Assembly (NCBI GenBank): GCA_016286445.1
Contig: JAEESS010000012.1
Location: forward strand, 1-45,380
Source: Bacillota bacterium
Lineage (GTDB): Bacteria; Bacillota; Clostridia; Christensenellales; CAG-138
DNA: 45,380 nucleotides
Direction of reading: 5' to 3'
Below the pieces are notes generated by a model. The model was not told where the DNA came from. It did not search any database and saw only the letters and a list, made by a program, of their open reading frames with translations. Below, piece by piece: positions 1 to 45,380 of the stretch. Each line of letters starts with the position of its first letter. Position 1 is the first letter of the stretch. A program made the position numbers and the translations under genes.

Positions 1-155
1 TGCTCGTCCGTGCCGGTCTGCAGATATACGTCATAGCCCTCGTAGCGCTTCCACCGCGCGATGGAATCCGCAAGGATCGCCTCGTAGGTGTTGCCGATGT
101 GCGGCTTGCCGGACGCGTACGCGATCGCGGTGGTGATGTAATACTTCTGTCTCAT
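1..155 (-). CDS. metG: Methionyl-tRNA synthetase, N-terminal fragment
   Basis: This enzyme charges tRNA-Met with methionine in the cytoplasm. Only the first 51 or so codons lie in the window; the rest runs off the left edge on the minus strand. The protein begins MRQKYYITTAIAYASGKPHI and continues to YEGYDVYLQTGTDE, the class I catalytic core opening of MetG: a HIGH-type HIGNTYE site followed by the YLQTGTDE segment. The ATG at 155 follows an AAGGAG Shine-Dalgarno 9 nt away. It lies 58 bp downstream of the DUF4003 gene on the same strand and may be the last gene of the murG-led operon. Identification is firm; the C-terminal architecture cannot be seen. Confidence 0.95.
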   Translation of the reverse strand, partial: MRQKYYITTAIAYASGKPHIGNTYEAILADSIARWKRYEGYDVYLQTGTDE

Positions 156-213
156 ATGCAAACTCTCCTTTATGGGTAGACATTGTACGGATTTTCCGCC
201 GGTTTGTCAATGC

Positions 214-1203
214 TCAATGCGCGGCTGCCGACGCCGCTGCCGCCGAGCTGCACGCGATCGAAGCGCAAATCACCGCCTGCTGCGCGGCGATCATGGCGAT
301 CGCGCTTTGCTGTGCCGCCGCGTTCACGATCCCGTCCCGCCCGCGCATGTGATACGCGGAAACGAGCATCGCCGCGTGCATCATGCGCGTTTTACGGTCG
401 TAACCGAAAACGGTATAGCCGCTCTGCCCTTCGAGCATGGCGTCGACCTCGAGCATTTCGTTCACGACCGTCTCGACCGGCGCGCTGTCCGCCGCAAACG
501 CCGCCAGCGCCGAAAGCTCCCAGTTTTTGCCGTACTTTCCTCCCGCGGCGCGGATCGCGTCGTACAGCGCGATCACCTTCCCCGCCTTGTCCGCCGGCAC
601 GCCGTCGATCATGGCAAGCACATGGGAAGCCGCCTGGATGCCGTCGCCCTTCAGAAACCGCTCGTCGAGCAGGCGGTAGCACGCCTCCGCATCCGCGATC
701 AGTTCGTCGTCGCTCTTCGGGCTCTCGGCAAGCAGGATCGCAAAGACGGAATCCTCCTGTCCGGTCAGAAACGGATGTTCTTTCTTCATGCGCCGATAGA
801 GCGCTTTGCCGCGCGCCGCGAGCGCCGGCACGTCCGAATCTTCAGCGGAATCGGTCAGCAGCAGCGCCGCGAGCGCCAGAAACTCCGAGCGCATAAAATG
901 CTCCTTCAGGATCGCATAGTTCGCGGAAGCGCGTTCCCAGCGTTTCTGCGGGTCTTCGCACAGCGCAAGCTTGCAGGCAAGCGGCGTCAGAATGCTACCG
1001 CGGAAGTTGGAAAAGATCCCGGCTTCGCTCTTGATCAGCTGTTTGCAGTCCGCAAGCTTCTCCGGATCGACCGGTCGGTCCGCCGTCACATACAGGTTTG
1101 CGGCTGCCGGATAGCTGTAGGTGCTTTCCATGCGAAAGACCGACTTGACCGCTTCGCGCGCCTCCAGATACCGGACGGCGATCGTCTGCAATTCCGTATT
1201 CAT
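214..1203 (-). CDS. DUF4003 family protein
   Basis: A cytoplasmic protein of 329 residues, function unknown. The residue pattern (MNTELQTIAVRYLEAREAVK at the start, then FRMESTYSYPAAANLYVTAD, and blocks such as ILKEHFMRSEFLALAALLL and MKKEHPFLTGQEDSVFAILL) resembles the DUF4003 family of Firmicutes, which is mostly alpha-helical and often encoded alone. The tail is Ala/Ser-rich. I chose the ATG at 1203 because a GGGAGG Shine-Dalgarno sits 6 nt upstream; an in-frame ATG at 1251 lies inside the preceding gene and has no better site. The start is 2 bp past the stop of the upstream methyltransferase gene, so the two are almost certainly co-translated. Family assignment is from memory of its pattern; no catalytic residues are evident. 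Confidence 0.7.
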   Translation of the reverse strand: MNTELQTIAVRYLEAREAVKSVFRMESTYSYPAAANLYVTADRPVDPEKLADCKQLIKSEAGIFSNFRGSILTPLACKLALCEDPQKRWERASANYAILKEHFMRSEFLALAALLLTDSAEDSDVPALAARGKALYRRMKKEHPFLTGQEDSVFAILLAESPKSDDELIADAEACYRLLDERFLKGDGIQAASHVLAMIDGVPADKAGKVIALYDAIRAAGGKYGKNWELSALAAFAADSAPVETVVNEMLEVDAMLEGQSGYTVFGYDRKTRMMHAAMLVSAYHMRGRDGIVNAAAQQSAIAMIAAQQAVICASIACSSAAAASAAAH

Positions 1204-1205
1204 TG

Positions 1206-2627
1206 TTATCCTCCCGAATGACCGTTCTTCTTTTCGATCACAAACACCCACGGGCTTAAGCCGCCCGCCGCCGTGCGGCGCTTTTCGCGAAGCCGAAGCT
1301 GCGGATGGTCCTTGATCAGACGTTCCATAAGCCTGCCGTCCGCGGTATAGAGCACCGCGACGCCGTGCTCGTTCATGTAATACGGCAGCCGCCGCAAAAA
1401 GCGCGCGTACAGCGCTTCGTTCTCCTGATGCGAGCCGACGCGGTTGCCAAACGGAAGGTTACTGATCACGAGATCCGCGCCTTCCTTTGTTTCAAAATGC
1501 AGGATGTCGCGGCAGATAAACCGCGCGCGGCTTCCTGTCGCCTTCGCGTTTTCCCGCGCGATCCGAACCGCCGTGCTGCTCTTGTCCACGCCGACGATCG
1601 CCCTGCAGCGTGCCTGTTCCTCGCAGGCGAACAGCAGCGAGCCGGACCCGCAGAACGGGTCGAATACGGCGGGACGCTCGCATTTTGCAAGCGACAGCGC
1701 GTAACGGGCAAGCGCGTAGCCGAGCGCCGGATGGATCGACGCGGGCAGCGTGCCCTTCCGCCACGGATAGCGCTCGTCTTTGACGTTCCAAAGCTTCCAG
1801 TAGAGATCGCACACATCGTTTCGCGAATCGATCCGAAGCTCGCAGTCGTACGCGGACGGATTGTTGCGCCCGTCCAAAAGACCCTTGAGCTTTTCGATGA
1901 AGCCGGTGCGATCCTTTAAGTATCCGCGGATCTCGATGCGGTAAGAGGTGCCGATGCAGGTTTTCGCCGCCGCCGCGATCGCCTTCGGCTCCATCGGGAC
2001 GTTCCGTTCGATCGGCAGCAGCGCTTCGGTCATGCAGTTTGCGCGATAGACCTTCGCGACGTCAGCGGTAAAGAGCCGTACCGCGTCGCCCTGTATCCTG
2101 CCCGAAAACCCGAGCACGGAAAGCTCGTCAAAAAGCTCCGCCGCAAAGCCCTTCGGCGCAAAGCACAGGATCTCGCGCGGCGCCGAAAGCGTCTCCAGCG
2201 TGCGTTCCGGCTGTTCGGCAAACCGCTGCAAGGCTTTTTCGTATGCGATCGTGATCTCGGCGATATGCTTGTCCGTTTCAACTGATTCGGAAACCGGGAT
2301 GCGGTAAGAAAGCAGCGCGTCCTTTTCATTCAGCCTGCCGAGCGCAAGGATCAGGCTCGGCACGGCAAACAGCGTTTCTTCGGTTTCGAGTGCATGGGTA
2401 AGCAGCGGCGCATCGGCTTCGTTTTCGAGCGCGCCGATCAGCCGATAGACGTTCTTGCGCGCCTTCGGCTGTTCGCTTTTTACCAGCGCGGCAAGGATCG
2501 ACCGGTCGCCGAGCGCTTCTTCGATCTCCGCCCTGCCCTGCTTCGTCTTTGCGATCGCGCAGAGCGCGGACAGCGCTTCCGCCGCCGTCTCGCCGTTCAG
2601 TTTTTCAAAAAGCTCCGCCGTCGTCAT
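1206..2627 (-). CDS. Class I SAM-dependent RNA methyltransferase with HEAT-like N-terminus
   Basis: A 473-residue protein of the RlmL/Trm14-like (UPF0020) type, expected to methylate a guanine in rRNA or tRNA. Residues 1-130 look like short helical HEAT-type repeats. Residues 150-270 resemble a degenerate RNA-binding THUMP-like region. The C-terminal Rossmann domain carries motif I VFDPFCGSG (321-329) and motif IV SNLPFG (389-394), the N-x-P-F/Y signature of base-amino methyltransferases in this family. The HEAT-like N-terminus is less usual. Its ATG overlaps the murG stop in an ATGA junction and it ends 2 bp before the DUF4003 gene, so translation is coupled through the operon. The exact RNA target cannot be read from sequence. 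Confidence 0.8.
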   Translation of the reverse strand: MTTAELFEKLNGETAAEALSALCAIAKTKQGRAEIEEALGDRSILAALVKSEQPKARKNVYRLIGALENEADAPLLTHALETEETLFAVPSLILALGRLNEKDALLSYRIPVSESVETDKHIAEITIAYEKALQRFAEQPERTLETLSAPREILCFAPKGFAAELFDELSVLGFSGRIQGDAVRLFTADVAKVYRANCMTEALLPIERNVPMEPKAIAAAAKTCIGTSYRIEIRGYLKDRTGFIEKLKGLLDGRNNPSAYDCELRIDSRNDVCDLYWKLWNVKDERYPWRKGTLPASIHPALGYALARYALSLAKCERPAVFDPFCGSGSLLFACEEQARCRAIVGVDKSSTAVRIARENAKATGSRARFICRDILHFETKEGADLVISNLPFGNRVGSHQENEALYARFLRRLPYYMNEHGVAVLYTADGRLMERLIKDHPQLRLREKRRTAAGGLSPWVFVIEKKNGHSGG

Positions 2628-3688
2628 GCGTTCGCCGCTTCGCGGATCAGCCGCAGGATCATGTCCGTTCCGTCGACGCCCTCGGCTTTCTGCATGGTTT
2701 CGATATACGTCCCGCGCGCATCGTACAGCGCACAGACCTCCCTGAGAACGGAATCCGCATTGACCTCGTCCGCAAGGAGCACCCGCGCATAGCCGCGCTT
2801 TTTGAAATATTCCGCGTTCAGCTCCTGATCGCCGCGCGTGGAAGCACCGGAAAGCGGCAGCAGCAGCATCGGCTTATGCAGGGCGAGCAGCTCGAATACG
2901 GCGTTCGCGCCCGCGCGGGACACGACGACGTCCGCAAGCGAAAAGAGGTCCGCCATCTCATCCTTGATGTATTCATACTGTACATAGCCGGGCATTCTGA
3001 CGCTCTCGTCCAGCTTGCCCTTGCCGCAAAGATGCACGACGTCGAATGTTTTCAAAAGCTCCGGAAGCGCTTCGCGCACGGCGACGTTGACCGAAAGCGC
3101 GCCGAGACTGCCGCCGGTGACGAGCAGCACGGGCTTGTCGCCTTTTAGTCCGGTGAACGCAAGCGCCCGTTCGCGCGAGCCGGTATACAGCTCCGGACGG
3201 ATCGGCGTTCCGGTGTGCACGCCCTTATTGCCCTTCACAAACGGCACGGTGTCCGAAAACGTCACGAGTACCTTGTCGGCAAAGTGCGCGTCGATCTTGT
3301 TTGCAAGTCCCGGCGTATAGTCCGATTCGTGCGTCAGCACGGGGCAGATCCCCTTTGCCGCCGCCACGACGGGTACGGAAACATAGCCGCCCTTTGAAAA
3401 CAGCACGGCGGGCTTCAGCTTCTTCAGGATCCGCTTTGCCTGGTGATAGCCCTTCTGCACATGGATCGGCATCGTGAGCGTCTTGAGGCTTGCGTAGCGG
3501 CGAAGCTTGCCCGAGTCGATCTCGTGATAGGTCACGTCCGGGACCGTGCTTAAAAGGTCCTTTTCCATGCCGGACGTGCCGATATAGTGAATATCCCACT
3601 CCGCGCGGTCCAGTTTCTCGATCAGCGCGAGGTTCGGCGTCACATGTCCTGCCGTGCCGCCGCCCGTAAAGACGATGGTTTTCTTCAT
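2624..3688 (-). CDS. murG: UDP-GlcNAc:undecaprenyl-PP-MurNAc-pentapeptide GlcNAc transferase
   Basis: MurG converts lipid I to lipid II on the inner face of the membrane, the last cytoplasmic step of peptidoglycan precursor synthesis. The 354-residue protein starts MKKTIVFTGGGTAGHVTPNL with the glycine-rich donor loop at residues 9-15. It continues with LFSKGGYVSVP, LLVTGGSLGA and DVVVSRAGANAVFELLALHK, all hallmarks of GT28 MurG proteins. I chose the ATG at 3688 because GAGGAG lies 6 nt upstream and the glycine loop would otherwise be displaced; an upstream ATG at 3784 adds an unlikely basic extension. It heads the murG-methyltransferase-DUF4003 operon. In many genomes murG lies within the dcw cluster; here it is isolated with RNA-modification and aminoacylation genes. 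Confidence 0.95.
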   Translation of the reverse strand: MKKTIVFTGGGTAGHVTPNLALIEKLDRAEWDIHYIGTSGMEKDLLSTVPDVTYHEIDSGKLRRYASLKTLTMPIHVQKGYHQAKRILKKLKPAVLFSKGGYVSVPVVAAAKGICPVLTHESDYTPGLANKIDAHFADKVLVTFSDTVPFVKGNKGVHTGTPIRPELYTGSRERALAFTGLKGDKPVLLVTGGSLGALSVNVAVREALPELLKTFDVVHLCGKGKLDESVRMPGYVQYEYIKDEMADLFSLADVVVSRAGANAVFELLALHKPMLLLPLSGASTRGDQELNAEYFKKRGYARVLLADEVNADSVLREVCALYDARGTYIETMQKAEGVDGTDMILRLIREAANA

Positions 3689-3782
3689 GTCATTCTCCTC
3701 CGATCCTATCCTATGCGTATAAAAGATCCCTTTTGCTCTGTTCTCCCCCATGCGGCCCTGCCGCAATCCCCGTCCTTTGGAC

Positions 3783-4106
3783 AATTCATGCGCCGCGGGC
3801 GCAATCTATTACAACCCTCCCGGCTCGTTCCTCGCCGCCCTCCCTTACACATGGAGGGCAAGATTTTATCCGTATCCCGTAGGGACGGGCATTGCCTGTC
3901 CGCCGAAGCAGCGGACGATCGGTGATCGTCCCTGCAGATCGTTCATGCGCGTGTAGGGGAAACGGCGACGCGGGAAGCGTGTGACGGCGCCGTAACACAA
4001 TGCCAACGGATCGTAGGGGGATATTCAACGCGCGACGGCACCTCTGAAACGGAGCGAAGCGGAGTGTAAAGTCCTCCCGGACGCCCCGCATGCGCCGCAG
4101 GCGCCC
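3783..4106. repeat. Intergenic region rich in short inverted repeats
   Basis: The 418-bp gap between murG and the penicillin-binding protein has no convincing gene. It holds several near-perfect dyads: TGCGCC/GGCGCA at 3789-3803, GCCCTCC/GGAGGGC at 3837-3859, GGACGGGC/GCCTGTCC at 3883-3901 and GGACGATC/GATCGTCC at 3913-3931, plus three GTAGGG-type motifs near 3879, 3953 and 4014. The first dyad, read on the minus strand, ends GGCGCATGAATTG and belongs to the hairpin unit also found near 7970-8050 and 36019-36090. The dyads could be decaying terminators or a dispersed non-coding repeat cassette; I favour the latter because no U-tracts follow them. Confidence 0.6.
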
Positions 4107-6710
4107 TTACTCTCCGCTGCCGGTCGACGACAAGAACGCAAGATTCGTCTTGCCGGGCTTGGTCAGATCGTCGTCCTTCAAAAGCACGCGCGCGATGACG
4201 AATTTCATCAGCGAGTATTCCTCCGGCAGATTCTGCATGTCGAGCTCCAGCATGACGAGCACCAGACGTTCGTCCTCCGGCTTGACCTCGGAGCCGTCCT
4301 TGTTCGCCTTGCGGAAGCCGATGAACCACGCGATTTCCTTCGCCGCCTGCTCGTTCTTGTCCTTCTTGTTGCCGATCTCCGCGGTACCCGTTTTGCCGGA
4401 GATGATAAAGCTTCTGACGCCGAGATAACGTCCTGTGCCGCCGTGGTCCTGCGGGAGCTTGCAGACGCCGATCATCATGTTCGCCATCGTCTCCGCGTTC
4501 TTTTCCGAGCAGATCGTTTTCCAGACCTCGTTTTCGGTATGGCGGTACGTTTCGGTGTAGTTCTGTCCCTCCGCCTGCCAGATCGATTCGACGACGTGCG
4601 GGACCGGCGCTTTGCCGCCGTTGCGGAACGCGGCGATGTAGCACGCCATCTGCAGCGGCGTGACCAGCAGCTCGCCCTGTCCGTATCCGCTCATGGCGAG
4701 CAGGCTGTACGTTTCGGTGCTCTTTTCGTTCTTGATCTGCGACGGCATTGCCGGAATGTCGAACGGCACGGTCTCCCCCATGCCGATGAACGACAGGTAT
4801 TCCTTGAACCGATCCCAGCCGAGCTTCAAGGCGAGCCAGGCGAAGAAGATATTGTCCGAATCGATGATGCTCGATTCCATGTTCATCGGCGTATGCCGGT
4901 TCGAGGAGCCGGTACGGGTGATCTCATCGATGCCGGTATAGGCATAGGTGCCGCGCTTGACCTCCCACACGTCCTTCCAGCCGCTCGACGTCTTATACCG
5001 CGCGTTGTGGATGTGCTGCATCTCCTCCTCCGGGAAGAGCGTGTCCGGCGTGACCGTGCCCGCTTCGAGCGAGCCTACGCCGGTAAACGGCTTGAACGTC
5101 GATCCCGGCGCGTAAAGACCCTGGATCGCGCGGTTCAACATCGGCGTCTGCGGGTCCTTTGTCAGCGCTTCGTACGCTTCGGTGCCGACGGCGCCGCGGC
5201 TGAACGCTTCCACGTCGTAGTCCGGGAACGAATACATCGCCTGGATCGCGCCGCTGTGCGGGTTCATCACGATCACGGTGCCGGAGATGTTGTCCGTATA
5301 GACGACGGTCTTGACGACCTCCTCGACCCGCTGCTGCATCTTGATGTCCAGCGTCAGATGCAGGTCCTGCCCGTCCTTCGCCGGGTTGTTGTACAGCGTC
5401 TGCCGGTTCGTGCCGTCCAGACCCTGGATGTACGCGTACCCGCCCTTTTCGCCGCGCAGCAGCGTTTCGTACTGCTGTTCAAGTCCCGCGTAGCCCAGCC
5501 AGCTGTCCTTTTCGTATGCGTCGAGGTCCGCCTCGGTAAACTTGTATCCGCTGTATTCCTCGTCCCGTTTCTTCTTGTCGTCGGTCTTCGTTTCGTCCGC
5601 GTCCGCCTGTTCCTCCGACTCGGCGGTCGGGTCGGCACTTGCGTCCGGCTCGGCGCTCGGGTCGGCGCTTGCGTCCGGCTCGGCACTCGGATCGGCGGTT
5701 TCCTCCGGCTCGGCGCTCGGGTCGGCGGTCTCCTCCGGCTCGGCGCTCGGCTCAACGGTCGCGTCCGGCTCTGCCTCGGCATTCTTTGCGTCGCGGGCGT
5801 TGCGCAGCTTTTCCAGGTCCTTCCACGTCGCCTTCCACATGACCGCCGCAAAGCCCAGAAGGTGGGACGCGCTGCGTCCGTACGGGTACGCGCGGAAACG
5901 CGTGGAGGTCATGGCGCCGTTGCGGTCGATGCCGATGCCGGTGATGCTTAAAAGCCGGTCTTCGAGCGTTTCGTCCACCTGATCCGGATAGAGCTTTGCG
6001 ATGACCGCGGAGGAGTTTTTGCTGTAGATCGCGTCGTGCACGATCTCTTCATACTCGTCCTGCGGCGTACCGGAGGGCTTCAGGATCGGGATCGCAAGGA
6101 TCTGCTTTAAGACCTCCTCCTTCTGGTCCTCGGGGATCTGGTTCGGTACGCAGAACACCGTGACCGGGGAGAGGTTTTTGACGAGCAGCTCGCCGTTGCA
6201 GTCGAAGATCTCGCCGCGCTTCGGGTAGTTGACGCCGACCAGCAGCTTGTCCCCCCATTCCATCGTCGGGAAGATCAGCGCCGGCGTCCACTGGATGCCC
6301 CAGCGTCCGTTTTCGTAGAGCGCGTTGATCGTGTAGTCGTTGACCATCTCGCCGAGCGCGGTGTCGTAGGTCATCTGAAAATCGACCGAGCTTGTGATCG
6401 ACGCATCCGAAACGGTCTTTACAAGGTAGGAGATCTCCTTTAAGCCCACCGCGTCGAAGATCTGCTGATACTTTTCCGCAAACTCCTTTGCGGAAATCAT
6501 CGGATCGCCCGCCTTCGTGCTCGTGCCGCTCGTGTTCTTGACGGAGTCGGACAGCATGTCGAACGCCGCGCCGTAACTGCCCTCCGCAATGTATTCGATA
6601 AACGCAAGGCAGACGTCGCTGCCTTTTCCGCGCGCCGATGCACAGCCGGCGGGCAGCGCCGCGCCGAACAGCATCAGCAAGATCATCAGTATACTGATCC
6701 CTTTTTTCAT
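4107..6710 (-). CDS. Class B penicillin-binding protein with MecA_N domain and acidic repeat insert
   Basis: A D,D-transpeptidase of 867 residues that cross-links peptidoglycan outside the membrane. The N-terminus is a signal or lipoprotein-type leader ending near Cys23. Residues 30-145 fit the NTF2-like MecA_N domain and 160-420 the PBP dimer region. The transpeptidase carries all three catalytic motifs: STFK (537-540), SDN (618-620) and KTGT (773-776). The SDN form and MecA_N domain are those of low-affinity PBPs such as PBP2a and enterococcal PBP5. Residues 312-372 are an unusual acidic repeat of about ten residues (AEPEETADPS and variants) inside the dimer region. The gene stands alone between repeat-rich DNA and the divergent spmA. 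Beta-lactam affinity cannot be judged from sequence. Confidence 0.92.
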   Translation of the reverse strand: MKKGISILMILLMLFGAALPAGCASARGKGSDVCLAFIEYIAEGSYGAAFDMLSDSVKNTSGTSTKAGDPMISAKEFAEKYQQIFDAVGLKEISYLVKTVSDASITSSVDFQMTYDTALGEMVNDYTINALYENGRWGIQWTPALIFPTMEWGDKLLVGVNYPKRGEIFDCNGELLVKNLSPVTVFCVPNQIPEDQKEEVLKQILAIPILKPSGTPQDEYEEIVHDAIYSKNSSAVIAKLYPDQVDETLEDRLLSITGIGIDRNGAMTSTRFRAYPYGRSASHLLGFAAVMWKATWKDLEKLRNARDAKNAEAEPDATVEPSAEPEETADPSAEPEETADPSAEPDASADPSAEPDASADPTAESEEQADADETKTDDKKKRDEEYSGYKFTEADLDAYEKDSWLGYAGLEQQYETLLRGEKGGYAYIQGLDGTNRQTLYNNPAKDGQDLHLTLDIKMQQRVEEVVKTVVYTDNISGTVIVMNPHSGAIQAMYSFPDYDVEAFSRGAVGTEAYEALTKDPQTPMLNRAIQGLYAPGSTFKPFTGVGSLEAGTVTPDTLFPEEEMQHIHNARYKTSSGWKDVWEVKRGTYAYTGIDEITRTGSSNRHTPMNMESSIIDSDNIFFAWLALKLGWDRFKEYLSFIGMGETVPFDIPAMPSQIKNEKSTETYSLLAMSGYGQGELLVTPLQMACYIAAFRNGGKAPVPHVVESIWQAEGQNYTETYRHTENEVWKTICSEKNAETMANMMIGVCKLPQDHGGTGRYLGVRSFIISGKTGTAEIGNKKDKNEQAAKEIAWFIGFRKANKDGSEVKPEDERLVLVMLELDMQNLPEEYSLMKFVIARVLLKDDDLTKPGKTNLAFLSSTGSGE

Positions 6711-6746
6711 CTCTCATGAACCTCGGGTGATAAATTTCCGTTTATC

Positions 6747-6755
6747 ATTATAACA
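6747..6755 (-). promoter_or_regulatory. Extended -10 promoter for the penicillin-binding protein gene
   Basis: On the minus strand TGTTATAAT is a consensus -10 (TATAAT, 6747-6752) with an upstream TG. No good -35 is present at 17-18 bp, as expected of extended -10 promoters. It lies about 37 bp upstream of the start codon. Confidence 0.5.
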
Positions 6756-6837
6756 GATGAAACGCAATTTGTGCGTTTTTTTTGCGATGTTTTCAAAAAA
6801 GACGCTTTTCGGTCGCATTTTCTTCATACGATGGACC

Positions 6838-7413
6838 ATGAACACTGTGATTCTGTTTCTTTTGATCGCGGGGATCGGCGTCTCGTTCGCTTCCGGGACC
6901 GCCGAAGGCGTGCTTTCCGCGCTGCAGCAGGGCGCCGCCGACGCGATCGAAACTGTGCTGCGGCTTTCCGGTGCGTATCTTCTTTGGATGGGGCTTCTGA
7001 ACATCGCGGAACGCGCCGGACTCATCAAGACGCTCAGCAGGCTGTTGTCCCCCGTTCTGCGGCTGCTGTTTCCGAACGCGGGCAGCGCAAAGGAGGCGAT
7101 CTCCCTGAACCTTGCCGCGAACATGCTCGGCATGGGCAACGCCGCAACGCCTTACGGGATCTCCGCCATGCGGCTTCTGAACGAATCGAACCCGCATCCG
7201 GGCGCTGCGACGAACGAGATGTGCGTGCTGCTCGTGATCAACGCGTCGTGCCTGGAGCTCTGGCCCGCAGCGCTCGTCGGCATGCGAACAAGCTTCGGCT
7301 CTTCCGCCCCGTCCGCCGTCGTGCTGCCGACGCTGCTCTCCTCCCTTGCGGCGACGCTCGCCGCCGTCGTGCTCTGCCTGATCTTCACACGCCCATGCCG
7401 ATCGCGATCCTGA
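6838..7413 (+). CDS. spmA: Spore maturation protein A
   Basis: SpmA is a membrane protein needed with SpmB for full spore-core dehydration and heat resistance. The 191-residue product begins MNTVILFLLIAGIGVSFASG and carries the family blocks LLWMGLLNIAERAG and LNLAANMLGMGNAATPYGI (nucleoside-recognition/Gate domain), with several hydrophobic segments. I chose the ATG at 6838 because homologues begin there; the upstream ATG at 6757 adds a basic leader not seen in the family, although no clear Shine-Dalgarno precedes 6838. Its 3' end overlaps spmB by 19 bp. In Bacillus subtilis the pair lies in the dacB operon; here it is divergent from a penicillin-binding protein gene. Confidence 0.9.
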   Translation: MNTVILFLLIAGIGVSFASGTAEGVLSALQQGAADAIETVLRLSGAYLLWMGLLNIAERAGLIKTLSRLLSPVLRLLFPNAGSAKEAISLNLAANMLGMGNAATPYGISAMRLLNESNPHPGAATNEMCVLLVINASCLELWPAALVGMRTSFGSSAPSAVVLPTLLSSLAATLAAVVLCLIFTRPCRSRS

Positions 7414-7898
7414 TCCTTCTTCTGCTGCTGTACGCCGCCGTTCGCCGCGTCAACGTCTTTGAAGCGTTCCGCGAAGGCGCGGCACGGGCGATCCCACTGC
7501 TCGTTTCGATCCTGCCGACGCTTGCGGTCTTTTCCGCCGCCATGGGGCTGTTCCGCGCAAGCGGGGCGTTCGATCTGCTTTCCTCGTTCCTCTCCCCCGC
7601 GCTCCGTGTGCTCGGTGTCGATCCTGCGCTCGTGCCGCTGCTGCTCGTGCGCCCGTTTTCCGGCAGCGCCGCGATCGCCGCGCTCTCGGATATCTTCACG
7701 CAGTACGGTCCCGATTCGCGCACAGGGCTCACCGCAAGCGTGCTTTTGGGCTCCTCCGAAACGATCTTTTATACGCTTGCGCTGTACTTCGGCAGCGTCG
7801 GGATCAAAAAGACGCGCTTCACCGTGCCCGCCGCGCTCCTCTCCCTGTTCACCTCCGTCGCGACGGGGCTGCTCTTTTCGTCTCTTTTCTTTCATTGA
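7395..7898 (+). CDS. spmB: Spore maturation protein B
   Basis: The 167-residue partner of SpmA, predicted membrane-bound and acting during spore-core dehydration. Diagnostic segments are AFREGAARAIPLLVSILPTL, LLLVRPFSGSAAIAALSDIF and GSSETIFYTLALYFGSVGIK, typical of the SpmB/Gate family. The ATG at 7395 lies inside the 3' end of spmA (19-bp overlap), so translation is probably coupled. The stop at 7898 is followed by an array of short hairpins rather than a clear U-rich terminator. Confidence 0.92.
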   Translation: MPIAILILLLLLYAAVRRVNVFEAFREGAARAIPLLVSILPTLAVFSAAMGLFRASGAFDLLSSFLSPALRVLGVDPALVPLLLVRPFSGSAAIAALSDIFTQYGPDSRTGLTASVLLGSSETIFYTLALYFGSVGIKKTRFTVPAALLSLFTSVATGLLFSSLFFH

Positions 7899-7945
7899 CG
7901 CGAGACAATTCACAGCGGAGTCGGCAGGGACTCAGCAGCTTGACG

Positions 7946-8050
7946 GACGGGCGATGCCCGTCTCTGAGGATGAATTGCCTTCGGCATGAATTACGTCCGC
8001 GGCGCATGAATGGTCCTTCGGACATGAATTGCCCTTGCGGGCATGAATTT
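7946..8050 (+). repeat. Array of ATGAATT-spaced short hairpins
   Basis: Five ATGAAT(T) words start at 7970, 7986, 8006, 8024 and 8043, a spacing of 16-20 bp. Between them lie tiny stem-loops such as GCC-TTC-GGC, GTCC-TTC-GGAC and GCCC-TTGC-GGGC. A longer dyad, GACGGGC-GAT-GCCCGTC (7946-7962), precedes the array. The stems differ while their pairing is kept, which points to selection on structure. Related units occur at 3781-3803 and 36019-36090. Confidence 0.75.
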
Positions 8051-8077
8051 CATAGACATTTCGAGACGCCTGTGGTA

Positions 8078-8086
8078 TGATATAAT
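8078..8086 (+). promoter_or_regulatory. Extended -10 promoter for the HerA-like ATPase gene
   Basis: TGATATAAT combines a TGn extension with a perfect TATAAT (8081-8086). No strong -35 is seen. The predicted start near 8093 gives a leader of about 30 nt that contains the GGAGG site. Confidence 0.6.
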
Positions 8087-8122
8087 TGAAAATATGCAGT
8101 ATTGTCCGGAGGCAAACAAGCT

Positions 8123-9694
8123 ATGTTGATCGACAGTCGAATCCTCGTCGGCAAGGGCGAGACCGAAGCCTTTATCCGTCCCGAAATGGCAAACCGCCAC
8201 GGCATGATCGCCGGCGCGACCGGCACGGGCAAGACCATCACCCTGAAGGTCATGGCGGAATCGTTTTCTGACCTCGGCGTGCCGGTGTTCTTAGCCGACG
8301 TCAAGGGGGATCTGAGTGGCTGCTGCAAACCCGGCGAGATGACCGAGAAGATCGCAAGCCGTTTGGAGGGGATCGGCATCGATCCCGAGGGGTTTGAAAT
8401 GCGGCGGTATCCCGTGCGCTTCTGGGACGTGTACGGCGAGGGCGGACATCCCGTGCGCACGACCGTTTCCGAGATGGGCGCGGAGCTTCTTGCCCGGCTT
8501 CTGAACCTCACAGACGTGCAGACCGGCGTACTCTCCATTGCGTTCCGCGTTGCGGACGACAACGGCTGGCTGCTGATCGATCTGAAGGACCTGCGCGCCA
8601 TGATCGCCTACATCACGGAGCACGCGGCGGAGCTTCTGCATCAGTACGGCAACATCAGCAAGCAGTCCGCCGGCGCGATCCAGCGCGCGCTCTTGCAGCT
8701 CGAGGACGCGGGCGGGAACCTGTTCTTCGGCGAGCCCGCGATCGACCTCAACGACTGGATGCAGGTCGACGAAGCCGGCAGAGGCTATATCAACATCTTC
8801 CACTGCGCAAAGCTCTATCAGAGCCCGCTTTTGTACTCGACCTTCATGTTGTGGCTTCTTGCCGAGCTTTTTGAGGAGCTCCCGGAGGTCGGCGATCCCG
8901 AAAAGCCGAAGCTCGTGTTCTTCTTCGACGAGGCGCATCTTCTGTTCTCCGACGCGAAGCGCGCGCTGAAAACCAAGGTCGAACAGGTCGTGAAGCTGAT
9001 CCGCTCGAAGGGCGTCGGCGTCTATTTCATTTCGCAGCAGCCGAGCGATCTGCCGGATCCGGTGCTTGCGCAGTTGTCGAACCGTGTGCAGCACGCGCTC
9101 CGCGCCTATACCCCCGCCGAGCAGAAGGCGATCAAGACCGCCGCGGCGACGTTCCGCGTGAACCCGAGCTTCAACACCGAGGAGGTGCTTTCTGAGCTCG
9201 GCACCGGCGAAGCGCTGGTGAGCTTTTTGGACGCGAAGGGACGTCCGTCGATCGTTGAGCGCTGCACGATCCTGCCGCCGCAGTCGATGATGGGCATGAT
9301 CGACGACGAGCGCAGAAAAGCGGAGATCATGGCGGACGGGCTTTACGGCAAGTACGACGAGGCGGTCGACAACGAATCCGCCTATGAGATCCTGACCGGC
9401 AAGGCGCAGGAGGAAGCCAAAGAGAAGGCAGAAGCCGAACGCGAGGAAGCGGAAGCGAAGGAACGCGAACGGCAGGAAAAGGAAGAAGCCAAGGCGAAGG
9501 AAAAAGCCGAAAAGGAAGAAGCGAAGGCAAAGGCACAGGCGGAAAAGGAAGCGCTGCGTGAAAAGGCAAAAAAGAAAAAGAAGACCGCGTCCGCGATGGG
9601 CAAGGTCGCCTCGTCCGCCGCGAACACGATCGGCAGAGAGGTCGGCAAATCGCTCTTCCGCGGGATTTTGGGCACACTGAAAAAGATCTTCTGA
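8123..9694 (+). CDS. HerA-like (DUF853/YjgR) P-loop ATPase
   Basis: A cytoplasmic AAA-like ATPase of 523 residues in the HerA/FtsK superfamily, DUF853 (YjgR) type; the cellular role of this subgroup is not settled. Walker A GATGTGKT is at 31-38 and Walker [10 protein letters not shown] at 264-272, followed by the sensor segment [19 protein letters not shown]. Residues 428-486 are a highly charged Glu/Lys/Ala coiled coil and the C-terminus is a short basic amphipathic stretch. I chose the ATG at 8123 since GGAGG lies 9 nt upstream; a TTG at 8102 is possible but would overlap that site. It is followed after 12 bp by the zinc-ribbon gene, suggesting one transcript. Confidence 0.88.
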
Positions 9695-9706
9695 GGAGGA
9701 ACGCAT

Positions 9707-10297
9707 ATGCCGCTGTACTGTGAAAACTGCATGAAACTGGTCGAAGGACCCTCCTGCCCGCGCTGCAGAAACCGGAAACTTCGGAACGTCGCGCCCGGCG
9801 ATTTCTGCCAGGTCGCCGACGTGCACTATATGCAGGCGGAGATGCTCAAGGAGCTGTTCGCCGACAACGACATCCCCTGCACGGAGCGATCCGCGCTCGG
9901 CGCCGGGATCACCGTGAACCTCGGCGTGAACGTCGGGACCGTGCGGCTCTATGTGCCGTACGATCGGCTCGACTTTGCAAAGGAGCTCTACGACGTCTAT
10001 TTCAACAGCCCCGAAGCGCCGGATCCCGCGCCGGATCCCGCGCCGGAACGCGAGCTGCTCGTCGGACACGTCTACCGCCACTTCAAGGGCGGACTTTATC
10101 GCGTCGAGGACGTCGCGAAGCATTCCGAAACGCTCGAAGAGTACGTCGTCTACCGCAAGCTGTACGGGGACCGGTCGCTTTGGATCCGTCCGAAGGAGAT
10201 GTTTTTGTCGCCGGTCGACCGGGAGAAGTATCCAGACGCTATGCAGGAATACCGCTTTGAGCCGTATGACGGCGAAGAGACCGGTGAATCTGAATAA
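9707..10297 (+). CDS. Zinc-ribbon, DUF2007 and DUF1653 domain protein
   Basis: A 196-residue protein without a known function, built from three small modules. Residues 5-20 form a zinc ribbon with paired cysteines (C5, C8, C17, C20). Residues 30-105 resemble the DUF2007 putative signal-transducing fold (ADVHYMQAEMLKELFADNDI). Residues 120-175 match DUF1653, with GHVYRHFKGGLYRVEDVAKH, a Y-V-V-Y-R-K-L segment and a terminal W-I-R-P-K-E-M-F. A short DPAPDPAP linker separates the last two. The ATG at 9707 has GAGGAGG 7 nt upstream and follows the HerA-like gene by 12 bp, so the two are probably co-expressed. The combination is unfamiliar to me. Confidence 0.8.
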   Translation: MPLYCENCMKLVEGPSCPRCRNRKLRNVAPGDFCQVADVHYMQAEMLKELFADNDIPCTERSALGAGITVNLGVNVGTVRLYVPYDRLDFAKELYDVYFNSPEAPDPAPDPAPERELLVGHVYRHFKGGLYRVEDVAKHSETLEEYVVYRKLYGDRSLWIRPKEMFLSPVDREKYPDAMQEYRFEPYDGEETGESE

Positions 10298-10409
10298 TCG
10301 GCTCATTTCCGCATATTCTTGCATCGGCTGTATACGCCCGTATACGGCGATTCTGCATGATTTTTCGGTAATGCGGATGTAAAATCCGTGCAAAATATTC
10401 ATATAATGT

Positions 10410-10438
10410 TTGCATTTTTGTCTGCCCGGTGCTATACT
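10410..10438 (+). promoter_or_regulatory. Sigma-A promoter of the SAM-clan riboswitch transcript
   Basis: TTGCAT (10410-10415), a 17-bp spacer and TATACT (10433-10438). Transcription would begin near 10445, directly at the first strand of riboswitch helix P1. The same hexamers and spacer recur at 37885-37913. Confidence 0.75.
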
Positions 10439-10445
10439 CGGGATC

Positions 10446-10526
10446 GCCATCGAGAGTGCGCGAGAGACAAGCTTGATGACCGCACAGCAACCTGCCTCAG
10501 TAAGGTGCTAACGCTTGTATGATGGC
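10446..10526 (+). promoter_or_regulatory. SAM-I-clan riboswitch aptamer, P4-less (SAM-I/IV-like)
   Basis: Read directly: P1 GCCATC (10446-10451) pairs with GATGGC (10521-10526). P2 TGCG (10457-10460) pairs with CGCA (10481-10484), enclosing GAGA and TTGATGA, which fit a kink-turn. P3 pairs AGC and ACCT (10486-10493) with AGGT and GCT (10503-10509). The P2 loop ACAAGC (10467-10472) is complementary to GCTTGT (10513-10518), a six-pair pseudoknot. GCAACC and AAGGTGCTAA match the conserved SAM-I core. The region between P3 and the 3' strand of P1 is too short for P4, so it looks closer to the SAM-I/IV variants. A terminator follows within 20 nt. The next gene is an adaptor of an export operon, not a methionine gene. 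Confidence 0.75.
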
Positions 10527-10542
10527 ATATCAAAACCGTTTC

Positions 10543-10568
10543 GTCCCGGCAGTTTGCCGGGACTTTTT
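10543..10568 (+). terminator. Intrinsic terminator, riboswitch expression platform
   Basis: Stem GTCCCGGCA (10543-10551) with TGCCGGGAC (10555-10563), a three-base loop and five T residues. It lies 16 nt past aptamer P1 and about 100 bp before the adaptor gene, consistent with ligand-dependent attenuation. I could not identify a clear antiterminator pairing. Confidence 0.8.
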
Positions 10569-10666
10569 CGTTCTTGTAAAAATTTTGCGGAAAAATAAAA
10601 AAAATGCACCGCAAACGCTTGATATGTGGTATTATAATAGATAAGTTTTTTATCATGAGGTGTTCT

Positions 10667-11977
10667 ATGGAGAAAAAACGCAGCGGATGGGTACGGATCA
10701 TCACGATCCTGCTGGTGCTGGCTCTGGTCGGCGGCGGTGCGTATTATATTTATCAGCAAAACGCGGGAGACGACGAGCCGACGGTCTTTGTGCAGTCCGT
10801 CGCTTCGATCACGGGCATGGGCAACGTCGGGCTCTATGCGCAGTACAACGGCATCGTCGAGGCGAAGGACGTCATCGAGGTCAATCCCTCCGCCGGCATG
10901 ACCGTGAAGGAATGCTTCGTTTCGGCAGGCAGCAAGGTCAAGGAAGGCGACCGTCTGTTCCGCTACGACGTGGACGATATGGAGCTTCGGCACGCGCAGA
11001 TGCAGATCGATATCGGCGGGCTCGAAAACAACCTCCGGACCTATCGCGAACAGCTCGAAGCGCTCAAAAAGAAGCTGGCGAAGGCAAAGGAAGACGAGCG
11101 CTACGAGATCGAGCTGGACATCCAGACAGTCGAGCTTGCGATCCGCAAGGCGGACTACGATCTCAACGACCAGCGCAAGAAGGCGGATGAAATGCAGGCT
11201 CTGATCGACGCGAGCGAGGTCTTCTCCCCCGTGACGGGCACGGTGCGCTCCGTACGCGACAATTCCGGCGGGTACGATCCGTTCGGCTACGGATACGGCG
11301 AAAGCAGCACCGCCTACATCACGATCATCGCGGGCACGGCGTTCTGCGTCAAGGGCACCGTGAACGAGCAGACTGTCTTTACGCTCTATGCCGGCATGCC
11401 GGTTCTGATCCGCTCGCGCGTGAACGATACCGTTCTGCACGGGACAATCTATCGCATCAATACCGACGCGCCGGATACGAGCTCCGGAACGTCTTACTAT
11501 GACGGCGGCGGCGAACGCGCCAGTCGGTACGCGTTCTATGTTGAGCCGGAGAGCATCGAGGGGCTTCTGATCGGACAGCACGTCCTGATCGATCTCAACG
11601 CGAACGAGGAAACGAGCAGCATTCTGAAGCTTCCCGCTTCGTTCCTGTTCTCCGAGGGCGATTACTTCTTCGTCTGGGCGGTCGACGCAGACGGGCGCAT
11701 CGAAAAGCGCAACATCACGGTCGTTGCGTACGAGGAGGAGACCGAATGCTTCCAGGTCTCGGGCGGGCTGACGCTGCGGGACCGCATCGCGTTCCCGGAT
11801 CCGACGGTCCATGCGGGCATGCTTGCCACGGAGACCGCATTCACGGAGCCGTCCGAAAACAACCTCCTTAACGGCGGACAGGGCGTCGGCAACGGCGGCT
11901 GGGGTACGACGGAGGAGGATGATTTCGGCATGGACAATGTCACCTCCGATATGGTTCCCGGCGGATTCGGAGGCTGA
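10667..11977 (+). CDS. HlyD/MacA-type periplasmic-adaptor-like protein
   Basis: A 436-residue membrane-anchored adaptor for an ABC export system of the MacAB/LolCDE class. Residues 10-30 form one transmembrane anchor. The extracellular part shows a first half-lipoyl segment (NPSAGMTVKECFVSAGSKVK), a charged coiled-coil hairpin of about 75 residues, and a returning lipoyl half (EVFSPVTGTVRSVRDNSGGY). Beta-barrel and membrane-proximal regions follow, and the tail is Gly-rich. The ATG at 10667 has GAGGTG 6 nt upstream. The ATPase gene starts 2 bp after its stop. A SAM-clan riboswitch and terminator precede it, so the operon may be under attenuation. The substrate is unknown. Confidence 0.87.
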   Translation: MEKKRSGWVRIITILLVLALVGGGAYYIYQQNAGDDEPTVFVQSVASITGMGNVGLYAQYNGIVEAKDVIEVNPSAGMTVKECFVSAGSKVKEGDRLFRYDVDDMELRHAQMQIDIGGLENNLRTYREQLEALKKKLAKAKEDERYEIELDIQTVELAIRKADYDLNDQRKKADEMQALIDASEVFSPVTGTVRSVRDNSGGYDPFGYGYGESSTAYITIIAGTAFCVKGTVNEQTVFTLYAGMPVLIRSRVNDTVLHGTIYRINTDAPDTSSGTSYYDGGGERASRYAFYVEPESIEGLLIGQHVLIDLNANEETSSILKLPASFLFSEGDYFFVWAVDADGRIEKRNITVVAYEEETECFQVSGGLTLRDRIAFPDPTVHAGMLATETAFTEPSENNLLNGGQGVGNGGWGTTEEDDFGMDNVTSDMVPGGFGG

Positions 11978-11978
11978 T

Positions 11979-12656
11979 ATGCTGATTCGTCTGGAGCACA
12001 TCGAAAAAACATACGGCACGCCCGAGCACCCCGTCCCGGTCCTGCACGACGTCAATTTCACCATGCAGGAGGGCGAGTATTACGCGATCATGGGACCTTC
12101 CGGATCGGGCAAGTCGACGCTGATGAATATCTTAGGCTACCTCGACACGCCGACGAAGGGCGTCTACTACTTTGAAGACGCCGACAACAGCAGCGCGTCC
12201 GATATGCAGATGGCGCGCATCCGAAACCGAAAGATCGGCTTCGTGTTTCAGTCGTTCCACCTGCTGCCGCAGCGGCGCGCCTGGGAAAACGTCGCGCTTC
12301 CGCTGCTGTACGGCAACGTGCCGAAGAAGGAACGCCGCGCACGCGCCGAAAAAGCGCTCACCGAGGTGGGACTGAAGGACCGCATGGACTTCTTCCCCAC
12401 CCAGCTTTCCGGCGGACAATGTCAGCGCGTGGCAATCGCGCGGGCGATCTGCACCGATCCGAAGCTGCTGCTTGCGGACGAACCGACCGGCGCGCTGGAT
12501 TCCAAGTCCGGTCAGCAGATTATGGACATCTTCGACAAGCTGCATGAGCGCGGCATGTCGATCATTATGATTACGCATGAAATGGCTGTGGCAAAGCGCG
12601 CGTCGCGCATGCTGCACATCTATGACGGCATTCTGACGGGAGGCGATGCTCAATGA
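11979..12656 (+). CDS. ABC transporter ATP-binding protein, MacB/LolD type
   Basis: A 225-residue ATPase that would power the linked permease. Walker A GPSGSGKST is at 39-47, signature LSGGQCQR at 143-150, Walker B LLLADEP at 163-169 and the switch histidine at 200. The LSGGQ-proximal and DEPTGALDSKSG segments are typical of LolD/MacB/FtsE-like ATPases in type VII ABC systems. It begins 2 bp after the first adaptor and ends in an ATGA overlap with the second, so it is tightly coupled to both. Unlike Escherichia coli MacB, ATPase and permease are separate polypeptides, as is common in Firmicutes. Confidence 0.95.
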   Translation: MLIRLEHIEKTYGTPEHPVPVLHDVNFTMQEGEYYAIMGPSGSGKSTLMNILGYLDTPTKGVYYFEDADNSSASDMQMARIRNRKIGFVFQSFHLLPQRRAWENVALPLLYGNVPKKERRARAEKALTEVGLKDRMDFFPTQLSGGQCQRVAIARAICTDPKLLLADEPTGALDSKSGQQIMDIFDKLHERGMSIIMITHEMAVAKRASRMLHIYDGILTGGDAQ

Positions 12657-14971
12657 AAATGAAAAAGACATTGAAGATCATTCTCATCTGCGTACTCTCA
12701 GTCGCTCTGGTGGGCGGCAGCGTATTCGCGTACGTCAAGCTCAGAAAGCCGGACCCGTGCGAGGTCTATCCCGCCATGGACTGGATGCTGTCCTACATGC
12801 CGAATCAGTCCTACCTGTACGGCATCGTGACCTCGGACGCGTCGCAGACCGTCACAAAGAGCGCCGACCGCACCGTTTTGGAGATCTTTGTGAATCCGGG
12901 AGACACCGTTTCTGTCGGCGATTCGCTGCTGCGCTACGACGCGACCGACGCGCAGCTGAGCTACGAGCAGATCCAGGTGGAGCTTGCGAAGCTCGAAAAC
13001 AAGCTCCGTTCCGAATATTACGAGTATAAAAAGTATTCTCAGCACGAATACCCGAGCCCGGTCGTATCGCCGACGCCCTCGCCGAAGCCCAGTGCAACAG
13101 CATCCACGCGCCGCGGCAGGACCGAAGCGCTTTCGGCTGCTTTGCGAAACGGTTCCGAAGCCCCGATCGGCGGTACGGGCACCGAAGCCGATCCCTATCT
13201 CTATGAGCTCGGCGCCGAGGACGCCGTGACCTATGCCTTCCTGCAGTCGCTCTTTGCCCTGTCGCAGGAACACAGCGCCGCGGTGTTTGCACGCGTTTCA
13301 CAGCCGCAGGCGACGATCCTGCTTTCGGTCACGCCGGAAGCGGAGGTCCGCTTCTCGGTCACGGTCGCCGGCAGCGCAACGCCCGCGCCGACCGCAGTGC
13401 CTTCCGATACGTCCGCGCCCGGCAGCGGTGAGCCGGCTCCTACGACGCCCGGCAGCGAAGAATACCCGTCCGATCCGCCGACCGGCGGTACGGGCACCGC
13501 AGCCGATCCGATCGTTTACGTCTATACGTCCGGCACGACCGTCCCGTTCAGCTTCCTGCATGCGCAGAGCGAACAGGCAAAGACGCTCGGCGCAAGCCGC
13601 TATGTGACCCTTAAGGCAGATTGCTTTACGGTCAATCTGGTGTTCCTTGCGGACGGTACGTTCTCGTTTACCACGACCGTACAGCCCTCCGTGACCCCGA
13701 CGCCGACACCGACACCGACGCCGACCCCGACGCCGACTCCGACGCCGACAGCGGATCCTTCCGAGACGCCGACCGCGGATCCTTCCGAGACGCCGACCGC
13801 AGATCCCTCGGAAACGCCGACAGCGGATCCTTCCGAAACGCCGACAGCGGATCCTTCGGAGACGCCGACCGCAGATCCCTCCGAAACGCCGACAGCGGAT
13901 CCTTCCGAAACGCCGACCGCTACGCCGACGGCAACGCCTTCTCCGACGCCGACGGCAACGCCTTCTCCCACCCCTACGCGCACGCCGACCCCGACGCCTA
14001 CGCGCACGCCGACCCCGACGCCTACGCGCACGCCGACCCCGACGCCCACGCGCACGCCGACCCCGACGCCCACGCGTACCCCGACGCCGCGTCCTTCGCG
14101 TACCCCGACGCCGCGTCCGTCCCGTACCCCGACGCCGAGACCGCAGCGCACGCGCACCCCGACACCGCGTCCGACGCGCACCCCGACACCGCGTCCGCGA
14201 GTCACCCCGACGCCCACGCCGTACGACGAATATGCGCACATGACCGCAGCGGAGCGTCAGGAGCGCGCAAAGGAGATCGAAGCGAGCATCCGGCAGGATG
14301 AGCTTACCTACCGTCAGCTTGTGCTTGACCTCGAAAAGGCGGAGCACGGCGGTCTGGACGGCGTTCTGTATTCCGAGATCGACGGAACGGTGACGCAGGT
14401 CAAGCAGCCGGACGAGGTTGAAAACGGCGAGGTGATCCTGGAGATCCTCGGCGGAACCGGGCTGCACATCAGCGTGATCGTCGGCGAGGATGAGCTTGCG
14501 GACTATCCCGTCGGCACGCAGCTTACCGGCTTCTCCTATCAGATGCAGGCAAACGTGACGGCGCAGGTAACGAGCGTCGGCACGGTCCCGGTCAGTACCA
14601 ACTATTCCGGCAGCGGCAATCCCAACTCCTCCGGGTATCCGCTGACCCTCGACATCATCGGCGACGTCGTTCCCGGCGTCGGCGAATACATCGAGTTTTC
14701 CAGCTATACCTCGCTCTACGAGCAGGGCGTGATCTATCTGCACGAAGCATTTTTGCGCGAGATCAACGGCACGACCTATGTGTACGCCGCAAACGGCGAC
14801 GTCCTCGAAAAATACGCCGTTCAGACCGGCAGCCGTCAGAACGAGTATGTGGAGCTGATCAATTCGCCCATTACCCCCGAAGACCGCATTGCGTTCCCGT
14901 ACGATAAGAACTGCAAGGAAGGCTCTCCGGTCACCGACGCCAAGGGCAGCATGTTCTACGGCGGCTGGTAA
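12653..14971 (+). CDS. Second HlyD-type adaptor with long Pro/Thr-rich linker
   Basis: A 772-residue membrane-anchored protein. Residues 7-27 are the anchor and 72-97 a half-lipoyl segment (VLEIFVNPGDTVSVGDSLLR). A short helix follows, cut by inserts. Two related modules of about 66 residues each begin GGTGT-x-ADP (near 173 and 278). Then comes a low-complexity tract (about 347-522) of TP repeats, seven ADPSETPT units and Pro-Thr-Arg repeats. After it the second helix, the returning lipoyl half (YSEIDGTVTQVKQPDE) and barrel domains resume. So the tract lies in the position of the coiled-coil hairpin. It overlaps the ATPase gene by 4 bp. A plausible role is a flexible stalk reaching into the thick wall, but this is inference. 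Confidence 0.82.
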   Translation: MKMKKTLKIILICVLSVALVGGSVFAYVKLRKPDPCEVYPAMDWMLSYMPNQSYLYGIVTSDASQTVTKSADRTVLEIFVNPGDTVSVGDSLLRYDATDAQLSYEQIQVELAKLENKLRSEYYEYKKYSQHEYPSPVVSPTPSPKPSATASTRRGRTEALSAALRNGSEAPIGGTGTEADPYLYELGAEDAVTYAFLQSLFALSQEHSAAVFARVSQPQATILLSVTPEAEVRFSVTVAGSATPAPTAVPSDTSAPGSGEPAPTTPGSEEYPSDPPTGGTGTAADPIVYVYTSGTTVPFSFLHAQSEQAKTLGASRYVTLKADCFTVNLVFLADGTFSFTTTVQPSVTPTPTPTPTPTPTPTPTPTADPSETPTADPSETPTADPSETPTADPSETPTADPSETPTADPSETPTADPSETPTATPTATPSPTPTATPSPTPTRTPTPTPTRTPTPTPTRTPTPTPTRTPTPTPTRTPTPRPSRTPTPRPSRTPTPRPQRTRTPTPRPTRTPTPRPRVTPTPTPYDEYAHMTAAERQERAKEIEASIRQDELTYRQLVLDLEKAEHGGLDGVLYSEIDGTVTQVKQPDEVENGEVILEILGGTGLHISVIVGEDELADYPVGTQLTGFSYQMQANVTAQVTSVGTVPVSTNYSGSGNPNSSGYPLTLDIIGDVVPGVGEYIEFSSYTSLYEQGVIYLHEAFLREINGTTYVYAANGDVLEKYAVQTGSRQNEYVELINSPITPEDRIAFPYDKNCKEGSPVTDAKGSMFYGGW
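13691..14219 (+). repeat. In-frame Pro/Thr-coding tandem repeat tract
   Basis: About 530 bp inside the second adaptor gene. It has a CCGACx dinucleotide-codon run, seven 24-bp units coding ADPSETPT, then 18- to 24-bp units coding TPTPTPTR and TPTPRPSR. The units are similar but synonymously varied, all in one reading frame. The tract is prone to slippage and its length may differ between strains. Confidence 0.9.
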
Positions 14972-14984
14972 GGGGGTTTGAACG

Positions 14985-16238
14985 ATGTTGGAAAACTTCC
15001 GCGAAGCCTTTGACGGCATTCGCTCCCACAAGCTCAGAAGCGCGCTGACGATGCTCGGCATCATCATCGGCATCGCCAGCATCATTGCGATCTCCTCCAC
15101 GATCATGGGCACGAACGAGCAGATCAAGCAGAACCTCGTCGGTTCCGGCTCGAACGTCGTGACCGTGCGCCTGTACCAGGGCGATTATCCGTTTGAAAGC
15201 GCATGGATGGCAGTTCCGGATTACATCCCGCAGCTGACGGACGAAACGCTTGAAGAGATCCGCGCGGTTCCGGAGATCGAAAGCGCGGCATACTATGCGC
15301 AGCGCGACGGCTACGGACAGGTCCGAAGCGGCGGCAATTCGCTTTCCGCCGGCACCGTCTACGGTGTGGATCAGGACTTTCCGGAGGTATACGGCTACAC
15401 CGTGCGCGCGGGACGCGGTCTGACCGAAAGTGATTGCCTGAGCTTCCGCAAGGTCGCCATGATCGACGAGGCGGTCTCCTCCGCGCTGTTCTCCGGGAAA
15501 AACCCGGTCGGGCAGACGCTCGACATCAACGGCGAGCCGTACGTTGTGATCGGCGAGTTCACGCGCGCATCGGACTTCCGGCCCAAGGTGAACACGCTCG
15601 ACGAATACTTCACCTACAACCAGTCGACCGGCGGCAAGGTGCTGATCCCGTTCTCCACCTGGCCGGTGCTGTTCCGCTACGACGAGCCGCGCTCGCTTGT
15701 GATCCGCGCCGTGAATACCGATTCCATGACGACGGCGGGCAGAAAAGCCGAGGAGATCCTGAACGGCACGATCGCGCAGGAAAACCCCGAGATCCGCTAT
15801 AAGAGCGAGGACCTTCTGGAACAGGCAAAGAACCTGCAGGAGCTTTCAAGCGCCACGAACCGTCAGCTCATTCTGGTTGCGGGCATCTCGCTGATCGTCG
15901 GCGGCATCGGCGTGATGAACATCATGCTGGTGTCGGTCACCGAACGCACGCCGGAGATCGGACTCAAAAAAGCGCTCGGCGCGCGCAGGCGGCGCATCTC
16001 GGCGCAGTTTCTGATCGAAGCGGGCGTGCTGACCTGTCTCGGCGGCGTTTTGGGCGTGCTCATCGGCATTGCGCTCGCTTACGCCATCTCCGCCTCGACC
16101 GGCGTACCGATCTTCATCAGCTGGGTCATTGTGCTTGCCACCGTCGTGTTCTCCTTCGTCATCGGCATGGCGTTCGGCGCGATCCCCGCCTACCGCGCGG
16201 CGCGTCTCGACCCGATCGAAGCGCTCCGGCACGAATAA
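14985..16238 (+). CDS. MacB/FtsX-type ABC transporter permease
   Basis: A 417-residue permease of the type VII ABC (MacB/LolC) family. The N-terminus LRSALTMLGIIIGIASIIAI is the first transmembrane helix with the family signature. Residues 45-270 form the extracellular MacB periplasmic-core-type domain. Three C-terminal transmembrane segments follow, with SVTERTPEIGLKKALGARRR, the conserved cytoplasmic coupling loop. It ends AYRAARLDPIEALRHE, typical of the family. It lies 13 bp after the second adaptor, with GGGGG near the start. It completes a four-gene adaptor-ATPase-adaptor-permease operon. The exported substrate is unknown; mechanotransmission rather than classical transport is the known mode in this family. 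Confidence 0.93.
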   Translation: MLENFREAFDGIRSHKLRSALTMLGIIIGIASIIAISSTIMGTNEQIKQNLVGSGSNVVTVRLYQGDYPFESAWMAVPDYIPQLTDETLEEIRAVPEIESAAYYAQRDGYGQVRSGGNSLSAGTVYGVDQDFPEVYGYTVRAGRGLTESDCLSFRKVAMIDEAVSSALFSGKNPVGQTLDINGEPYVVIGEFTRASDFRPKVNTLDEYFTYNQSTGGKVLIPFSTWPVLFRYDEPRSLVIRAVNTDSMTTAGRKAEEILNGTIAQENPEIRYKSEDLLEQAKNLQELSSATNRQLILVAGISLIVGGIGVMNIMLVSVTERTPEIGLKKALGARRRRISAQFLIEAGVLTCLGGVLGVLIGIALAYAISASTGVPIFISWVIVLATVVFSFVIGMAFGAIPAYRAARLDPIEALRHE

Positions 16239-16250
16239 CCGAATCATACA

Positions 16251-16287
16251 AAAAAACAGGGGGCTGTCCGAAATGAACAGCCCCCGT
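16251..16287. terminator. Bidirectional intrinsic terminator
   Basis: GGGGGCTGT (16259-16267) pairs with ACAGCCCCC (16277-16285). The A-run on its left gives a U-tract for minus-strand transcripts of the phosphatase gene; on the plus strand the T content downstream is modest. Confidence 0.8.
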
Positions 16288-16319
16288 TCTGTATGCAGCG
16301 TTTCTTATGCGCGTGTTCC

Positions 16320-17690
16320 TTATGCGGCGTCCGGGATATCGTATTGCTTCCGCAGCGCGTCGTAGCGGTCGATCGCGCTCTTCAGCCGCTCCTCCATCTT
16401 CTCCGCGGGGCAAAGCCCGTCGGCGTCATAGAGAAGTCCCATAAAGGCGAGAGGATACACCACCGGCGGATGTTCAAGGTCCAGAAGCGTCATGCCGCGC
16501 AGCTGATCGACCGACTGATAGACGAGGTCGACCGTGATATAGCTCTTGCCCGCCGCGTCGCTCCAGCGGCAGAATACCACCTTGCAGCCGATCGGCGTTT
16601 TGCTCTCGATCGCATCCGGAAGATCGTACTCCGCAACGCCCAGCGCCGCAAGCACGCTGCCGACGTTGGAATCGTGACCGCACAGGAAGGTGAACTTTCT
16701 GCCCGGCGTCATCAGCTCGTTATAAATCTCCTGCAGAAGCGGATGCGCGACGTTTGCCGCGATGTCCGGCGCGGTAAAGAGCACGTCGCCGTACAGATCC
16801 TTCACCGCGGAGATCTCCTTCCACTGCTCCTGCGTCAGCGTTTTGCCGAACGCAGCGTGTGCGTCGTCCGCCTCATAGTACTGCAGAACGAGCGCGTCGC
16901 TGACGGAGCAGGCGGTTTTCAGCGATCCCTTCACGCCCGGCTCGGCGTTTTCGTTCAGTACAAATTCGGAATCGTCGGTCAAAAAGCCCGTCGTCTTTCC
17001 GTCCTTCCAGTCCTCGGAATCCCGGATGTCGATGACGTCCTCGATGAGCCGGTAATTGTCGGCAAGCTCCGCAATATCGTCCGCAAAGCGCTCTTGTATT
17101 TCCGCGAGCATGTCCGCACGGTAAGCGTCGCTGACGAACGTCAGCTGCGGCGTGAAAACGGGATCCATCTTGTCAAATTCACCGTGATGCTCGATCTCCG
17201 TATCGGCGGCAGGGAAAAGCCCCGCGCTGAAGAACTTCGCGGTCGCAAGCGTGCGCTGCTTCGAGTTCGCGTAGATACGGACCGCACCGTCCTCGGGCAG
17301 CCAGTTTTCGGGGATCAGTCCTTCCGATTCCATCCATTTGCGGAAATACTGTCCCATCTCCGTTTCCAGAACGCCGCCGCGGATCGAAAGCTGACTCGGA
17401 TTCGACGACCAGGAGAACCACTCATACGGCGTCAGCGTGTCCAGTGCGGAGCCTTTGCCGCTCATCGGCGATCGAATGTTATGACGGCTCAGGACCACCA
17501 CCTGTTCGAGCGTATACCCGTCGCGGTGCAGCAGCATGCCGGGCGCGGCGTCCATCTGCCCCTGCTGCGTCTCTGCGGGCAGCGCTTTTGCCCGGAAGAC
17601 GCCCGAAACATACAGGACCTGTACGAGCAATACGCAGACCAGCAGAACGGAAACGATCGCGAGCAGCACCTTTGTTGTTTTCTGTTTCAT
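16320..17690 (-). CDS. Membrane-anchored histidine acid phosphatase (phytase/glucose-1-phosphatase type)
   Basis: A 456-residue phosphomonoesterase of the branch-2 histidine phosphatase family, probably extracytoplasmic. Residues 7-30 are a signal anchor. The catalytic motif RHNIRSP (69-75; RHxxRxP) holds the phosphorylated His70. The proton-donor pair HD is at 339-340 in FLCGHDSNVG. The family includes AppA phytase and Agp glucose-1-phosphatase in enterobacteria and the MINPP-like enzymes of gut bacteria. The substrate cannot be read here, though a phytate or sugar phosphate is likely. The gene is single, with its own sigma-A promoter and a shared downstream terminator. Confidence 0.88.
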   Translation of the reverse strand: MKQKTTKVLLAIVSVLLVCVLLVQVLYVSGVFRAKALPAETQQGQMDAAPGMLLHRDGYTLEQVVVLSRHNIRSPMSGKGSALDTLTPYEWFSWSSNPSQLSIRGGVLETEMGQYFRKWMESEGLIPENWLPEDGAVRIYANSKQRTLATAKFFSAGLFPAADTEIEHHGEFDKMDPVFTPQLTFVSDAYRADMLAEIQERFADDIAELADNYRLIEDVIDIRDSEDWKDGKTTGFLTDDSEFVLNENAEPGVKGSLKTACSVSDALVLQYYEADDAHAAFGKTLTQEQWKEISAVKDLYGDVLFTAPDIAANVAHPLLQEIYNELMTPGRKFTFLCGHDSNVGSVLAALGVAEYDLPDAIESKTPIGCKVVFCRWSDAAGKSYITVDLVYQSVDQLRGMTLLDLEHPPVVYPLAFMGLLYDADGLCPAEKMEERLKSAIDRYDALRKQYDIPDAA

Positions 17691-17736
17691 GATACCCCTC
17701 TTCTTCTCGAAAGAAGCCGTTTCATTTTATGAATCA

Positions 17737-17765
17737 ATTATACCACGGCGTCGGGTACGCGTCAA
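17737..17765 (-). promoter_or_regulatory. Sigma-A promoter for the histidine phosphatase gene
   Basis: On the minus strand TTGACG (17760-17765), a 17-bp spacer and a perfect TATAAT (17737-17742). It lies about 46 bp upstream of the start codon, with GAGGGG as the ribosome site. Confidence 0.85.
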
Positions 17766-17808
17766 TCTCCTCGGCACACAGCGTTGCAAAACGCTCCCGT
17801 CCGTATGC

Positions 17809-19119
17809 CTATACCACCAGGTCGCCTTCGTCGCTGTTCAGGACCTCGAAGATCTCCTCCTCCGCGCCGGTGCGGGCGTTGACGTAGACGATGAAGAACG
17901 TCTCGCCGCGCGTGCATTTGAACTCGTAGCAGAGGATCTCGCGCGTGTTCGATTTCGGGATCAGCGCAAGCGCCGTATGCGCGGGTGTCAGCGCATCGGA
18001 GAGCGTATTCTTTGCGTCCGCTTCGGTGAGGATCGGTTCGGAAAGGTCGCGTTCGCGATGGTGGAAGCGGTAGTTCATCGCGTCGAGCCCGATCACCTGC
18101 TGCGTGATGCGGTCGACGTAAACCTTGACAAGATCGGCATACAGGATCACGCCGTTCTGCACGGCAGCGTAGTTCAATACCACCGTGCCCGCGTAATACT
18201 GCGCGTAGGACGGTTCCATTTTGCCGAAGCCGTGCTCCTCCAGGTATTTGCTTGCCGCCTTGTGCAGGCGTTCGCTTTCGGCGTCGTCCGGCGGATCGTC
18301 CTTCGTACCGGAGGGCGTGCCCATGAAGTAGAGCAAAAGTCCGCCGCGCTCGGTGATCGAAACGCACAGCTCGCCGTTTTTGTCGCTTGCGGAAAAATCA
18401 TAGGTCACGATCGTGCTTTCGGTGCGCCCGTCCGCTTGCAGCGTGCGGTCCGGAAACAGCGCCTGCGCGATCCGGAACGCTTCGGCTTCGTCGACGGTCT
18501 CGTCCGGCAGTCCCAAGGGCTCCGCCTGCTCGCTGCTTTCGGAAAACGGTCCGTCGTAAAGCAGTGTCGGATAATCGGTGATATTCTCCTCGTCGGTCTC
18601 GCCGCCGTAAAACCCGTCCTCCGGCGCTTTCGGAAACGCGCCGTCCATGCAGCCGCCGTCGTACCGCTCGGCAAGCCCGGAGCAGCAGGTTTTGAGATCG
18701 CCCAAGGAGCCTATCTGCTCCTCGGTCAGCATCTGCCCGGACAGCACGCGGTCCATCAGCGATTCGGCATAGTCGCCGGTGCGGGTCAAAAACTGCATCA
18801 GCCCCTCGTCGTCCGCATGCGTGACCGGCAGAAGGCTCAGCGCGCGCGCCGCGCCGGCACTGAGCCGCTTGACGTCCGAAAAGGTTTTCGAGAGCCTTGC
18901 GGGCGTGCTTGCCGCCTCCAGCTTTGAAAGCGCGACGTTCAGATCGTTGAGGTCGTTAGAAAGCGCCCGGTAAGCGCTTTCGGTCTGCGCCTCGATCACG
19001 CGCTGCTGCTCCGCGATCGTGTTGCGCTGTCTGAAAAACAGAACGGTCATCACCGCGAGCCCGATCAAAAGGATCGCGGGAAGTCCGAACAGCCAGATTT
19101 TCTTTGAAACGCGTATCAT
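17809..19119 (-). CDS. ypeB: Germination protein YpeB
   Basis: YpeB is a spore inner-membrane protein that stabilises and localises the cortex-lytic enzyme SleB. The 436-residue protein starts MIRVSKKIWLFGLPAILLIG with one transmembrane anchor, followed by an N-terminal helical region (IEAQTESAYRALSNDLNDLN, typical of YpeB). It ends with PepSY-like repeats, e.g. ITQQVIGLDAMNYRF and FFIVYVNARTGAEEEIFEV. The ATG at 19119 overlaps the sleB stop in an ATGA junction, the standard sleB-ypeB pairing. An in-frame upstream start would lie within sleB and is not needed. Confidence 0.93.
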   Translation of the reverse strand: MIRVSKKIWLFGLPAILLIGLAVMTVLFFRQRNTIAEQQRVIEAQTESAYRALSNDLNDLNVALSKLEAASTPARLSKTFSDVKRLSAGAARALSLLPVTHADDEGLMQFLTRTGDYAESLMDRVLSGQMLTEEQIGSLGDLKTCCSGLAERYDGGCMDGAFPKAPEDGFYGGETDEENITDYPTLLYDGPFSESSEQAEPLGLPDETVDEAEAFRIAQALFPDRTLQADGRTESTIVTYDFSASDKNGELCVSITERGGLLLYFMGTPSGTKDDPPDDAESERLHKAASKYLEEHGFGKMEPSYAQYYAGTVVLNYAAVQNGVILYADLVKVYVDRITQQVIGLDAMNYRFHHRERDLSEPILTEADAKNTLSDALTPAHTALALIPKSNTREILCYEFKCTRGETFFIVYVNARTGAEEEIFEVLNSDEGDLVV

Positions 19120-19787
19120 TTGCAAAACACATGGTTGCCGATGCGCAGCACGATGGGGCGGCTGCGGATCCAGCGGTTGCTTGTTTTGGCGGGATTGTAA
19201 TAATAGAGACAGCCGCCCGTCGGGTCCCACCCGTTCATGGCGTCCCTTGCCGCCTTCAGCGCCGAATCATTCGGCGTGAGATTGATCTGCCCGTCGTCGA
19301 CCGCGGAAAACGCGCCTCTCTGATAGATCACGCCCGAGATCGAATTGGGGAATGCGCTGCTTTTCACGCGGTTCAGAACCACCGCGCCGACCGCGACCTG
19401 CCCTTTATAGGGCTCGCCGCGCGATTCGCTGTAGATGCACTGCGCAAGAAGGTACACGTCGCCGGACGCGGGCTTTGTCGACGCGGATACCGTTGAAGAG
19501 AGACGAAGCCCCATTGCCGCTGCGGTCTGCTCGCCGACGACGCCGTCGACCGAGAGCCCGTTCTTTTCCTGGAACCATCGGACCGCGCGCTCGGTCGCGT
19601 AGCCGAAGATGCCGTCGACCGCGCCGGAATAATAGCCCCACTGCCGGAGCCGCTTCTGTACGGCGATCACGTCGTCGCCCCGGGAGCCGCGGCGCAGCGC
19701 CGCCTCCGAGGAAAGCAGCGGAAACGCGGCGCAAACGATCAGCAGCGCCAGAAGCAGGATCTTGCCCCTTCGGATCAGCTTTCGCAT
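19116..19787 (-). CDS. sleB: Spore cortex-lytic enzyme SleB
   Basis: SleB is a lytic transglycosylase that attacks muramic-delta-lactam-containing cortex peptidoglycan during germination. The 223-residue protein has a signal peptide (residues 1-29) and a peptidoglycan-binding domain at 31-92 (RGSRGDDVIAVQKRLRQWGY). The hydrolase_2 domain spans about 112-222, with LLAQCIYSESRGEPYKGQVA holding the catalytic Glu and a PTGGCLYYYNP segment. AAGGAGG lies 4 nt before the ATG. It is 9 bp downstream of spoIIR and overlaps ypeB, so the three genes are likely one transcription unit. Confidence 0.95.
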   Translation of the reverse strand: MRKLIRRGKILLLALLIVCAAFPLLSSEAALRRGSRGDDVIAVQKRLRQWGYYSGAVDGIFGYATERAVRWFQEKNGLSVDGVVGEQTAAAMGLRLSSTVSASTKPASGDVYLLAQCIYSESRGEPYKGQVAVGAVVLNRVKSSAFPNSISGVIYQRGAFSAVDDGQINLTPNDSALKAARDAMNGWDPTGGCLYYYNPAKTSNRWIRSRPIVLRIGNHVFCK

Positions 19788-19796
19788 ACGTCCTCC

Positions 19797-20336
19797 TTAA
19801 AAGACCGATTTCAAAAAGTTCACGATCCAGCTTTCGGTCTCGACGGTATCGAGATCGACCGGCTCGCCGTTCTCCGTGACGATGCACAGCGGCGGAAACA
19901 GCACGCACCACCAGTTATGCCCTTCGGCAGGACCGATCCGCACGCACAGCGCGTCGTAATCGCCCGCCGGAAACAGCAGATTGTCGTAAACGCGGTCCGG
20001 GAACGTCTCCGTGCCTAAGGAAAGCTGCACCTCGTCGTCGATCCCGCGATCCCGCAAAGCCTTCTCCGCGGTCGTCTGGATCTCCCGTCCGTGCGAGAGC
20101 AGATAGCCGCGTGCATCCGAATAGCTTTCGGCGCGTGCAAACAGCGGCAGGATCGCATCGCGGACCGCCAGCTTCGCGCTTTGGTCCTCTTCGGAATCGC
20201 TCGCGGCGATCACATGCAGGCGCAGCACGCCGTCGCCCGACGTAAGAACGGCTTTGGCGGGCGCTCTGCTCTCCAGAATGCCGAGTACGGCAAGAAGCGT
20301 CAGGATCAGACCGGCAAGAAATCGTTTCAGCATCAT
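19797..20336 (-). CDS. spoIIR: Stage II sporulation protein R
   Basis: SpoIIR is the forespore-secreted signal that triggers SpoIIGA to process pro-sigma-E in the mother cell. The 179-residue protein has an N-terminal hydrophobic export segment (residues 5-23), LRLHVIAASDSEEDQSAKLA, FPAGDYDALCVRIG and NWWCVLFPPLCIV, all diagnostic of the family. The first of two adjacent ATGs (20336) has GAGGTG at good spacing. A sigma-F-like promoter lies just upstream, in line with known sigma-F control of spoIIR. It is followed by sleB at 9 bp. Confidence 0.95.
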   Translation of the reverse strand: MMLKRFLAGLILTLLAVLGILESRAPAKAVLTSGDGVLRLHVIAASDSEEDQSAKLAVRDAILPLFARAESYSDARGYLLSHGREIQTTAEKALRDRGIDDEVQLSLGTETFPDRVYDNLLFPAGDYDALCVRIGPAEGHNWWCVLFPPLCIVTENGEPVDLDTVETESWIVNFLKSVF

Positions 20337-20352
20337 TTTTTCACCTCGCAGA

Positions 20353-20382
20353 AAGTATTTCCACGCATTTTGCGATCCATAC
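20353..20382 (-). promoter_or_regulatory. Sigma-F promoter of spoIIR
   Basis: On the minus strand GTATG (20378-20382), a 15-bp spacer and GGAAATACTT (20353-20362). The sigma-F consensus is GYATA, 15 bp, GGNRANAHTR; one mismatch in each element. The -10 lies 16 bp before the ATG. Confidence 0.7.
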
Positions 20383-20392
20383 CTTTGCGCAT

Positions 20393-20420
20393 AAAAAAGC
20401 CTTTCCGAAACCGGAAAGGC
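20393..20420 (-). terminator. Terminator of the DNA alkylation repair gene
   Basis: On the minus strand GCCTTTCCG pairs with CGGAAAGGC (20399-20420) around a four-base loop and is followed by six U residues (20393-20398). It closes the upstream gene just before the spoIIR promoter. Confidence 0.9.
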
Positions 20421-20473
20421 ACCGACTGCCGTAAAATGCGGATTCAGCCGCCCGCAAACCGCTGTGCGAAGAT

Positions 20474-21145
20474 TTATCGGAGAGTTTTCAGATATGCCTT
20501 GTGCGCGTCGGTGACGCGGAAGCTTTCGACCGCCTTCTGGATCGCCTTTTTATGCAGCCATTCATCCAGTCTGCGGGTCTCGAAGTACGGAACGGTCTCG
20601 TCGTACCGCTTGGCAAGCGCCGTGGCAAAATACCACGCGATCATCATTTTGAGGTAATAGTCCTCCCCCTTCTTCGACGCGACCAGTTCCAAATATTCCG
20701 GCTTGAAATCCGCGTCCAGAAACTCGCTCATCAGCATGCGGATGCCGAACCGCGCCGTATAGACATGCTCCGACGCAATCCATTTTTCGAGATGCGGCAG
20801 AAGCTTTTGCCGGTTTTTGCGGAATGCCTTCGGCGTTGCCTGGTCCGAGACCGGCCAGCAGTCGACGTACGGCAGAAACGCCTCCGTCGCCTTGACGCAG
20901 GCGTCGAAGTCCGGGATCATGGCGATCATGAAAAAGTGGATCAGATTCTCCTCATAGTACCGGTGCTTTGGGTCCGATAAAAACGCGTCCCGGTCCGGAC
21001 CGTTGAAGACCTCCTTTGCGATCGCGCGCAGCGCGGGCGTTTTTACGCCCAAAAGAGTATCCGGGTCAATGTTCGGGACCAGCCTGCACTGAAAGTCCCG
21101 GTATGCTTCGTCACGAACCGCCGCCAGTCTATCATACAGCGTCAT
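20474..21145 (-). CDS. DNA alkylation repair protein (AlkD-like)
   Basis: A 223-residue HEAT-like-repeat DNA glycosylase of the AlkC/AlkD superfamily, which excises 3- and 7-alkylated purines without base flipping. Family segments include LLGVKTPALRAIAKEVF near residue 32, a YYEENLIHFFMIAMIP block and the internal Y-V-D-C-W-P-V-S-D (around 93-101) that carries the active-site Trp/Asp region. MMIAWYFATALAKRYDETVP follows near the C-terminus. The length fits. GGAGGAAGG lies just upstream of the ATG. The gene is monocistronic, with an extended -10 promoter and its own terminator. Confidence 0.88.
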   Translation of the reverse strand: MTLYDRLAAVRDEAYRDFQCRLVPNIDPDTLLGVKTPALRAIAKEVFNGPDRDAFLSDPKHRYYEENLIHFFMIAMIPDFDACVKATEAFLPYVDCWPVSDQATPKAFRKNRQKLLPHLEKWIASEHVYTARFGIRMLMSEFLDADFKPEYLELVASKKGEDYYLKMMIAWYFATALAKRYDETVPYFETRRLDEWLHKKAIQKAVESFRVTDAHKAYLKTLR

Positions 21146-21174
21146 ATCCTTCCTCCTGCCGATCGTTTTTCTGT

Positions 21175-21183
21175 ATCATAGCA
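21175..21183 (-). promoter_or_regulatory. Extended -10 promoter for the alkylation repair gene
   Basis: On the minus strand TGCTATGAT combines a TGn extension with a near-consensus -10 (TATGAT, 21175-21180). No good -35 is visible at 17 bp. It lies about 30 bp upstream of the start codon. Confidence 0.5.
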
Positions 21184-21220
21184 CAGATCCGGCAAAAACG
21201 CCATATGCGATCCCGATCGT

Positions 21221-21240
21221 CGCCGGATTTTTATCCGGCG
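21221..21240. promoter_or_regulatory. Perfect 8-bp-arm inverted repeat between divergent promoters
   Basis: CGCCGGAT and ATCCGGCG flank a TTTT loop. It sits between the promoters of the repair gene and the hypothetical gene. It could be an operator or a residual terminator; no U-tract follows in either direction. Confidence 0.45.
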
Positions 21241-21273
21241 TGTCCCGCCGCCGAACAGTTCGCGCCGCGCCTG

Positions 21274-21302
21274 TTGACTTTTCCGGAAAAATCCGATACC
21301 AT
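21274..21302 (+). promoter_or_regulatory. Promoter with palindromic spacer, predicted leaderless start
   Basis: TTGACT (21274-21279), a 17-bp spacer and TACCAT (21297-21302). The spacer contains the perfect palindrome TTTTCCGGAAAA (21279-21290), a possible operator. The ATG at 21309 coincides with the expected transcription start. Confidence 0.65.
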
Positions 21303-21308
21303 TAATAT

Positions 21309-21836
21309 ATGATCTCCCTAAAGGACGCGATCGAAGCCGCCGTCTGCGGCTTTGTCAAACAGCATACCGGGATCCTGCCCGTGCTCAAGCCGTCGAAGAA
21401 GGCGCATCTTGCGACCGGCTCGTTTCTGCGCGCGGACGCGGACGCCGCCGCGGCTGCGCTGGATCTGCACGCTTCGGAATGCACGCTGTTCGGCGCGCCG
21501 CTCCTTTCGCGCGTCAGTTCGGAAAACGGCTGGGTGCTGTTCTTTTTCACGGCGGACGTGATCGACGCGTACGCCTTGACGCTGCCGCCCGCGGAGGAGC
21601 CGGACGATTCATATTTTGCGCGCAGGCTCTGGATCGCATACCGGCACGCAGACGCGGAAACGCCGGACGATCCCGCGCTTCTGCTCGGGTTTTACGCCGT
21701 ACTGTTTTCCGCGCCGGACGGCGAACGGCGCTTCCTTTCCGCGCCGCGCGCGCACGACGGGAACGAACGCGTCGCTTTGGAAAACCGCAGGCGGCGCATG
21801 GCAAAGATTTTATTATGGGAACGGAGGAACCAATGA
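21309..21836 (+). CDS. Hypothetical protein
   Basis: A 175-residue soluble protein that I do not recognise. It begins MISLKDAIEAAVCGFVKQHT and ends with a basic stretch (ENRRRRMAKILLWERRN). It has no signal peptide, transmembrane segment or clear cofactor motif, though a central run alternates hydrophobic strand-like and Ala-rich helical segments. The ATG falls 6 bp after a good -10, so the mRNA may be leaderless; no Shine-Dalgarno is present. Its stop overlaps the MBL-fold hydrolase start in an ATGA junction, implying co-translation and perhaps a functional link. Codon use matches its neighbours, which supports a real gene. Confidence 0.65.
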   Translation: MISLKDAIEAAVCGFVKQHTGILPVLKPSKKAHLATGSFLRADADAAAAALDLHASECTLFGAPLLSRVSSENGWVLFFFTADVIDAYALTLPPAEEPDDSYFARRLWIAYRHADAETPDDPALLLGFYAVLFSAPDGERRFLSAPRAHDGNERVALENRRRRMAKILLWERRNQ

Positions 21837-22429
21837 TGAAGTATGTATGGCTCGGACACTCGACCTTTCTGATCACGAACGACGCGGGCGGGCGGCTCGT
21901 CACCGACCCCGCGGACGAACGGAGCCTTCCGAAGCTTTCGCAGGTTTCGGCGGACGTGATCACCGTTTCGCACCGGCATCACGACCACTGCGCCGTCGAG
22001 CGCATCGGGGGAAGCCCGATCATCAAGGAAAACGACGCGCCTGAAACGCTCGCGGGCTTTTCGATCCGCGGCTTTTCGACCTTCCACGACGAGGCGCAGG
22101 GCGCAAAACGCGGACTGAACACGGTGTTTCTGATCGAAGCGGACGGACAGCGCTTCGTGCACTGCGGCGATCTCGGGCATATGCCGGACGAGGCGACGCT
22201 TGCGGCGATCAAAGGCTGCGACGCGCTGCTCCTGCCGGTCGGCGGCGTCTATACGGTCGACGGCAAAACCGCGTGGCAGATCGCAAAGCGCGTCGCGCCG
22301 AGAACGGTCGTGCCGATGCATTATCAGACGCCGGACCTCGGCTTTTCGCTCGAACCGATCGACTGCTTCCTTGCCGCGGCAAAGGCGGACCCCGCGCCGA
22401 TCGTGATCGACATCCCGACGCGCGGCTGA
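21833..22429 (+). CDS. MBL-fold metal-dependent hydrolase (UlaG-like)
   Basis: A 198-residue metallo-beta-lactamase-fold hydrolase resembling the UPF0173/UlaG group. It opens MMKYVWLGHSTFLITNDAGG, then VITVSHRHHDHC, the metal-binding HxHxDH site. HCGDLGHMP gives the next ligands and VVPMHYQTPD the last His. Members of the fold hydrolyse lactones, phosphodiesters and other esters; the substrate here is unknown. I take the ATG at 21833, since it forms an ATGA overlap with the previous gene and has GGAGG 5 nt upstream; the ATG three bases on is equally plausible. The alcohol dehydrogenase follows after 12 bp. Confidence 0.85.
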   Translation: MMKYVWLGHSTFLITNDAGGRLVTDPADERSLPKLSQVSADVITVSHRHHDHCAVERIGGSPIIKENDAPETLAGFSIRGFSTFHDEAQGAKRGLNTVFLIEADGQRFVHCGDLGHMPDEATLAAIKGCDALLLPVGGVYTVDGKTAWQIAKRVAPRTVVPMHYQTPDLGFSLEPIDCFLAAAKADPAPIVIDIPTRG

Positions 22430-22441
22430 TCGGAGGCGCCT

Positions 22442-23611
22442 ATGCTCGGTACATTCACCTTTCACAATCCCACCAAGCTGTATTTCGGCGAAAACGCGCT
22501 CGAAGGGCTTTCGGAAGAGCTTCCGAAGTACGGAAAAACCGTGCAGCTCATCTACGGCGGCGGCTCGATCAAGCGGAACGGCGTCTATGACGCGGTCGTA
22601 AAAATCCTGCATGACTGCGGGAAAACGGTCGTTGAAGACGGCGGCGTCATGCCGAACCCGACGGTAAAGAAGCTTTACGAGGGCGTCCGCATCGCGCGCG
22701 AACATAAGGTCGATCTGCTGCTTGCGGTCGGCGGCGGCTCCTGCTGCGATTACGCAAAGGCGGTGTCCGTGTCCGTTCACGAGCCCGAGGACCCTTGGGA
22801 GAAGTATTTTGCGCGGTACGAGGACCCGACCTGCGAGATCGTGCCGGTCGGCTGTGTGCTGACGATGGCCGGCACCGGCTCCGAGATGAACGGCGGCTCG
22901 GTCATCACGAACCCGGCGCAGAAGATGAAGATCGGCAAGGTCTTTGACGAGCGCGTCAATCCGAAATTCTCGATCCTGAACCCGAAATTCACCTACACGC
23001 TGCCGATGCGGCAGACCGTTTCCGGGATCTATGACATCTTCAGCCACATTTCGGAGCAGTATTTTTCCGGTACGGACGACAACGTGAGCGACGCGCTTTC
23101 GGAGGCGCTGATGCGCTCGGTCGTAAACGCCTCGCGGATCATCGTTCGCGATCCCGAAAACTATGAGGCGCGGTCGAACATCATGTGGGCGGCGACGTGG
23201 GCGCTGAACAACCTGGTCGGCTGCGGCAAGACCGAGGACTGGATGGTGCATATGCTTGGGCAGGCGCTCGGCGCGTACACCGACGCGACGCACGGGCTGA
23301 CGCTCGCCGCGGTCTCCCTGCCGTATTACCGGCTCGTGATGCCGTACGGGCTTCTGAAATTCGTGCGCTTTGCAAAGGAGGTCTGGCATATCGATCCCGC
23401 AGGCAAGACGAACAAACAGATCGCCGAAGCGGGGCTTTCCGCCATGCACGCCTGGATGCAGGAGATCGGCGTCGCCGTTTCGATGCGCGATCTCGGCGCA
23501 ACGGAGGACATGATCGAGGGCATTGCCGACGCGACGATCCTGATGGACGGCGTGGGATACCATACGCTGACCCGCGATGAGGTCGTGCGGATTCTGAAGG
23601 AGAGCCTCTGA
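22442..23611 (+). CDS. Iron-containing alcohol dehydrogenase (BdhA/YugJ-like)
   Basis: A 389-residue group III NAD(P)H-dependent dehydrogenase, cytoplasmic, expected to reduce aldehydes to alcohols in fermentation. Residues 1-20 (MLGTFTFHNPTKLYFGENAL) match the family start. The cofactor loop LLLAVGGGSCCDYAKAVS, the segment LTMAGTGSEMNGGSVITNP and the metal-ligand regions GIYDIFSHISEQY and GAYTDATHGLTLAA are all present. The closest named relatives are clostridial butanol dehydrogenases; substrate range cannot be inferred. GGAGG lies just before the ATG. It is the third gene of the unit that starts at 21309 and is followed by a terminator shared with tyrS. Confidence 0.92.
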   Translation: MLGTFTFHNPTKLYFGENALEGLSEELPKYGKTVQLIYGGGSIKRNGVYDAVVKILHDCGKTVVEDGGVMPNPTVKKLYEGVRIAREHKVDLLLAVGGGSCCDYAKAVSVSVHEPEDPWEKYFARYEDPTCEIVPVGCVLTMAGTGSEMNGGSVITNPAQKMKIGKVFDERVNPKFSILNPKFTYTLPMRQTVSGIYDIFSHISEQYFSGTDDNVSDALSEALMRSVVNASRIIVRDPENYEARSNIMWAATWALNNLVGCGKTEDWMVHMLGQALGAYTDATHGLTLAAVSLPYYRLVMPYGLLKFVRFAKEVWHIDPAGKTNKQIAEAGLSAMHAWMQEIGVAVSMRDLGATEDMIEGIADATILMDGVGYHTLTRDEVVRILKESL

Positions 23612-23625
23612 ACACGGGACATAAA

Positions 23626-23654
23626 AACAGGCTGGCGTTTCGTCAGCCTGTTTT
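23626..23654. terminator. Terminator between the convergent alcohol dehydrogenase and tyrS genes
   Basis: ACAGGCTG (23627-23634) pairs with CAGCCTGT (23644-23651), followed by TTTT on the plus strand and preceded by an A-run that serves minus-strand transcripts. Confidence 0.85.
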
Positions 23655-23690
23655 CTGTTCATTTTGCAAGAGCGGCTCTGTTCTGCCGTC

Positions 23691-24911
23691 TTACAGCGTG
23701 AATTTCACATAGATCTTTTTGCCCCTTTTGATCTTCACGCCCGCCTTGAGTTGTTCTTCTGTGACGTTCATCCAGGTGTCGTCCACGCGTTCGCCGTCAA
23801 GGGAGATCGAACCCTGCTCGATGAGCTTTCTTACCTTGCTCTTGGACTTTTCGATCCCGCCCAGAAACAGCATATCGACGATGTTGATCTTTCCGTCGAC
23901 GAGCGCGTCTGCGGGGACGTTGAACGAAGGCATGTTCGCGTCTTCGCCTGCGCCGCTAAAAAGCGCGCGCGCCGCGGTCTGCGCTTTATTCGCTTCCTCC
24001 TCGCCGTGCACGAGCTTCGTGAGCTCGAACGCAAGGATCTCCTTCTTTTCGTTGATGCGGCTTTCGTCCCAGCGATCCATCTCGTCGATCTGTTCGATCG
24101 GGATGAATGTCAGCATGCGGATGCACTTCATGACGTCCGCGTCGCCGACGTTGCGCCAGTACTGATAGAACTCGAACGGCGTGGTCTTGTTCGGATCGAG
24201 CCAGACGGCGTTGCCGGCGGTCTTACCCATCTTCTTGCCCTGCGAGTCGGTTAAAAGCGTGATCGTCATCGCGTACGCGTCCTTGCCGAGCTTACGGCGG
24301 ATCAGCTCCGTGCCGCCGAGCATGTTCGACCACTGATCGTCGCCGCCGAACTGCATGTTGCAGCCGTGGTTCATAAAGAGATAATAGAAGTCGTAGCTCT
24401 GCATGATCATGTAGTTGAACTCGAGGAAGCTAAGACCCTTTTCCATGCGCTGCTTATAGCACTCCGCGCGGAGCATGTTGTTGACCGAGAAGCAGGTGCC
24501 GACCTCGCGCAGCATGTCCACATAGTTGAGCTTTAAGAGCCAGTCGGCGTTGTTGACCATCTCCGCCTTGCCCTCGCCGAACTCGATAAAGCGCTCCATC
24601 TGCCGCTTGAAGCATTCCGCGTTGTGGTCGATGTCTTCCTTGGTCAGCATCTTGCGCATGTCGGTTCTGCCCGAGGGGTCGCCGATCATGGTCGTACCGC
24701 CGCCGATCAACGCGACCGGCTTGTTGCCCGCCATCTGCAGACGCTTCATCAGCGTCAGCGCCATGAAATGCCCCGCCGTCAGACTGTCCGCGGTGCAGTC
24801 GAAGCCGATGTAGAACTTCGCGCCGCCGTTGTTGATCAGATCGCGGATCTCATTCTCATCCGTAACCTGCGCGATCAGTCCGCGCGCCTTCAATTCCTCA
24901 TAGATCTGCAT
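23691..24911 (-). CDS. tyrS: Tyrosyl-tRNA synthetase
   Basis: A 406-residue class I aminoacyl-tRNA synthetase that charges tRNA-Tyr. The catalytic half shows FYIGFDCTADSLTAGHFMAL with the HIGH-like site (44-48). It continues with a tyrosine-binding YDFYYLFMNHGCNMQFGGDD region and the KMSKS-like motif KKMGKTAGN. The C-terminal S4 RNA-binding domain (about 340-406) contains KVRKLIEQGSISLDGERVDD. The ATG at 24911 has GGAGGAG 5 nt upstream; earlier in-frame codons lie in the leader and promoter. No T-box antiterminator motif is found in the leader. Confidence 0.96.
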   Translation of the reverse strand: MQIYEELKARGLIAQVTDENEIRDLINNGGAKFYIGFDCTADSLTAGHFMALTLMKRLQMAGNKPVALIGGGTTMIGDPSGRTDMRKMLTKEDIDHNAECFKRQMERFIEFGEGKAEMVNNADWLLKLNYVDMLREVGTCFSVNNMLRAECYKQRMEKGLSFLEFNYMIMQSYDFYYLFMNHGCNMQFGGDDQWSNMLGGTELIRRKLGKDAYAMTITLLTDSQGKKMGKTAGNAVWLDPNKTTPFEFYQYWRNVGDADVMKCIRMLTFIPIEQIDEMDRWDESRINEKKEILAFELTKLVHGEEEANKAQTAARALFSGAGEDANMPSFNVPADALVDGKINIVDMLFLGGIEKSKSKVRKLIEQGSISLDGERVDDTWMNVTEEQLKAGVKIKRGKKIYVKFTL

Positions 24912-25008
24912 GATTCTCCTCCTAAAATGAAAGCCCGACAGGAACGTATCCGATCGGACCGTAAGCTGTTCGTCCGGCGATGTCTGCACCGCCCGATGAT
25001 TGAAAGGC

Positions 25009-25037
25009 ATTATATACGAAACGCGCCGCACTGTCAA
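25009..25037 (-). promoter_or_regulatory. Perfect-consensus sigma-A promoter of tyrS
   Basis: On the minus strand TTGACA (25032-25037), a 17-bp spacer and TATAAT (25009-25014). The predicted leader is about 90 nt. Confidence 0.92.
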
Positions 25038-25112
25038 GCGGTTTGCCGCCCCGTCCGGCGCATTCCGAAAAGAAAAATTCACAAATTCGTGTGTTTTTTT
25101 AGGCAAAAGGGG

Positions 25113-25177
25113 TTGATTGAAACTGACAAAGGCGTTATAATATAAAAAATTATAGCTGAGAATGCGGTCATATGCAA
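25113..25177. promoter_or_regulatory. Overlapping divergent promoter pair with symmetrical -10 boxes
   Basis: Plus strand: TTGATT (25113-25118), 17 bp, TATAAT (25136-25141), driving the RiPP operon. Minus strand: TTGCAT (25172-25177), 17 bp, TATAAT (25149-25154), directed at tyrS. The two -10 boxes form an inverted repeat separated by 7 bp, so the two polymerase footprints would exclude each other. Confidence 0.7.
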
Positions 25178-25241
25178 ACAGGATTCACAGATGTGTGACG
25201 GCGCCGGATGCGTTCCGGAACGTACGGAAAGGAACGACCGG

Positions 25242-26012
25242 ATGGAAAATGCCCCGATCCACTTCACGGCGGAACTGGCGGATGTACCGTTCGAGGTGCG
25301 CTGCCTTTACCCCGAGACGGAAGCGCTGTTGAAGGACTATCGGTCGGACAAGGCGCCGGCATTCACGATCGACCTGACGGACGGCGAGTGCGATTGGGTC
25401 CGGAAGCTGCTCACGGAGCAATGGGACAAGCAGACGGATCCGTTTGCGACCTACGGAAGATCCGATAAAGAGACGTACATCGAGGAAGAAACCTTCCACT
25501 GGATGCTCGATCAAAAGCTCAGTCCCTACGGCGTGTTCCAGCTCCACGGATCAGCGATTTGTCTTGACGGCGAAGCGTACGTCTTCACCGCGCCGAGCGG
25601 AACCGGCAAGAGCACACACACACGGCTTTGGCGCGAACGGTTTGGCGACCGCGTCTGGATGATCAACGACGACATGCCGTATCTTCGGATCTTCGATGAC
25701 TGCGTGCGCGCATACGGAACGCCTTGGGACGGCAAGCATCACTTGAGCTGCAACGGTTCTGCGCCGATCAAGGCGATCGCGTATCTTCGACGGGACGCCG
25801 AAAACCACATCGAACCGCTGCCGAAGGAAACGGCGTTTGCGGTCGTGATGAAAGGAACGTTTCGTCTGCCGGACAAGGCATGGTGGGCGCGTATGATGGG
25901 GCAGATCAAAACGGTCCTCGACAGGATTCCGTTTTATAAGCTCCGCTGCAACACGGAACCGGAAGCGGCGGAAATTGCCCTGCGCGGCATGAAATACGGT
26001 GAACTCCGGTAA
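25242..26012 (+). CDS. HPr-kinase-like P-loop protein of a RiPP operon
   Basis: A 256-residue cytoplasmic protein of the HPr kinase/PEP-carboxykinase-like fold found in peptide-modification loci. The core is LHGSAICLDGEAYVFTAPSG running into Walker A SGTGKST (residues 119-125). An Asp pair (143-144, MINDDMP) follows where the Walker B acid is expected, then a typical AYGTPWDGK segment. Homologues in some lasso-peptide clusters phosphorylate the peptide, but this is only a family analogy. I chose the ATG at 25242, with AAGGAA 9 nt upstream; an ATG at 25191 lacks a ribosome site. It is the first gene after a sigma-A promoter and precedes the 40-residue precursor gene by 50 bp. Confidence 0.83.
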   Translation: MENAPIHFTAELADVPFEVRCLYPETEALLKDYRSDKAPAFTIDLTDGECDWVRKLLTEQWDKQTDPFATYGRSDKETYIEEETFHWMLDQKLSPYGVFQLHGSAICLDGEAYVFTAPSGTGKSTHTRLWRERFGDRVWMINDDMPYLRIFDDCVRAYGTPWDGKHHLSCNGSAPIKAIAYLRRDAENHIEPLPKETAFAVVMKGTFRLPDKAWWARMMGQIKTVLDRIPFYKLRCNTEPEAAEIALRGMKYGELR

Positions 26013-26062
26013 AACCGGATTACACATATAAAGGATAGAAGCTACAGAAAGGAATCTCGACT

Positions 26063-26185
26063 ATGGAAAAGTACGAAGCCCCTTCGATGGAGATCGTTGA
26101 GCTGGAAGGCAGCATCGTGACGTTCGGTATTCCCGGCTTGCCTGACAGTGGTCATGGCGCTTCCGGAAACCAGAACGCTTGCTAA
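26063..26185 (+). CDS. Putative RiPP precursor peptide, 40 residues
   Basis: This short gene lies between the kinase-like and radical SAM genes. The leader-like half is MEKYEAPSMEIVELEGSIV, with a YExPxxE motif like those recognised by PqqD-type domains in lasso and related leaders. The core-like half is Gly/Pro/Ser/His-rich: FGIPGLPDSGHGASGNQNAC. It ends in its only cysteine. No double-Gly export site is obvious. AAGGAA lies 8 nt before the ATG. Codon use and position fit translation. A strong hairpin follows the stop. It is too short for common gene callers and I infer its role from context. Confidence 0.78.
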   Translation: MEKYEAPSMEIVELEGSIVTFGIPGLPDSGHGASGNQNAC

Positions 26186-26195
26186 ACCTTGAAAT

Positions 26196-26231
26196 GGATC
26201 GGCGAAGCTATTTTGCGGCTTTCGCCGATCC
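26196..26231 (+). promoter_or_regulatory. Strong hairpin between the precursor and maturase genes
   Basis: GGATCGGCGAAGC (26196-26208) pairs with GCTTTCGCCGATCC (26218-26231) with one bulged base. No U-tract follows, so it is more likely an mRNA-stabilising or partial read-through element than a full terminator. Confidence 0.7.
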
Positions 26232-26259
26232 GCGAAGAATGTTCTAAAACAGGATAATT

Positions 26260-27564
26260 ATGAAAGAATTACACAGACCGGATGAGATGTTCGGAAAGAT
26301 ATTTCCGGCACAGACACCGCGGTCTGGGATTTTTTACGTTCCGTCACAGTTTTCTCTGCCGTTTATCCATCGCGGAAAGTCTTATGTATTCAACACGATG
26401 ACCAAGCAATGTGTGGAAGCGGAGCTCCCGGCTTCCGCGACGGCGAACGGAGATTTTGATGAGTTGATCAAGGGACGTTTTCTGGTGCCGAAAGGAACGG
26501 ATGAGCTTGTATACTATCGATCCATTATTTCTTTTTTGAAGGCATATGAGCAAAAGAATCTGAAAAAGGGATATACGATCCTGCCGACGCTCGGCTGCAA
26601 TGCGCGCTGCGTATATTGCTTTCAGGAGGGTATGCAGCAGATCGGCATGACGCATGAAACGGTCGAGGATGCGCTGCGTTTTATCCTGAACGACTGCGGC
26701 GGAAAAGAGATTACGTTGAGCTGGTTCGGCGGAGAGCCGCTTTTACGCGAGGACGTGATCGATCGGATTACAAGCGGCGTAAAGGAAGCAGGCGTCGAAT
26801 TTAAGAGCCTGATGATCAGCAACGGCAGTCTGATCACACCGGCAACGATCGGGAAAATGGTCGATCTTTGGCGTGTTCAGTCGATTCAGATCTCGATGGA
26901 CGGCGCGGAACGGGATTATATTGCCCGCAAACGGTATCTCACGTATCGCGACGACTACCATATTGTGATTGACGCGATTCAGCGTATGTCGGATGCGGAT
27001 ATCCAGGTAATGGTTCGCTGTAATGTGGACGAAAACAATCTTCCGGGCGTACCGCGTTTTTTGGAGGATCTTTCCGCGGGGATCGGGAATAAAAAGAATG
27101 TCAGCGTATATCTCTCGCCGGTGTATCAGGAACTGCAGAAAAAAAACAGCATGAAGCTTTGGTCCGATATTCTTGCAATGGAGAACAGGATCGAAGCGGC
27201 GGGATTTTCCGTTTCATTTGAACGGATCGGTTTTGCGCTTTCCGCTTTTCATTGCTTATCGGATGCAAACGGGATCGTGATCGCCCCGGACGGAAAGCTG
27301 CATTGCTGCGAAGAACTTGCGGAGGGTTCCGTGATCGGAACGGTCCGCGACGGCATAAAAGACCCAGACGCTCGCAAAGCGTTTGCGCGGATTCGGCCGG
27401 TTCCGGGGAAATGTGAGGATTGCAAGTTTCTCCCGATCTGCATGCCGTTTCCGACCTGTCCCAAATTCGGACTTCTGTGTCGGGAAGGCTATACACTTCT
27501 GACGTTGGACGCATTGAGAAAAATGATCGATAACGAAATGAAAGGAAAAGAGGGTTTGGCATGA
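26260..27564 (+). CDS. Radical SAM/SPASM peptide maturase
   Basis: A 434-residue radical SAM enzyme that should modify the adjacent peptide. The SAM-binding [4Fe-4S] motif is C113-N-A-R-C117-V-Y-C120, followed by the GGEP motif (157-160). The C-terminal SPASM domain has cysteines at 332, 349/350, 385, 388, 394, 400 and 407, in the order expected for two auxiliary clusters. Residues 1-100 form an N-terminal extension with strand-like segments seen in peptide maturases. The ATG at 26260 has AGGA nearby. Its stop overlaps the PqqD-like gene (ATGA). SPASM enzymes make thioether, C-C or other cross-links or epimers; which applies here is unknown. Confidence 0.92.
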   Translation: MKELHRPDEMFGKIFPAQTPRSGIFYVPSQFSLPFIHRGKSYVFNTMTKQCVEAELPASATANGDFDELIKGRFLVPKGTDELVYYRSIISFLKAYEQKNLKKGYTILPTLGCNARCVYCFQEGMQQIGMTHETVEDALRFILNDCGGKEITLSWFGGEPLLREDVIDRITSGVKEAGVEFKSLMISNGSLITPATIGKMVDLWRVQSIQISMDGAERDYIARKRYLTYRDDYHIVIDAIQRMSDADIQVMVRCNVDENNLPGVPRFLEDLSAGIGNKKNVSVYLSPVYQELQKKNSMKLWSDILAMENRIEAAGFSVSFERIGFALSAFHCLSDANGIVIAPDGKLHCCEELAEGSVIGTVRDGIKDPDARKAFARIRPVPGKCEDCKFLPICMPFPTCPKFGLLCREGYTLLTLDALRKMIDNEMKGKEGLA

Positions 27565-27821
27565 AGCTCAAGGACAGTTTTATTACACAGGACATTGACG
27601 GCACGCAGTTTATGGTCGCTGTCGGAGAAACCACTTTTACCGGCATTGTTCGCAGCAATAAGACCGCCGCGTTCATCGTGGACTGCCTGAAAACCGAAAC
27701 GACCAAGGAACAGATCGTCGATGCGATGTGCAAAAAATATGACGCGCCGAAAGAGCGGATCGAAGCCGACGTGGAGATGATCCTTGAAAAGCTGCGCGGG
27801 ATCGGTGCTTTGGATGAGTAA
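27561..27821 (+). CDS. PqqD family peptide-recognition protein
   Basis: An 86-residue RiPP recognition element that binds the precursor leader and presents it to the maturase. It begins MKLKDSFITQDIDGTQFMVA, the usual PqqD strand region, followed by IVRSNKTAAFIVDCLKTETT and a helical C-terminus ending EMILEKLRGIGALDE. Length and pattern fit stand-alone PqqD/RRE proteins. It overlaps the radical SAM gene by 4 bp and the methyltransferase by 8 bp, so the three proteins are translationally coupled. Confidence 0.92.
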   Translation: MKLKDSFITQDIDGTQFMVAVGETTFTGIVRSNKTAAFIVDCLKTETTKEQIVDAMCKKYDAPKERIEADVEMILEKLRGIGALDE

Positions 27822-28539
27822 GCTGACTGCATTGATCAAAAAAGGATTCCGGTTTGCCAAAAGAAAGCTCAGAAAGGCGTATGTTGCATTCAGCAGACGC
27901 GTTTTGCGCATACAGGATTGGATCATAGATCGCCGGATTTGCGGGCGGAGCCTCGGCAAGATCGTCCTGGACATGTGCGGAGATGAAAAGAACCAGATCG
28001 GCGGGACCGGGACGGAGTCGTCTCACTACGTCTATCTGAAACGCATCTTTTCCTACATCCGTTTGGATGAAACGGACAAGGTCCTGGACATTGGCTGCGG
28101 AAAAGGCAGGGTCTTTGCCTTCTTTATCAAAGAAAAATATCCCTGTAGGATCGACGGGATCGAGCACAACCCGGACGTCGCGAAGGTCGCGCAGGAATGG
28201 ACGGCGAAGTATCCGCAGATCCGCGTCACGGTCGGCGACGCATTTCTGGCGGATTTCGATCAGTATACGGTCCTGACGCTTTCGCGTCCGTTCTTCTGGC
28301 ACACGTACTGCGAATTTGTGGAGAAGCTGGAGGAAAAGCTGACGCATCCGATCGCGATGCTTTCCTGGCATGAGGATCCGCGTGTCAGAGACTTTATCAA
28401 GGTCCGTCCGGGCTGGCATATCGTGCATCACGAATTTACAAACCGCATCCACGGACTGTATCTGAGAAATTGCCCGCAGCCCTTCACCGTCTGGACCTAC
28501 GATCCGGCCGAGCGGAAGGCGCAGGAACCCTGCGACTGA
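27814..28539 (+). CDS. Class I SAM methyltransferase, last gene of the RiPP operon
   Basis: A 241-residue protein with a basic N-terminal helix (residues 1-40, many Lys/Arg) and the SAM-binding motif I VLDIGCGKGRV. DGIEHNPDVA is the acidic loop of motif II. The C-terminal half, with HPIAMLSWHEDPRVRDFIKV, is family-specific. It shares the unusual segments DRRICG(R/Q)SL, THPI, PFTVWTYDP and RKAQE with the protein at 29042-29821, so the two are paralogues. The ATG at 27814 lies within the PqqD gene (8-bp overlap). It could methylate the peptide, but a small-molecule or lipid substrate is also possible. A terminator follows. Confidence 0.86.
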   Translation: MSKLTALIKKGFRFAKRKLRKAYVAFSRRVLRIQDWIIDRRICGRSLGKIVLDMCGDEKNQIGGTGTESSHYVYLKRIFSYIRLDETDKVLDIGCGKGRVFAFFIKEKYPCRIDGIEHNPDVAKVAQEWTAKYPQIRVTVGDAFLADFDQYTVLTLSRPFFWHTYCEFVEKLEEKLTHPIAMLSWHEDPRVRDFIKVRPGWHIVHHEFTNRIHGLYLRNCPQPFTVWTYDPAERKAQEPCD

Positions 28540-28562
28540 CGCGGGTCCGCACCTGTCATACC

Positions 28563-28585
28563 GCCGCCTGTACGGCGGCTTTTTT
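28563..28585 (+). terminator. Terminator of the RiPP operon
   Basis: GCCGCC (28563-28568) pairs with GGCGGC (28574-28579) around TGTAC, followed by six T residues. Confidence 0.9.
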
Positions 28586-28596
28586 GTTCAAAACGA

Positions 28597-28626
28597 TTGA
28601 AGCGCAAACGGAAAGTGCGATATAAT
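28597..28626 (+). promoter_or_regulatory. Sigma-A promoter of the C_GCAxxG_C_C gene
   Basis: TTGAAG (28597-28602), an 18-bp spacer and a perfect TATAAT (28621-28626), ending 21 bp before the start codon. Confidence 0.75.
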
Positions 28627-28647
28627 CAAAGAAAAAAGGAGAAGACG

Positions 28648-29037
28648 ATGGAAACGACGGAGAGGAGACAGGAAGCGATCGAACGGAAGCACGGCGGGTA
28701 TAACTGCTGTCAGGCGGTGCTGTGCGCGTTTCAGGATCTGACGCCGTATACGGAGGAACAGCTCTATGCACTCGGCGCGGCGTTTGGCGCCGGCATGGGC
28801 GGCATGGAAGCAACCTGCGGCGCGTTGGTCGGCGCGGGCATGCTGCTCGGGATCGTCAAAGACGGTCAGCCCGTCATGCGTGACGCAAGAGCGCTGCACC
28901 GCGCGTTTACGGAACGATGCGGCGCGTCGCTGTGCAAGGACCTGAAGGGCAGGGATACGGGAACGGTGCTTTGTTCCTGCGACGACTGCGTGCGAGCCGC
29001 AGTCGATCTGATCGGATCCCTTGCGGAAAAGGAGTAA
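28648..29037 (+). CDS. C_GCAxxG_C_C family protein
   Basis: A 129-residue cysteine-rich protein of the C_GCAxxG_C_C family, thought to be redox-active. Visible cysteine motifs are NCCQAVL, ATCGALVGAG, ERCGASLC and LCSCDDC. The spacing matches the family pattern, which in other members has been linked to electron transfer or metal binding; the role is not established. The ATG at 28648 has AAGGAG 6 nt upstream; an earlier in-frame ATG at 28597 overlaps the promoter. It lies between two paralogous methyltransferases, and the second starts 4 bp after its stop. Confidence 0.88.
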   Translation: METTERRQEAIERKHGGYNCCQAVLCAFQDLTPYTEEQLYALGAAFGAGMGGMEATCGALVGAGMLLGIVKDGQPVMRDARALHRAFTERCGASLCKDLKGRDTGTVLCSCDDCVRAAVDLIGSLAEKE

Positions 29038-29041
29038 GCAG

Positions 29042-29821
29042 ATGGCACAAAAGCCTGCCGGCACCGAGCATACGTCTTTTCCAAAACCGGATGGATCCTC
29101 GGAAAGCGCTGTGAAACCGGTACGCCGGATGAATCAGGTTCTCAAAAGAGTCGATCGGGCAATCTCAAGCAGACTTCTGCGTTTTACAGACGGTTTCATC
29201 GATCGCCGTATTTGCGGTCAGAGTCTCGTCAAACCGGTCCCGAGCATGTTTCGGGATGATCGGAAGGGGATCGGCGGCACGTCTTCCTCCCCTACCCACT
29301 ATGCCTTCTTAAAACGTATCTTTTCACATATCGAGCTGAAGCCTTCGGATACGGTCCTGGACGTCGGATGCGGGAAGGGCCGCGTGCTCGCGTTTCTTCT
29401 CAAGGAAAAGTGTCCGGGCAGGCTTTACGGAATAGAGTACAATCCTAAGGTCGCAGAGATCGCAAAGAACTGGTCGGAACGGTATCCGCAGGTACAGATC
29501 CTCATCGGCGACGCGTTTGAATTGAACTGCAATGACTACACGGTTCTGACTCTTGCGCGATCTTTCCTGCCGGTAACATACGAGTTGTTCGTACAAAAAC
29601 TGGAGGAAACGCTGACGCATCCGATCACGCTCGTTTCGTGGTATGATCAGGGCAGCGTGCGATGGATGAAGAAACGTCCCGGCTGGCGCATGGAATACCA
29701 TGAGCTTGTCAAACGAATCCGCGGCTTGAGAATTGCGTCGAGTCCCCAATCCTTTACCGTCTGGACCTATGATCCGGAAGCACGGAAGGCGCAGGAGGCA
29801 AAAGCAGAAGCCGGCGCATGA
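29042..29821 (+). CDS. Class I SAM methyltransferase, paralogue of the RiPP-operon enzyme
   Basis: A 259-residue methyltransferase. After a variable N-terminus of about 45 residues it aligns with the protein at 27814-28539: DGFIDRRICGQSLVK, HYAFLKRIFSHIELK, motif I VLDVGCGKGRVLAF, the acidic loop YGIEYNPKVAE, TLTHPITLVSWYDQG and SFTVWTYDPEARKAQE. AAGGAG precedes the ATG by 7 nt. It shares a transcript with the C_GCAxxG gene and is followed by a terminator. The duplication suggests two acceptors of related kind, perhaps one tied to the peptide. Confidence 0.86.
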   Translation: MAQKPAGTEHTSFPKPDGSSESAVKPVRRMNQVLKRVDRAISSRLLRFTDGFIDRRICGQSLVKPVPSMFRDDRKGIGGTSSSPTHYAFLKRIFSHIELKPSDTVLDVGCGKGRVLAFLLKEKCPGRLYGIEYNPKVAEIAKNWSERYPQVQILIGDAFELNCNDYTVLTLARSFLPVTYELFVQKLEETLTHPITLVSWYDQGSVRWMKKRPGWRMEYHELVKRIRGLRIASSPQSFTVWTYDPEARKAQEAKAEAGA

Positions 29822-29850
29822 CGCGGCAAGGCGATGATGCAGGCGCACCG

Positions 29851-29877
29851 GACCCGCGGAAGCTCCCGCGGGTCTTT
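29851..29877 (+). terminator. Terminator overlapping the next promoter
   Basis: GACCCGCGG (29851-29859) pairs with CCGCGGGTC (29866-29874), followed by TTT. The T residues are also the start of the -35 hexamer of the next gene. Confidence 0.75.
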
Positions 29878-29904
29878 GACATTGCAGGGAAGAGCTGGTA
29901 CAAT
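29876..29904 (+). promoter_or_regulatory. Sigma-A promoter giving a leaderless mRNA
   Basis: A perfect TTGACA (29876-29881), a 17-bp spacer and TACAAT (29899-29904). The ATG at 29911 is 7 nt past the -10 box, the expected transcription start, and no Shine-Dalgarno precedes it. Confidence 0.8.
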
Positions 29905-29910
29905 AAATAT

Positions 29911-30900
29911 ATGGAACATTACAAGATCTATCACAACGATATTCCCGCGATCATCCGCGCATGCGCAGAAACGCCGTGTATGCAGCGGCTGAAAACCGTC
30001 GGCATGAACTGCGGCTGCGAATATACGGCATTTCCGCGCTTTGCGGGCTTGCAGCCGTATTCGCGGTTCGATCACAGCCTCGGCGCGGCGCTGATCGTCT
30101 GGCATTTCACGCATGATGAAAAGCAATCGGCCGCGGGACTTTTGCACGACGTCGCCACGCCCGTGTTTGCGCACGTCGTGGACTTTCTGCACGGCGATTA
30201 TCTTGTTCAGGAATCGACCGAGGACGGCACGCGCGCGGTCATCGGGGACGACGAAGCGCTGCAGCGCGTCCTTTCCGCGCACGGGCTCGTGACCGACGAC
30301 GTCTGCGATTATCATATCTACCCGATCGCGGACAACGATTCACCGCGCCTTTCCGCGGACCGGCTCGAATACACGCTCGGCAATCTTCTGAACTACCGCA
30401 TTCGAACATTAGGCGAAGTCAAAGCCTTTTATGCGGATCTGTCCGTCGGCGCAAACGAGGACGGCGTGCCGGAGCTTGTGTTTTCCGACGCACAAACAGC
30501 GGAGGACTTTGCGTTCGCATCGCTTGCGTGCTCGAAGATCTACGTCTCCGACGAGGACCGCTGCGCAATGCAGATGCTCTCCGAGCTTTTGCGGGACGCG
30601 ATCGCATGCGGCGTGCTTTCGGAAGCGGATCTCCGCACGACCGAGCCCGAAGTGATTGCCAAGCTTCTGCGAACCGAACAAACCGCCGCGGCGTGGCACC
30701 GGTATCGCGCATATCGCTCCGTTCGCCGCGCAGACACGCCGACGGGCAAAGGACTGTGGCGAAAAATCCCGGCAAAGAAGCGGTACATCGACCCGCTGAT
30801 CCAAGGCGTCGGTCGCGTTTCGGCGCATTCGGACGCGTTCCACACCGCCGTCCATGCCTTTCTCTCCGATCCACAGACGGAATGGCTCCTAAGCGAATAA
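29911..30900 (+). CDS. HD-domain phosphohydrolase-like protein
   Basis: A 329-residue metal-dependent hydrolase candidate of the HD superfamily. Metal ligands are visible in the order R-F-D-H-S-L (HD part one), then LLHDVATPVFAHVVDFLHGD (HD pair) and SADRLEYTLGNLLNYRI (distal Asp), as in dNTPase/phosphodiesterase-like HD proteins. The C-terminal third is not recognised. I chose the ATG at 29911 because it sits exactly at the predicted transcription start; the longer frame from 29818 would run through the terminator and promoter. Substrate unknown. A strong terminator follows, so the gene is monocistronic. Confidence 0.85.
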   Translation: MEHYKIYHNDIPAIIRACAETPCMQRLKTVGMNCGCEYTAFPRFAGLQPYSRFDHSLGAALIVWHFTHDEKQSAAGLLHDVATPVFAHVVDFLHGDYLVQESTEDGTRAVIGDDEALQRVLSAHGLVTDDVCDYHIYPIADNDSPRLSADRLEYTLGNLLNYRIRTLGEVKAFYADLSVGANEDGVPELVFSDAQTAEDFAFASLACSKIYVSDEDRCAMQMLSELLRDAIACGVLSEADLRTTEPEVIAKLLRTEQTAAAWHRYRAYRSVRRADTPTGKGLWRKIPAKKRYIDPLIQGVGRVSAHSDAFHTAVHAFLSDPQTEWLLSE

Positions 30901-30907
30901 ACAGCTG

Positions 30908-30939
30908 ACCGGTTTTCATTTCCGAAAACCGGTTTTTTT
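30908..30939 (+). terminator. Intrinsic terminator of the HD-domain gene
   Basis: ACCGGTTTT (30908-30916) pairs with AAAACCGGT (30925-30933) and runs into seven T residues. Confidence 0.92.
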
Positions 30940-30975
30940 GACGCCGCATGGCGCTCGCAGACCGGCAATCTTTTG

Positions 30976-31004
30976 TTGACACGGCAGGGTGCGGATGATA
31001 ATAA
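30976..31004 (+). promoter_or_regulatory. Sigma-A promoter of the secreted protease gene
   Basis: TTGACA (30976-30981), a 17-bp spacer and TAATAA (30999-31004) preceded by TGA. The leader is about 85 nt. Confidence 0.7.
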
Positions 31005-31097
31005 CATAATCATGTATATAAACGCCGGAACAAACAGGCATCGGCGGCTTGCGCGGCACGGTTCCGGTTTGCGGCGATTACAGAAAGGGGAGTATCC

Positions 31098-34000
31098 TTG
31101 CAGAACAGATGGAGGAAGATCCTTGCGCTGATCCTTTGCCTTGCAATGGTTCTGGCGCTGGCACCCGCGACCGCTTCGGCGGACGATCGCGTACCCAACA
31201 AAGATTCAGCGGCACAAAGCGCCGACGGCGTCGAGCCGATTTCCGACGCGGAAAGCGTGCCGGGCGACAAGATACAGATGCGCCCCGCCGAGAGACCGGG
31301 CGCGGCTTTTCCCGAAAAGGAAGCGGATCCCGGAACAAGCTCGGCGCTTGATGCAAAGCCGGCGGAGGAAAAACCGGAGGAACCGGATTGTGTTGTGACC
31401 GATTCCGAAAAGAAGGATCCCGTTCCTCTCGAAATGTCGCCCAAGAGCGACGTATATGAGAATACCGATATGAAGCTCGGCTGGAACAGCTTTACGGTCA
31501 GTACGGGCGGAGACGTCGTCTATCAGCGGTTCACGGCGCCGGTGTCCGGTACCTATCGGTTCTTTACGTTTGGAGACGACGATACGGTGGGATATCTGCG
31601 CAACGACTACGGAGAGCTTCTCACCTCCGATGACGACGCCGGATACGTTGACAACTTCTGCATCACATACGATCTGACCGAAGGTCGGCTGTATTACATC
31701 GGCTTTAAGTTTTTTAGCAGCGATACTACCGGCACCGCTTACATTATGGCAGAACGTTTCGTAACGGCAGATCTGTGCCGTGAGGGACGCAGCTGGTTCG
31801 ATATCCTCACGGCGGGTGACACGGTTTACAGGACCTTTACGCCGAGTGTTTCGGGAACATACCATATCTATTCCCTGTCCGACGATGATACGTTCGCCTG
31901 GATCGCATATGAAGACGATGTCGTTTTTCAGTACAACGACGACGGCGGATATAACAATCAGTTTGAACTGACGGTTGATCTGAGTGCGGGATCGGCCTAT
32001 CGGATCGGCGTACGCTATTACGATACCGAAACGCAGAACGGCAGCATTCCGGTCATAATCGAGCGGCAGGACGTGCAGACCGAACCGCTTCATCTCGGTA
32101 TCAACTGGCTCAGCGTCAATACCGCCGGCGAAACCGTGTACCGTTCCTTCACGGTGCCGTTTGGCGGTTATTACTGGATTTTTTCCGCGCAGCCGTTTAG
32201 CGGCACGCTTAGCGACACGATCGGAAAAATCGCAGACGACTCTATGAAGGTCTATATGTGCGACGACGACAGCGGGACACAAAGCTGCTTCTTGATGCAA
32301 ATCTCCAATATGAAAGAGGGCGACGTCATCAATATCGGCGCGTCGTTCTACGATCCTACCCTGACGGGCAGTATCCCCGTCATCATCAGCTATCCGTGGG
32401 AAGAATATGACGAATGGGACCTGAAGGTCGGTGACAATACCTACAACGTGGAATGGGCGGGCAGTCTGCCGATCGTCGGCTTTACACCGACCGAGTCCGG
32501 AACGTATCGGATCCGTTCCACCGGGAACAGCGATATCTACGGCGTGCTCTTTGACAGTGAGTTAAGACCGCTCCTGTATCACGATGACGTCTCAGGCTCC
32601 GACGAAAACTTTATGTTCGAGTATGATATGGAAGCCAACGAAACGTACTTCGTCGGCGCATGCTTCTGGGATTGTAACACGACAGGGACCTTCAATGTCA
32701 ACATTAAAAACCTGACAGGGTCCTCGCTGCCCGCGTTTGACGGCACGATCGAATGGAATCCAAGCGATGTGCAGTTCAAAGGCGCAACGCCCTATGTCGT
32801 CTATCACGGCGCTGCGTTCACGCCGCGCTTTACGGTGAAGGACAAGAACGGAGCCGTCGTCAATCCGAGCCATTACACCTATGAGTACCGCGAGAACGTC
32901 AACGCCGGCACCGGCTATGTGATCGTAACATTCAACGATCTGTATGCCGGCAAGGCGCAGGGCTGGTTCAAAATCTATCTGCCTCCGACGTCTGCAACGA
33001 CGGTCGAAAACGTTCAGGACGGCATTCGGATCAAGTGGGAGCCCGTCACCGGCGCAGCAGGCTATGTCGTTTACCGCCGCGCGTGGAGCACTACGACAAA
33101 CGGCTGGACGGACTTCTTGCGCTGGAACAATACGACCGCGCTTTCGTATACGGACACCAGCGTATATGCGGGCACACGCTATCAGTACGGCGTGAAGGCG
33201 TACTTTGCACAGCGTACCGATCCGGTTTCCGGCGCGACGATCGGCGGAAACGTCGGCGACAATTACAACCTCGGCATGGTGGGTCCCTTGAAGACCACCG
33301 TGCGCATCACGACGCGAACGCTTTCAAAGCTCGAAGCCGGCAGCGGCAGGGTCACGGCGTACTGGGATGCGTCGAAGGTCTTTACGGGCTATCAGATCAA
33401 GTACGCCACCAATGCGGCGTTCTCAAAGAACGTCAAATCCGTCTGGATCAGCGACGCAAAGACGGCGTCGAAGGTGATCACCGGGCTCACGAACGGCACG
33501 ACGTATTACTTCTGCGTACGCTCCTATCACGTCTTTGAAGGTACGAAGTATTTCGGTCAATGGTCCAATGCGCTGTCCATCAAGCCCGGCAGCGCGGGAA
33601 CGGTCACACCGAAGAGCTACAGAGCGCTGCTGGTCGGCGAGGTGAACTTCAACTGGGGCGACGGTTCATATGAGACCGCAAAACGCAACGGAGGCGACGT
33701 CGAGCATATGGCGTCGATGCTGAAGTCAGTCAAGGGATCGAACGGAAGCGCGTATACGGTCACGAAAAAGACGAATCTCGGCAAGAGCGGTTTGGAAAAC
33801 GCGATCAAGAACACGTTCTCCGGAACGACCGATCAGGATGTCTCCCTGTTCTTCATTGCAACGCACGGAGACAGCAGCGACGAGGGTCAGCTCGTCCTGA
33901 CGGACGGCTCCAACTGCACGCAGTGGATATCGTTCGGACAGCTTGCCGCCATGCTGTCGAAATACGTCAAGGGCGACGTCATCGTGATCATCGAATCCTG

Positions 34001-34436
34001 CGGCGCAGGCTCCGCGATCTATGCGAACGGTGCAAAAGCGCAGGACTTCGATCCTGAGCTGTTCGCGATACAGGCGGTGCAGGCGTTTGCCGAAGCGGAT
34101 CAGAAGTCGGACGTTGCCAATACGGGTGAGCTGCGAAAGAGCAGATATTATGTGCTTGCCGCGGCAAAGCATCATCAGGACAGCTGGGGACACGAATGGG
34201 AGCCGGCGGGCAACTATTTCACAGACTGGCTGATCGAGGGCATCGGAGACTCCGGTTCCATGCCTGCGGACACGAACAAGGACAATGTTGTCACGCTGAA
34301 CGAGCTCTATAAATACATCGCGAAGTATGATACATATACGTTTTCATACCTTGATTCGGAAGACCATGTGATGACGGCGACGCAGCAGGTGCAGGTCTAT
34401 CCGGTAAACAGCAGTTATAAGCTGTTCAAACGGTAA
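31098..34436 (+). CDS. Secreted multidomain caspase/legumain-like protein
   Basis: A 1112-residue exported protein starting at TTG 31098 (AAAGGGGAG 5 nt upstream). A signal peptide (about 1-29) and an acidic linker precede four repeats of about 95-110 residues, each with (V/I)xTxGDxVY...F, SGTY and DDD/DDxG motifs, like extracellular pre-peptidase C-terminal domains. Then come an immunoglobulin-like module (YEYRENVNAGTGYVIVTFND) and two fibronectin III-like domains. The C-terminal clan CD peptidase domain has the dyad His923 (FFIATHGD) and Cys968 (IIESCGAGS). A calcium-loop-like D-T-N-K-D-N-V segment follows near the end. No cell-wall anchor is visible, so it is probably released or bound through its repeats. 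Target unknown. Confidence 0.88.
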   Translation: MQNRWRKILALILCLAMVLALAPATASADDRVPNKDSAAQSADGVEPISDAESVPGDKIQMRPAERPGAAFPEKEADPGTSSALDAKPAEEKPEEPDCVVTDSEKKDPVPLEMSPKSDVYENTDMKLGWNSFTVSTGGDVVYQRFTAPVSGTYRFFTFGDDDTVGYLRNDYGELLTSDDDAGYVDNFCITYDLTEGRLYYIGFKFFSSDTTGTAYIMAERFVTADLCREGRSWFDILTAGDTVYRTFTPSVSGTYHIYSLSDDDTFAWIAYEDDVVFQYNDDGGYNNQFELTVDLSAGSAYRIGVRYYDTETQNGSIPVIIERQDVQTEPLHLGINWLSVNTAGETVYRSFTVPFGGYYWIFSAQPFSGTLSDTIGKIADDSMKVYMCDDDSGTQSCFLMQISNMKEGDVINIGASFYDPTLTGSIPVIISYPWEEYDEWDLKVGDNTYNVEWAGSLPIVGFTPTESGTYRIRSTGNSDIYGVLFDSELRPLLYHDDVSGSDENFMFEYDMEANETYFVGACFWDCNTTGTFNVNIKNLTGSSLPAFDGTIEWNPSDVQFKGATPYVVYHGAAFTPRFTVKDKNGAVVNPSHYTYEYRENVNAGTGYVIVTFNDLYAGKAQGWFKIYLPPTSATTVENVQDGIRIKWEPVTGAAGYVVYRRAWSTTTNGWTDFLRWNNTTALSYTDTSVYAGTRYQYGVKAYFAQRTDPVSGATIGGNVGDNYNLGMVGPLKTTVRITTRTLSKLEAGSGRVTAYWDASKVFTGYQIKYATNAAFSKNVKSVWISDAKTASKVITGLTNGTTYYFCVRSYHVFEGTKYFGQWSNALSIKPGSAGTVTPKSYRALLVGEVNFNWGDGSYETAKRNGGDVEHMASMLKSVKGSNGSAYTVTKKTNLGKSGLENAIKNTFSGTTDQDVSLFFIATHGDSSDEGQLVLTDGSNCTQWISFGQLAAMLSKYVKGDVIVIIESCGAGSAIYANGAKAQDFDPELFAIQAVQAFAEADQKSDVANTGELRKSRYYVLAAAKHHQDSWGHEWEPAGNYFTDWLIEGIGDSGSMPADTNKDNVVTLNELYKYIAKYDTYTFSYLDSEDHVMTATQQVQVYPVNSSYKLFKR

Positions 34437-34444
34437 TTCAAACA

Positions 34445-34522
34445 GGAAACGGATCGGGGAAAATTTCCCGGTCCGTTTCCAAAAGACCGAAAGCCGGATG
34501 CGGCATGTCCTCCGGCTTTTTA
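34445..34522 (+). terminator. Double hairpin and terminator after the protease gene
   Basis: A first dyad GGAAACGGA/TCCGTTTCC (34445-34480) is followed by AAGCCGGA/TCCGGCTT (34491-34518) with a T-run to 34521. The second is the functional terminator. Confidence 0.85.
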
Positions 34523-34547
34523 TATGCTGTTTTCGGAAAAAGGAGCC

Positions 34548-34576
34548 TTGCTATTTTTCTTAGGATGTGATATCAT
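34548..34576 (+). promoter_or_regulatory. Promoter of the preQ1 riboswitch transcript
   Basis: TTGCTA (34548-34553), a 17-bp spacer and TATCAT (34571-34576), ending about 25 bp before the aptamer. Confidence 0.65.
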
Positions 34577-34601
34577 GCTCTCTGTCCCGTGCGGACAATA
34601 C

Positions 34602-34638
34602 CGGTGTCTCTTGGTAACCACCGTAAAAAAACAAGGAG
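34602..34638 (+). promoter_or_regulatory. preQ1-I riboswitch overlapping the Shine-Dalgarno
   Basis: P1 CGGT (34602-34605) pairs with ACCG (34620-34623). A 12-nt loop follows P1, then CC (34618-34619), which can pair with GG (34635-34636) across the A-rich segment TAAAAAAACAA to form the H-type pseudoknot. Element lengths match the Bacillus subtilis queC aptamer. The paired GG is part of AAGGAG, the ribosome site of the gene at 34650, so preQ1 binding should block translation. The downstream gene encodes a queuosine-precursor transporter, which supports the call strongly. Confidence 0.83.
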
Positions 34639-34649
34639 CATTCTTTCCC

Positions 34650-35369
34650 ATGAAAAAAACCGTTTCCGAATTTCGCGAAATGCTGAAAACCGTTCCCCCG
34701 CTTCTCCTGACGCTGACCGTTCTTTCCATTGTCGGCATGAACCTGCTCGCCAACAAGAGTATCCATACAGGGCTCGACTGGCTTGCGCTCGACTGCGGCA
34801 TCGTCCTCTCCTGGCTGACGTTCCTCACCATGGATATCCTCACGCACTGCTACGGTCCGCGCGCCGCGACGCTGTTTTCGGTCTTTGCGCTTTTGCTGAA
34901 CCTCTTTATGGCGGGGATCTTCTTTCTCGCAAGCCGCATCCCCGGCGTGTGGGGCGAAAGCTTCGTCGAAGGCAGCGAAGCCGTGATCAACACCGCGCTC
35001 GACAACACGTTTTCCGGCACGTGGTTCATCATTCTCGGCAGCTCGGTCGCGTTCATCTCGTCCTCGTTCGTCAACAATTTCTTAAACTACGGCATCGGCA
35101 AACTGCTCAAAAAGAGAGAGGGCTTCGGCCGGTTCGCGCTGCGCTCGTATGTGTCCACGTTTGTCGGACAGTTCGTCGACAACCTCGTCTTTGCGCTGCT
35201 CGTGAGCCGGATCTTTTTCGGCTGGACCACGCTGCAGTGCTTTACCTGCGCGCTCACCGGCGCCGTGTGCGAGCTGCTCTTTGAGGTCGTGTTCTCGCCG
35301 TTCGGCTACCGCATCGCAAAGCGGATCACGGATCTCCGGGTCCCGGTCCCGGAAGGAGCGGCGGCATGA
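34650..35369 (+). CDS. VUT/YhhQ family queuosine precursor transporter
   Basis: A 239-residue integral membrane protein of the VUT (YhhQ/DUF165) family, which imports preQ0/preQ1 for queuosine synthesis. There are about six transmembrane segments. Family blocks are SIVGMNLLANKSI, a W-L-T-F-L-T-M-D-I-L-T-H-C-Y-G stretch and RSYVSTFVGQFVDNLVFALL. The ATG at 34650 is 11 nt after AAGGAG, a slightly long spacing consistent with the overlapping preQ1 riboswitch. It ends in an ATGA overlap with the SDR gene. The riboswitch in front and the family agree on the substrate class; no queuosine synthesis genes are in the window, so the cell may rely on uptake. Confidence 0.9.
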   Translation: MKKTVSEFREMLKTVPPLLLTLTVLSIVGMNLLANKSIHTGLDWLALDCGIVLSWLTFLTMDILTHCYGPRAATLFSVFALLLNLFMAGIFFLASRIPGVWGESFVEGSEAVINTALDNTFSGTWFIILGSSVAFISSSFVNNFLNYGIGKLLKKREGFGRFALRSYVSTFVGQFVDNLVFALLVSRIFFGWTTLQCFTCALTGAVCELLFEVVFSPFGYRIAKRITDLRVPVPEGAAA

Positions 35370-36013
35370 ACGTACTCGTCACCGGCACGTCCCGCGGCAT
35401 CGGCAAAGCGATCGCCGCGCGGTTTCTCGAAGAAGGTCACACGGTCTTCGGCGTGGACGTCTGCCCCGCCGCGATCGAACATCCGTACTATACGCATTTT
35501 GAGCGCGACATCCGCGACGAGCGTCCGCTCGACGTCCCCGCGCCGGAGATCCTCATCAACAACGCCGGCACGCTCGAAGAAGCCGATGCGATCGGTGTGA
35601 ACCTTACCGGCACGATCCGCTTTACCGAGCGGTTTTTGGATTCGTCCGCGCTCAAATCCATTCTGTTCATCGCGTCGGCGTCGGCGCGGAACGGCGCGGA
35701 GTTTCCGTACTACGTCGCAAGCAAAGCCGGGATCGTGGGCTACATGAAATACCTTGCGAATGCGCTCGGCAGGCGCGGGATCACGGTAAACAGCATCTCC
35801 CCCGGCGGCGTGATCACGCCTGCGAACGCGCATATCCTCGAAAGTGAAGCGCTGTATACAGCGGTCAAAGCCGAAACGCTGCTCAAAAAATGGGCGGATC
35901 CGGACGAGATCGCGGCTTTGGCGTACACGCTGACGGTCGATAACCGCTCGATCACCGGCGAGGACGTCCTTGTCGACAACGGCGAGATGCTGAAGTCGAA
36001 TTTCATCTGGTGA
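35366..36013 (+). CDS. Short-chain dehydrogenase/reductase
   Basis: A 215-residue cytoplasmic NAD(P)-dependent oxidoreductase. It starts MNVLVTGTSRGIGKAIAARF with the TGxxxGIG cofactor loop, then ILINNAGTLEEA (NNAG), IASASARNG with the catalytic serine region, and YYVASKAGIVG with YxxxK. SPGGVITP follows as expected. It is somewhat short for a classical SDR (about 250), mainly through a trimmed region after the cofactor strand. Substrate unknown. It overlaps the transporter by 4 bp and so falls under the preQ1 riboswitch transcript, although the link to queuosine is not obvious. Confidence 0.9.
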   Translation: MNVLVTGTSRGIGKAIAARFLEEGHTVFGVDVCPAAIEHPYYTHFERDIRDERPLDVPAPEILINNAGTLEEADAIGVNLTGTIRFTERFLDSSALKSILFIASASARNGAEFPYYVASKAGIVGYMKYLANALGRRGITVNSISPGGVITPANAHILESEALYTAVKAETLLKKWADPDEIAALAYTLTVDNRSITGEDVLVDNGEMLKSNFIW

Positions 36014-36018
36014 GTATG

Positions 36019-36090
36019 ACGCGAAGCGCCATTCATGCCGTCGGAACGCGAATTGTGCAAAGCACATGAATTGCGCCTTGCGGCGCATAA
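36019..36090 (+). repeat. ATGAATT-type hairpin units
   Basis: Units of the family seen at 7970-8050: GTGC-AAA-GCAC (36055-36065), ATGAATT (36066-36072) and GCGCC-TTGC-GGCGC (36073-36086), with a partial GCG-AA-CGC unit near 36020. They fill the 93-bp gap in front of the PPC-domain gene, ending just before its ribosome site. Confidence 0.7.
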
Positions 36091-36106
36091 GGAACAGGAG
36101 AAAAAC

Positions 36107-36526
36107 ATGGATTACAGAAGATTCAACGACACGATCCTGCTTCGGATCGATCGCGGCGAGGAGATCATCGAAACGGTGAAGAAGGTCGCGGAAACGGAAC
36201 ACATCCGGCTTGCGAGCGTCGAAGCGCTCGGCGCGACGGACGATTTTACCGTCGGCGTATACGATACCGCGGCAAAGAAGTACGATTCAAAAACCTTCAC
36301 CGGTCCGCACGAGATCGTTTCTCTGACGGGCACGATCACCGAAAAGGACGGCGCGTTCTATCAGCATCTTCACATGAGCGCGGGCAACAAAGCCTGCGAG
36401 GTGTTCGGCGGGCATCTGAACCGCGCGAAGGTCTCCGTGACCTGCGAGATGGTGATCCGCATCCTTTCCGGCGCGGTCGACCGCAGCCCGGACCCGGAGA
36501 CCGGCGTCAATCTCCTGCGGTTTTAA
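36107..36526 (+). CDS. PPC/DUF296 domain protein
   Basis: A 139-residue protein of the PPC (plants and prokaryotes conserved, DUF296) fold, a trimeric domain found alone in bacteria and as DNA-binding AT-hook partner in plants. It starts MDYRRFNDTILLRIDRGEEI, typical of the family. It continues with ASVEALGATDDFTVGVYD and the ligand-pocket segment FYQHLHMSAGNKACEVFGGH, which holds the conserved H-x-H and G-G-H metal-ligand residues. ATG at 36107 with GGAG 6 nt upstream; the longer frame from 36035 crosses the hairpin repeat. Function unknown; DNA binding is not established for bacterial members. Confidence 0.88.
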   Translation: MDYRRFNDTILLRIDRGEEIIETVKKVAETEHIRLASVEALGATDDFTVGVYDTAAKKYDSKTFTGPHEIVSLTGTITEKDGAFYQHLHMSAGNKACEVFGGHLNRAKVSVTCEMVIRILSGAVDRSPDPETGVNLLRF

Positions 36527-36535
36527 GCGCAGCAA

Positions 36536-36566
36536 AAAACGGACCTGTACGGCAGGTCCGTTTTGT
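36536..36566. terminator. Bidirectional terminator
   Basis: ACGGACCTG (36539-36547) pairs with CAGGTCCGT (36553-36561), with A residues before and T residues after. It serves the PPC gene and the convergent LRR lipoprotein gene. Confidence 0.9.
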
Positions 36567-36581
36567 CTTTTGGGTATACGG

Positions 36582-37736
36582 TTATTGGATGTCTTCCCAG
36601 TAAAGGAGCTTGATATCCGGACGGATTTCCCAAATCATGGCCTCGACTGCGTTCTCGATGTCCTTGTCTTGCTTGGAAATAACGATCTCGCGCAGCGTCT
36701 TACAGTTGGCAATGTCGTAATAGTCGTAGAAATCGATATACTCCGTGTTGCAGATCCGGAGCGTCTCCAGCCGTTTGAAATCACCGACCCAGATATAATT
36801 GTCGATCGGGCAGTAGCTGACGTCGAGGACCTTCAGATTCGGAAGCGAGGAAAGCGATTCGATCCCCTTGAGCTTTCTGTTTCCGCCGAGATGCAGTATC
36901 TCAAGCGAGGTGATCTTTGAAAGCACCGATGCGTCGCGAAGCGAGGTGTTGCAGTACAGAAACAGTTCTTCAAGTTTCAGTCCGGTGAGCCAGCGGAGTT
37001 CTCTGTCGGTCAGATCGTTCCACGCGAGGTTCAGCGATCTCAGCCCGGTCAGTTTAGACACCGCTTCGATGTCTCTGATCTTGTTATACGTCAGCGAAAG
37101 CGTGCGAAGGTTCTTCAGCGACGCGACCCAGTCGATGTTGACGAGCGGGATCCCCGGATCCTTTTCGTGCGTCGTCGATGAGATCGTAAGATGCTTCAGC
37201 TTCGTCAGCTCTCCGATCCGGCTGTAATCACCCATGCAGCAGTAGCACAGTGTGAGATCGGTCAGGTTCGGGCACAGCCGTACCAACAGATCCATTTCTT
37301 CCGGCGTGATGCGGATGATGGCGTTCTTTGCGCCCCTTACGTCCAGCGCGGTCTGTCCCGCCATGACCTCCACACCGCCGAATAGGAAAGTCGACGGAAG
37401 CGGCTCCTCCTCGGGCTCCTCCGGTTCTTCGGGTTCTTCGGGTTCTTCGGGCTCCTCGGGTTCTTCCGGTTCTTCGGGCTCCTCCGGTTCTACCGGCTCG
37501 ATCGGCTCCTTCGGCTCAACCGGCCACGCGGGTTCTACGGGCTCGTCCGCCTTTCCATGGATACCCTGCGTCTCCTGTACCGGCGTTTCGTCTTCCTTGA
37601 CCGTGGGGATGGAGTCCCCCGACGGAATCAAACTCTGGCAGCTTTTCAGATCCGGGATCAACGTGCACCCGGACAGCAGCGTAACAACGAATGCTGCAAG
37701 CAGGATCGCCGCAATCGGTCTGATCAAGCGCTTCAT
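36582..37736 (-). CDS. Leucine-rich-repeat lipoprotein with (PEE)n spacer
   Basis: A 384-residue surface lipoprotein. The signal sequence ends at a good lipobox, LLSGC (Cys24). Residues 65-112 are a Pro/Glu-rich spacer, mostly PEE triplets. The C-terminal part is a leucine-rich repeat domain of about eight units of 20-24 residues: LTDLTLCYCCMGDYSRIGEL, LKHLTIS, LRTLSLTYNKIRDIEAVSKL and LRSLNLAWNDLTDRELRWL. LRR domains bind proteins; the partner is unknown. AAGGAG precedes the ATG. It is monocistronic and divergent from the GPH transporter gene. Confidence 0.9.
   Translation of the reverse strand: MKRLIRPIAAILLAAFVVTLLSGCTLIPDLKSCQSLIPSGDSIPTVKEDETPVQETQGIHGKADEPVEPAWPVEPKEPIEPVEPEEPEEPEEPEEPEEPEEPEEPEEPEEEPLPSTFLFGGVEVMAGQTALDVRGAKNAIIRITPEEMDLLVRLCPNLTDLTLCYCCMGDYSRIGELTKLKHLTISSTTHEKDPGIPLVNIDWVASLKNLRTLSLTYNKIRDIEAVSKLTGLRSLNLAWNDLTDRELRWLTGLKLEELFLYCNTSLRDASVLSKITSLEILHLGGNRKLKGIESLSSLPNLKVLDVSYCPIDNYIWVGDFKRLETLRICNTEYIDFYDYYDIANCKTLREIVISKQDKDIENAVEAMIWEIRPDIKLLYWEDIQ
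37402..37493 (-). repeat. In-frame Pro-Glu-Glu coding repeat
   Basis: About ten 9-bp units coding PEE with alternate codons (TCC/TTC on the plus strand), forming the spacer between the lipid anchor and the LRR domain. Confidence 0.85.
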
Positions 37737-37773
37737 AACAGTCTCCTTCTTTTGATTTCGGTTTTCTTTTAAT

Positions 37774-37803
37774 AGTATTGCATAATGATCTTCGATCTGT
37801 CAA
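37774..37803 (-). promoter_or_regulatory. Promoter of the LRR lipoprotein gene
   Basis: On the minus strand TTGACA (37798-37803), an 18-bp spacer and AATACT (37774-37779) preceded by TGC. Predicted leader about 30 nt. Confidence 0.6.
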
Positions 37804-37884
37804 TAGACGTTTTTCGTTTTTTCGGCACGTCGTCCGGCGCTGATCCGCATTATTATTCCGGTCCGTTTCCACGCGCCGCAGGCG

Positions 37885-37913
37885 TTGCATTTCCGGCGCG
37901 GCGATGCTATACT
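37885..37913 (+). promoter_or_regulatory. Sigma-A promoter of the GPH transporter gene
   Basis: TTGCAT (37885-37890), a 17-bp spacer and TATACT (37908-37913). Both hexamers and spacing equal those at 10410-10438. The spacer includes GC-rich sequence. Confidence 0.75.
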
Positions 37914-37946
37914 GAAACCGGCAAACGACGCCTTCGGGAGGGACAC

Positions 37947-39428
37947 ATGGAACAGAGAGAGTATATCGCCCGCACCAGCGGGCTGAAGTTCAAGGATTAT
38001 CTGGGGTACGGACTGATCGACACGGCGGGGTGTCTCATTTTCAGCCTTGTTACGACACTGCTGCAGAAATACTATACCGACATTCTGCATCTGAGTCCGC
38101 TTTTTATCATGCTGATGTTCATCGGCGCGCGCATCTGGGACGCGATCAATGATCCGATCATGGGCCGCATCGCCGACACCAGCAAGCCCAAAGCATCCGG
38201 ACGCTACCGTCCTTGGGTGCTGTACGCGGCGATCCCGCTGGCGGTCTGCGGCGTGCTGATGTTCGTGAAGCTGCCCGGCATGGGCGAACCGCAGAGCATG
38301 CTCTTTACCTGCATCTTCGCGACCGTGACCTACGTCCTGTTCGGCATGGCGTACACGATGCTGCAGATCCCGTACGGCTCGCTGGCGTCCGTCGTCACGA
38401 CCGACGACAAGGAGCGCAACAAGCTCTCGGTGTTCCGATCGATCGGCGCGGCGATCGGCTCGATCCCCGTGCTTCTGATCGCGAGCTTTGCCTACGCAAA
38501 GCGCACCGACGCGTCCGGCGTGATCGTGATCGGCGAAAACGGCAAGGCGATCACCGACATGCAGTACAAGCCCGTCATCATTGGCGTGGTCGTTATGGCG
38601 GTCGTGTCCGCGGCGCTTTTGATCCTTGCCTACACGATGAACCGCGAGCGCGTCAAGACAAAGCCGCAGCCGAAGGAGCCGGGCGCGACGAAAAAGGCGA
38701 TCGCGCTGCTGTTCAAAAACCGCGCGTTTGTGGCGATCAGCCTCGTTTCCATGCTGCTGCTTTCCGGACAGATGTTCACGCAGAGCTTCTATACCTACCT
38801 CTTTGACGATTACTTCCACGCGAACTGGATGAACCTCGCGACGCAGGCGTGCACCTATTCGCCGATGCTGATCTTTATGTTCTTCCTGCCGAAGATGGCA
38901 AGAAAGATCGGCAAAAAGGAGGTCACCGCCGTCGGTCTTACGCTCGCCGCGGCTTCCAATCTCATCCTGTTCTTCCTGCGCGGGATGGAACCCGGAAAGC
39001 TCATGTGGATCTTCCTTGCGCTGAACTTTGTAAGCGGCTGCGGGCTCACGACGCTCGTGATGCAGCTGTGGGCGATGGTGACCGATTCGACCGACGACAT
39101 CGAGGTCAAGACCGGCTCCCGCGACACCGGCACCGCGTATTCGGTATTCAATTTCTTCCGCAAGCTCGGACAGGTGCTCTCCGCGATCTGCGTCAACGGC
39201 GCGCTTCTGGGCATGCACTACCGCTATGAAAAAGGCGCGGTACAGACGCCGGAGAACCTCAAGGTCATGTACGACCTCGCGACGCTGATCCCCGCCGTGC
39301 TGTTCGGGATCATGGCGGTGTTGCTGTTCGTCGTTTACCCGCTCAGTAAGCGCCGCGTTTCGGAGCTGCAGGAGCAAAAGGATCGGAACCTCAAAGAATC
39401 CTACGAGCAGAACATCATTGATATCTGA
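37947..39428 (+). CDS. Glycoside-pentoside-hexuronide (GPH) family sugar transporter
   Basis: A 493-residue cation:sugar symporter of the GPH family (MFS-like, 12 transmembrane segments). The start of the true protein is MEQREYIARTSGLKFKDYLG. The GPH block ARIWDAINDPIMGRIADTSK, then KASGRYRPWVLYA, DDKERNKLSVFRSIGA and NFFRKLGQVLSAI, are diagnostic. GGGAGG lies 5 nt before the ATG at 37947. It stands alone next to a convergent GH31 and esterase operon, so the oligosaccharide taken in may be processed by those enzymes. The exact sugar cannot be inferred. Confidence 0.93.
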   Translation: MEQREYIARTSGLKFKDYLGYGLIDTAGCLIFSLVTTLLQKYYTDILHLSPLFIMLMFIGARIWDAINDPIMGRIADTSKPKASGRYRPWVLYAAIPLAVCGVLMFVKLPGMGEPQSMLFTCIFATVTYVLFGMAYTMLQIPYGSLASVVTTDDKERNKLSVFRSIGAAIGSIPVLLIASFAYAKRTDASGVIVIGENGKAITDMQYKPVIIGVVVMAVVSAALLILAYTMNRERVKTKPQPKEPGATKKAIALLFKNRAFVAISLVSMLLLSGQMFTQSFYTYLFDDYFHANWMNLATQACTYSPMLIFMFFLPKMARKIGKKEVTAVGLTLAAASNLILFFLRGMEPGKLMWIFLALNFVSGCGLTTLVMQLWAMVTDSTDDIEVKTGSRDTGTAYSVFNFFRKLGQVLSAICVNGALLGMHYRYEKGAVQTPENLKVMYDLATLIPAVLFGIMAVLLFVVYPLSKRRVSELQEQKDRNLKESYEQNIIDI

Positions 39429-39442
39429 GCTGGAAAGCATTG

Positions 39443-39474
39443 CGCCCGACCGGAGAACCGATCGGGCGTTTTCT
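39443..39474. terminator. Terminator between the convergent GPH transporter and GH31 genes
   Basis: CGCCCGA (39443-39449) pairs with TCGGGCG (39462-39468), with a short internal CGG/CCG helix, then TTTTCTT. It serves the transporter gene; the minus-strand side lacks a U-tract. Confidence 0.8.
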
Positions 39475-41480
39475 TATGCTTCTTTTTCAAACCACACCGG
39501 AAGATCGGTCATCCCGCACGGCACGGTCAAGGTCTTGCCGCCGGGGATCGGATCCCCTTCTCCGCGCAGACGCCAGCTTCCGAAGCGCGGCAGGGTGACG
39601 GTCACGGATCGCGCGCCTTCGTCGAACACCGGACAGACAAAGAACCGCTCGCCGACCAGGAAGCAGTCGCTTTCGGGATCGTAAGCGGGATCGTACAGGA
39701 ACACCGGACGCAGCAGCGGAAGATTTTCTTTGCGGCTGCGCTCGGCTTCGGCGTACAGGACCGGCACGAGACGCTCTCTGAGATCGAACAGGCGTCTTAC
39801 CGCGTCCATCCGCTTAGGATACAGCCACGGCATGGTGGACGGTTCGCCCGGCTTCCACGAATGCAGGGTGAAGCGCGGCAGAAATACGCCGTACTGGAGC
39901 CAGCGCAAAAAGAGCTCTTCGCCGGGCTTCGGTCCCGCAAAGCCGCCGATATCCGGTCCGAAGAAGCTGAATCCGGAGAGCGCCGTCGTCATGATCTGCT
40001 TATGGTTCCATCTCAGCTCGGAAAAGCTCGTAAGGTTGTCGCCCGTCCAGGTCGACGCGACCCGCTGGATCCCGGCGATCGCGCAGCGCGAGACGTTGAA
40101 CGGCTCGGTTACACCCGCCTCTTCGCACGCCTCTCTGCTTGCCCGCGCCATCAGATATGAGAACAACGGCCGGATGCGGCATGCGGGGACCGGACGCCCG
40201 AAGCAGTCCGCAAGCACGCTCTCGTCCTGCACGTCGTATTCGTTGTTGTCGTTCCAGATATGTTGATATCCCTTCCCGATCAGCTGTTTTTTCACGCAGT
40301 CCTTCCAGAACGCATACGCGCCGGGGTTCGTGAAATCCAGATAGCTCGCCGTGCCGCCCCAGAACGGGAACCGTGCAGGCGCGCCGTCCGCGTCATGCAA
40401 AAACCAGCCGTTCTGCGCGATCGTCTCATACAGCGGATGCGTCGTTAAAAACGCGGGCTTGACGTTCGGGATCAAACGGACGCCTTTTGCCTTGAACGCG
40501 TCCGCAAGCGCTTCCGGCGACGGGATCTTGTCGATGTTCCAATGAAAAACGCACCGCTGTCCGTCAAGCTCGGTATAGCCGCTGGAAAGATAAAACCCGC
40601 CGGGACGGATCCCGTGTTCTTCGCACTGCGATAAAAACCCCCGAAGCCGTGCGTCGGCGTCCGGCGCGTCGGTGTACTCCATCGTGCTGCCGCAGTAGGA
40701 AAACGCCCATTCCGGCGTCTTTGCGATCCCGCCGCACAGGGCATTGAACCGTTTGACGATCTCTAACGGCGTGCCGAGGATCAGATAAAAGACAAGGATC
40801 TCTTCCTCGAAGCGAACGGAATTGAACGGCTCGAAATAGTTGTCGTGTTCAACGCCGAAATCGACGCTGCCGTTACTGTAGGTATCGTAATACAGCCCGA
40901 AGCTGCCCGCCGCGTGCTGACAGAGATAGAACGGGATCTGCTTATAGAGCGGGTCGCTGTACGCCGCGGAAAAGCCCATGGAATCGGTCGCGGCAAGCGC
41001 GTACCTGCGGTTTGCCTTGTTGACGGGACCGCACTTGTCGCCGAGCCCGAAGATGCGCTGATCCGGAAAACGGTCGGTGTAATGGACGGAACCCCTGCCG
41101 AGCTCGCCCGCGAAGTTGTACGCAAGCCCGCTGCGATCGCGATAGAGCACGCCCCGGTCGGTTTCGGCGGTGATGCGGAAGTTGCGTTTTTCGATCGAGA
41201 AGCGCACGCCGGACAGCGCAAAGGAGACGGTCCCCTCCGTTTCCGAAACGTCGGGCGCCGCAAGCACAAAGCCTTCGACGGAAAGCTTATCCCGCCCGCA
41301 AAGCGGCATATTTCCGTTCGGACACACGCTCCATGTCGGCAGCGGCGGCGTGTCCGGACGCAGGATCGCCACGCGCAAAATCTGCTCGAAAAAATCGAGC
41401 CGCGCCGTTACGCCGTCCGCTTCGTATGCGCGCATCGAAGGTCCGGCTTCTTTCAAACGGAACCGGTGATCGAATTTCAT
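39474..41480 (-). CDS. Glycoside hydrolase family 31 alpha-glycosidase
   Basis: A 668-residue retaining alpha-glycosidase of family GH31 (alpha-glucosidase/alpha-xylosidase type), with no signal peptide and therefore cytoplasmic. The catalytic nucleophile is Asp411 in IWNDNNE (409-414 W-N-D-N-N-E) and the acid/base is Asp481 in TWTGDN. PFFYLCQH-like and FGLGDKCGPVNK segments in the N-terminal beta domain are typical. I chose the ATG at 41480, with GGGGG and GAAGG sites upstream; the longer frame from 41606 lies in the esterase gene. It overlaps the esterase stop by an ATGA junction, so the two are co-translated. Linkage specificity is not determinable. Confidence 0.93.
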   Translation of the reverse strand: MKFDHRFRLKEAGPSMRAYEADGVTARLDFFEQILRVAILRPDTPPLPTWSVCPNGNMPLCGRDKLSVEGFVLAAPDVSETEGTVSFALSGVRFSIEKRNFRITAETDRGVLYRDRSGLAYNFAGELGRGSVHYTDRFPDQRIFGLGDKCGPVNKANRRYALAATDSMGFSAAYSDPLYKQIPFYLCQHAAGSFGLYYDTYSNGSVDFGVEHDNYFEPFNSVRFEEEILVFYLILGTPLEIVKRFNALCGGIAKTPEWAFSYCGSTMEYTDAPDADARLRGFLSQCEEHGIRPGGFYLSSGYTELDGQRCVFHWNIDKIPSPEALADAFKAKGVRLIPNVKPAFLTTHPLYETIAQNGWFLHDADGAPARFPFWGGTASYLDFTNPGAYAFWKDCVKKQLIGKGYQHIWNDNNEYDVQDESVLADCFGRPVPACRIRPLFSYLMARASREACEEAGVTEPFNVSRCAIAGIQRVASTWTGDNLTSFSELRWNHKQIMTTALSGFSFFGPDIGGFAGPKPGEELFLRWLQYGVFLPRFTLHSWKPGEPSTMPWLYPKRMDAVRRLFDLRERLVPVLYAEAERSRKENLPLLRPVFLYDPAYDPESDCFLVGERFFVCPVFDEGARSVTVTLPRFGSWRLRGEGDPIPGGKTLTVPCGMTDLPVWFEKEA

Positions 41481-42829
41481 ACCTTCGGATCCCCCTTTGT
41501 CAGCATGTTTTTGAGCATCGTGCCGTAGTGCGCACGCCCCATCCTTGTGCCCTTCGGCGCGATGCGAAGGACGTGCGTTCCAAGCCCGCCGCCCGCTTTC
41601 TTCCACAAGGGCAGACCCGCGCCATTCGGATCGCCGGTCCCTGCAAAGTTTGCAAGATACCCGAGCAGCTGCCCGGACGCCTCATGATCGCGTTCGCCGT
41701 ACGGACGCCAGCTTGTTTCCAGCGTGCCGAAGACATAGCGAAGGTCCGAGGAATGGAACGCGCGATTGCCGTCGCCGGGAGCGTTCAGATCGAAATAGTA
41801 AATATACGCGCCGTTTTTCCGTCCGTAGCGGTTGCCGATCCACGCCATGACCGGCGCGAACATATCGTTGTTGGTATAGCCGATGAGATAATCGACCGGC
41901 AGAGGCGTTCGGATGAGCTTGTCCACCGGCTCCTTCAAAAGCACGCCGTCGATCACCGGCATGGTGTAATAGATCGCGTCCTTGCGGACCTCCTTCATCC
42001 GTTCGACCGTATCGAACAGCGCGTCGGTCGAGGCGTTTTTCAGCGCGTCGAAGTCGGAAAAGCCGCCGGTCTCCATAAACTGCAGCCAGTAGCTTCGCGC
42101 TTCCTCCGCCGGCTTCGGCAGCGAAAACTTCGGAAACAGCCCCGCGCCGCTCAGCATGATTGCGCGGCGGAACAGGCCTTTGTTTTCCGGATTCAGGCAC
42201 AGATACTGGATCGAGATCGCGCCCGCGCTCTGTCCCATCAATGTGATATTGTCCGGATCGCCGCCGAACGCCTTGATATGCGCTTTGACCCAGCGGATCG
42301 CCTGCAGCTGATCGTCGAGCCCGAAATTTCCCTCGCATCCGAATCGCGCCTTCAGCTCTTCGTGGCAAAGATAGCCGAGGATCCCCACGCGGTAGTTTGC
42401 GAACACCGTGACGATCCCGCGCTCGGCGAGCGCTGCGCCGTCGAACGGGCTTTCCCAGTTGATCCCGGAATCGAAGCCGCCGCCGTAAAAATACAGGATC
42501 ACCGGCGCGTTTTCGGCGTCCTGCGGCGCATAAATGTTGAGGTTTAAGCAGTCCTCGTCATAGGTGAACGCCAGCCCCTCACGATACTCGCGCTTATAGA
42601 ACCGGCGGATGGGATTTTCAAGATGCTCGTGCACAGCACGGTTTTGCGGGCACGCGGGACCCGGCTTCGTCGCGTCGAGCACGCCGTTCCATTCGTCGAC
42701 CGTCTTTGCGTACGCAAACCGCTCCGCCTTTGCAAACGGCACGCCCAAAAACCGCACGCAGCGCGCATCTGCAGCGCCGCGCAGCGTGCCGCAGTCCGTT
42801 TTCAAAAGGATCTCCCGTTCCTCGTGCAT
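41477..42829 (-). CDS. Type B carboxylesterase
   Basis: A 450-residue alpha/beta-hydrolase of the carboxylesterase type B family, without a signal peptide. The oxyanion-hole segment is VILYFYGGGFDSG and the nucleophile elbow GQSAGA holds Ser201. AFGGDPDNITLMGQSAGAIS matches the family. The start MHEEREILLKTDCGTLRGAA and RFLGVPFAKAERF are the usual N-terminal block. GGAGAAGG lies before the ATG at 42829. It overlaps GH31 and follows the YwaF-like gene by 18 bp. It may remove acyl groups from sugars or other esters brought in by the neighbouring transporter. Confidence 0.9.
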   Translation of the reverse strand: MHEEREILLKTDCGTLRGAADARCVRFLGVPFAKAERFAYAKTVDEWNGVLDATKPGPACPQNRAVHEHLENPIRRFYKREYREGLAFTYDEDCLNLNIYAPQDAENAPVILYFYGGGFDSGINWESPFDGAALAERGIVTVFANYRVGILGYLCHEELKARFGCEGNFGLDDQLQAIRWVKAHIKAFGGDPDNITLMGQSAGAISIQYLCLNPENKGLFRRAIMLSGAGLFPKFSLPKPAEEARSYWLQFMETGGFSDFDALKNASTDALFDTVERMKEVRKDAIYYTMPVIDGVLLKEPVDKLIRTPLPVDYLIGYTNNDMFAPVMAWIGNRYGRKNGAYIYYFDLNAPGDGNRAFHSSDLRYVFGTLETSWRPYGERDHEASGQLLGYLANFAGTGDPNGAGLPLWKKAGGGLGTHVLRIAPKGTRMGRAHYGTMLKNMLTKGDPKV

Positions 42830-42847
42830 GTCCCTTCTCCTTTCGCC

Positions 42848-43618
42848 TTACGCCGCTTTGATCTGCGCCTTCTTCACCTTCCGATCCTTGATCAGCCACG
42901 GCAGATAGGACAGGAAGAACAGCAGCGTGACCGCCGCCGCCATGAACAGCACGCGCAGCGCATAGTTTGCGGGCAGGAAGTCCAGAATGGACTTTGTCGC
43001 CTCCGGCTTTGCCATATAGAGGTAGTTCGCATCGCCGCCGATGAGCAGGTTCGCGACAAACGCGATCACCGCCATAACGACCGTGGCGATATATGCCTTG
43101 ATGAACGACTTCCACGTCGGACGCATGCCGTGCACGAAGATCATGTAGAACACGGCGATATAGCCCGTTGTGTGCTCCAGCCAGAACTGATAATACCGGT
43201 AGCGCGTCGGTCCCGTGTAGGTGATGACTGTCGGCGTGATCAGCGCAAAGATCGTGCCGGAGAACAGCCAGAAGTACGGAATGTCGAACAGCGTCTGGTT
43301 CTTTGTGACCAGCATGTAGCTTCCGAAGATGACGCCCCAGCCGCACAGCGTGATCGGCAGATGATCCTGCGGGTTCGCGCCGAGCGACGGCACGCCGACA
43401 AGCCGCCAGAAATAGGACATTTCGGTGATGATCATGATGAGCGCCAGCGCAAGGCGCAGATTCTTTTCGTGTTTGCTGTTTCTGATCCGGTCGCGGAAGA
43501 CATAGATCAGCACGATCACCGCGATCATCAAAAGGATCGGCAGAAAATGCGCGAGCGTGAAGTTCCGGAACTCCACCTCGTCGCCCTTGCCGAAGAAATA
43601 TTCAAAAAACGCTTTCAT
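42848..43618 (-). CDS. YwaF-like (TIGR02206) integral membrane protein
   Basis: A 256-residue membrane protein with about seven hydrophobic segments and no known catalytic motif. It resembles the YwaF/TIGR02206 family: FTLAHFLPILLMIAVIVLIY, ITEMSYFWRLVG, LPITLCGWGVIFGSYMLV and YRYYQFWLEHTTGYIAVFYM. The C-terminus is a short Lys-rich tail. GGAAGGAG lies 6 nt before the ATG. It is the first gene of the minus-strand unit with the esterase and GH31. The biochemical role of the family is not established; a link to sugar or lipid metabolism is only suggested by neighbours. Confidence 0.75.
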   Translation of the reverse strand: MKAFFEYFFGKGDEVEFRNFTLAHFLPILLMIAVIVLIYVFRDRIRNSKHEKNLRLALALIMIITEMSYFWRLVGVPSLGANPQDHLPITLCGWGVIFGSYMLVTKNQTLFDIPYFWLFSGTIFALITPTVITYTGPTRYRYYQFWLEHTTGYIAVFYMIFVHGMRPTWKSFIKAYIATVVMAVIAFVANLLIGGDANYLYMAKPEATKSILDFLPANYALRVLFMAAAVTLLFFLSYLPWLIKDRKVKKAQIKAA

Positions 43619-43647
43619 TGCATGCTCCTTCCGGTTGGTTCGTGTCC

Positions 43648-43676
43648 ATTATACCGGTTTTTCCCCGGTTCGGCAA
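43648..43676 (-). promoter_or_regulatory. Sigma-A promoter of the YwaF-esterase-GH31 operon
   Basis: On the minus strand TTGCCG (43671-43676), a 17-bp spacer and a perfect TATAAT (43648-43653). The leader is about 25 nt. Confidence 0.8.
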
Positions 43677-43698
43677 GGTTCTTTCTTGCCGGATGAAA

Positions 43699-43727
43699 TT
43701 GACAAAACGGCGGTTTGCCCATATAAT
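43699..43727 (+). promoter_or_regulatory. Perfect-consensus promoter of the ECF S component-larC operon
   Basis: TTGACA (43699-43704), a 17-bp spacer and TATAAT (43722-43727). It is divergent from the YwaF operon promoter 22 bp away. Confidence 0.92.
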
Positions 43728-43733
43728 CGTTTT

Positions 43734-43745
43734 ATACTGCAGTAT
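43734..43745 (+). promoter_or_regulatory. Perfect 12-bp palindrome at the transcription start
   Basis: ATACTGCAGTAT begins 7 bp after the -10 box, so the start point would lie inside it. The position suits a repressor operator. I do not recognise the regulator. Confidence 0.5.
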
Positions 43746-43793
43746 GATGACCGTTCGGTTCTCGAAGCGGTCGATCCGGGGGCGGAAAACAGC

Positions 43794-44339
43794 ATGAAAC
43801 ACATGAATCACAACCTCAAACGAATGATTTTTGCCGCGCTGTGCCTTGCGCTATGCATGGTGCTTCCGTTCCTGACGGGACAGATCCCGGAGATCGGAAA
43901 ACGTCTCTCGCCCATGCACATACCCGTGCTTCTTTGCGGGTTTCTGTGCGGATGGCCGTGGGGGCTTGCGGTCGGCGCGATCGCCCCGATCCTGCGCTCC
44001 GCTCTGTTCGGCATGCCTGCCATGGGTCCGGATGCGTTCAGCATGGCGTTCGAGCTTGCGGCGTACGGCGCGGTCGCCGGACTTCTGTACCGGCTGCTGC
44101 CGAGAAAGCCTTGGAGCGTCTATGTTTCGCTGATCGCTGCTATGATCGTCGGCCGTCTCGTGTGGGGACTTGCGAAATGGGCGATGCTCGGTCCGTCGTT
44201 CACCCTGCAAATGTTTCTTGCGGGAGCGGTGGTCAACGCGCTCCCCGGCATCATTCTGCACATCGTACTGATCCCGCCGATCGTGCTTGCTCTAAAGAAA
44301 GCGGGATTTACGGAAACCAACCGGAGGGCAGAAGAATGA
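43794..44339 (+). CDS. ECF transporter S (substrate-binding) component
   Basis: A 181-residue membrane protein with about six transmembrane segments, fitting ECF-type S components that capture vitamins or metals. Diagnostic regions are LSPMHIPVLLCGFLCGWPWG and MGPDAFSMAFELAAYGAVAG, with the small-residue packing motif ALFGMPAMG. The energising EcfA/EcfT proteins are not encoded nearby, as for group II ECF systems that share them. GGGGGCGG precedes the ATG at 43794; the ATG at 43803 is an alternative. It overlaps larC by 4 bp. The overlap makes nickel or a nicotinate-type precursor of the nickel-pincer cofactor the natural candidates, but the substrate is inferred. Confidence 0.8.
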   Translation: MKHMNHNLKRMIFAALCLALCMVLPFLTGQIPEIGKRLSPMHIPVLLCGFLCGWPWGLAVGAIAPILRSALFGMPAMGPDAFSMAFELAAYGAVAGLLYRLLPRKPWSVYVSLIAAMIVGRLVWGLAKWAMLGPSFTLQMFLAGAVVNALPGIILHIVLIPPIVLALKKAGFTETNRRAEE

Positions 44340-45380
44340 AAACGCTGTATCTGGACTGCGGCATGGGCGCGGCGGGCGATATGCTCTGCGCCGCGCTTTT
44401 GGAGCTCATGCCCGATCCCGACGGCGCCGTCCGCGCGCTGAACGGGATCGGCGTCCCGCATGTCGTGTATGAAAAGACCGCTTCCGAAAAGTGCGGCATC
44501 GCCGGCACGCATCTTTCCGTGCGCGTCGACGGCAAAGAGGAGCATGAACCGGCGGAGGGACATCATCACGGGCACGCGCATCACCATGCGCACAGCGATC
44601 TTGCTTCGATCGAGACGATCCTTGCGGGCCTGCATGTTTCGGACGGCGTCAAAGCGAACGCGCTTCGGATCTATCGGCTGATCGCGGACGCGGAGAGCCA
44701 CGTGCACAGCTGTCCGGTCGAGATGATCCATTTTCACGAGGTCGGCGCGCTCGACGCGATCGCGGACGTTGCGGCGTTTTGTTTTCTGATGGAGCGGCTT
44801 TCGCCGGATCAGGTGGTCGCCTCCCCCGTCCACGTCGGCAGCGGCACGGTCCGCTGCGCGCACGGCGTGCTTCCCGTGCCCGCGCCTGCCACGGCTTACC
44901 TTTTGAAGGACGTTCCGATCTACGGCGGCGAAGTGAAAGGCGAGCTTTGCACGCCGACCGGCGCGGCGCTTCTCCGGCACTTTGTCACGCAATTCGGTCC
45001 GATGCCCGTCATGCGCGTCTCTTCGATCGGCTACGGCATGGGCACGAAGGACTTCGACACGGCAAACTGTGTCCGCGCCATGCTCGGCGAAACGGAAACG
45101 AACGATACGGAAACCGTCTTTGAGCTGTCCGCGAACGTCGACGATATGACCGCGGAACAGATCGGCTTTGCTTCGGAACGCCTGTTCGAGGCGGGCGCCG
45201 TCGAGGTCTATACCGTTCCGGTCGGCATGAAAAAGAGCCGTCCCGGCACGCTGATCCGCGCGATCGCAAAACACGATGAAAAGGACGCCGTCCTTTCGGC
45301 GTTCTTCCGGCACACGTCGACGCTCGGCGTGCGCGAGGTCGAAACCAAACGGTATGTTCTTTCCCGCACGGTCGAATCGC
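44336..45380 (+). CDS. larC: Nickel-pincer cofactor biosynthesis protein LarC, 3'-truncated by the window
   Basis: LarC is the CTP-dependent nickel insertase (cyclometallase) that completes the nickel-pincer nucleotide cofactor of lactate racemase and related enzymes. The 348 residues present include LYLDCGMGAAGDMLCAALLE, a His-rich metal-binding stretch (HHHGHAHHHAH), MIHFHEVGALDAIADVAAF, LPVPAPATAYLLKDVPIYGG and ELCTPTGAALL. The C-terminal cyclase half begins ELSANVDDMTAEQIGFASER. All lie in one frame, so no frameshift is needed, unlike the split larC1/larC2 of Lactiplantibacillus. It overlaps the ECF gene. The racemase and LarB/LarE are not in the window. Confidence 0.93.
   Translation, partial: MKTLYLDCGMGAAGDMLCAALLELMPDPDGAVRALNGIGVPHVVYEKTASEKCGIAGTHLSVRVDGKEEHEPAEGHHHGHAHHHAHSDLASIETILAGLHVSDGVKANALRIYRLIADAESHVHSCPVEMIHFHEVGALDAIADVAAFCFLMERLSPDQVVASPVHVGSGTVRCAHGVLPVPAPATAYLLKDVPIYGGEVKGELCTPTGAALLRHFVTQFGPMPVMRVSSIGYGMGTKDFDTANCVRAMLGETETNDTETVFELSANVDDMTAEQIGFASERLFEAGAVEVYTVPVGMKKSRPGTLIRAIAKHDEKDAVLSAFFRHTSTLGVREVETKRYVLSRTVES

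Follow-up and report, generated by a model that had tools for sequence, protein, structure and literature searches.

A five-gene radical SAM/SPASM and HprK-like kinase cassette, probably a RiPP locus of the LPP/paeninodin type, with a peptidase and exporter predicted to act in trans

The five genes at 25113-28585 of the window (the whole 45,380-nucleotide stretch of DNA that we analysed) probably form a RiPP cassette of the LPP/paeninodin type, in a widespread branch of that system with radical SAM enzymes, LPP being the linear polyphosphorylated peptides of the lppAKBSDN cluster of Paenibacillus alginolyticus, published in 2026 (PMC13381572). The best reading of the locus is as a spoke on a shared hub, with leader cleavage and export apparently provided by proteins encoded elsewhere in the genome. 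The cassette would join HprK-type phosphorylation and radical SAM/SPASM chemistry, which we did not find jointly on one RRE/leader system among the literature matches listed, and its carriers are frequent in ruminant-gut metagenomes. The features of the locus are:

25113-25141, forward strand: sigma-70-type promoter-like site (TTGATT-17 nt-TATAAT; 10 of 12 consensus positions, a consensus match only)
25242-26012, forward strand: putative HprK-like P-loop peptide kinase, 256 aa (likely ATG at 25242 after an AGGA-type ribosome site, by eye; dN/dS 0.14 against the sister locus in genome G063)
26063-26185, forward strand: 40-aa precursor peptide with leader Y4-x-x-P7 (leader HMM; dN/dS 0.13 against the G063 sister)
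26123-26182, forward strand: predicted core FGIPGLPDSGHGASGNQNAC, 20 aa, for a leader ending at T20 (by analogy with LPP cleavage behind T-1, PMC13381572, and from the shared core)
26260-27564, forward strand: predicted radical SAM/SPASM peptide maturase, 434 aa (CX3CX2C and seven C-terminal Cys, invariant in 22 rows)
27561-27821, forward strand: PqqD-type stand-alone RRE, 86 aa (Pfam; residues N33, Y60 and D70)
27814-28539, forward strand: class I SAM methyltransferase, 241 aa (Pfam; genome profile search)
28563-28585, forward strand: intrinsic-terminator-like hairpin and T run (pattern scan and sequence; hairpin/T run core 28563-28579)
29042-29821, forward strand: second methyltransferase, a paralogue 51% identical to the first, here after a C_GCAxxG gene; its membership of the cassette is uncertain

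All five ORFs called in the original prediction are present at these positions, and the promoter-like and terminator-like sites that flank them agree with its description of a single unit; this is modest evidence, since the scanned region holds 7 promoter-like and 8 terminator-like matches where shuffles give 2.6 and 4.6. Pfam identifies the radical SAM, PqqD and methyltransferase domains above cut-off, and none of the NCBIfam models listed for the five proteins reaches its threshold (the best 25 of 75 for the maturase and the best 25 of 30 for the methyltransferase). The five genes give no Pfam match to an asparagine synthetase, as had been predicted, and the predicted lack of a transglutaminase homologue extends to the genus, where the lasso B2 peptidase family PF13471 is over cut-off in 0/23 genomes (a partial, sub-cut-off match occurs in 2/23, the window's own genome not among them). 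A PHROGs search returned general radical SAM and weak methyltransferase matches only, so we draw no phage link. The source MAG is 82% complete with 5.6% contamination.

The precursor belongs to a family whose leader among related loci is of the type YxxPxMEVIELxxDVITxS, and whose leader strings gave no literature match in a text search. Because the leader HMM that finds a peptide at 78 of 110 loci was seeded from those same loci, we also ran an HMM built on own-family loci against 65 other loci: 28 of its 33 matches lie within 4 kb of a same-strand radical SAM gene, the background being 2544 of 9842 small ORFs (p 2e-12), and a radical-SAM-adjacent match occurs at 24 of the 65 loci. The original prediction had turned on whether a conserved short peptide accompanies the related genes; the YxxP leader does recur beside related radical SAM and PqqD genes and, with all listed NCBIfam models below cut-off, this upholds the proposal of a RiPP-type cassette that has more than one kind of modification gene. 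The core of the window peptide subgroup, ..GHGxxGNQxAC, is found again beside radical SAM genes of two separate clades, and the window-type core is common to 7 other loci. A strict form of the pattern matches 10 of 19,172 small ORFs, namely nine copies of subgroup peptides and one unrelated ORF; the window's own peptide (with two extra residues, SG) and that of locus L056 fall outside it, and these two cores are identical at 9/15 positions without gaps (by eye).

The likeness to LPP begins at the locus itself, with a stand-alone RRE, an HprK-like kinase and a short precursor. The LPP set comprises an HprK-like kinase, an RRE, a SipW-like peptidase, an MsbA-like exporter and an uncharacterised NTP transferase (PMC13381572), and LPP was the sole close match among the literature matches listed. 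As in the LPP clusters described there, the window carries a cluster kinase predicted to be HprK-like (gene P0001). Its protein has no Pfam match and only sub-threshold NCBIfam matches; its AlphaFold2 model (pLDDT 92.9) finds PEPCK and HPr kinase structures by Foldseek at E 5e-7 to 8e-6 and probability 1.00, with TM-scores of only 0.3-0.55, and the P-loop residues G120-K123, together with H126 and D144, are invariant in 30 aligned rows. The intact P-loop and the PEPCK/HprK-like predicted fold speak for the HPr-kinase-like identity first proposed. The RRE would likewise fit the LPP type, being stand-alone, of a predicted YxxP-leader type and possessed of N33, Y60 and D70, the same numbers as the contact residues of LppB when compared by numbering and not by alignment (PMC13381572); in an alignment of 68 rows that includes TbiB1, its sole PDB match (E 0.011), N33 is kept in 66, Y60 in 59 and D70 in 53.

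Whereas the LPP precursor motif, as given in PMC13381572, is YxxPxVLxHQxIxFETxxS with its Ser phosphorylated, the family leader reads MEVIELxxDVIT in place of VLxHQxIxFET, and the window peptide retains only YxxP, with HQ and FET absent and a glycine (Gly22) at Tyr+18, the canonical phosphoserine position. LppK phosphorylates core S3, 18 residues from Y-16 of LppA (PMC13381572), and most family members keep this spacing (Ser 18 or 19 residues past the leader Tyr in 50/63 YxxP peptides). Serine is missing there in 11 of 29 peptides (7 contigs) that have a kinase gene at the locus versus 2 of 34 that do not (p 0.004), so that with Gly22 in the window peptide any phosphosite that we name for it is a guess. 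LPP are linear, with no cyclising enzyme in the set described; the window locus adds a radical SAM/SPASM maturase, which may or may not cyclise the peptide, and a methyltransferase, and its other parts are dispersed. 'Radical' and 'SPASM' have 0 occurrences in the main text of PMC13381572, though radical SAM neighbours may appear in its supplementary domain table. Paeninodin-type lasso loci share the HprK-like kinase, the PqqD-type B1 and a [Y/W]xxP leader, but the window locus has no lasso cyclase and the genus no B2 over cut-off. SynChlorMet models match only weakly (ScmC 20.1 against 125 bits for the kinase, ScmE 51.5 against 400 bits for the radical SAM protein). To call the locus an unfamiliar type was too strong in so far as its kinase and RRE, with a SipW-like peptidase and exporter, make up the LPP set (PMC13381572) and relatives of the radical SAM locus are widespread (at least 565). 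Loci of this kind may already have been flagged, without a class, among the 153 RRE-containing clusters reported from rumen isolates (PMC13289728).

Gut Clostridia often carry related cassettes, which are also present in Prevotella. Among 110 non-redundant radical SAM loci a leader peptide is found at 78, a PqqD/RRE gene at 68, an HprK-like kinase at 43, a SipW-like peptidase at 37 and an MsbA-like exporter at 17; kinase, peptide, PqqD, peptidase and exporter occur together in eight rows on seven contigs (L057, L059 and L060 included), and partner genes are wholly absent from 15 of 83 well-flanked loci. The cultured carrier Ruminococcus flavefaciens ND2009 (locus L130) has the peptide, radical SAM, kinase, RRE and peptidase genes side by side in a single run. 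Across the 103 genomes of the taxonomic family the peptidase is present in 28/31 radical-SAM-positive versus 31/72 negative genomes (p 7e-6), and HprK in 28/31 versus 27/72 (p 4e-7), counts that are partly built in because copies inside radical SAM cassettes are included; occurring in 31/72 genomes without the radical SAM gene, the peptidase is not specific to it. Within the genus the co-occurrence is weak: 13/13 versus 7/10 for the peptidase (p 0.07), 12/13 versus 5/10 for HprK (p 0.05) and 9/13 versus 6/10 for the exporter (p 0.7).

The maturase could point instead to a stand-alone ranthipeptide- or sactipeptide-like system, in which a radical SAM thioether is the essential modification, kinase and methyltransferase are optional, and the likeness to LPP reflects shared RRE/leader ancestry. 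Its best solved structure match is 5wgg (E 8.5e-21), which we take to be the thioether maturase CteB; a Cys follows the leader in 61/63 YxxP peptides, and 25/83 flanked loci have only the peptide or the peptide and PqqD. The PapB and SCIFF-maturase models do match, yet among the best 25 of 75 models the maturase lies far below every curated cut-off: TIGR04463 143 against 525 bits, Clo7bot 105 against 600, geopeptide 103 against 400, PapB (NF047865) 86 (85.5) against 340 and SCIFF (TIGR03974) 47.3 against 425. Since 2/63 peptides have no Cys after the leader, a thioether is not a rule for the whole family. To our knowledge, kinase and SipW-like peptidase are not components of ranthipeptide or sactipeptide families, and the counts of 43/110 and 37/110 for these two genes argue against such a system; we consider it unlikely.

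The prediction that the locus lacks an exporter and a protease holds for the locus but not for the genome, where one SipW-like peptidase match lies on contig C4 and an MsbA-like ABC exporter lies beside a second kinase on contig C70; both are usually single-copy. A nucleotidyltransferase gene (PF14907, NTP_transf_5; over cut-off in 15/23 genus genomes), absent from the locus, lies on C7 and is only a candidate for the LppN counterpart. The LPP likeness continues elsewhere in the genome, in a Ser-His-Asp signal-peptidase-like leader peptidase, an MsbA-like exporter and perhaps this NTP_transf_5 gene, although the published clusters have the peptidase and exporter within them (PMC13381572). The peptidase residues Ser21, His59 and Asp74 are invariant in 23 rows; LppS (S29, H68, D93) cuts after T-1 together with LppB (PMC13381572). 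We call the peptidase SipW-like and the exporter MsbA-like on the basis of NCBIfam scores below threshold (26.5 against 51.85 and 205 against 602), PDB kin and the LPP analogy. Genome G076 repeats the split over three contigs, with the cassette on C13, the peptidase on C81 and kinase plus exporter on C52. These positions are consistent with the suggested export by a distant system, which would require that the C4 and C70 proteins serve the cassette. 'Compact' is apt for the window cassette and not for other members, where peptidase and exporter stand in the same run.

Such a bare locus might also make a product kept in the cell, cofactor-like or regulatory as PQQ and mycofactocin are, for which a peptidase and exporter would be unneeded. 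We regard this as improbable: the complete exporter-bearing set exists in other members, the related core LPGHG/LPPHG is found in exporter-adjoining loci L057, L059 and L100, and both peptidase and exporter genes are present in trans in the window genome. That the cassette is a decaying remnant whose product is no longer made, as its missing local S26 and ABC genes and replaced canonical Ser might suggest, is very improbable indeed, given that all five genes are under purifying selection (dN/dS 0.08-0.22) against the G063 sister, which has the same leader and also lacks local S26 and ABC genes, and that the radical SAM, SPASM and P-loop residues are intact.

Returning to the cassette as a radical-SAM branch of the LPP/paeninodin-type system: the DNA itself shows which genes are there and what they are homologous to, that the leader is conserved and the core recurs, and which candidate trans factors the genome has and in how many copies; we infer from there the catalytic steps, their order and a biological role. 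The PqqD-type RRE would bind the 40-aa precursor by its Y4xxP7 leader and present it; the radical SAM/SPASM enzyme would then cross-link the GLPDSGHGASGNQNAC core, with a thioether from the single Cys40 as the likeliest form. A core serine would be phosphorylated by the HprK-like kinase of the cassette itself, S29 or S34, proposed because the canonical Tyr+18 is glycine, and the methyltransferase would add a methyl group somewhere on the peptide. The SipW-like serine peptidase from C4 would remove the leader, probably after T20, and the MsbA-like ABC exporter from C70, encoded with the second kinase, would export the product.

More tentatively, it is possible that in this clostridial lineage many unlinked spokes share one dispersed hub, made up of an HprK-like kinase, an RRE, a nucleotidyltransferase and the mostly single-copy SipW-like peptidase and MsbA-like exporter. 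The spokes would include radical SAM ones (the window cassette and C4) and orphan leader peptides, many directly 3′ of secreted-protein genes, and the whole would be a genome-wide system whose peptides are exported, phosphorylated and in part cross-linked by radical chemistry; a shifted phosphosite might explain why the window cassette has a kinase to itself. If leader peptidases and exporters act in trans as predicted, genome-mining rules that look for complete clusters would therefore miss such products. The GHGxxGNQxAC-type core beside two separate radical SAM clades, together with peptides that keep or lack the canonical phosphoserine, offers a concrete test set.

The cassette methyltransferase is nearly cassette-specific, with strong matches in 3/103 family genomes, the three with the window-type cassette (three rows among the 110 loci, on two contigs), and one weak match, in G073. 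Its PCMT match (25.3 bits, cut-off 20.3) covers only residues 61-142 and is weaker than that to Methyltransf_25; its model is poor (pLDDT 65), with RNA and lysine methyltransferases as top Foldseek matches. The two distinct methyltransferase-linked peptides (that of the window and G076, and that of G063) have an Asp after LP, and aspartimide is the subject of PMC13001092; we do not claim an aspartimide former, as an Asp occurs also in the L056 peptide (GIDFGHG), which comes from genome G018, where the methyltransferase has no match. Five distant methyltransferase loci that we inspected had no RiPP partner gene by HMMs except ABC-type ATPases, and three of them (L168-L170) adjoin two shared large ORFs. 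In G076 the second methyltransferase lies directly 3′ of the first.

The cassette is real, and it belongs to a widespread, radical-SAM branch of peptides of the linear polyphosphorylated (LPP) type. The five genes of the original prediction were all borne out at the positions described, within the limits that it gave:

25113-25141, promoter-like site, the upstream limit
25242-26012, + strand, HprK-like kinase
26063-26185, + strand, 40-residue peptide
26260-27564, + strand, radical SAM/SPASM maturase
27561-27821, + strand, PqqD-type RRE
27814-28539, + strand, methyltransferase
28563-28579, terminator-like hairpin, the downstream limit

Radical_SAM, PqqD and methyltransferase domains scored above Pfam cut-offs; among the matches listed (the best 25 of 75 models for the maturase, the best 25 of 30 for the methyltransferase), none of the five proteins reached an NCBIfam cut-off. 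Against the sister locus in genome G063 (L040), dN/dS was 0.143 for HprK, 0.130 for the peptide, 0.217 for radical SAM, 0.075 for PqqD and 0.139 for the methyltransferase; thus purifying selection acts on all five genes.

Relatives of the maturase (E <= 1e-20) are encoded in 31 of the 103 genomes of the taxonomic family, and a scan with one genome per species gave at least 565. Of the 79 loci retained, most come from MAGs that carry the labels Clostridia, Ruminococcaceae or Lachnospiraceae, and the sample names of many point to the ruminant gut; the others are some Prevotella/Xylanibacter, single contigs labelled Planctomycetes and Coriobacteriaceae, and a few isolates (R. flavefaciens ND2009, Ruminococcus FC2018, Erysipelotrichaceae NK3D112). 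Reduction of 129 radical SAM instances to <=95% identity left 110, for which same-strand partners were counted (peptide within 3 kb of the radical SAM gene, others within 5 kb): a leader-type peptide at 78, by an HMM seeded from those same loci; PqqD at 68; an HprK-like kinase at 43; a SipW-like peptidase at 37; and an MsbA-like exporter at 17. When the leader HMM was trained on own-family loci alone and run on 65 others, 28 of its 33 matches lay near a same-strand radical SAM gene, covering 24 of the 65. Where at least 1.5 kb was available on both sides (83 loci), 15 loci had no partner, and 25 had the peptide only, or peptide and PqqD only. A tandem array of four radical SAM/SPASM genes, accompanied by leader-type peptides (e.g. 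LANDVVTASGEPTPTDTPEPTPC), occupies 7896-14050 of locus L061; kinase, PqqD and peptidase gave no match in the 19 kb fetched around them.

The LPP core, as described in PMC13381572, is a kinase, an RRE, a SipW-like peptidase and an MsbA-like exporter, and all four recur among the radical SAM loci, where the agreement goes further than gene names in three features; our use of the names SipW-like and MsbA-like is based on sub-threshold NCBIfam scores, PDB kin and LPP analogy. The leader contacts of LppB are numbered N33, Y60 and D70 (PMC13381572), and the RRE here keeps N33, Y60 and D70, a match by residue numbering. Peptidase Ser21/His59/Asp74, kept in 23 of 23 rows, parallels the S29/H68/D93 on which LppS depends (PMC13381572). 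From Y-16 to the phosphorylated S3 of LppA is 18 residues (PMC13381572); here the conserved Ser of DVITxS falls at Tyr+18 or +19 of the leader in 50 of 63 YxxP-type peptides (24 further distinct noYxxP peptides being excluded), compared with a downstream Ser frequency of 8.6% (112/1304). What sets these loci apart from LPP is the radical SAM enzyme: it is present here, whereas 'radical' and 'SPASM' are absent from the main text of PMC13381572. By membership we do not class the cassette as LPP; by analogy, it would work like LPP up to the added radical chemistry. Several genomes have a run of kinase, RRE, peptidase and exporter genes from which the radical SAM gene is missing. L178 (3943-7283), with leader-type peptide, kinase, PqqD, peptidase and exporter so arranged, is a plain clostridial LPP-like locus; L185 resembles it but lacks the peptidase.

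Leader removal and export of the window cassette product are probably supplied in trans. Contig C4 of the same genome holds its sole SipW-like match (E <= 1e-10), as part of a second cassette that also comprises two peptides, a radical SAM gene and PqqD; a second kinase adjoins an MsbA-like exporter on C70, and an NTP_transf_5 gene is on C7. In G076, another genome with a window-type cassette, the cassette, the peptidase and the kinase plus exporter are likewise divided among three contigs (C13, C81 and C52). The peptidase occurs in 59 of 103 family genomes, with one match apiece in 57, among them G068 with its four tandem radical SAM genes, and the exporter (E <= 1e-80) in 39, one match apiece; a lasso B2 peptidase was above cut-off in 0 of 23 genus genomes. 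Radical-SAM-positive genomes more often carry the peptidase (28/31 vs 31/72 negative; p 7e-6), HprK (28/31 vs 27/72; p 4e-7) and the exporter (19/31 vs 20/72; p 0.002). Because these counts take in genes inside radical SAM cassettes, and the tests are weak within the genus (peptidase p 0.07, HprK p 0.05, exporter p 0.7), part of this signal comes from common ancestry and linkage.

The CX3CX2C motif and seven C-terminal cysteines of the maturase are invariant in 22 rows, its best solved-structure match is 5wgg, which we take to be CteB, and a Cys follows the leader in 61 of 63 peptides. As a first guess, these features suggest that the maturase may form a thioether in the peptide; the Cys-free peptides (2/63) count against this as a rule. 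The kinase model (pLDDT 92.9) matches PEPCK and HprK/P at probability 1.00, with modest TM-scores. The methyltransferase, of which the structure model is poor, lies near 3 of the 110 radical SAM genes, representing two contigs (G063 has two radical SAM genes by one methyltransferase). Its strong matches are confined to 3 of 103 genomes, those with the window-type cassette, with a weak match in G073; homologues of 34-39% identity occur in four genomes of the class from another family. At L168-L170 (three genomes, one genus), distant homologues lie beside the same two large ORFs, L170 having one additional ORF in between. A C_GCAxxG_C_C redox protein gene (28649-29037) separates two methyltransferase genes in the window; in G076 those two are adjacent.

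The window core, GLPDSGHGASGNQNAC, is identical in G076 and belongs to an eight-locus group with NLPDHGQTGGASASC (G063), GLPGHGGTGNAPACGN, GLPGHGGNGNVDGTCCN, GLPGHGNDGNVDANCCN, FLPPHGGEGDQDACGN, GIDFGHGLGGNQPAC and NLPCHSQSGNQDASYTC. In a 48-row tree the maturases of these loci form two groups apart from each other (two changes; 0/500 shuffles as low), which implies convergence of the core or an exchange of peptide and enzyme. Between the window and G076, dS is 0.003 for radical SAM, against 0.35 for the kinase, 0.55 for PqqD and 0.14 for the methyltransferase; the radical SAM gene (window 26260-27564, paired with locus L039), near-identical at silent sites, may thus reflect recent exchange, or a binning artefact. 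The canonical Ser (Tyr+18, counterpart of the LPP phosphoserine) is missing in the window, G063 and L058 peptides, and more generally in 11 of 29 peptides with a kinase gene in the locus (7 contigs) vs 2 of 34 without (p 0.004, uncorrected for phylogeny). We read this as pointing to a cassette kinase that would be dedicated to a moved phosphosite.

Of the 23 genus genomes, 19 gave matches to leader-type precursor peptides, 60 in all, and 32 of these matches lie outside known cassettes. From these 32, 14 regions of 4.5-9 kb (L193-L206) were fetched, in which HMMs found no maturation genes; they include one from the window's own genome:

C7 66980-67078, leader-type peptide

In 8 of the 14 the ORF ahead of the peptide is on the same strand and begins like a signal peptide (background by the same test, 92/521 ORFs), at a spacing of -37 to +19 bp in 7 of those 8. 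In the window, 31098-34436 encodes a 1112-residue protein whose start, judged by eye, resembles a signal peptide; its residues 842-1031 are a caspase (Peptidase_C14) domain.
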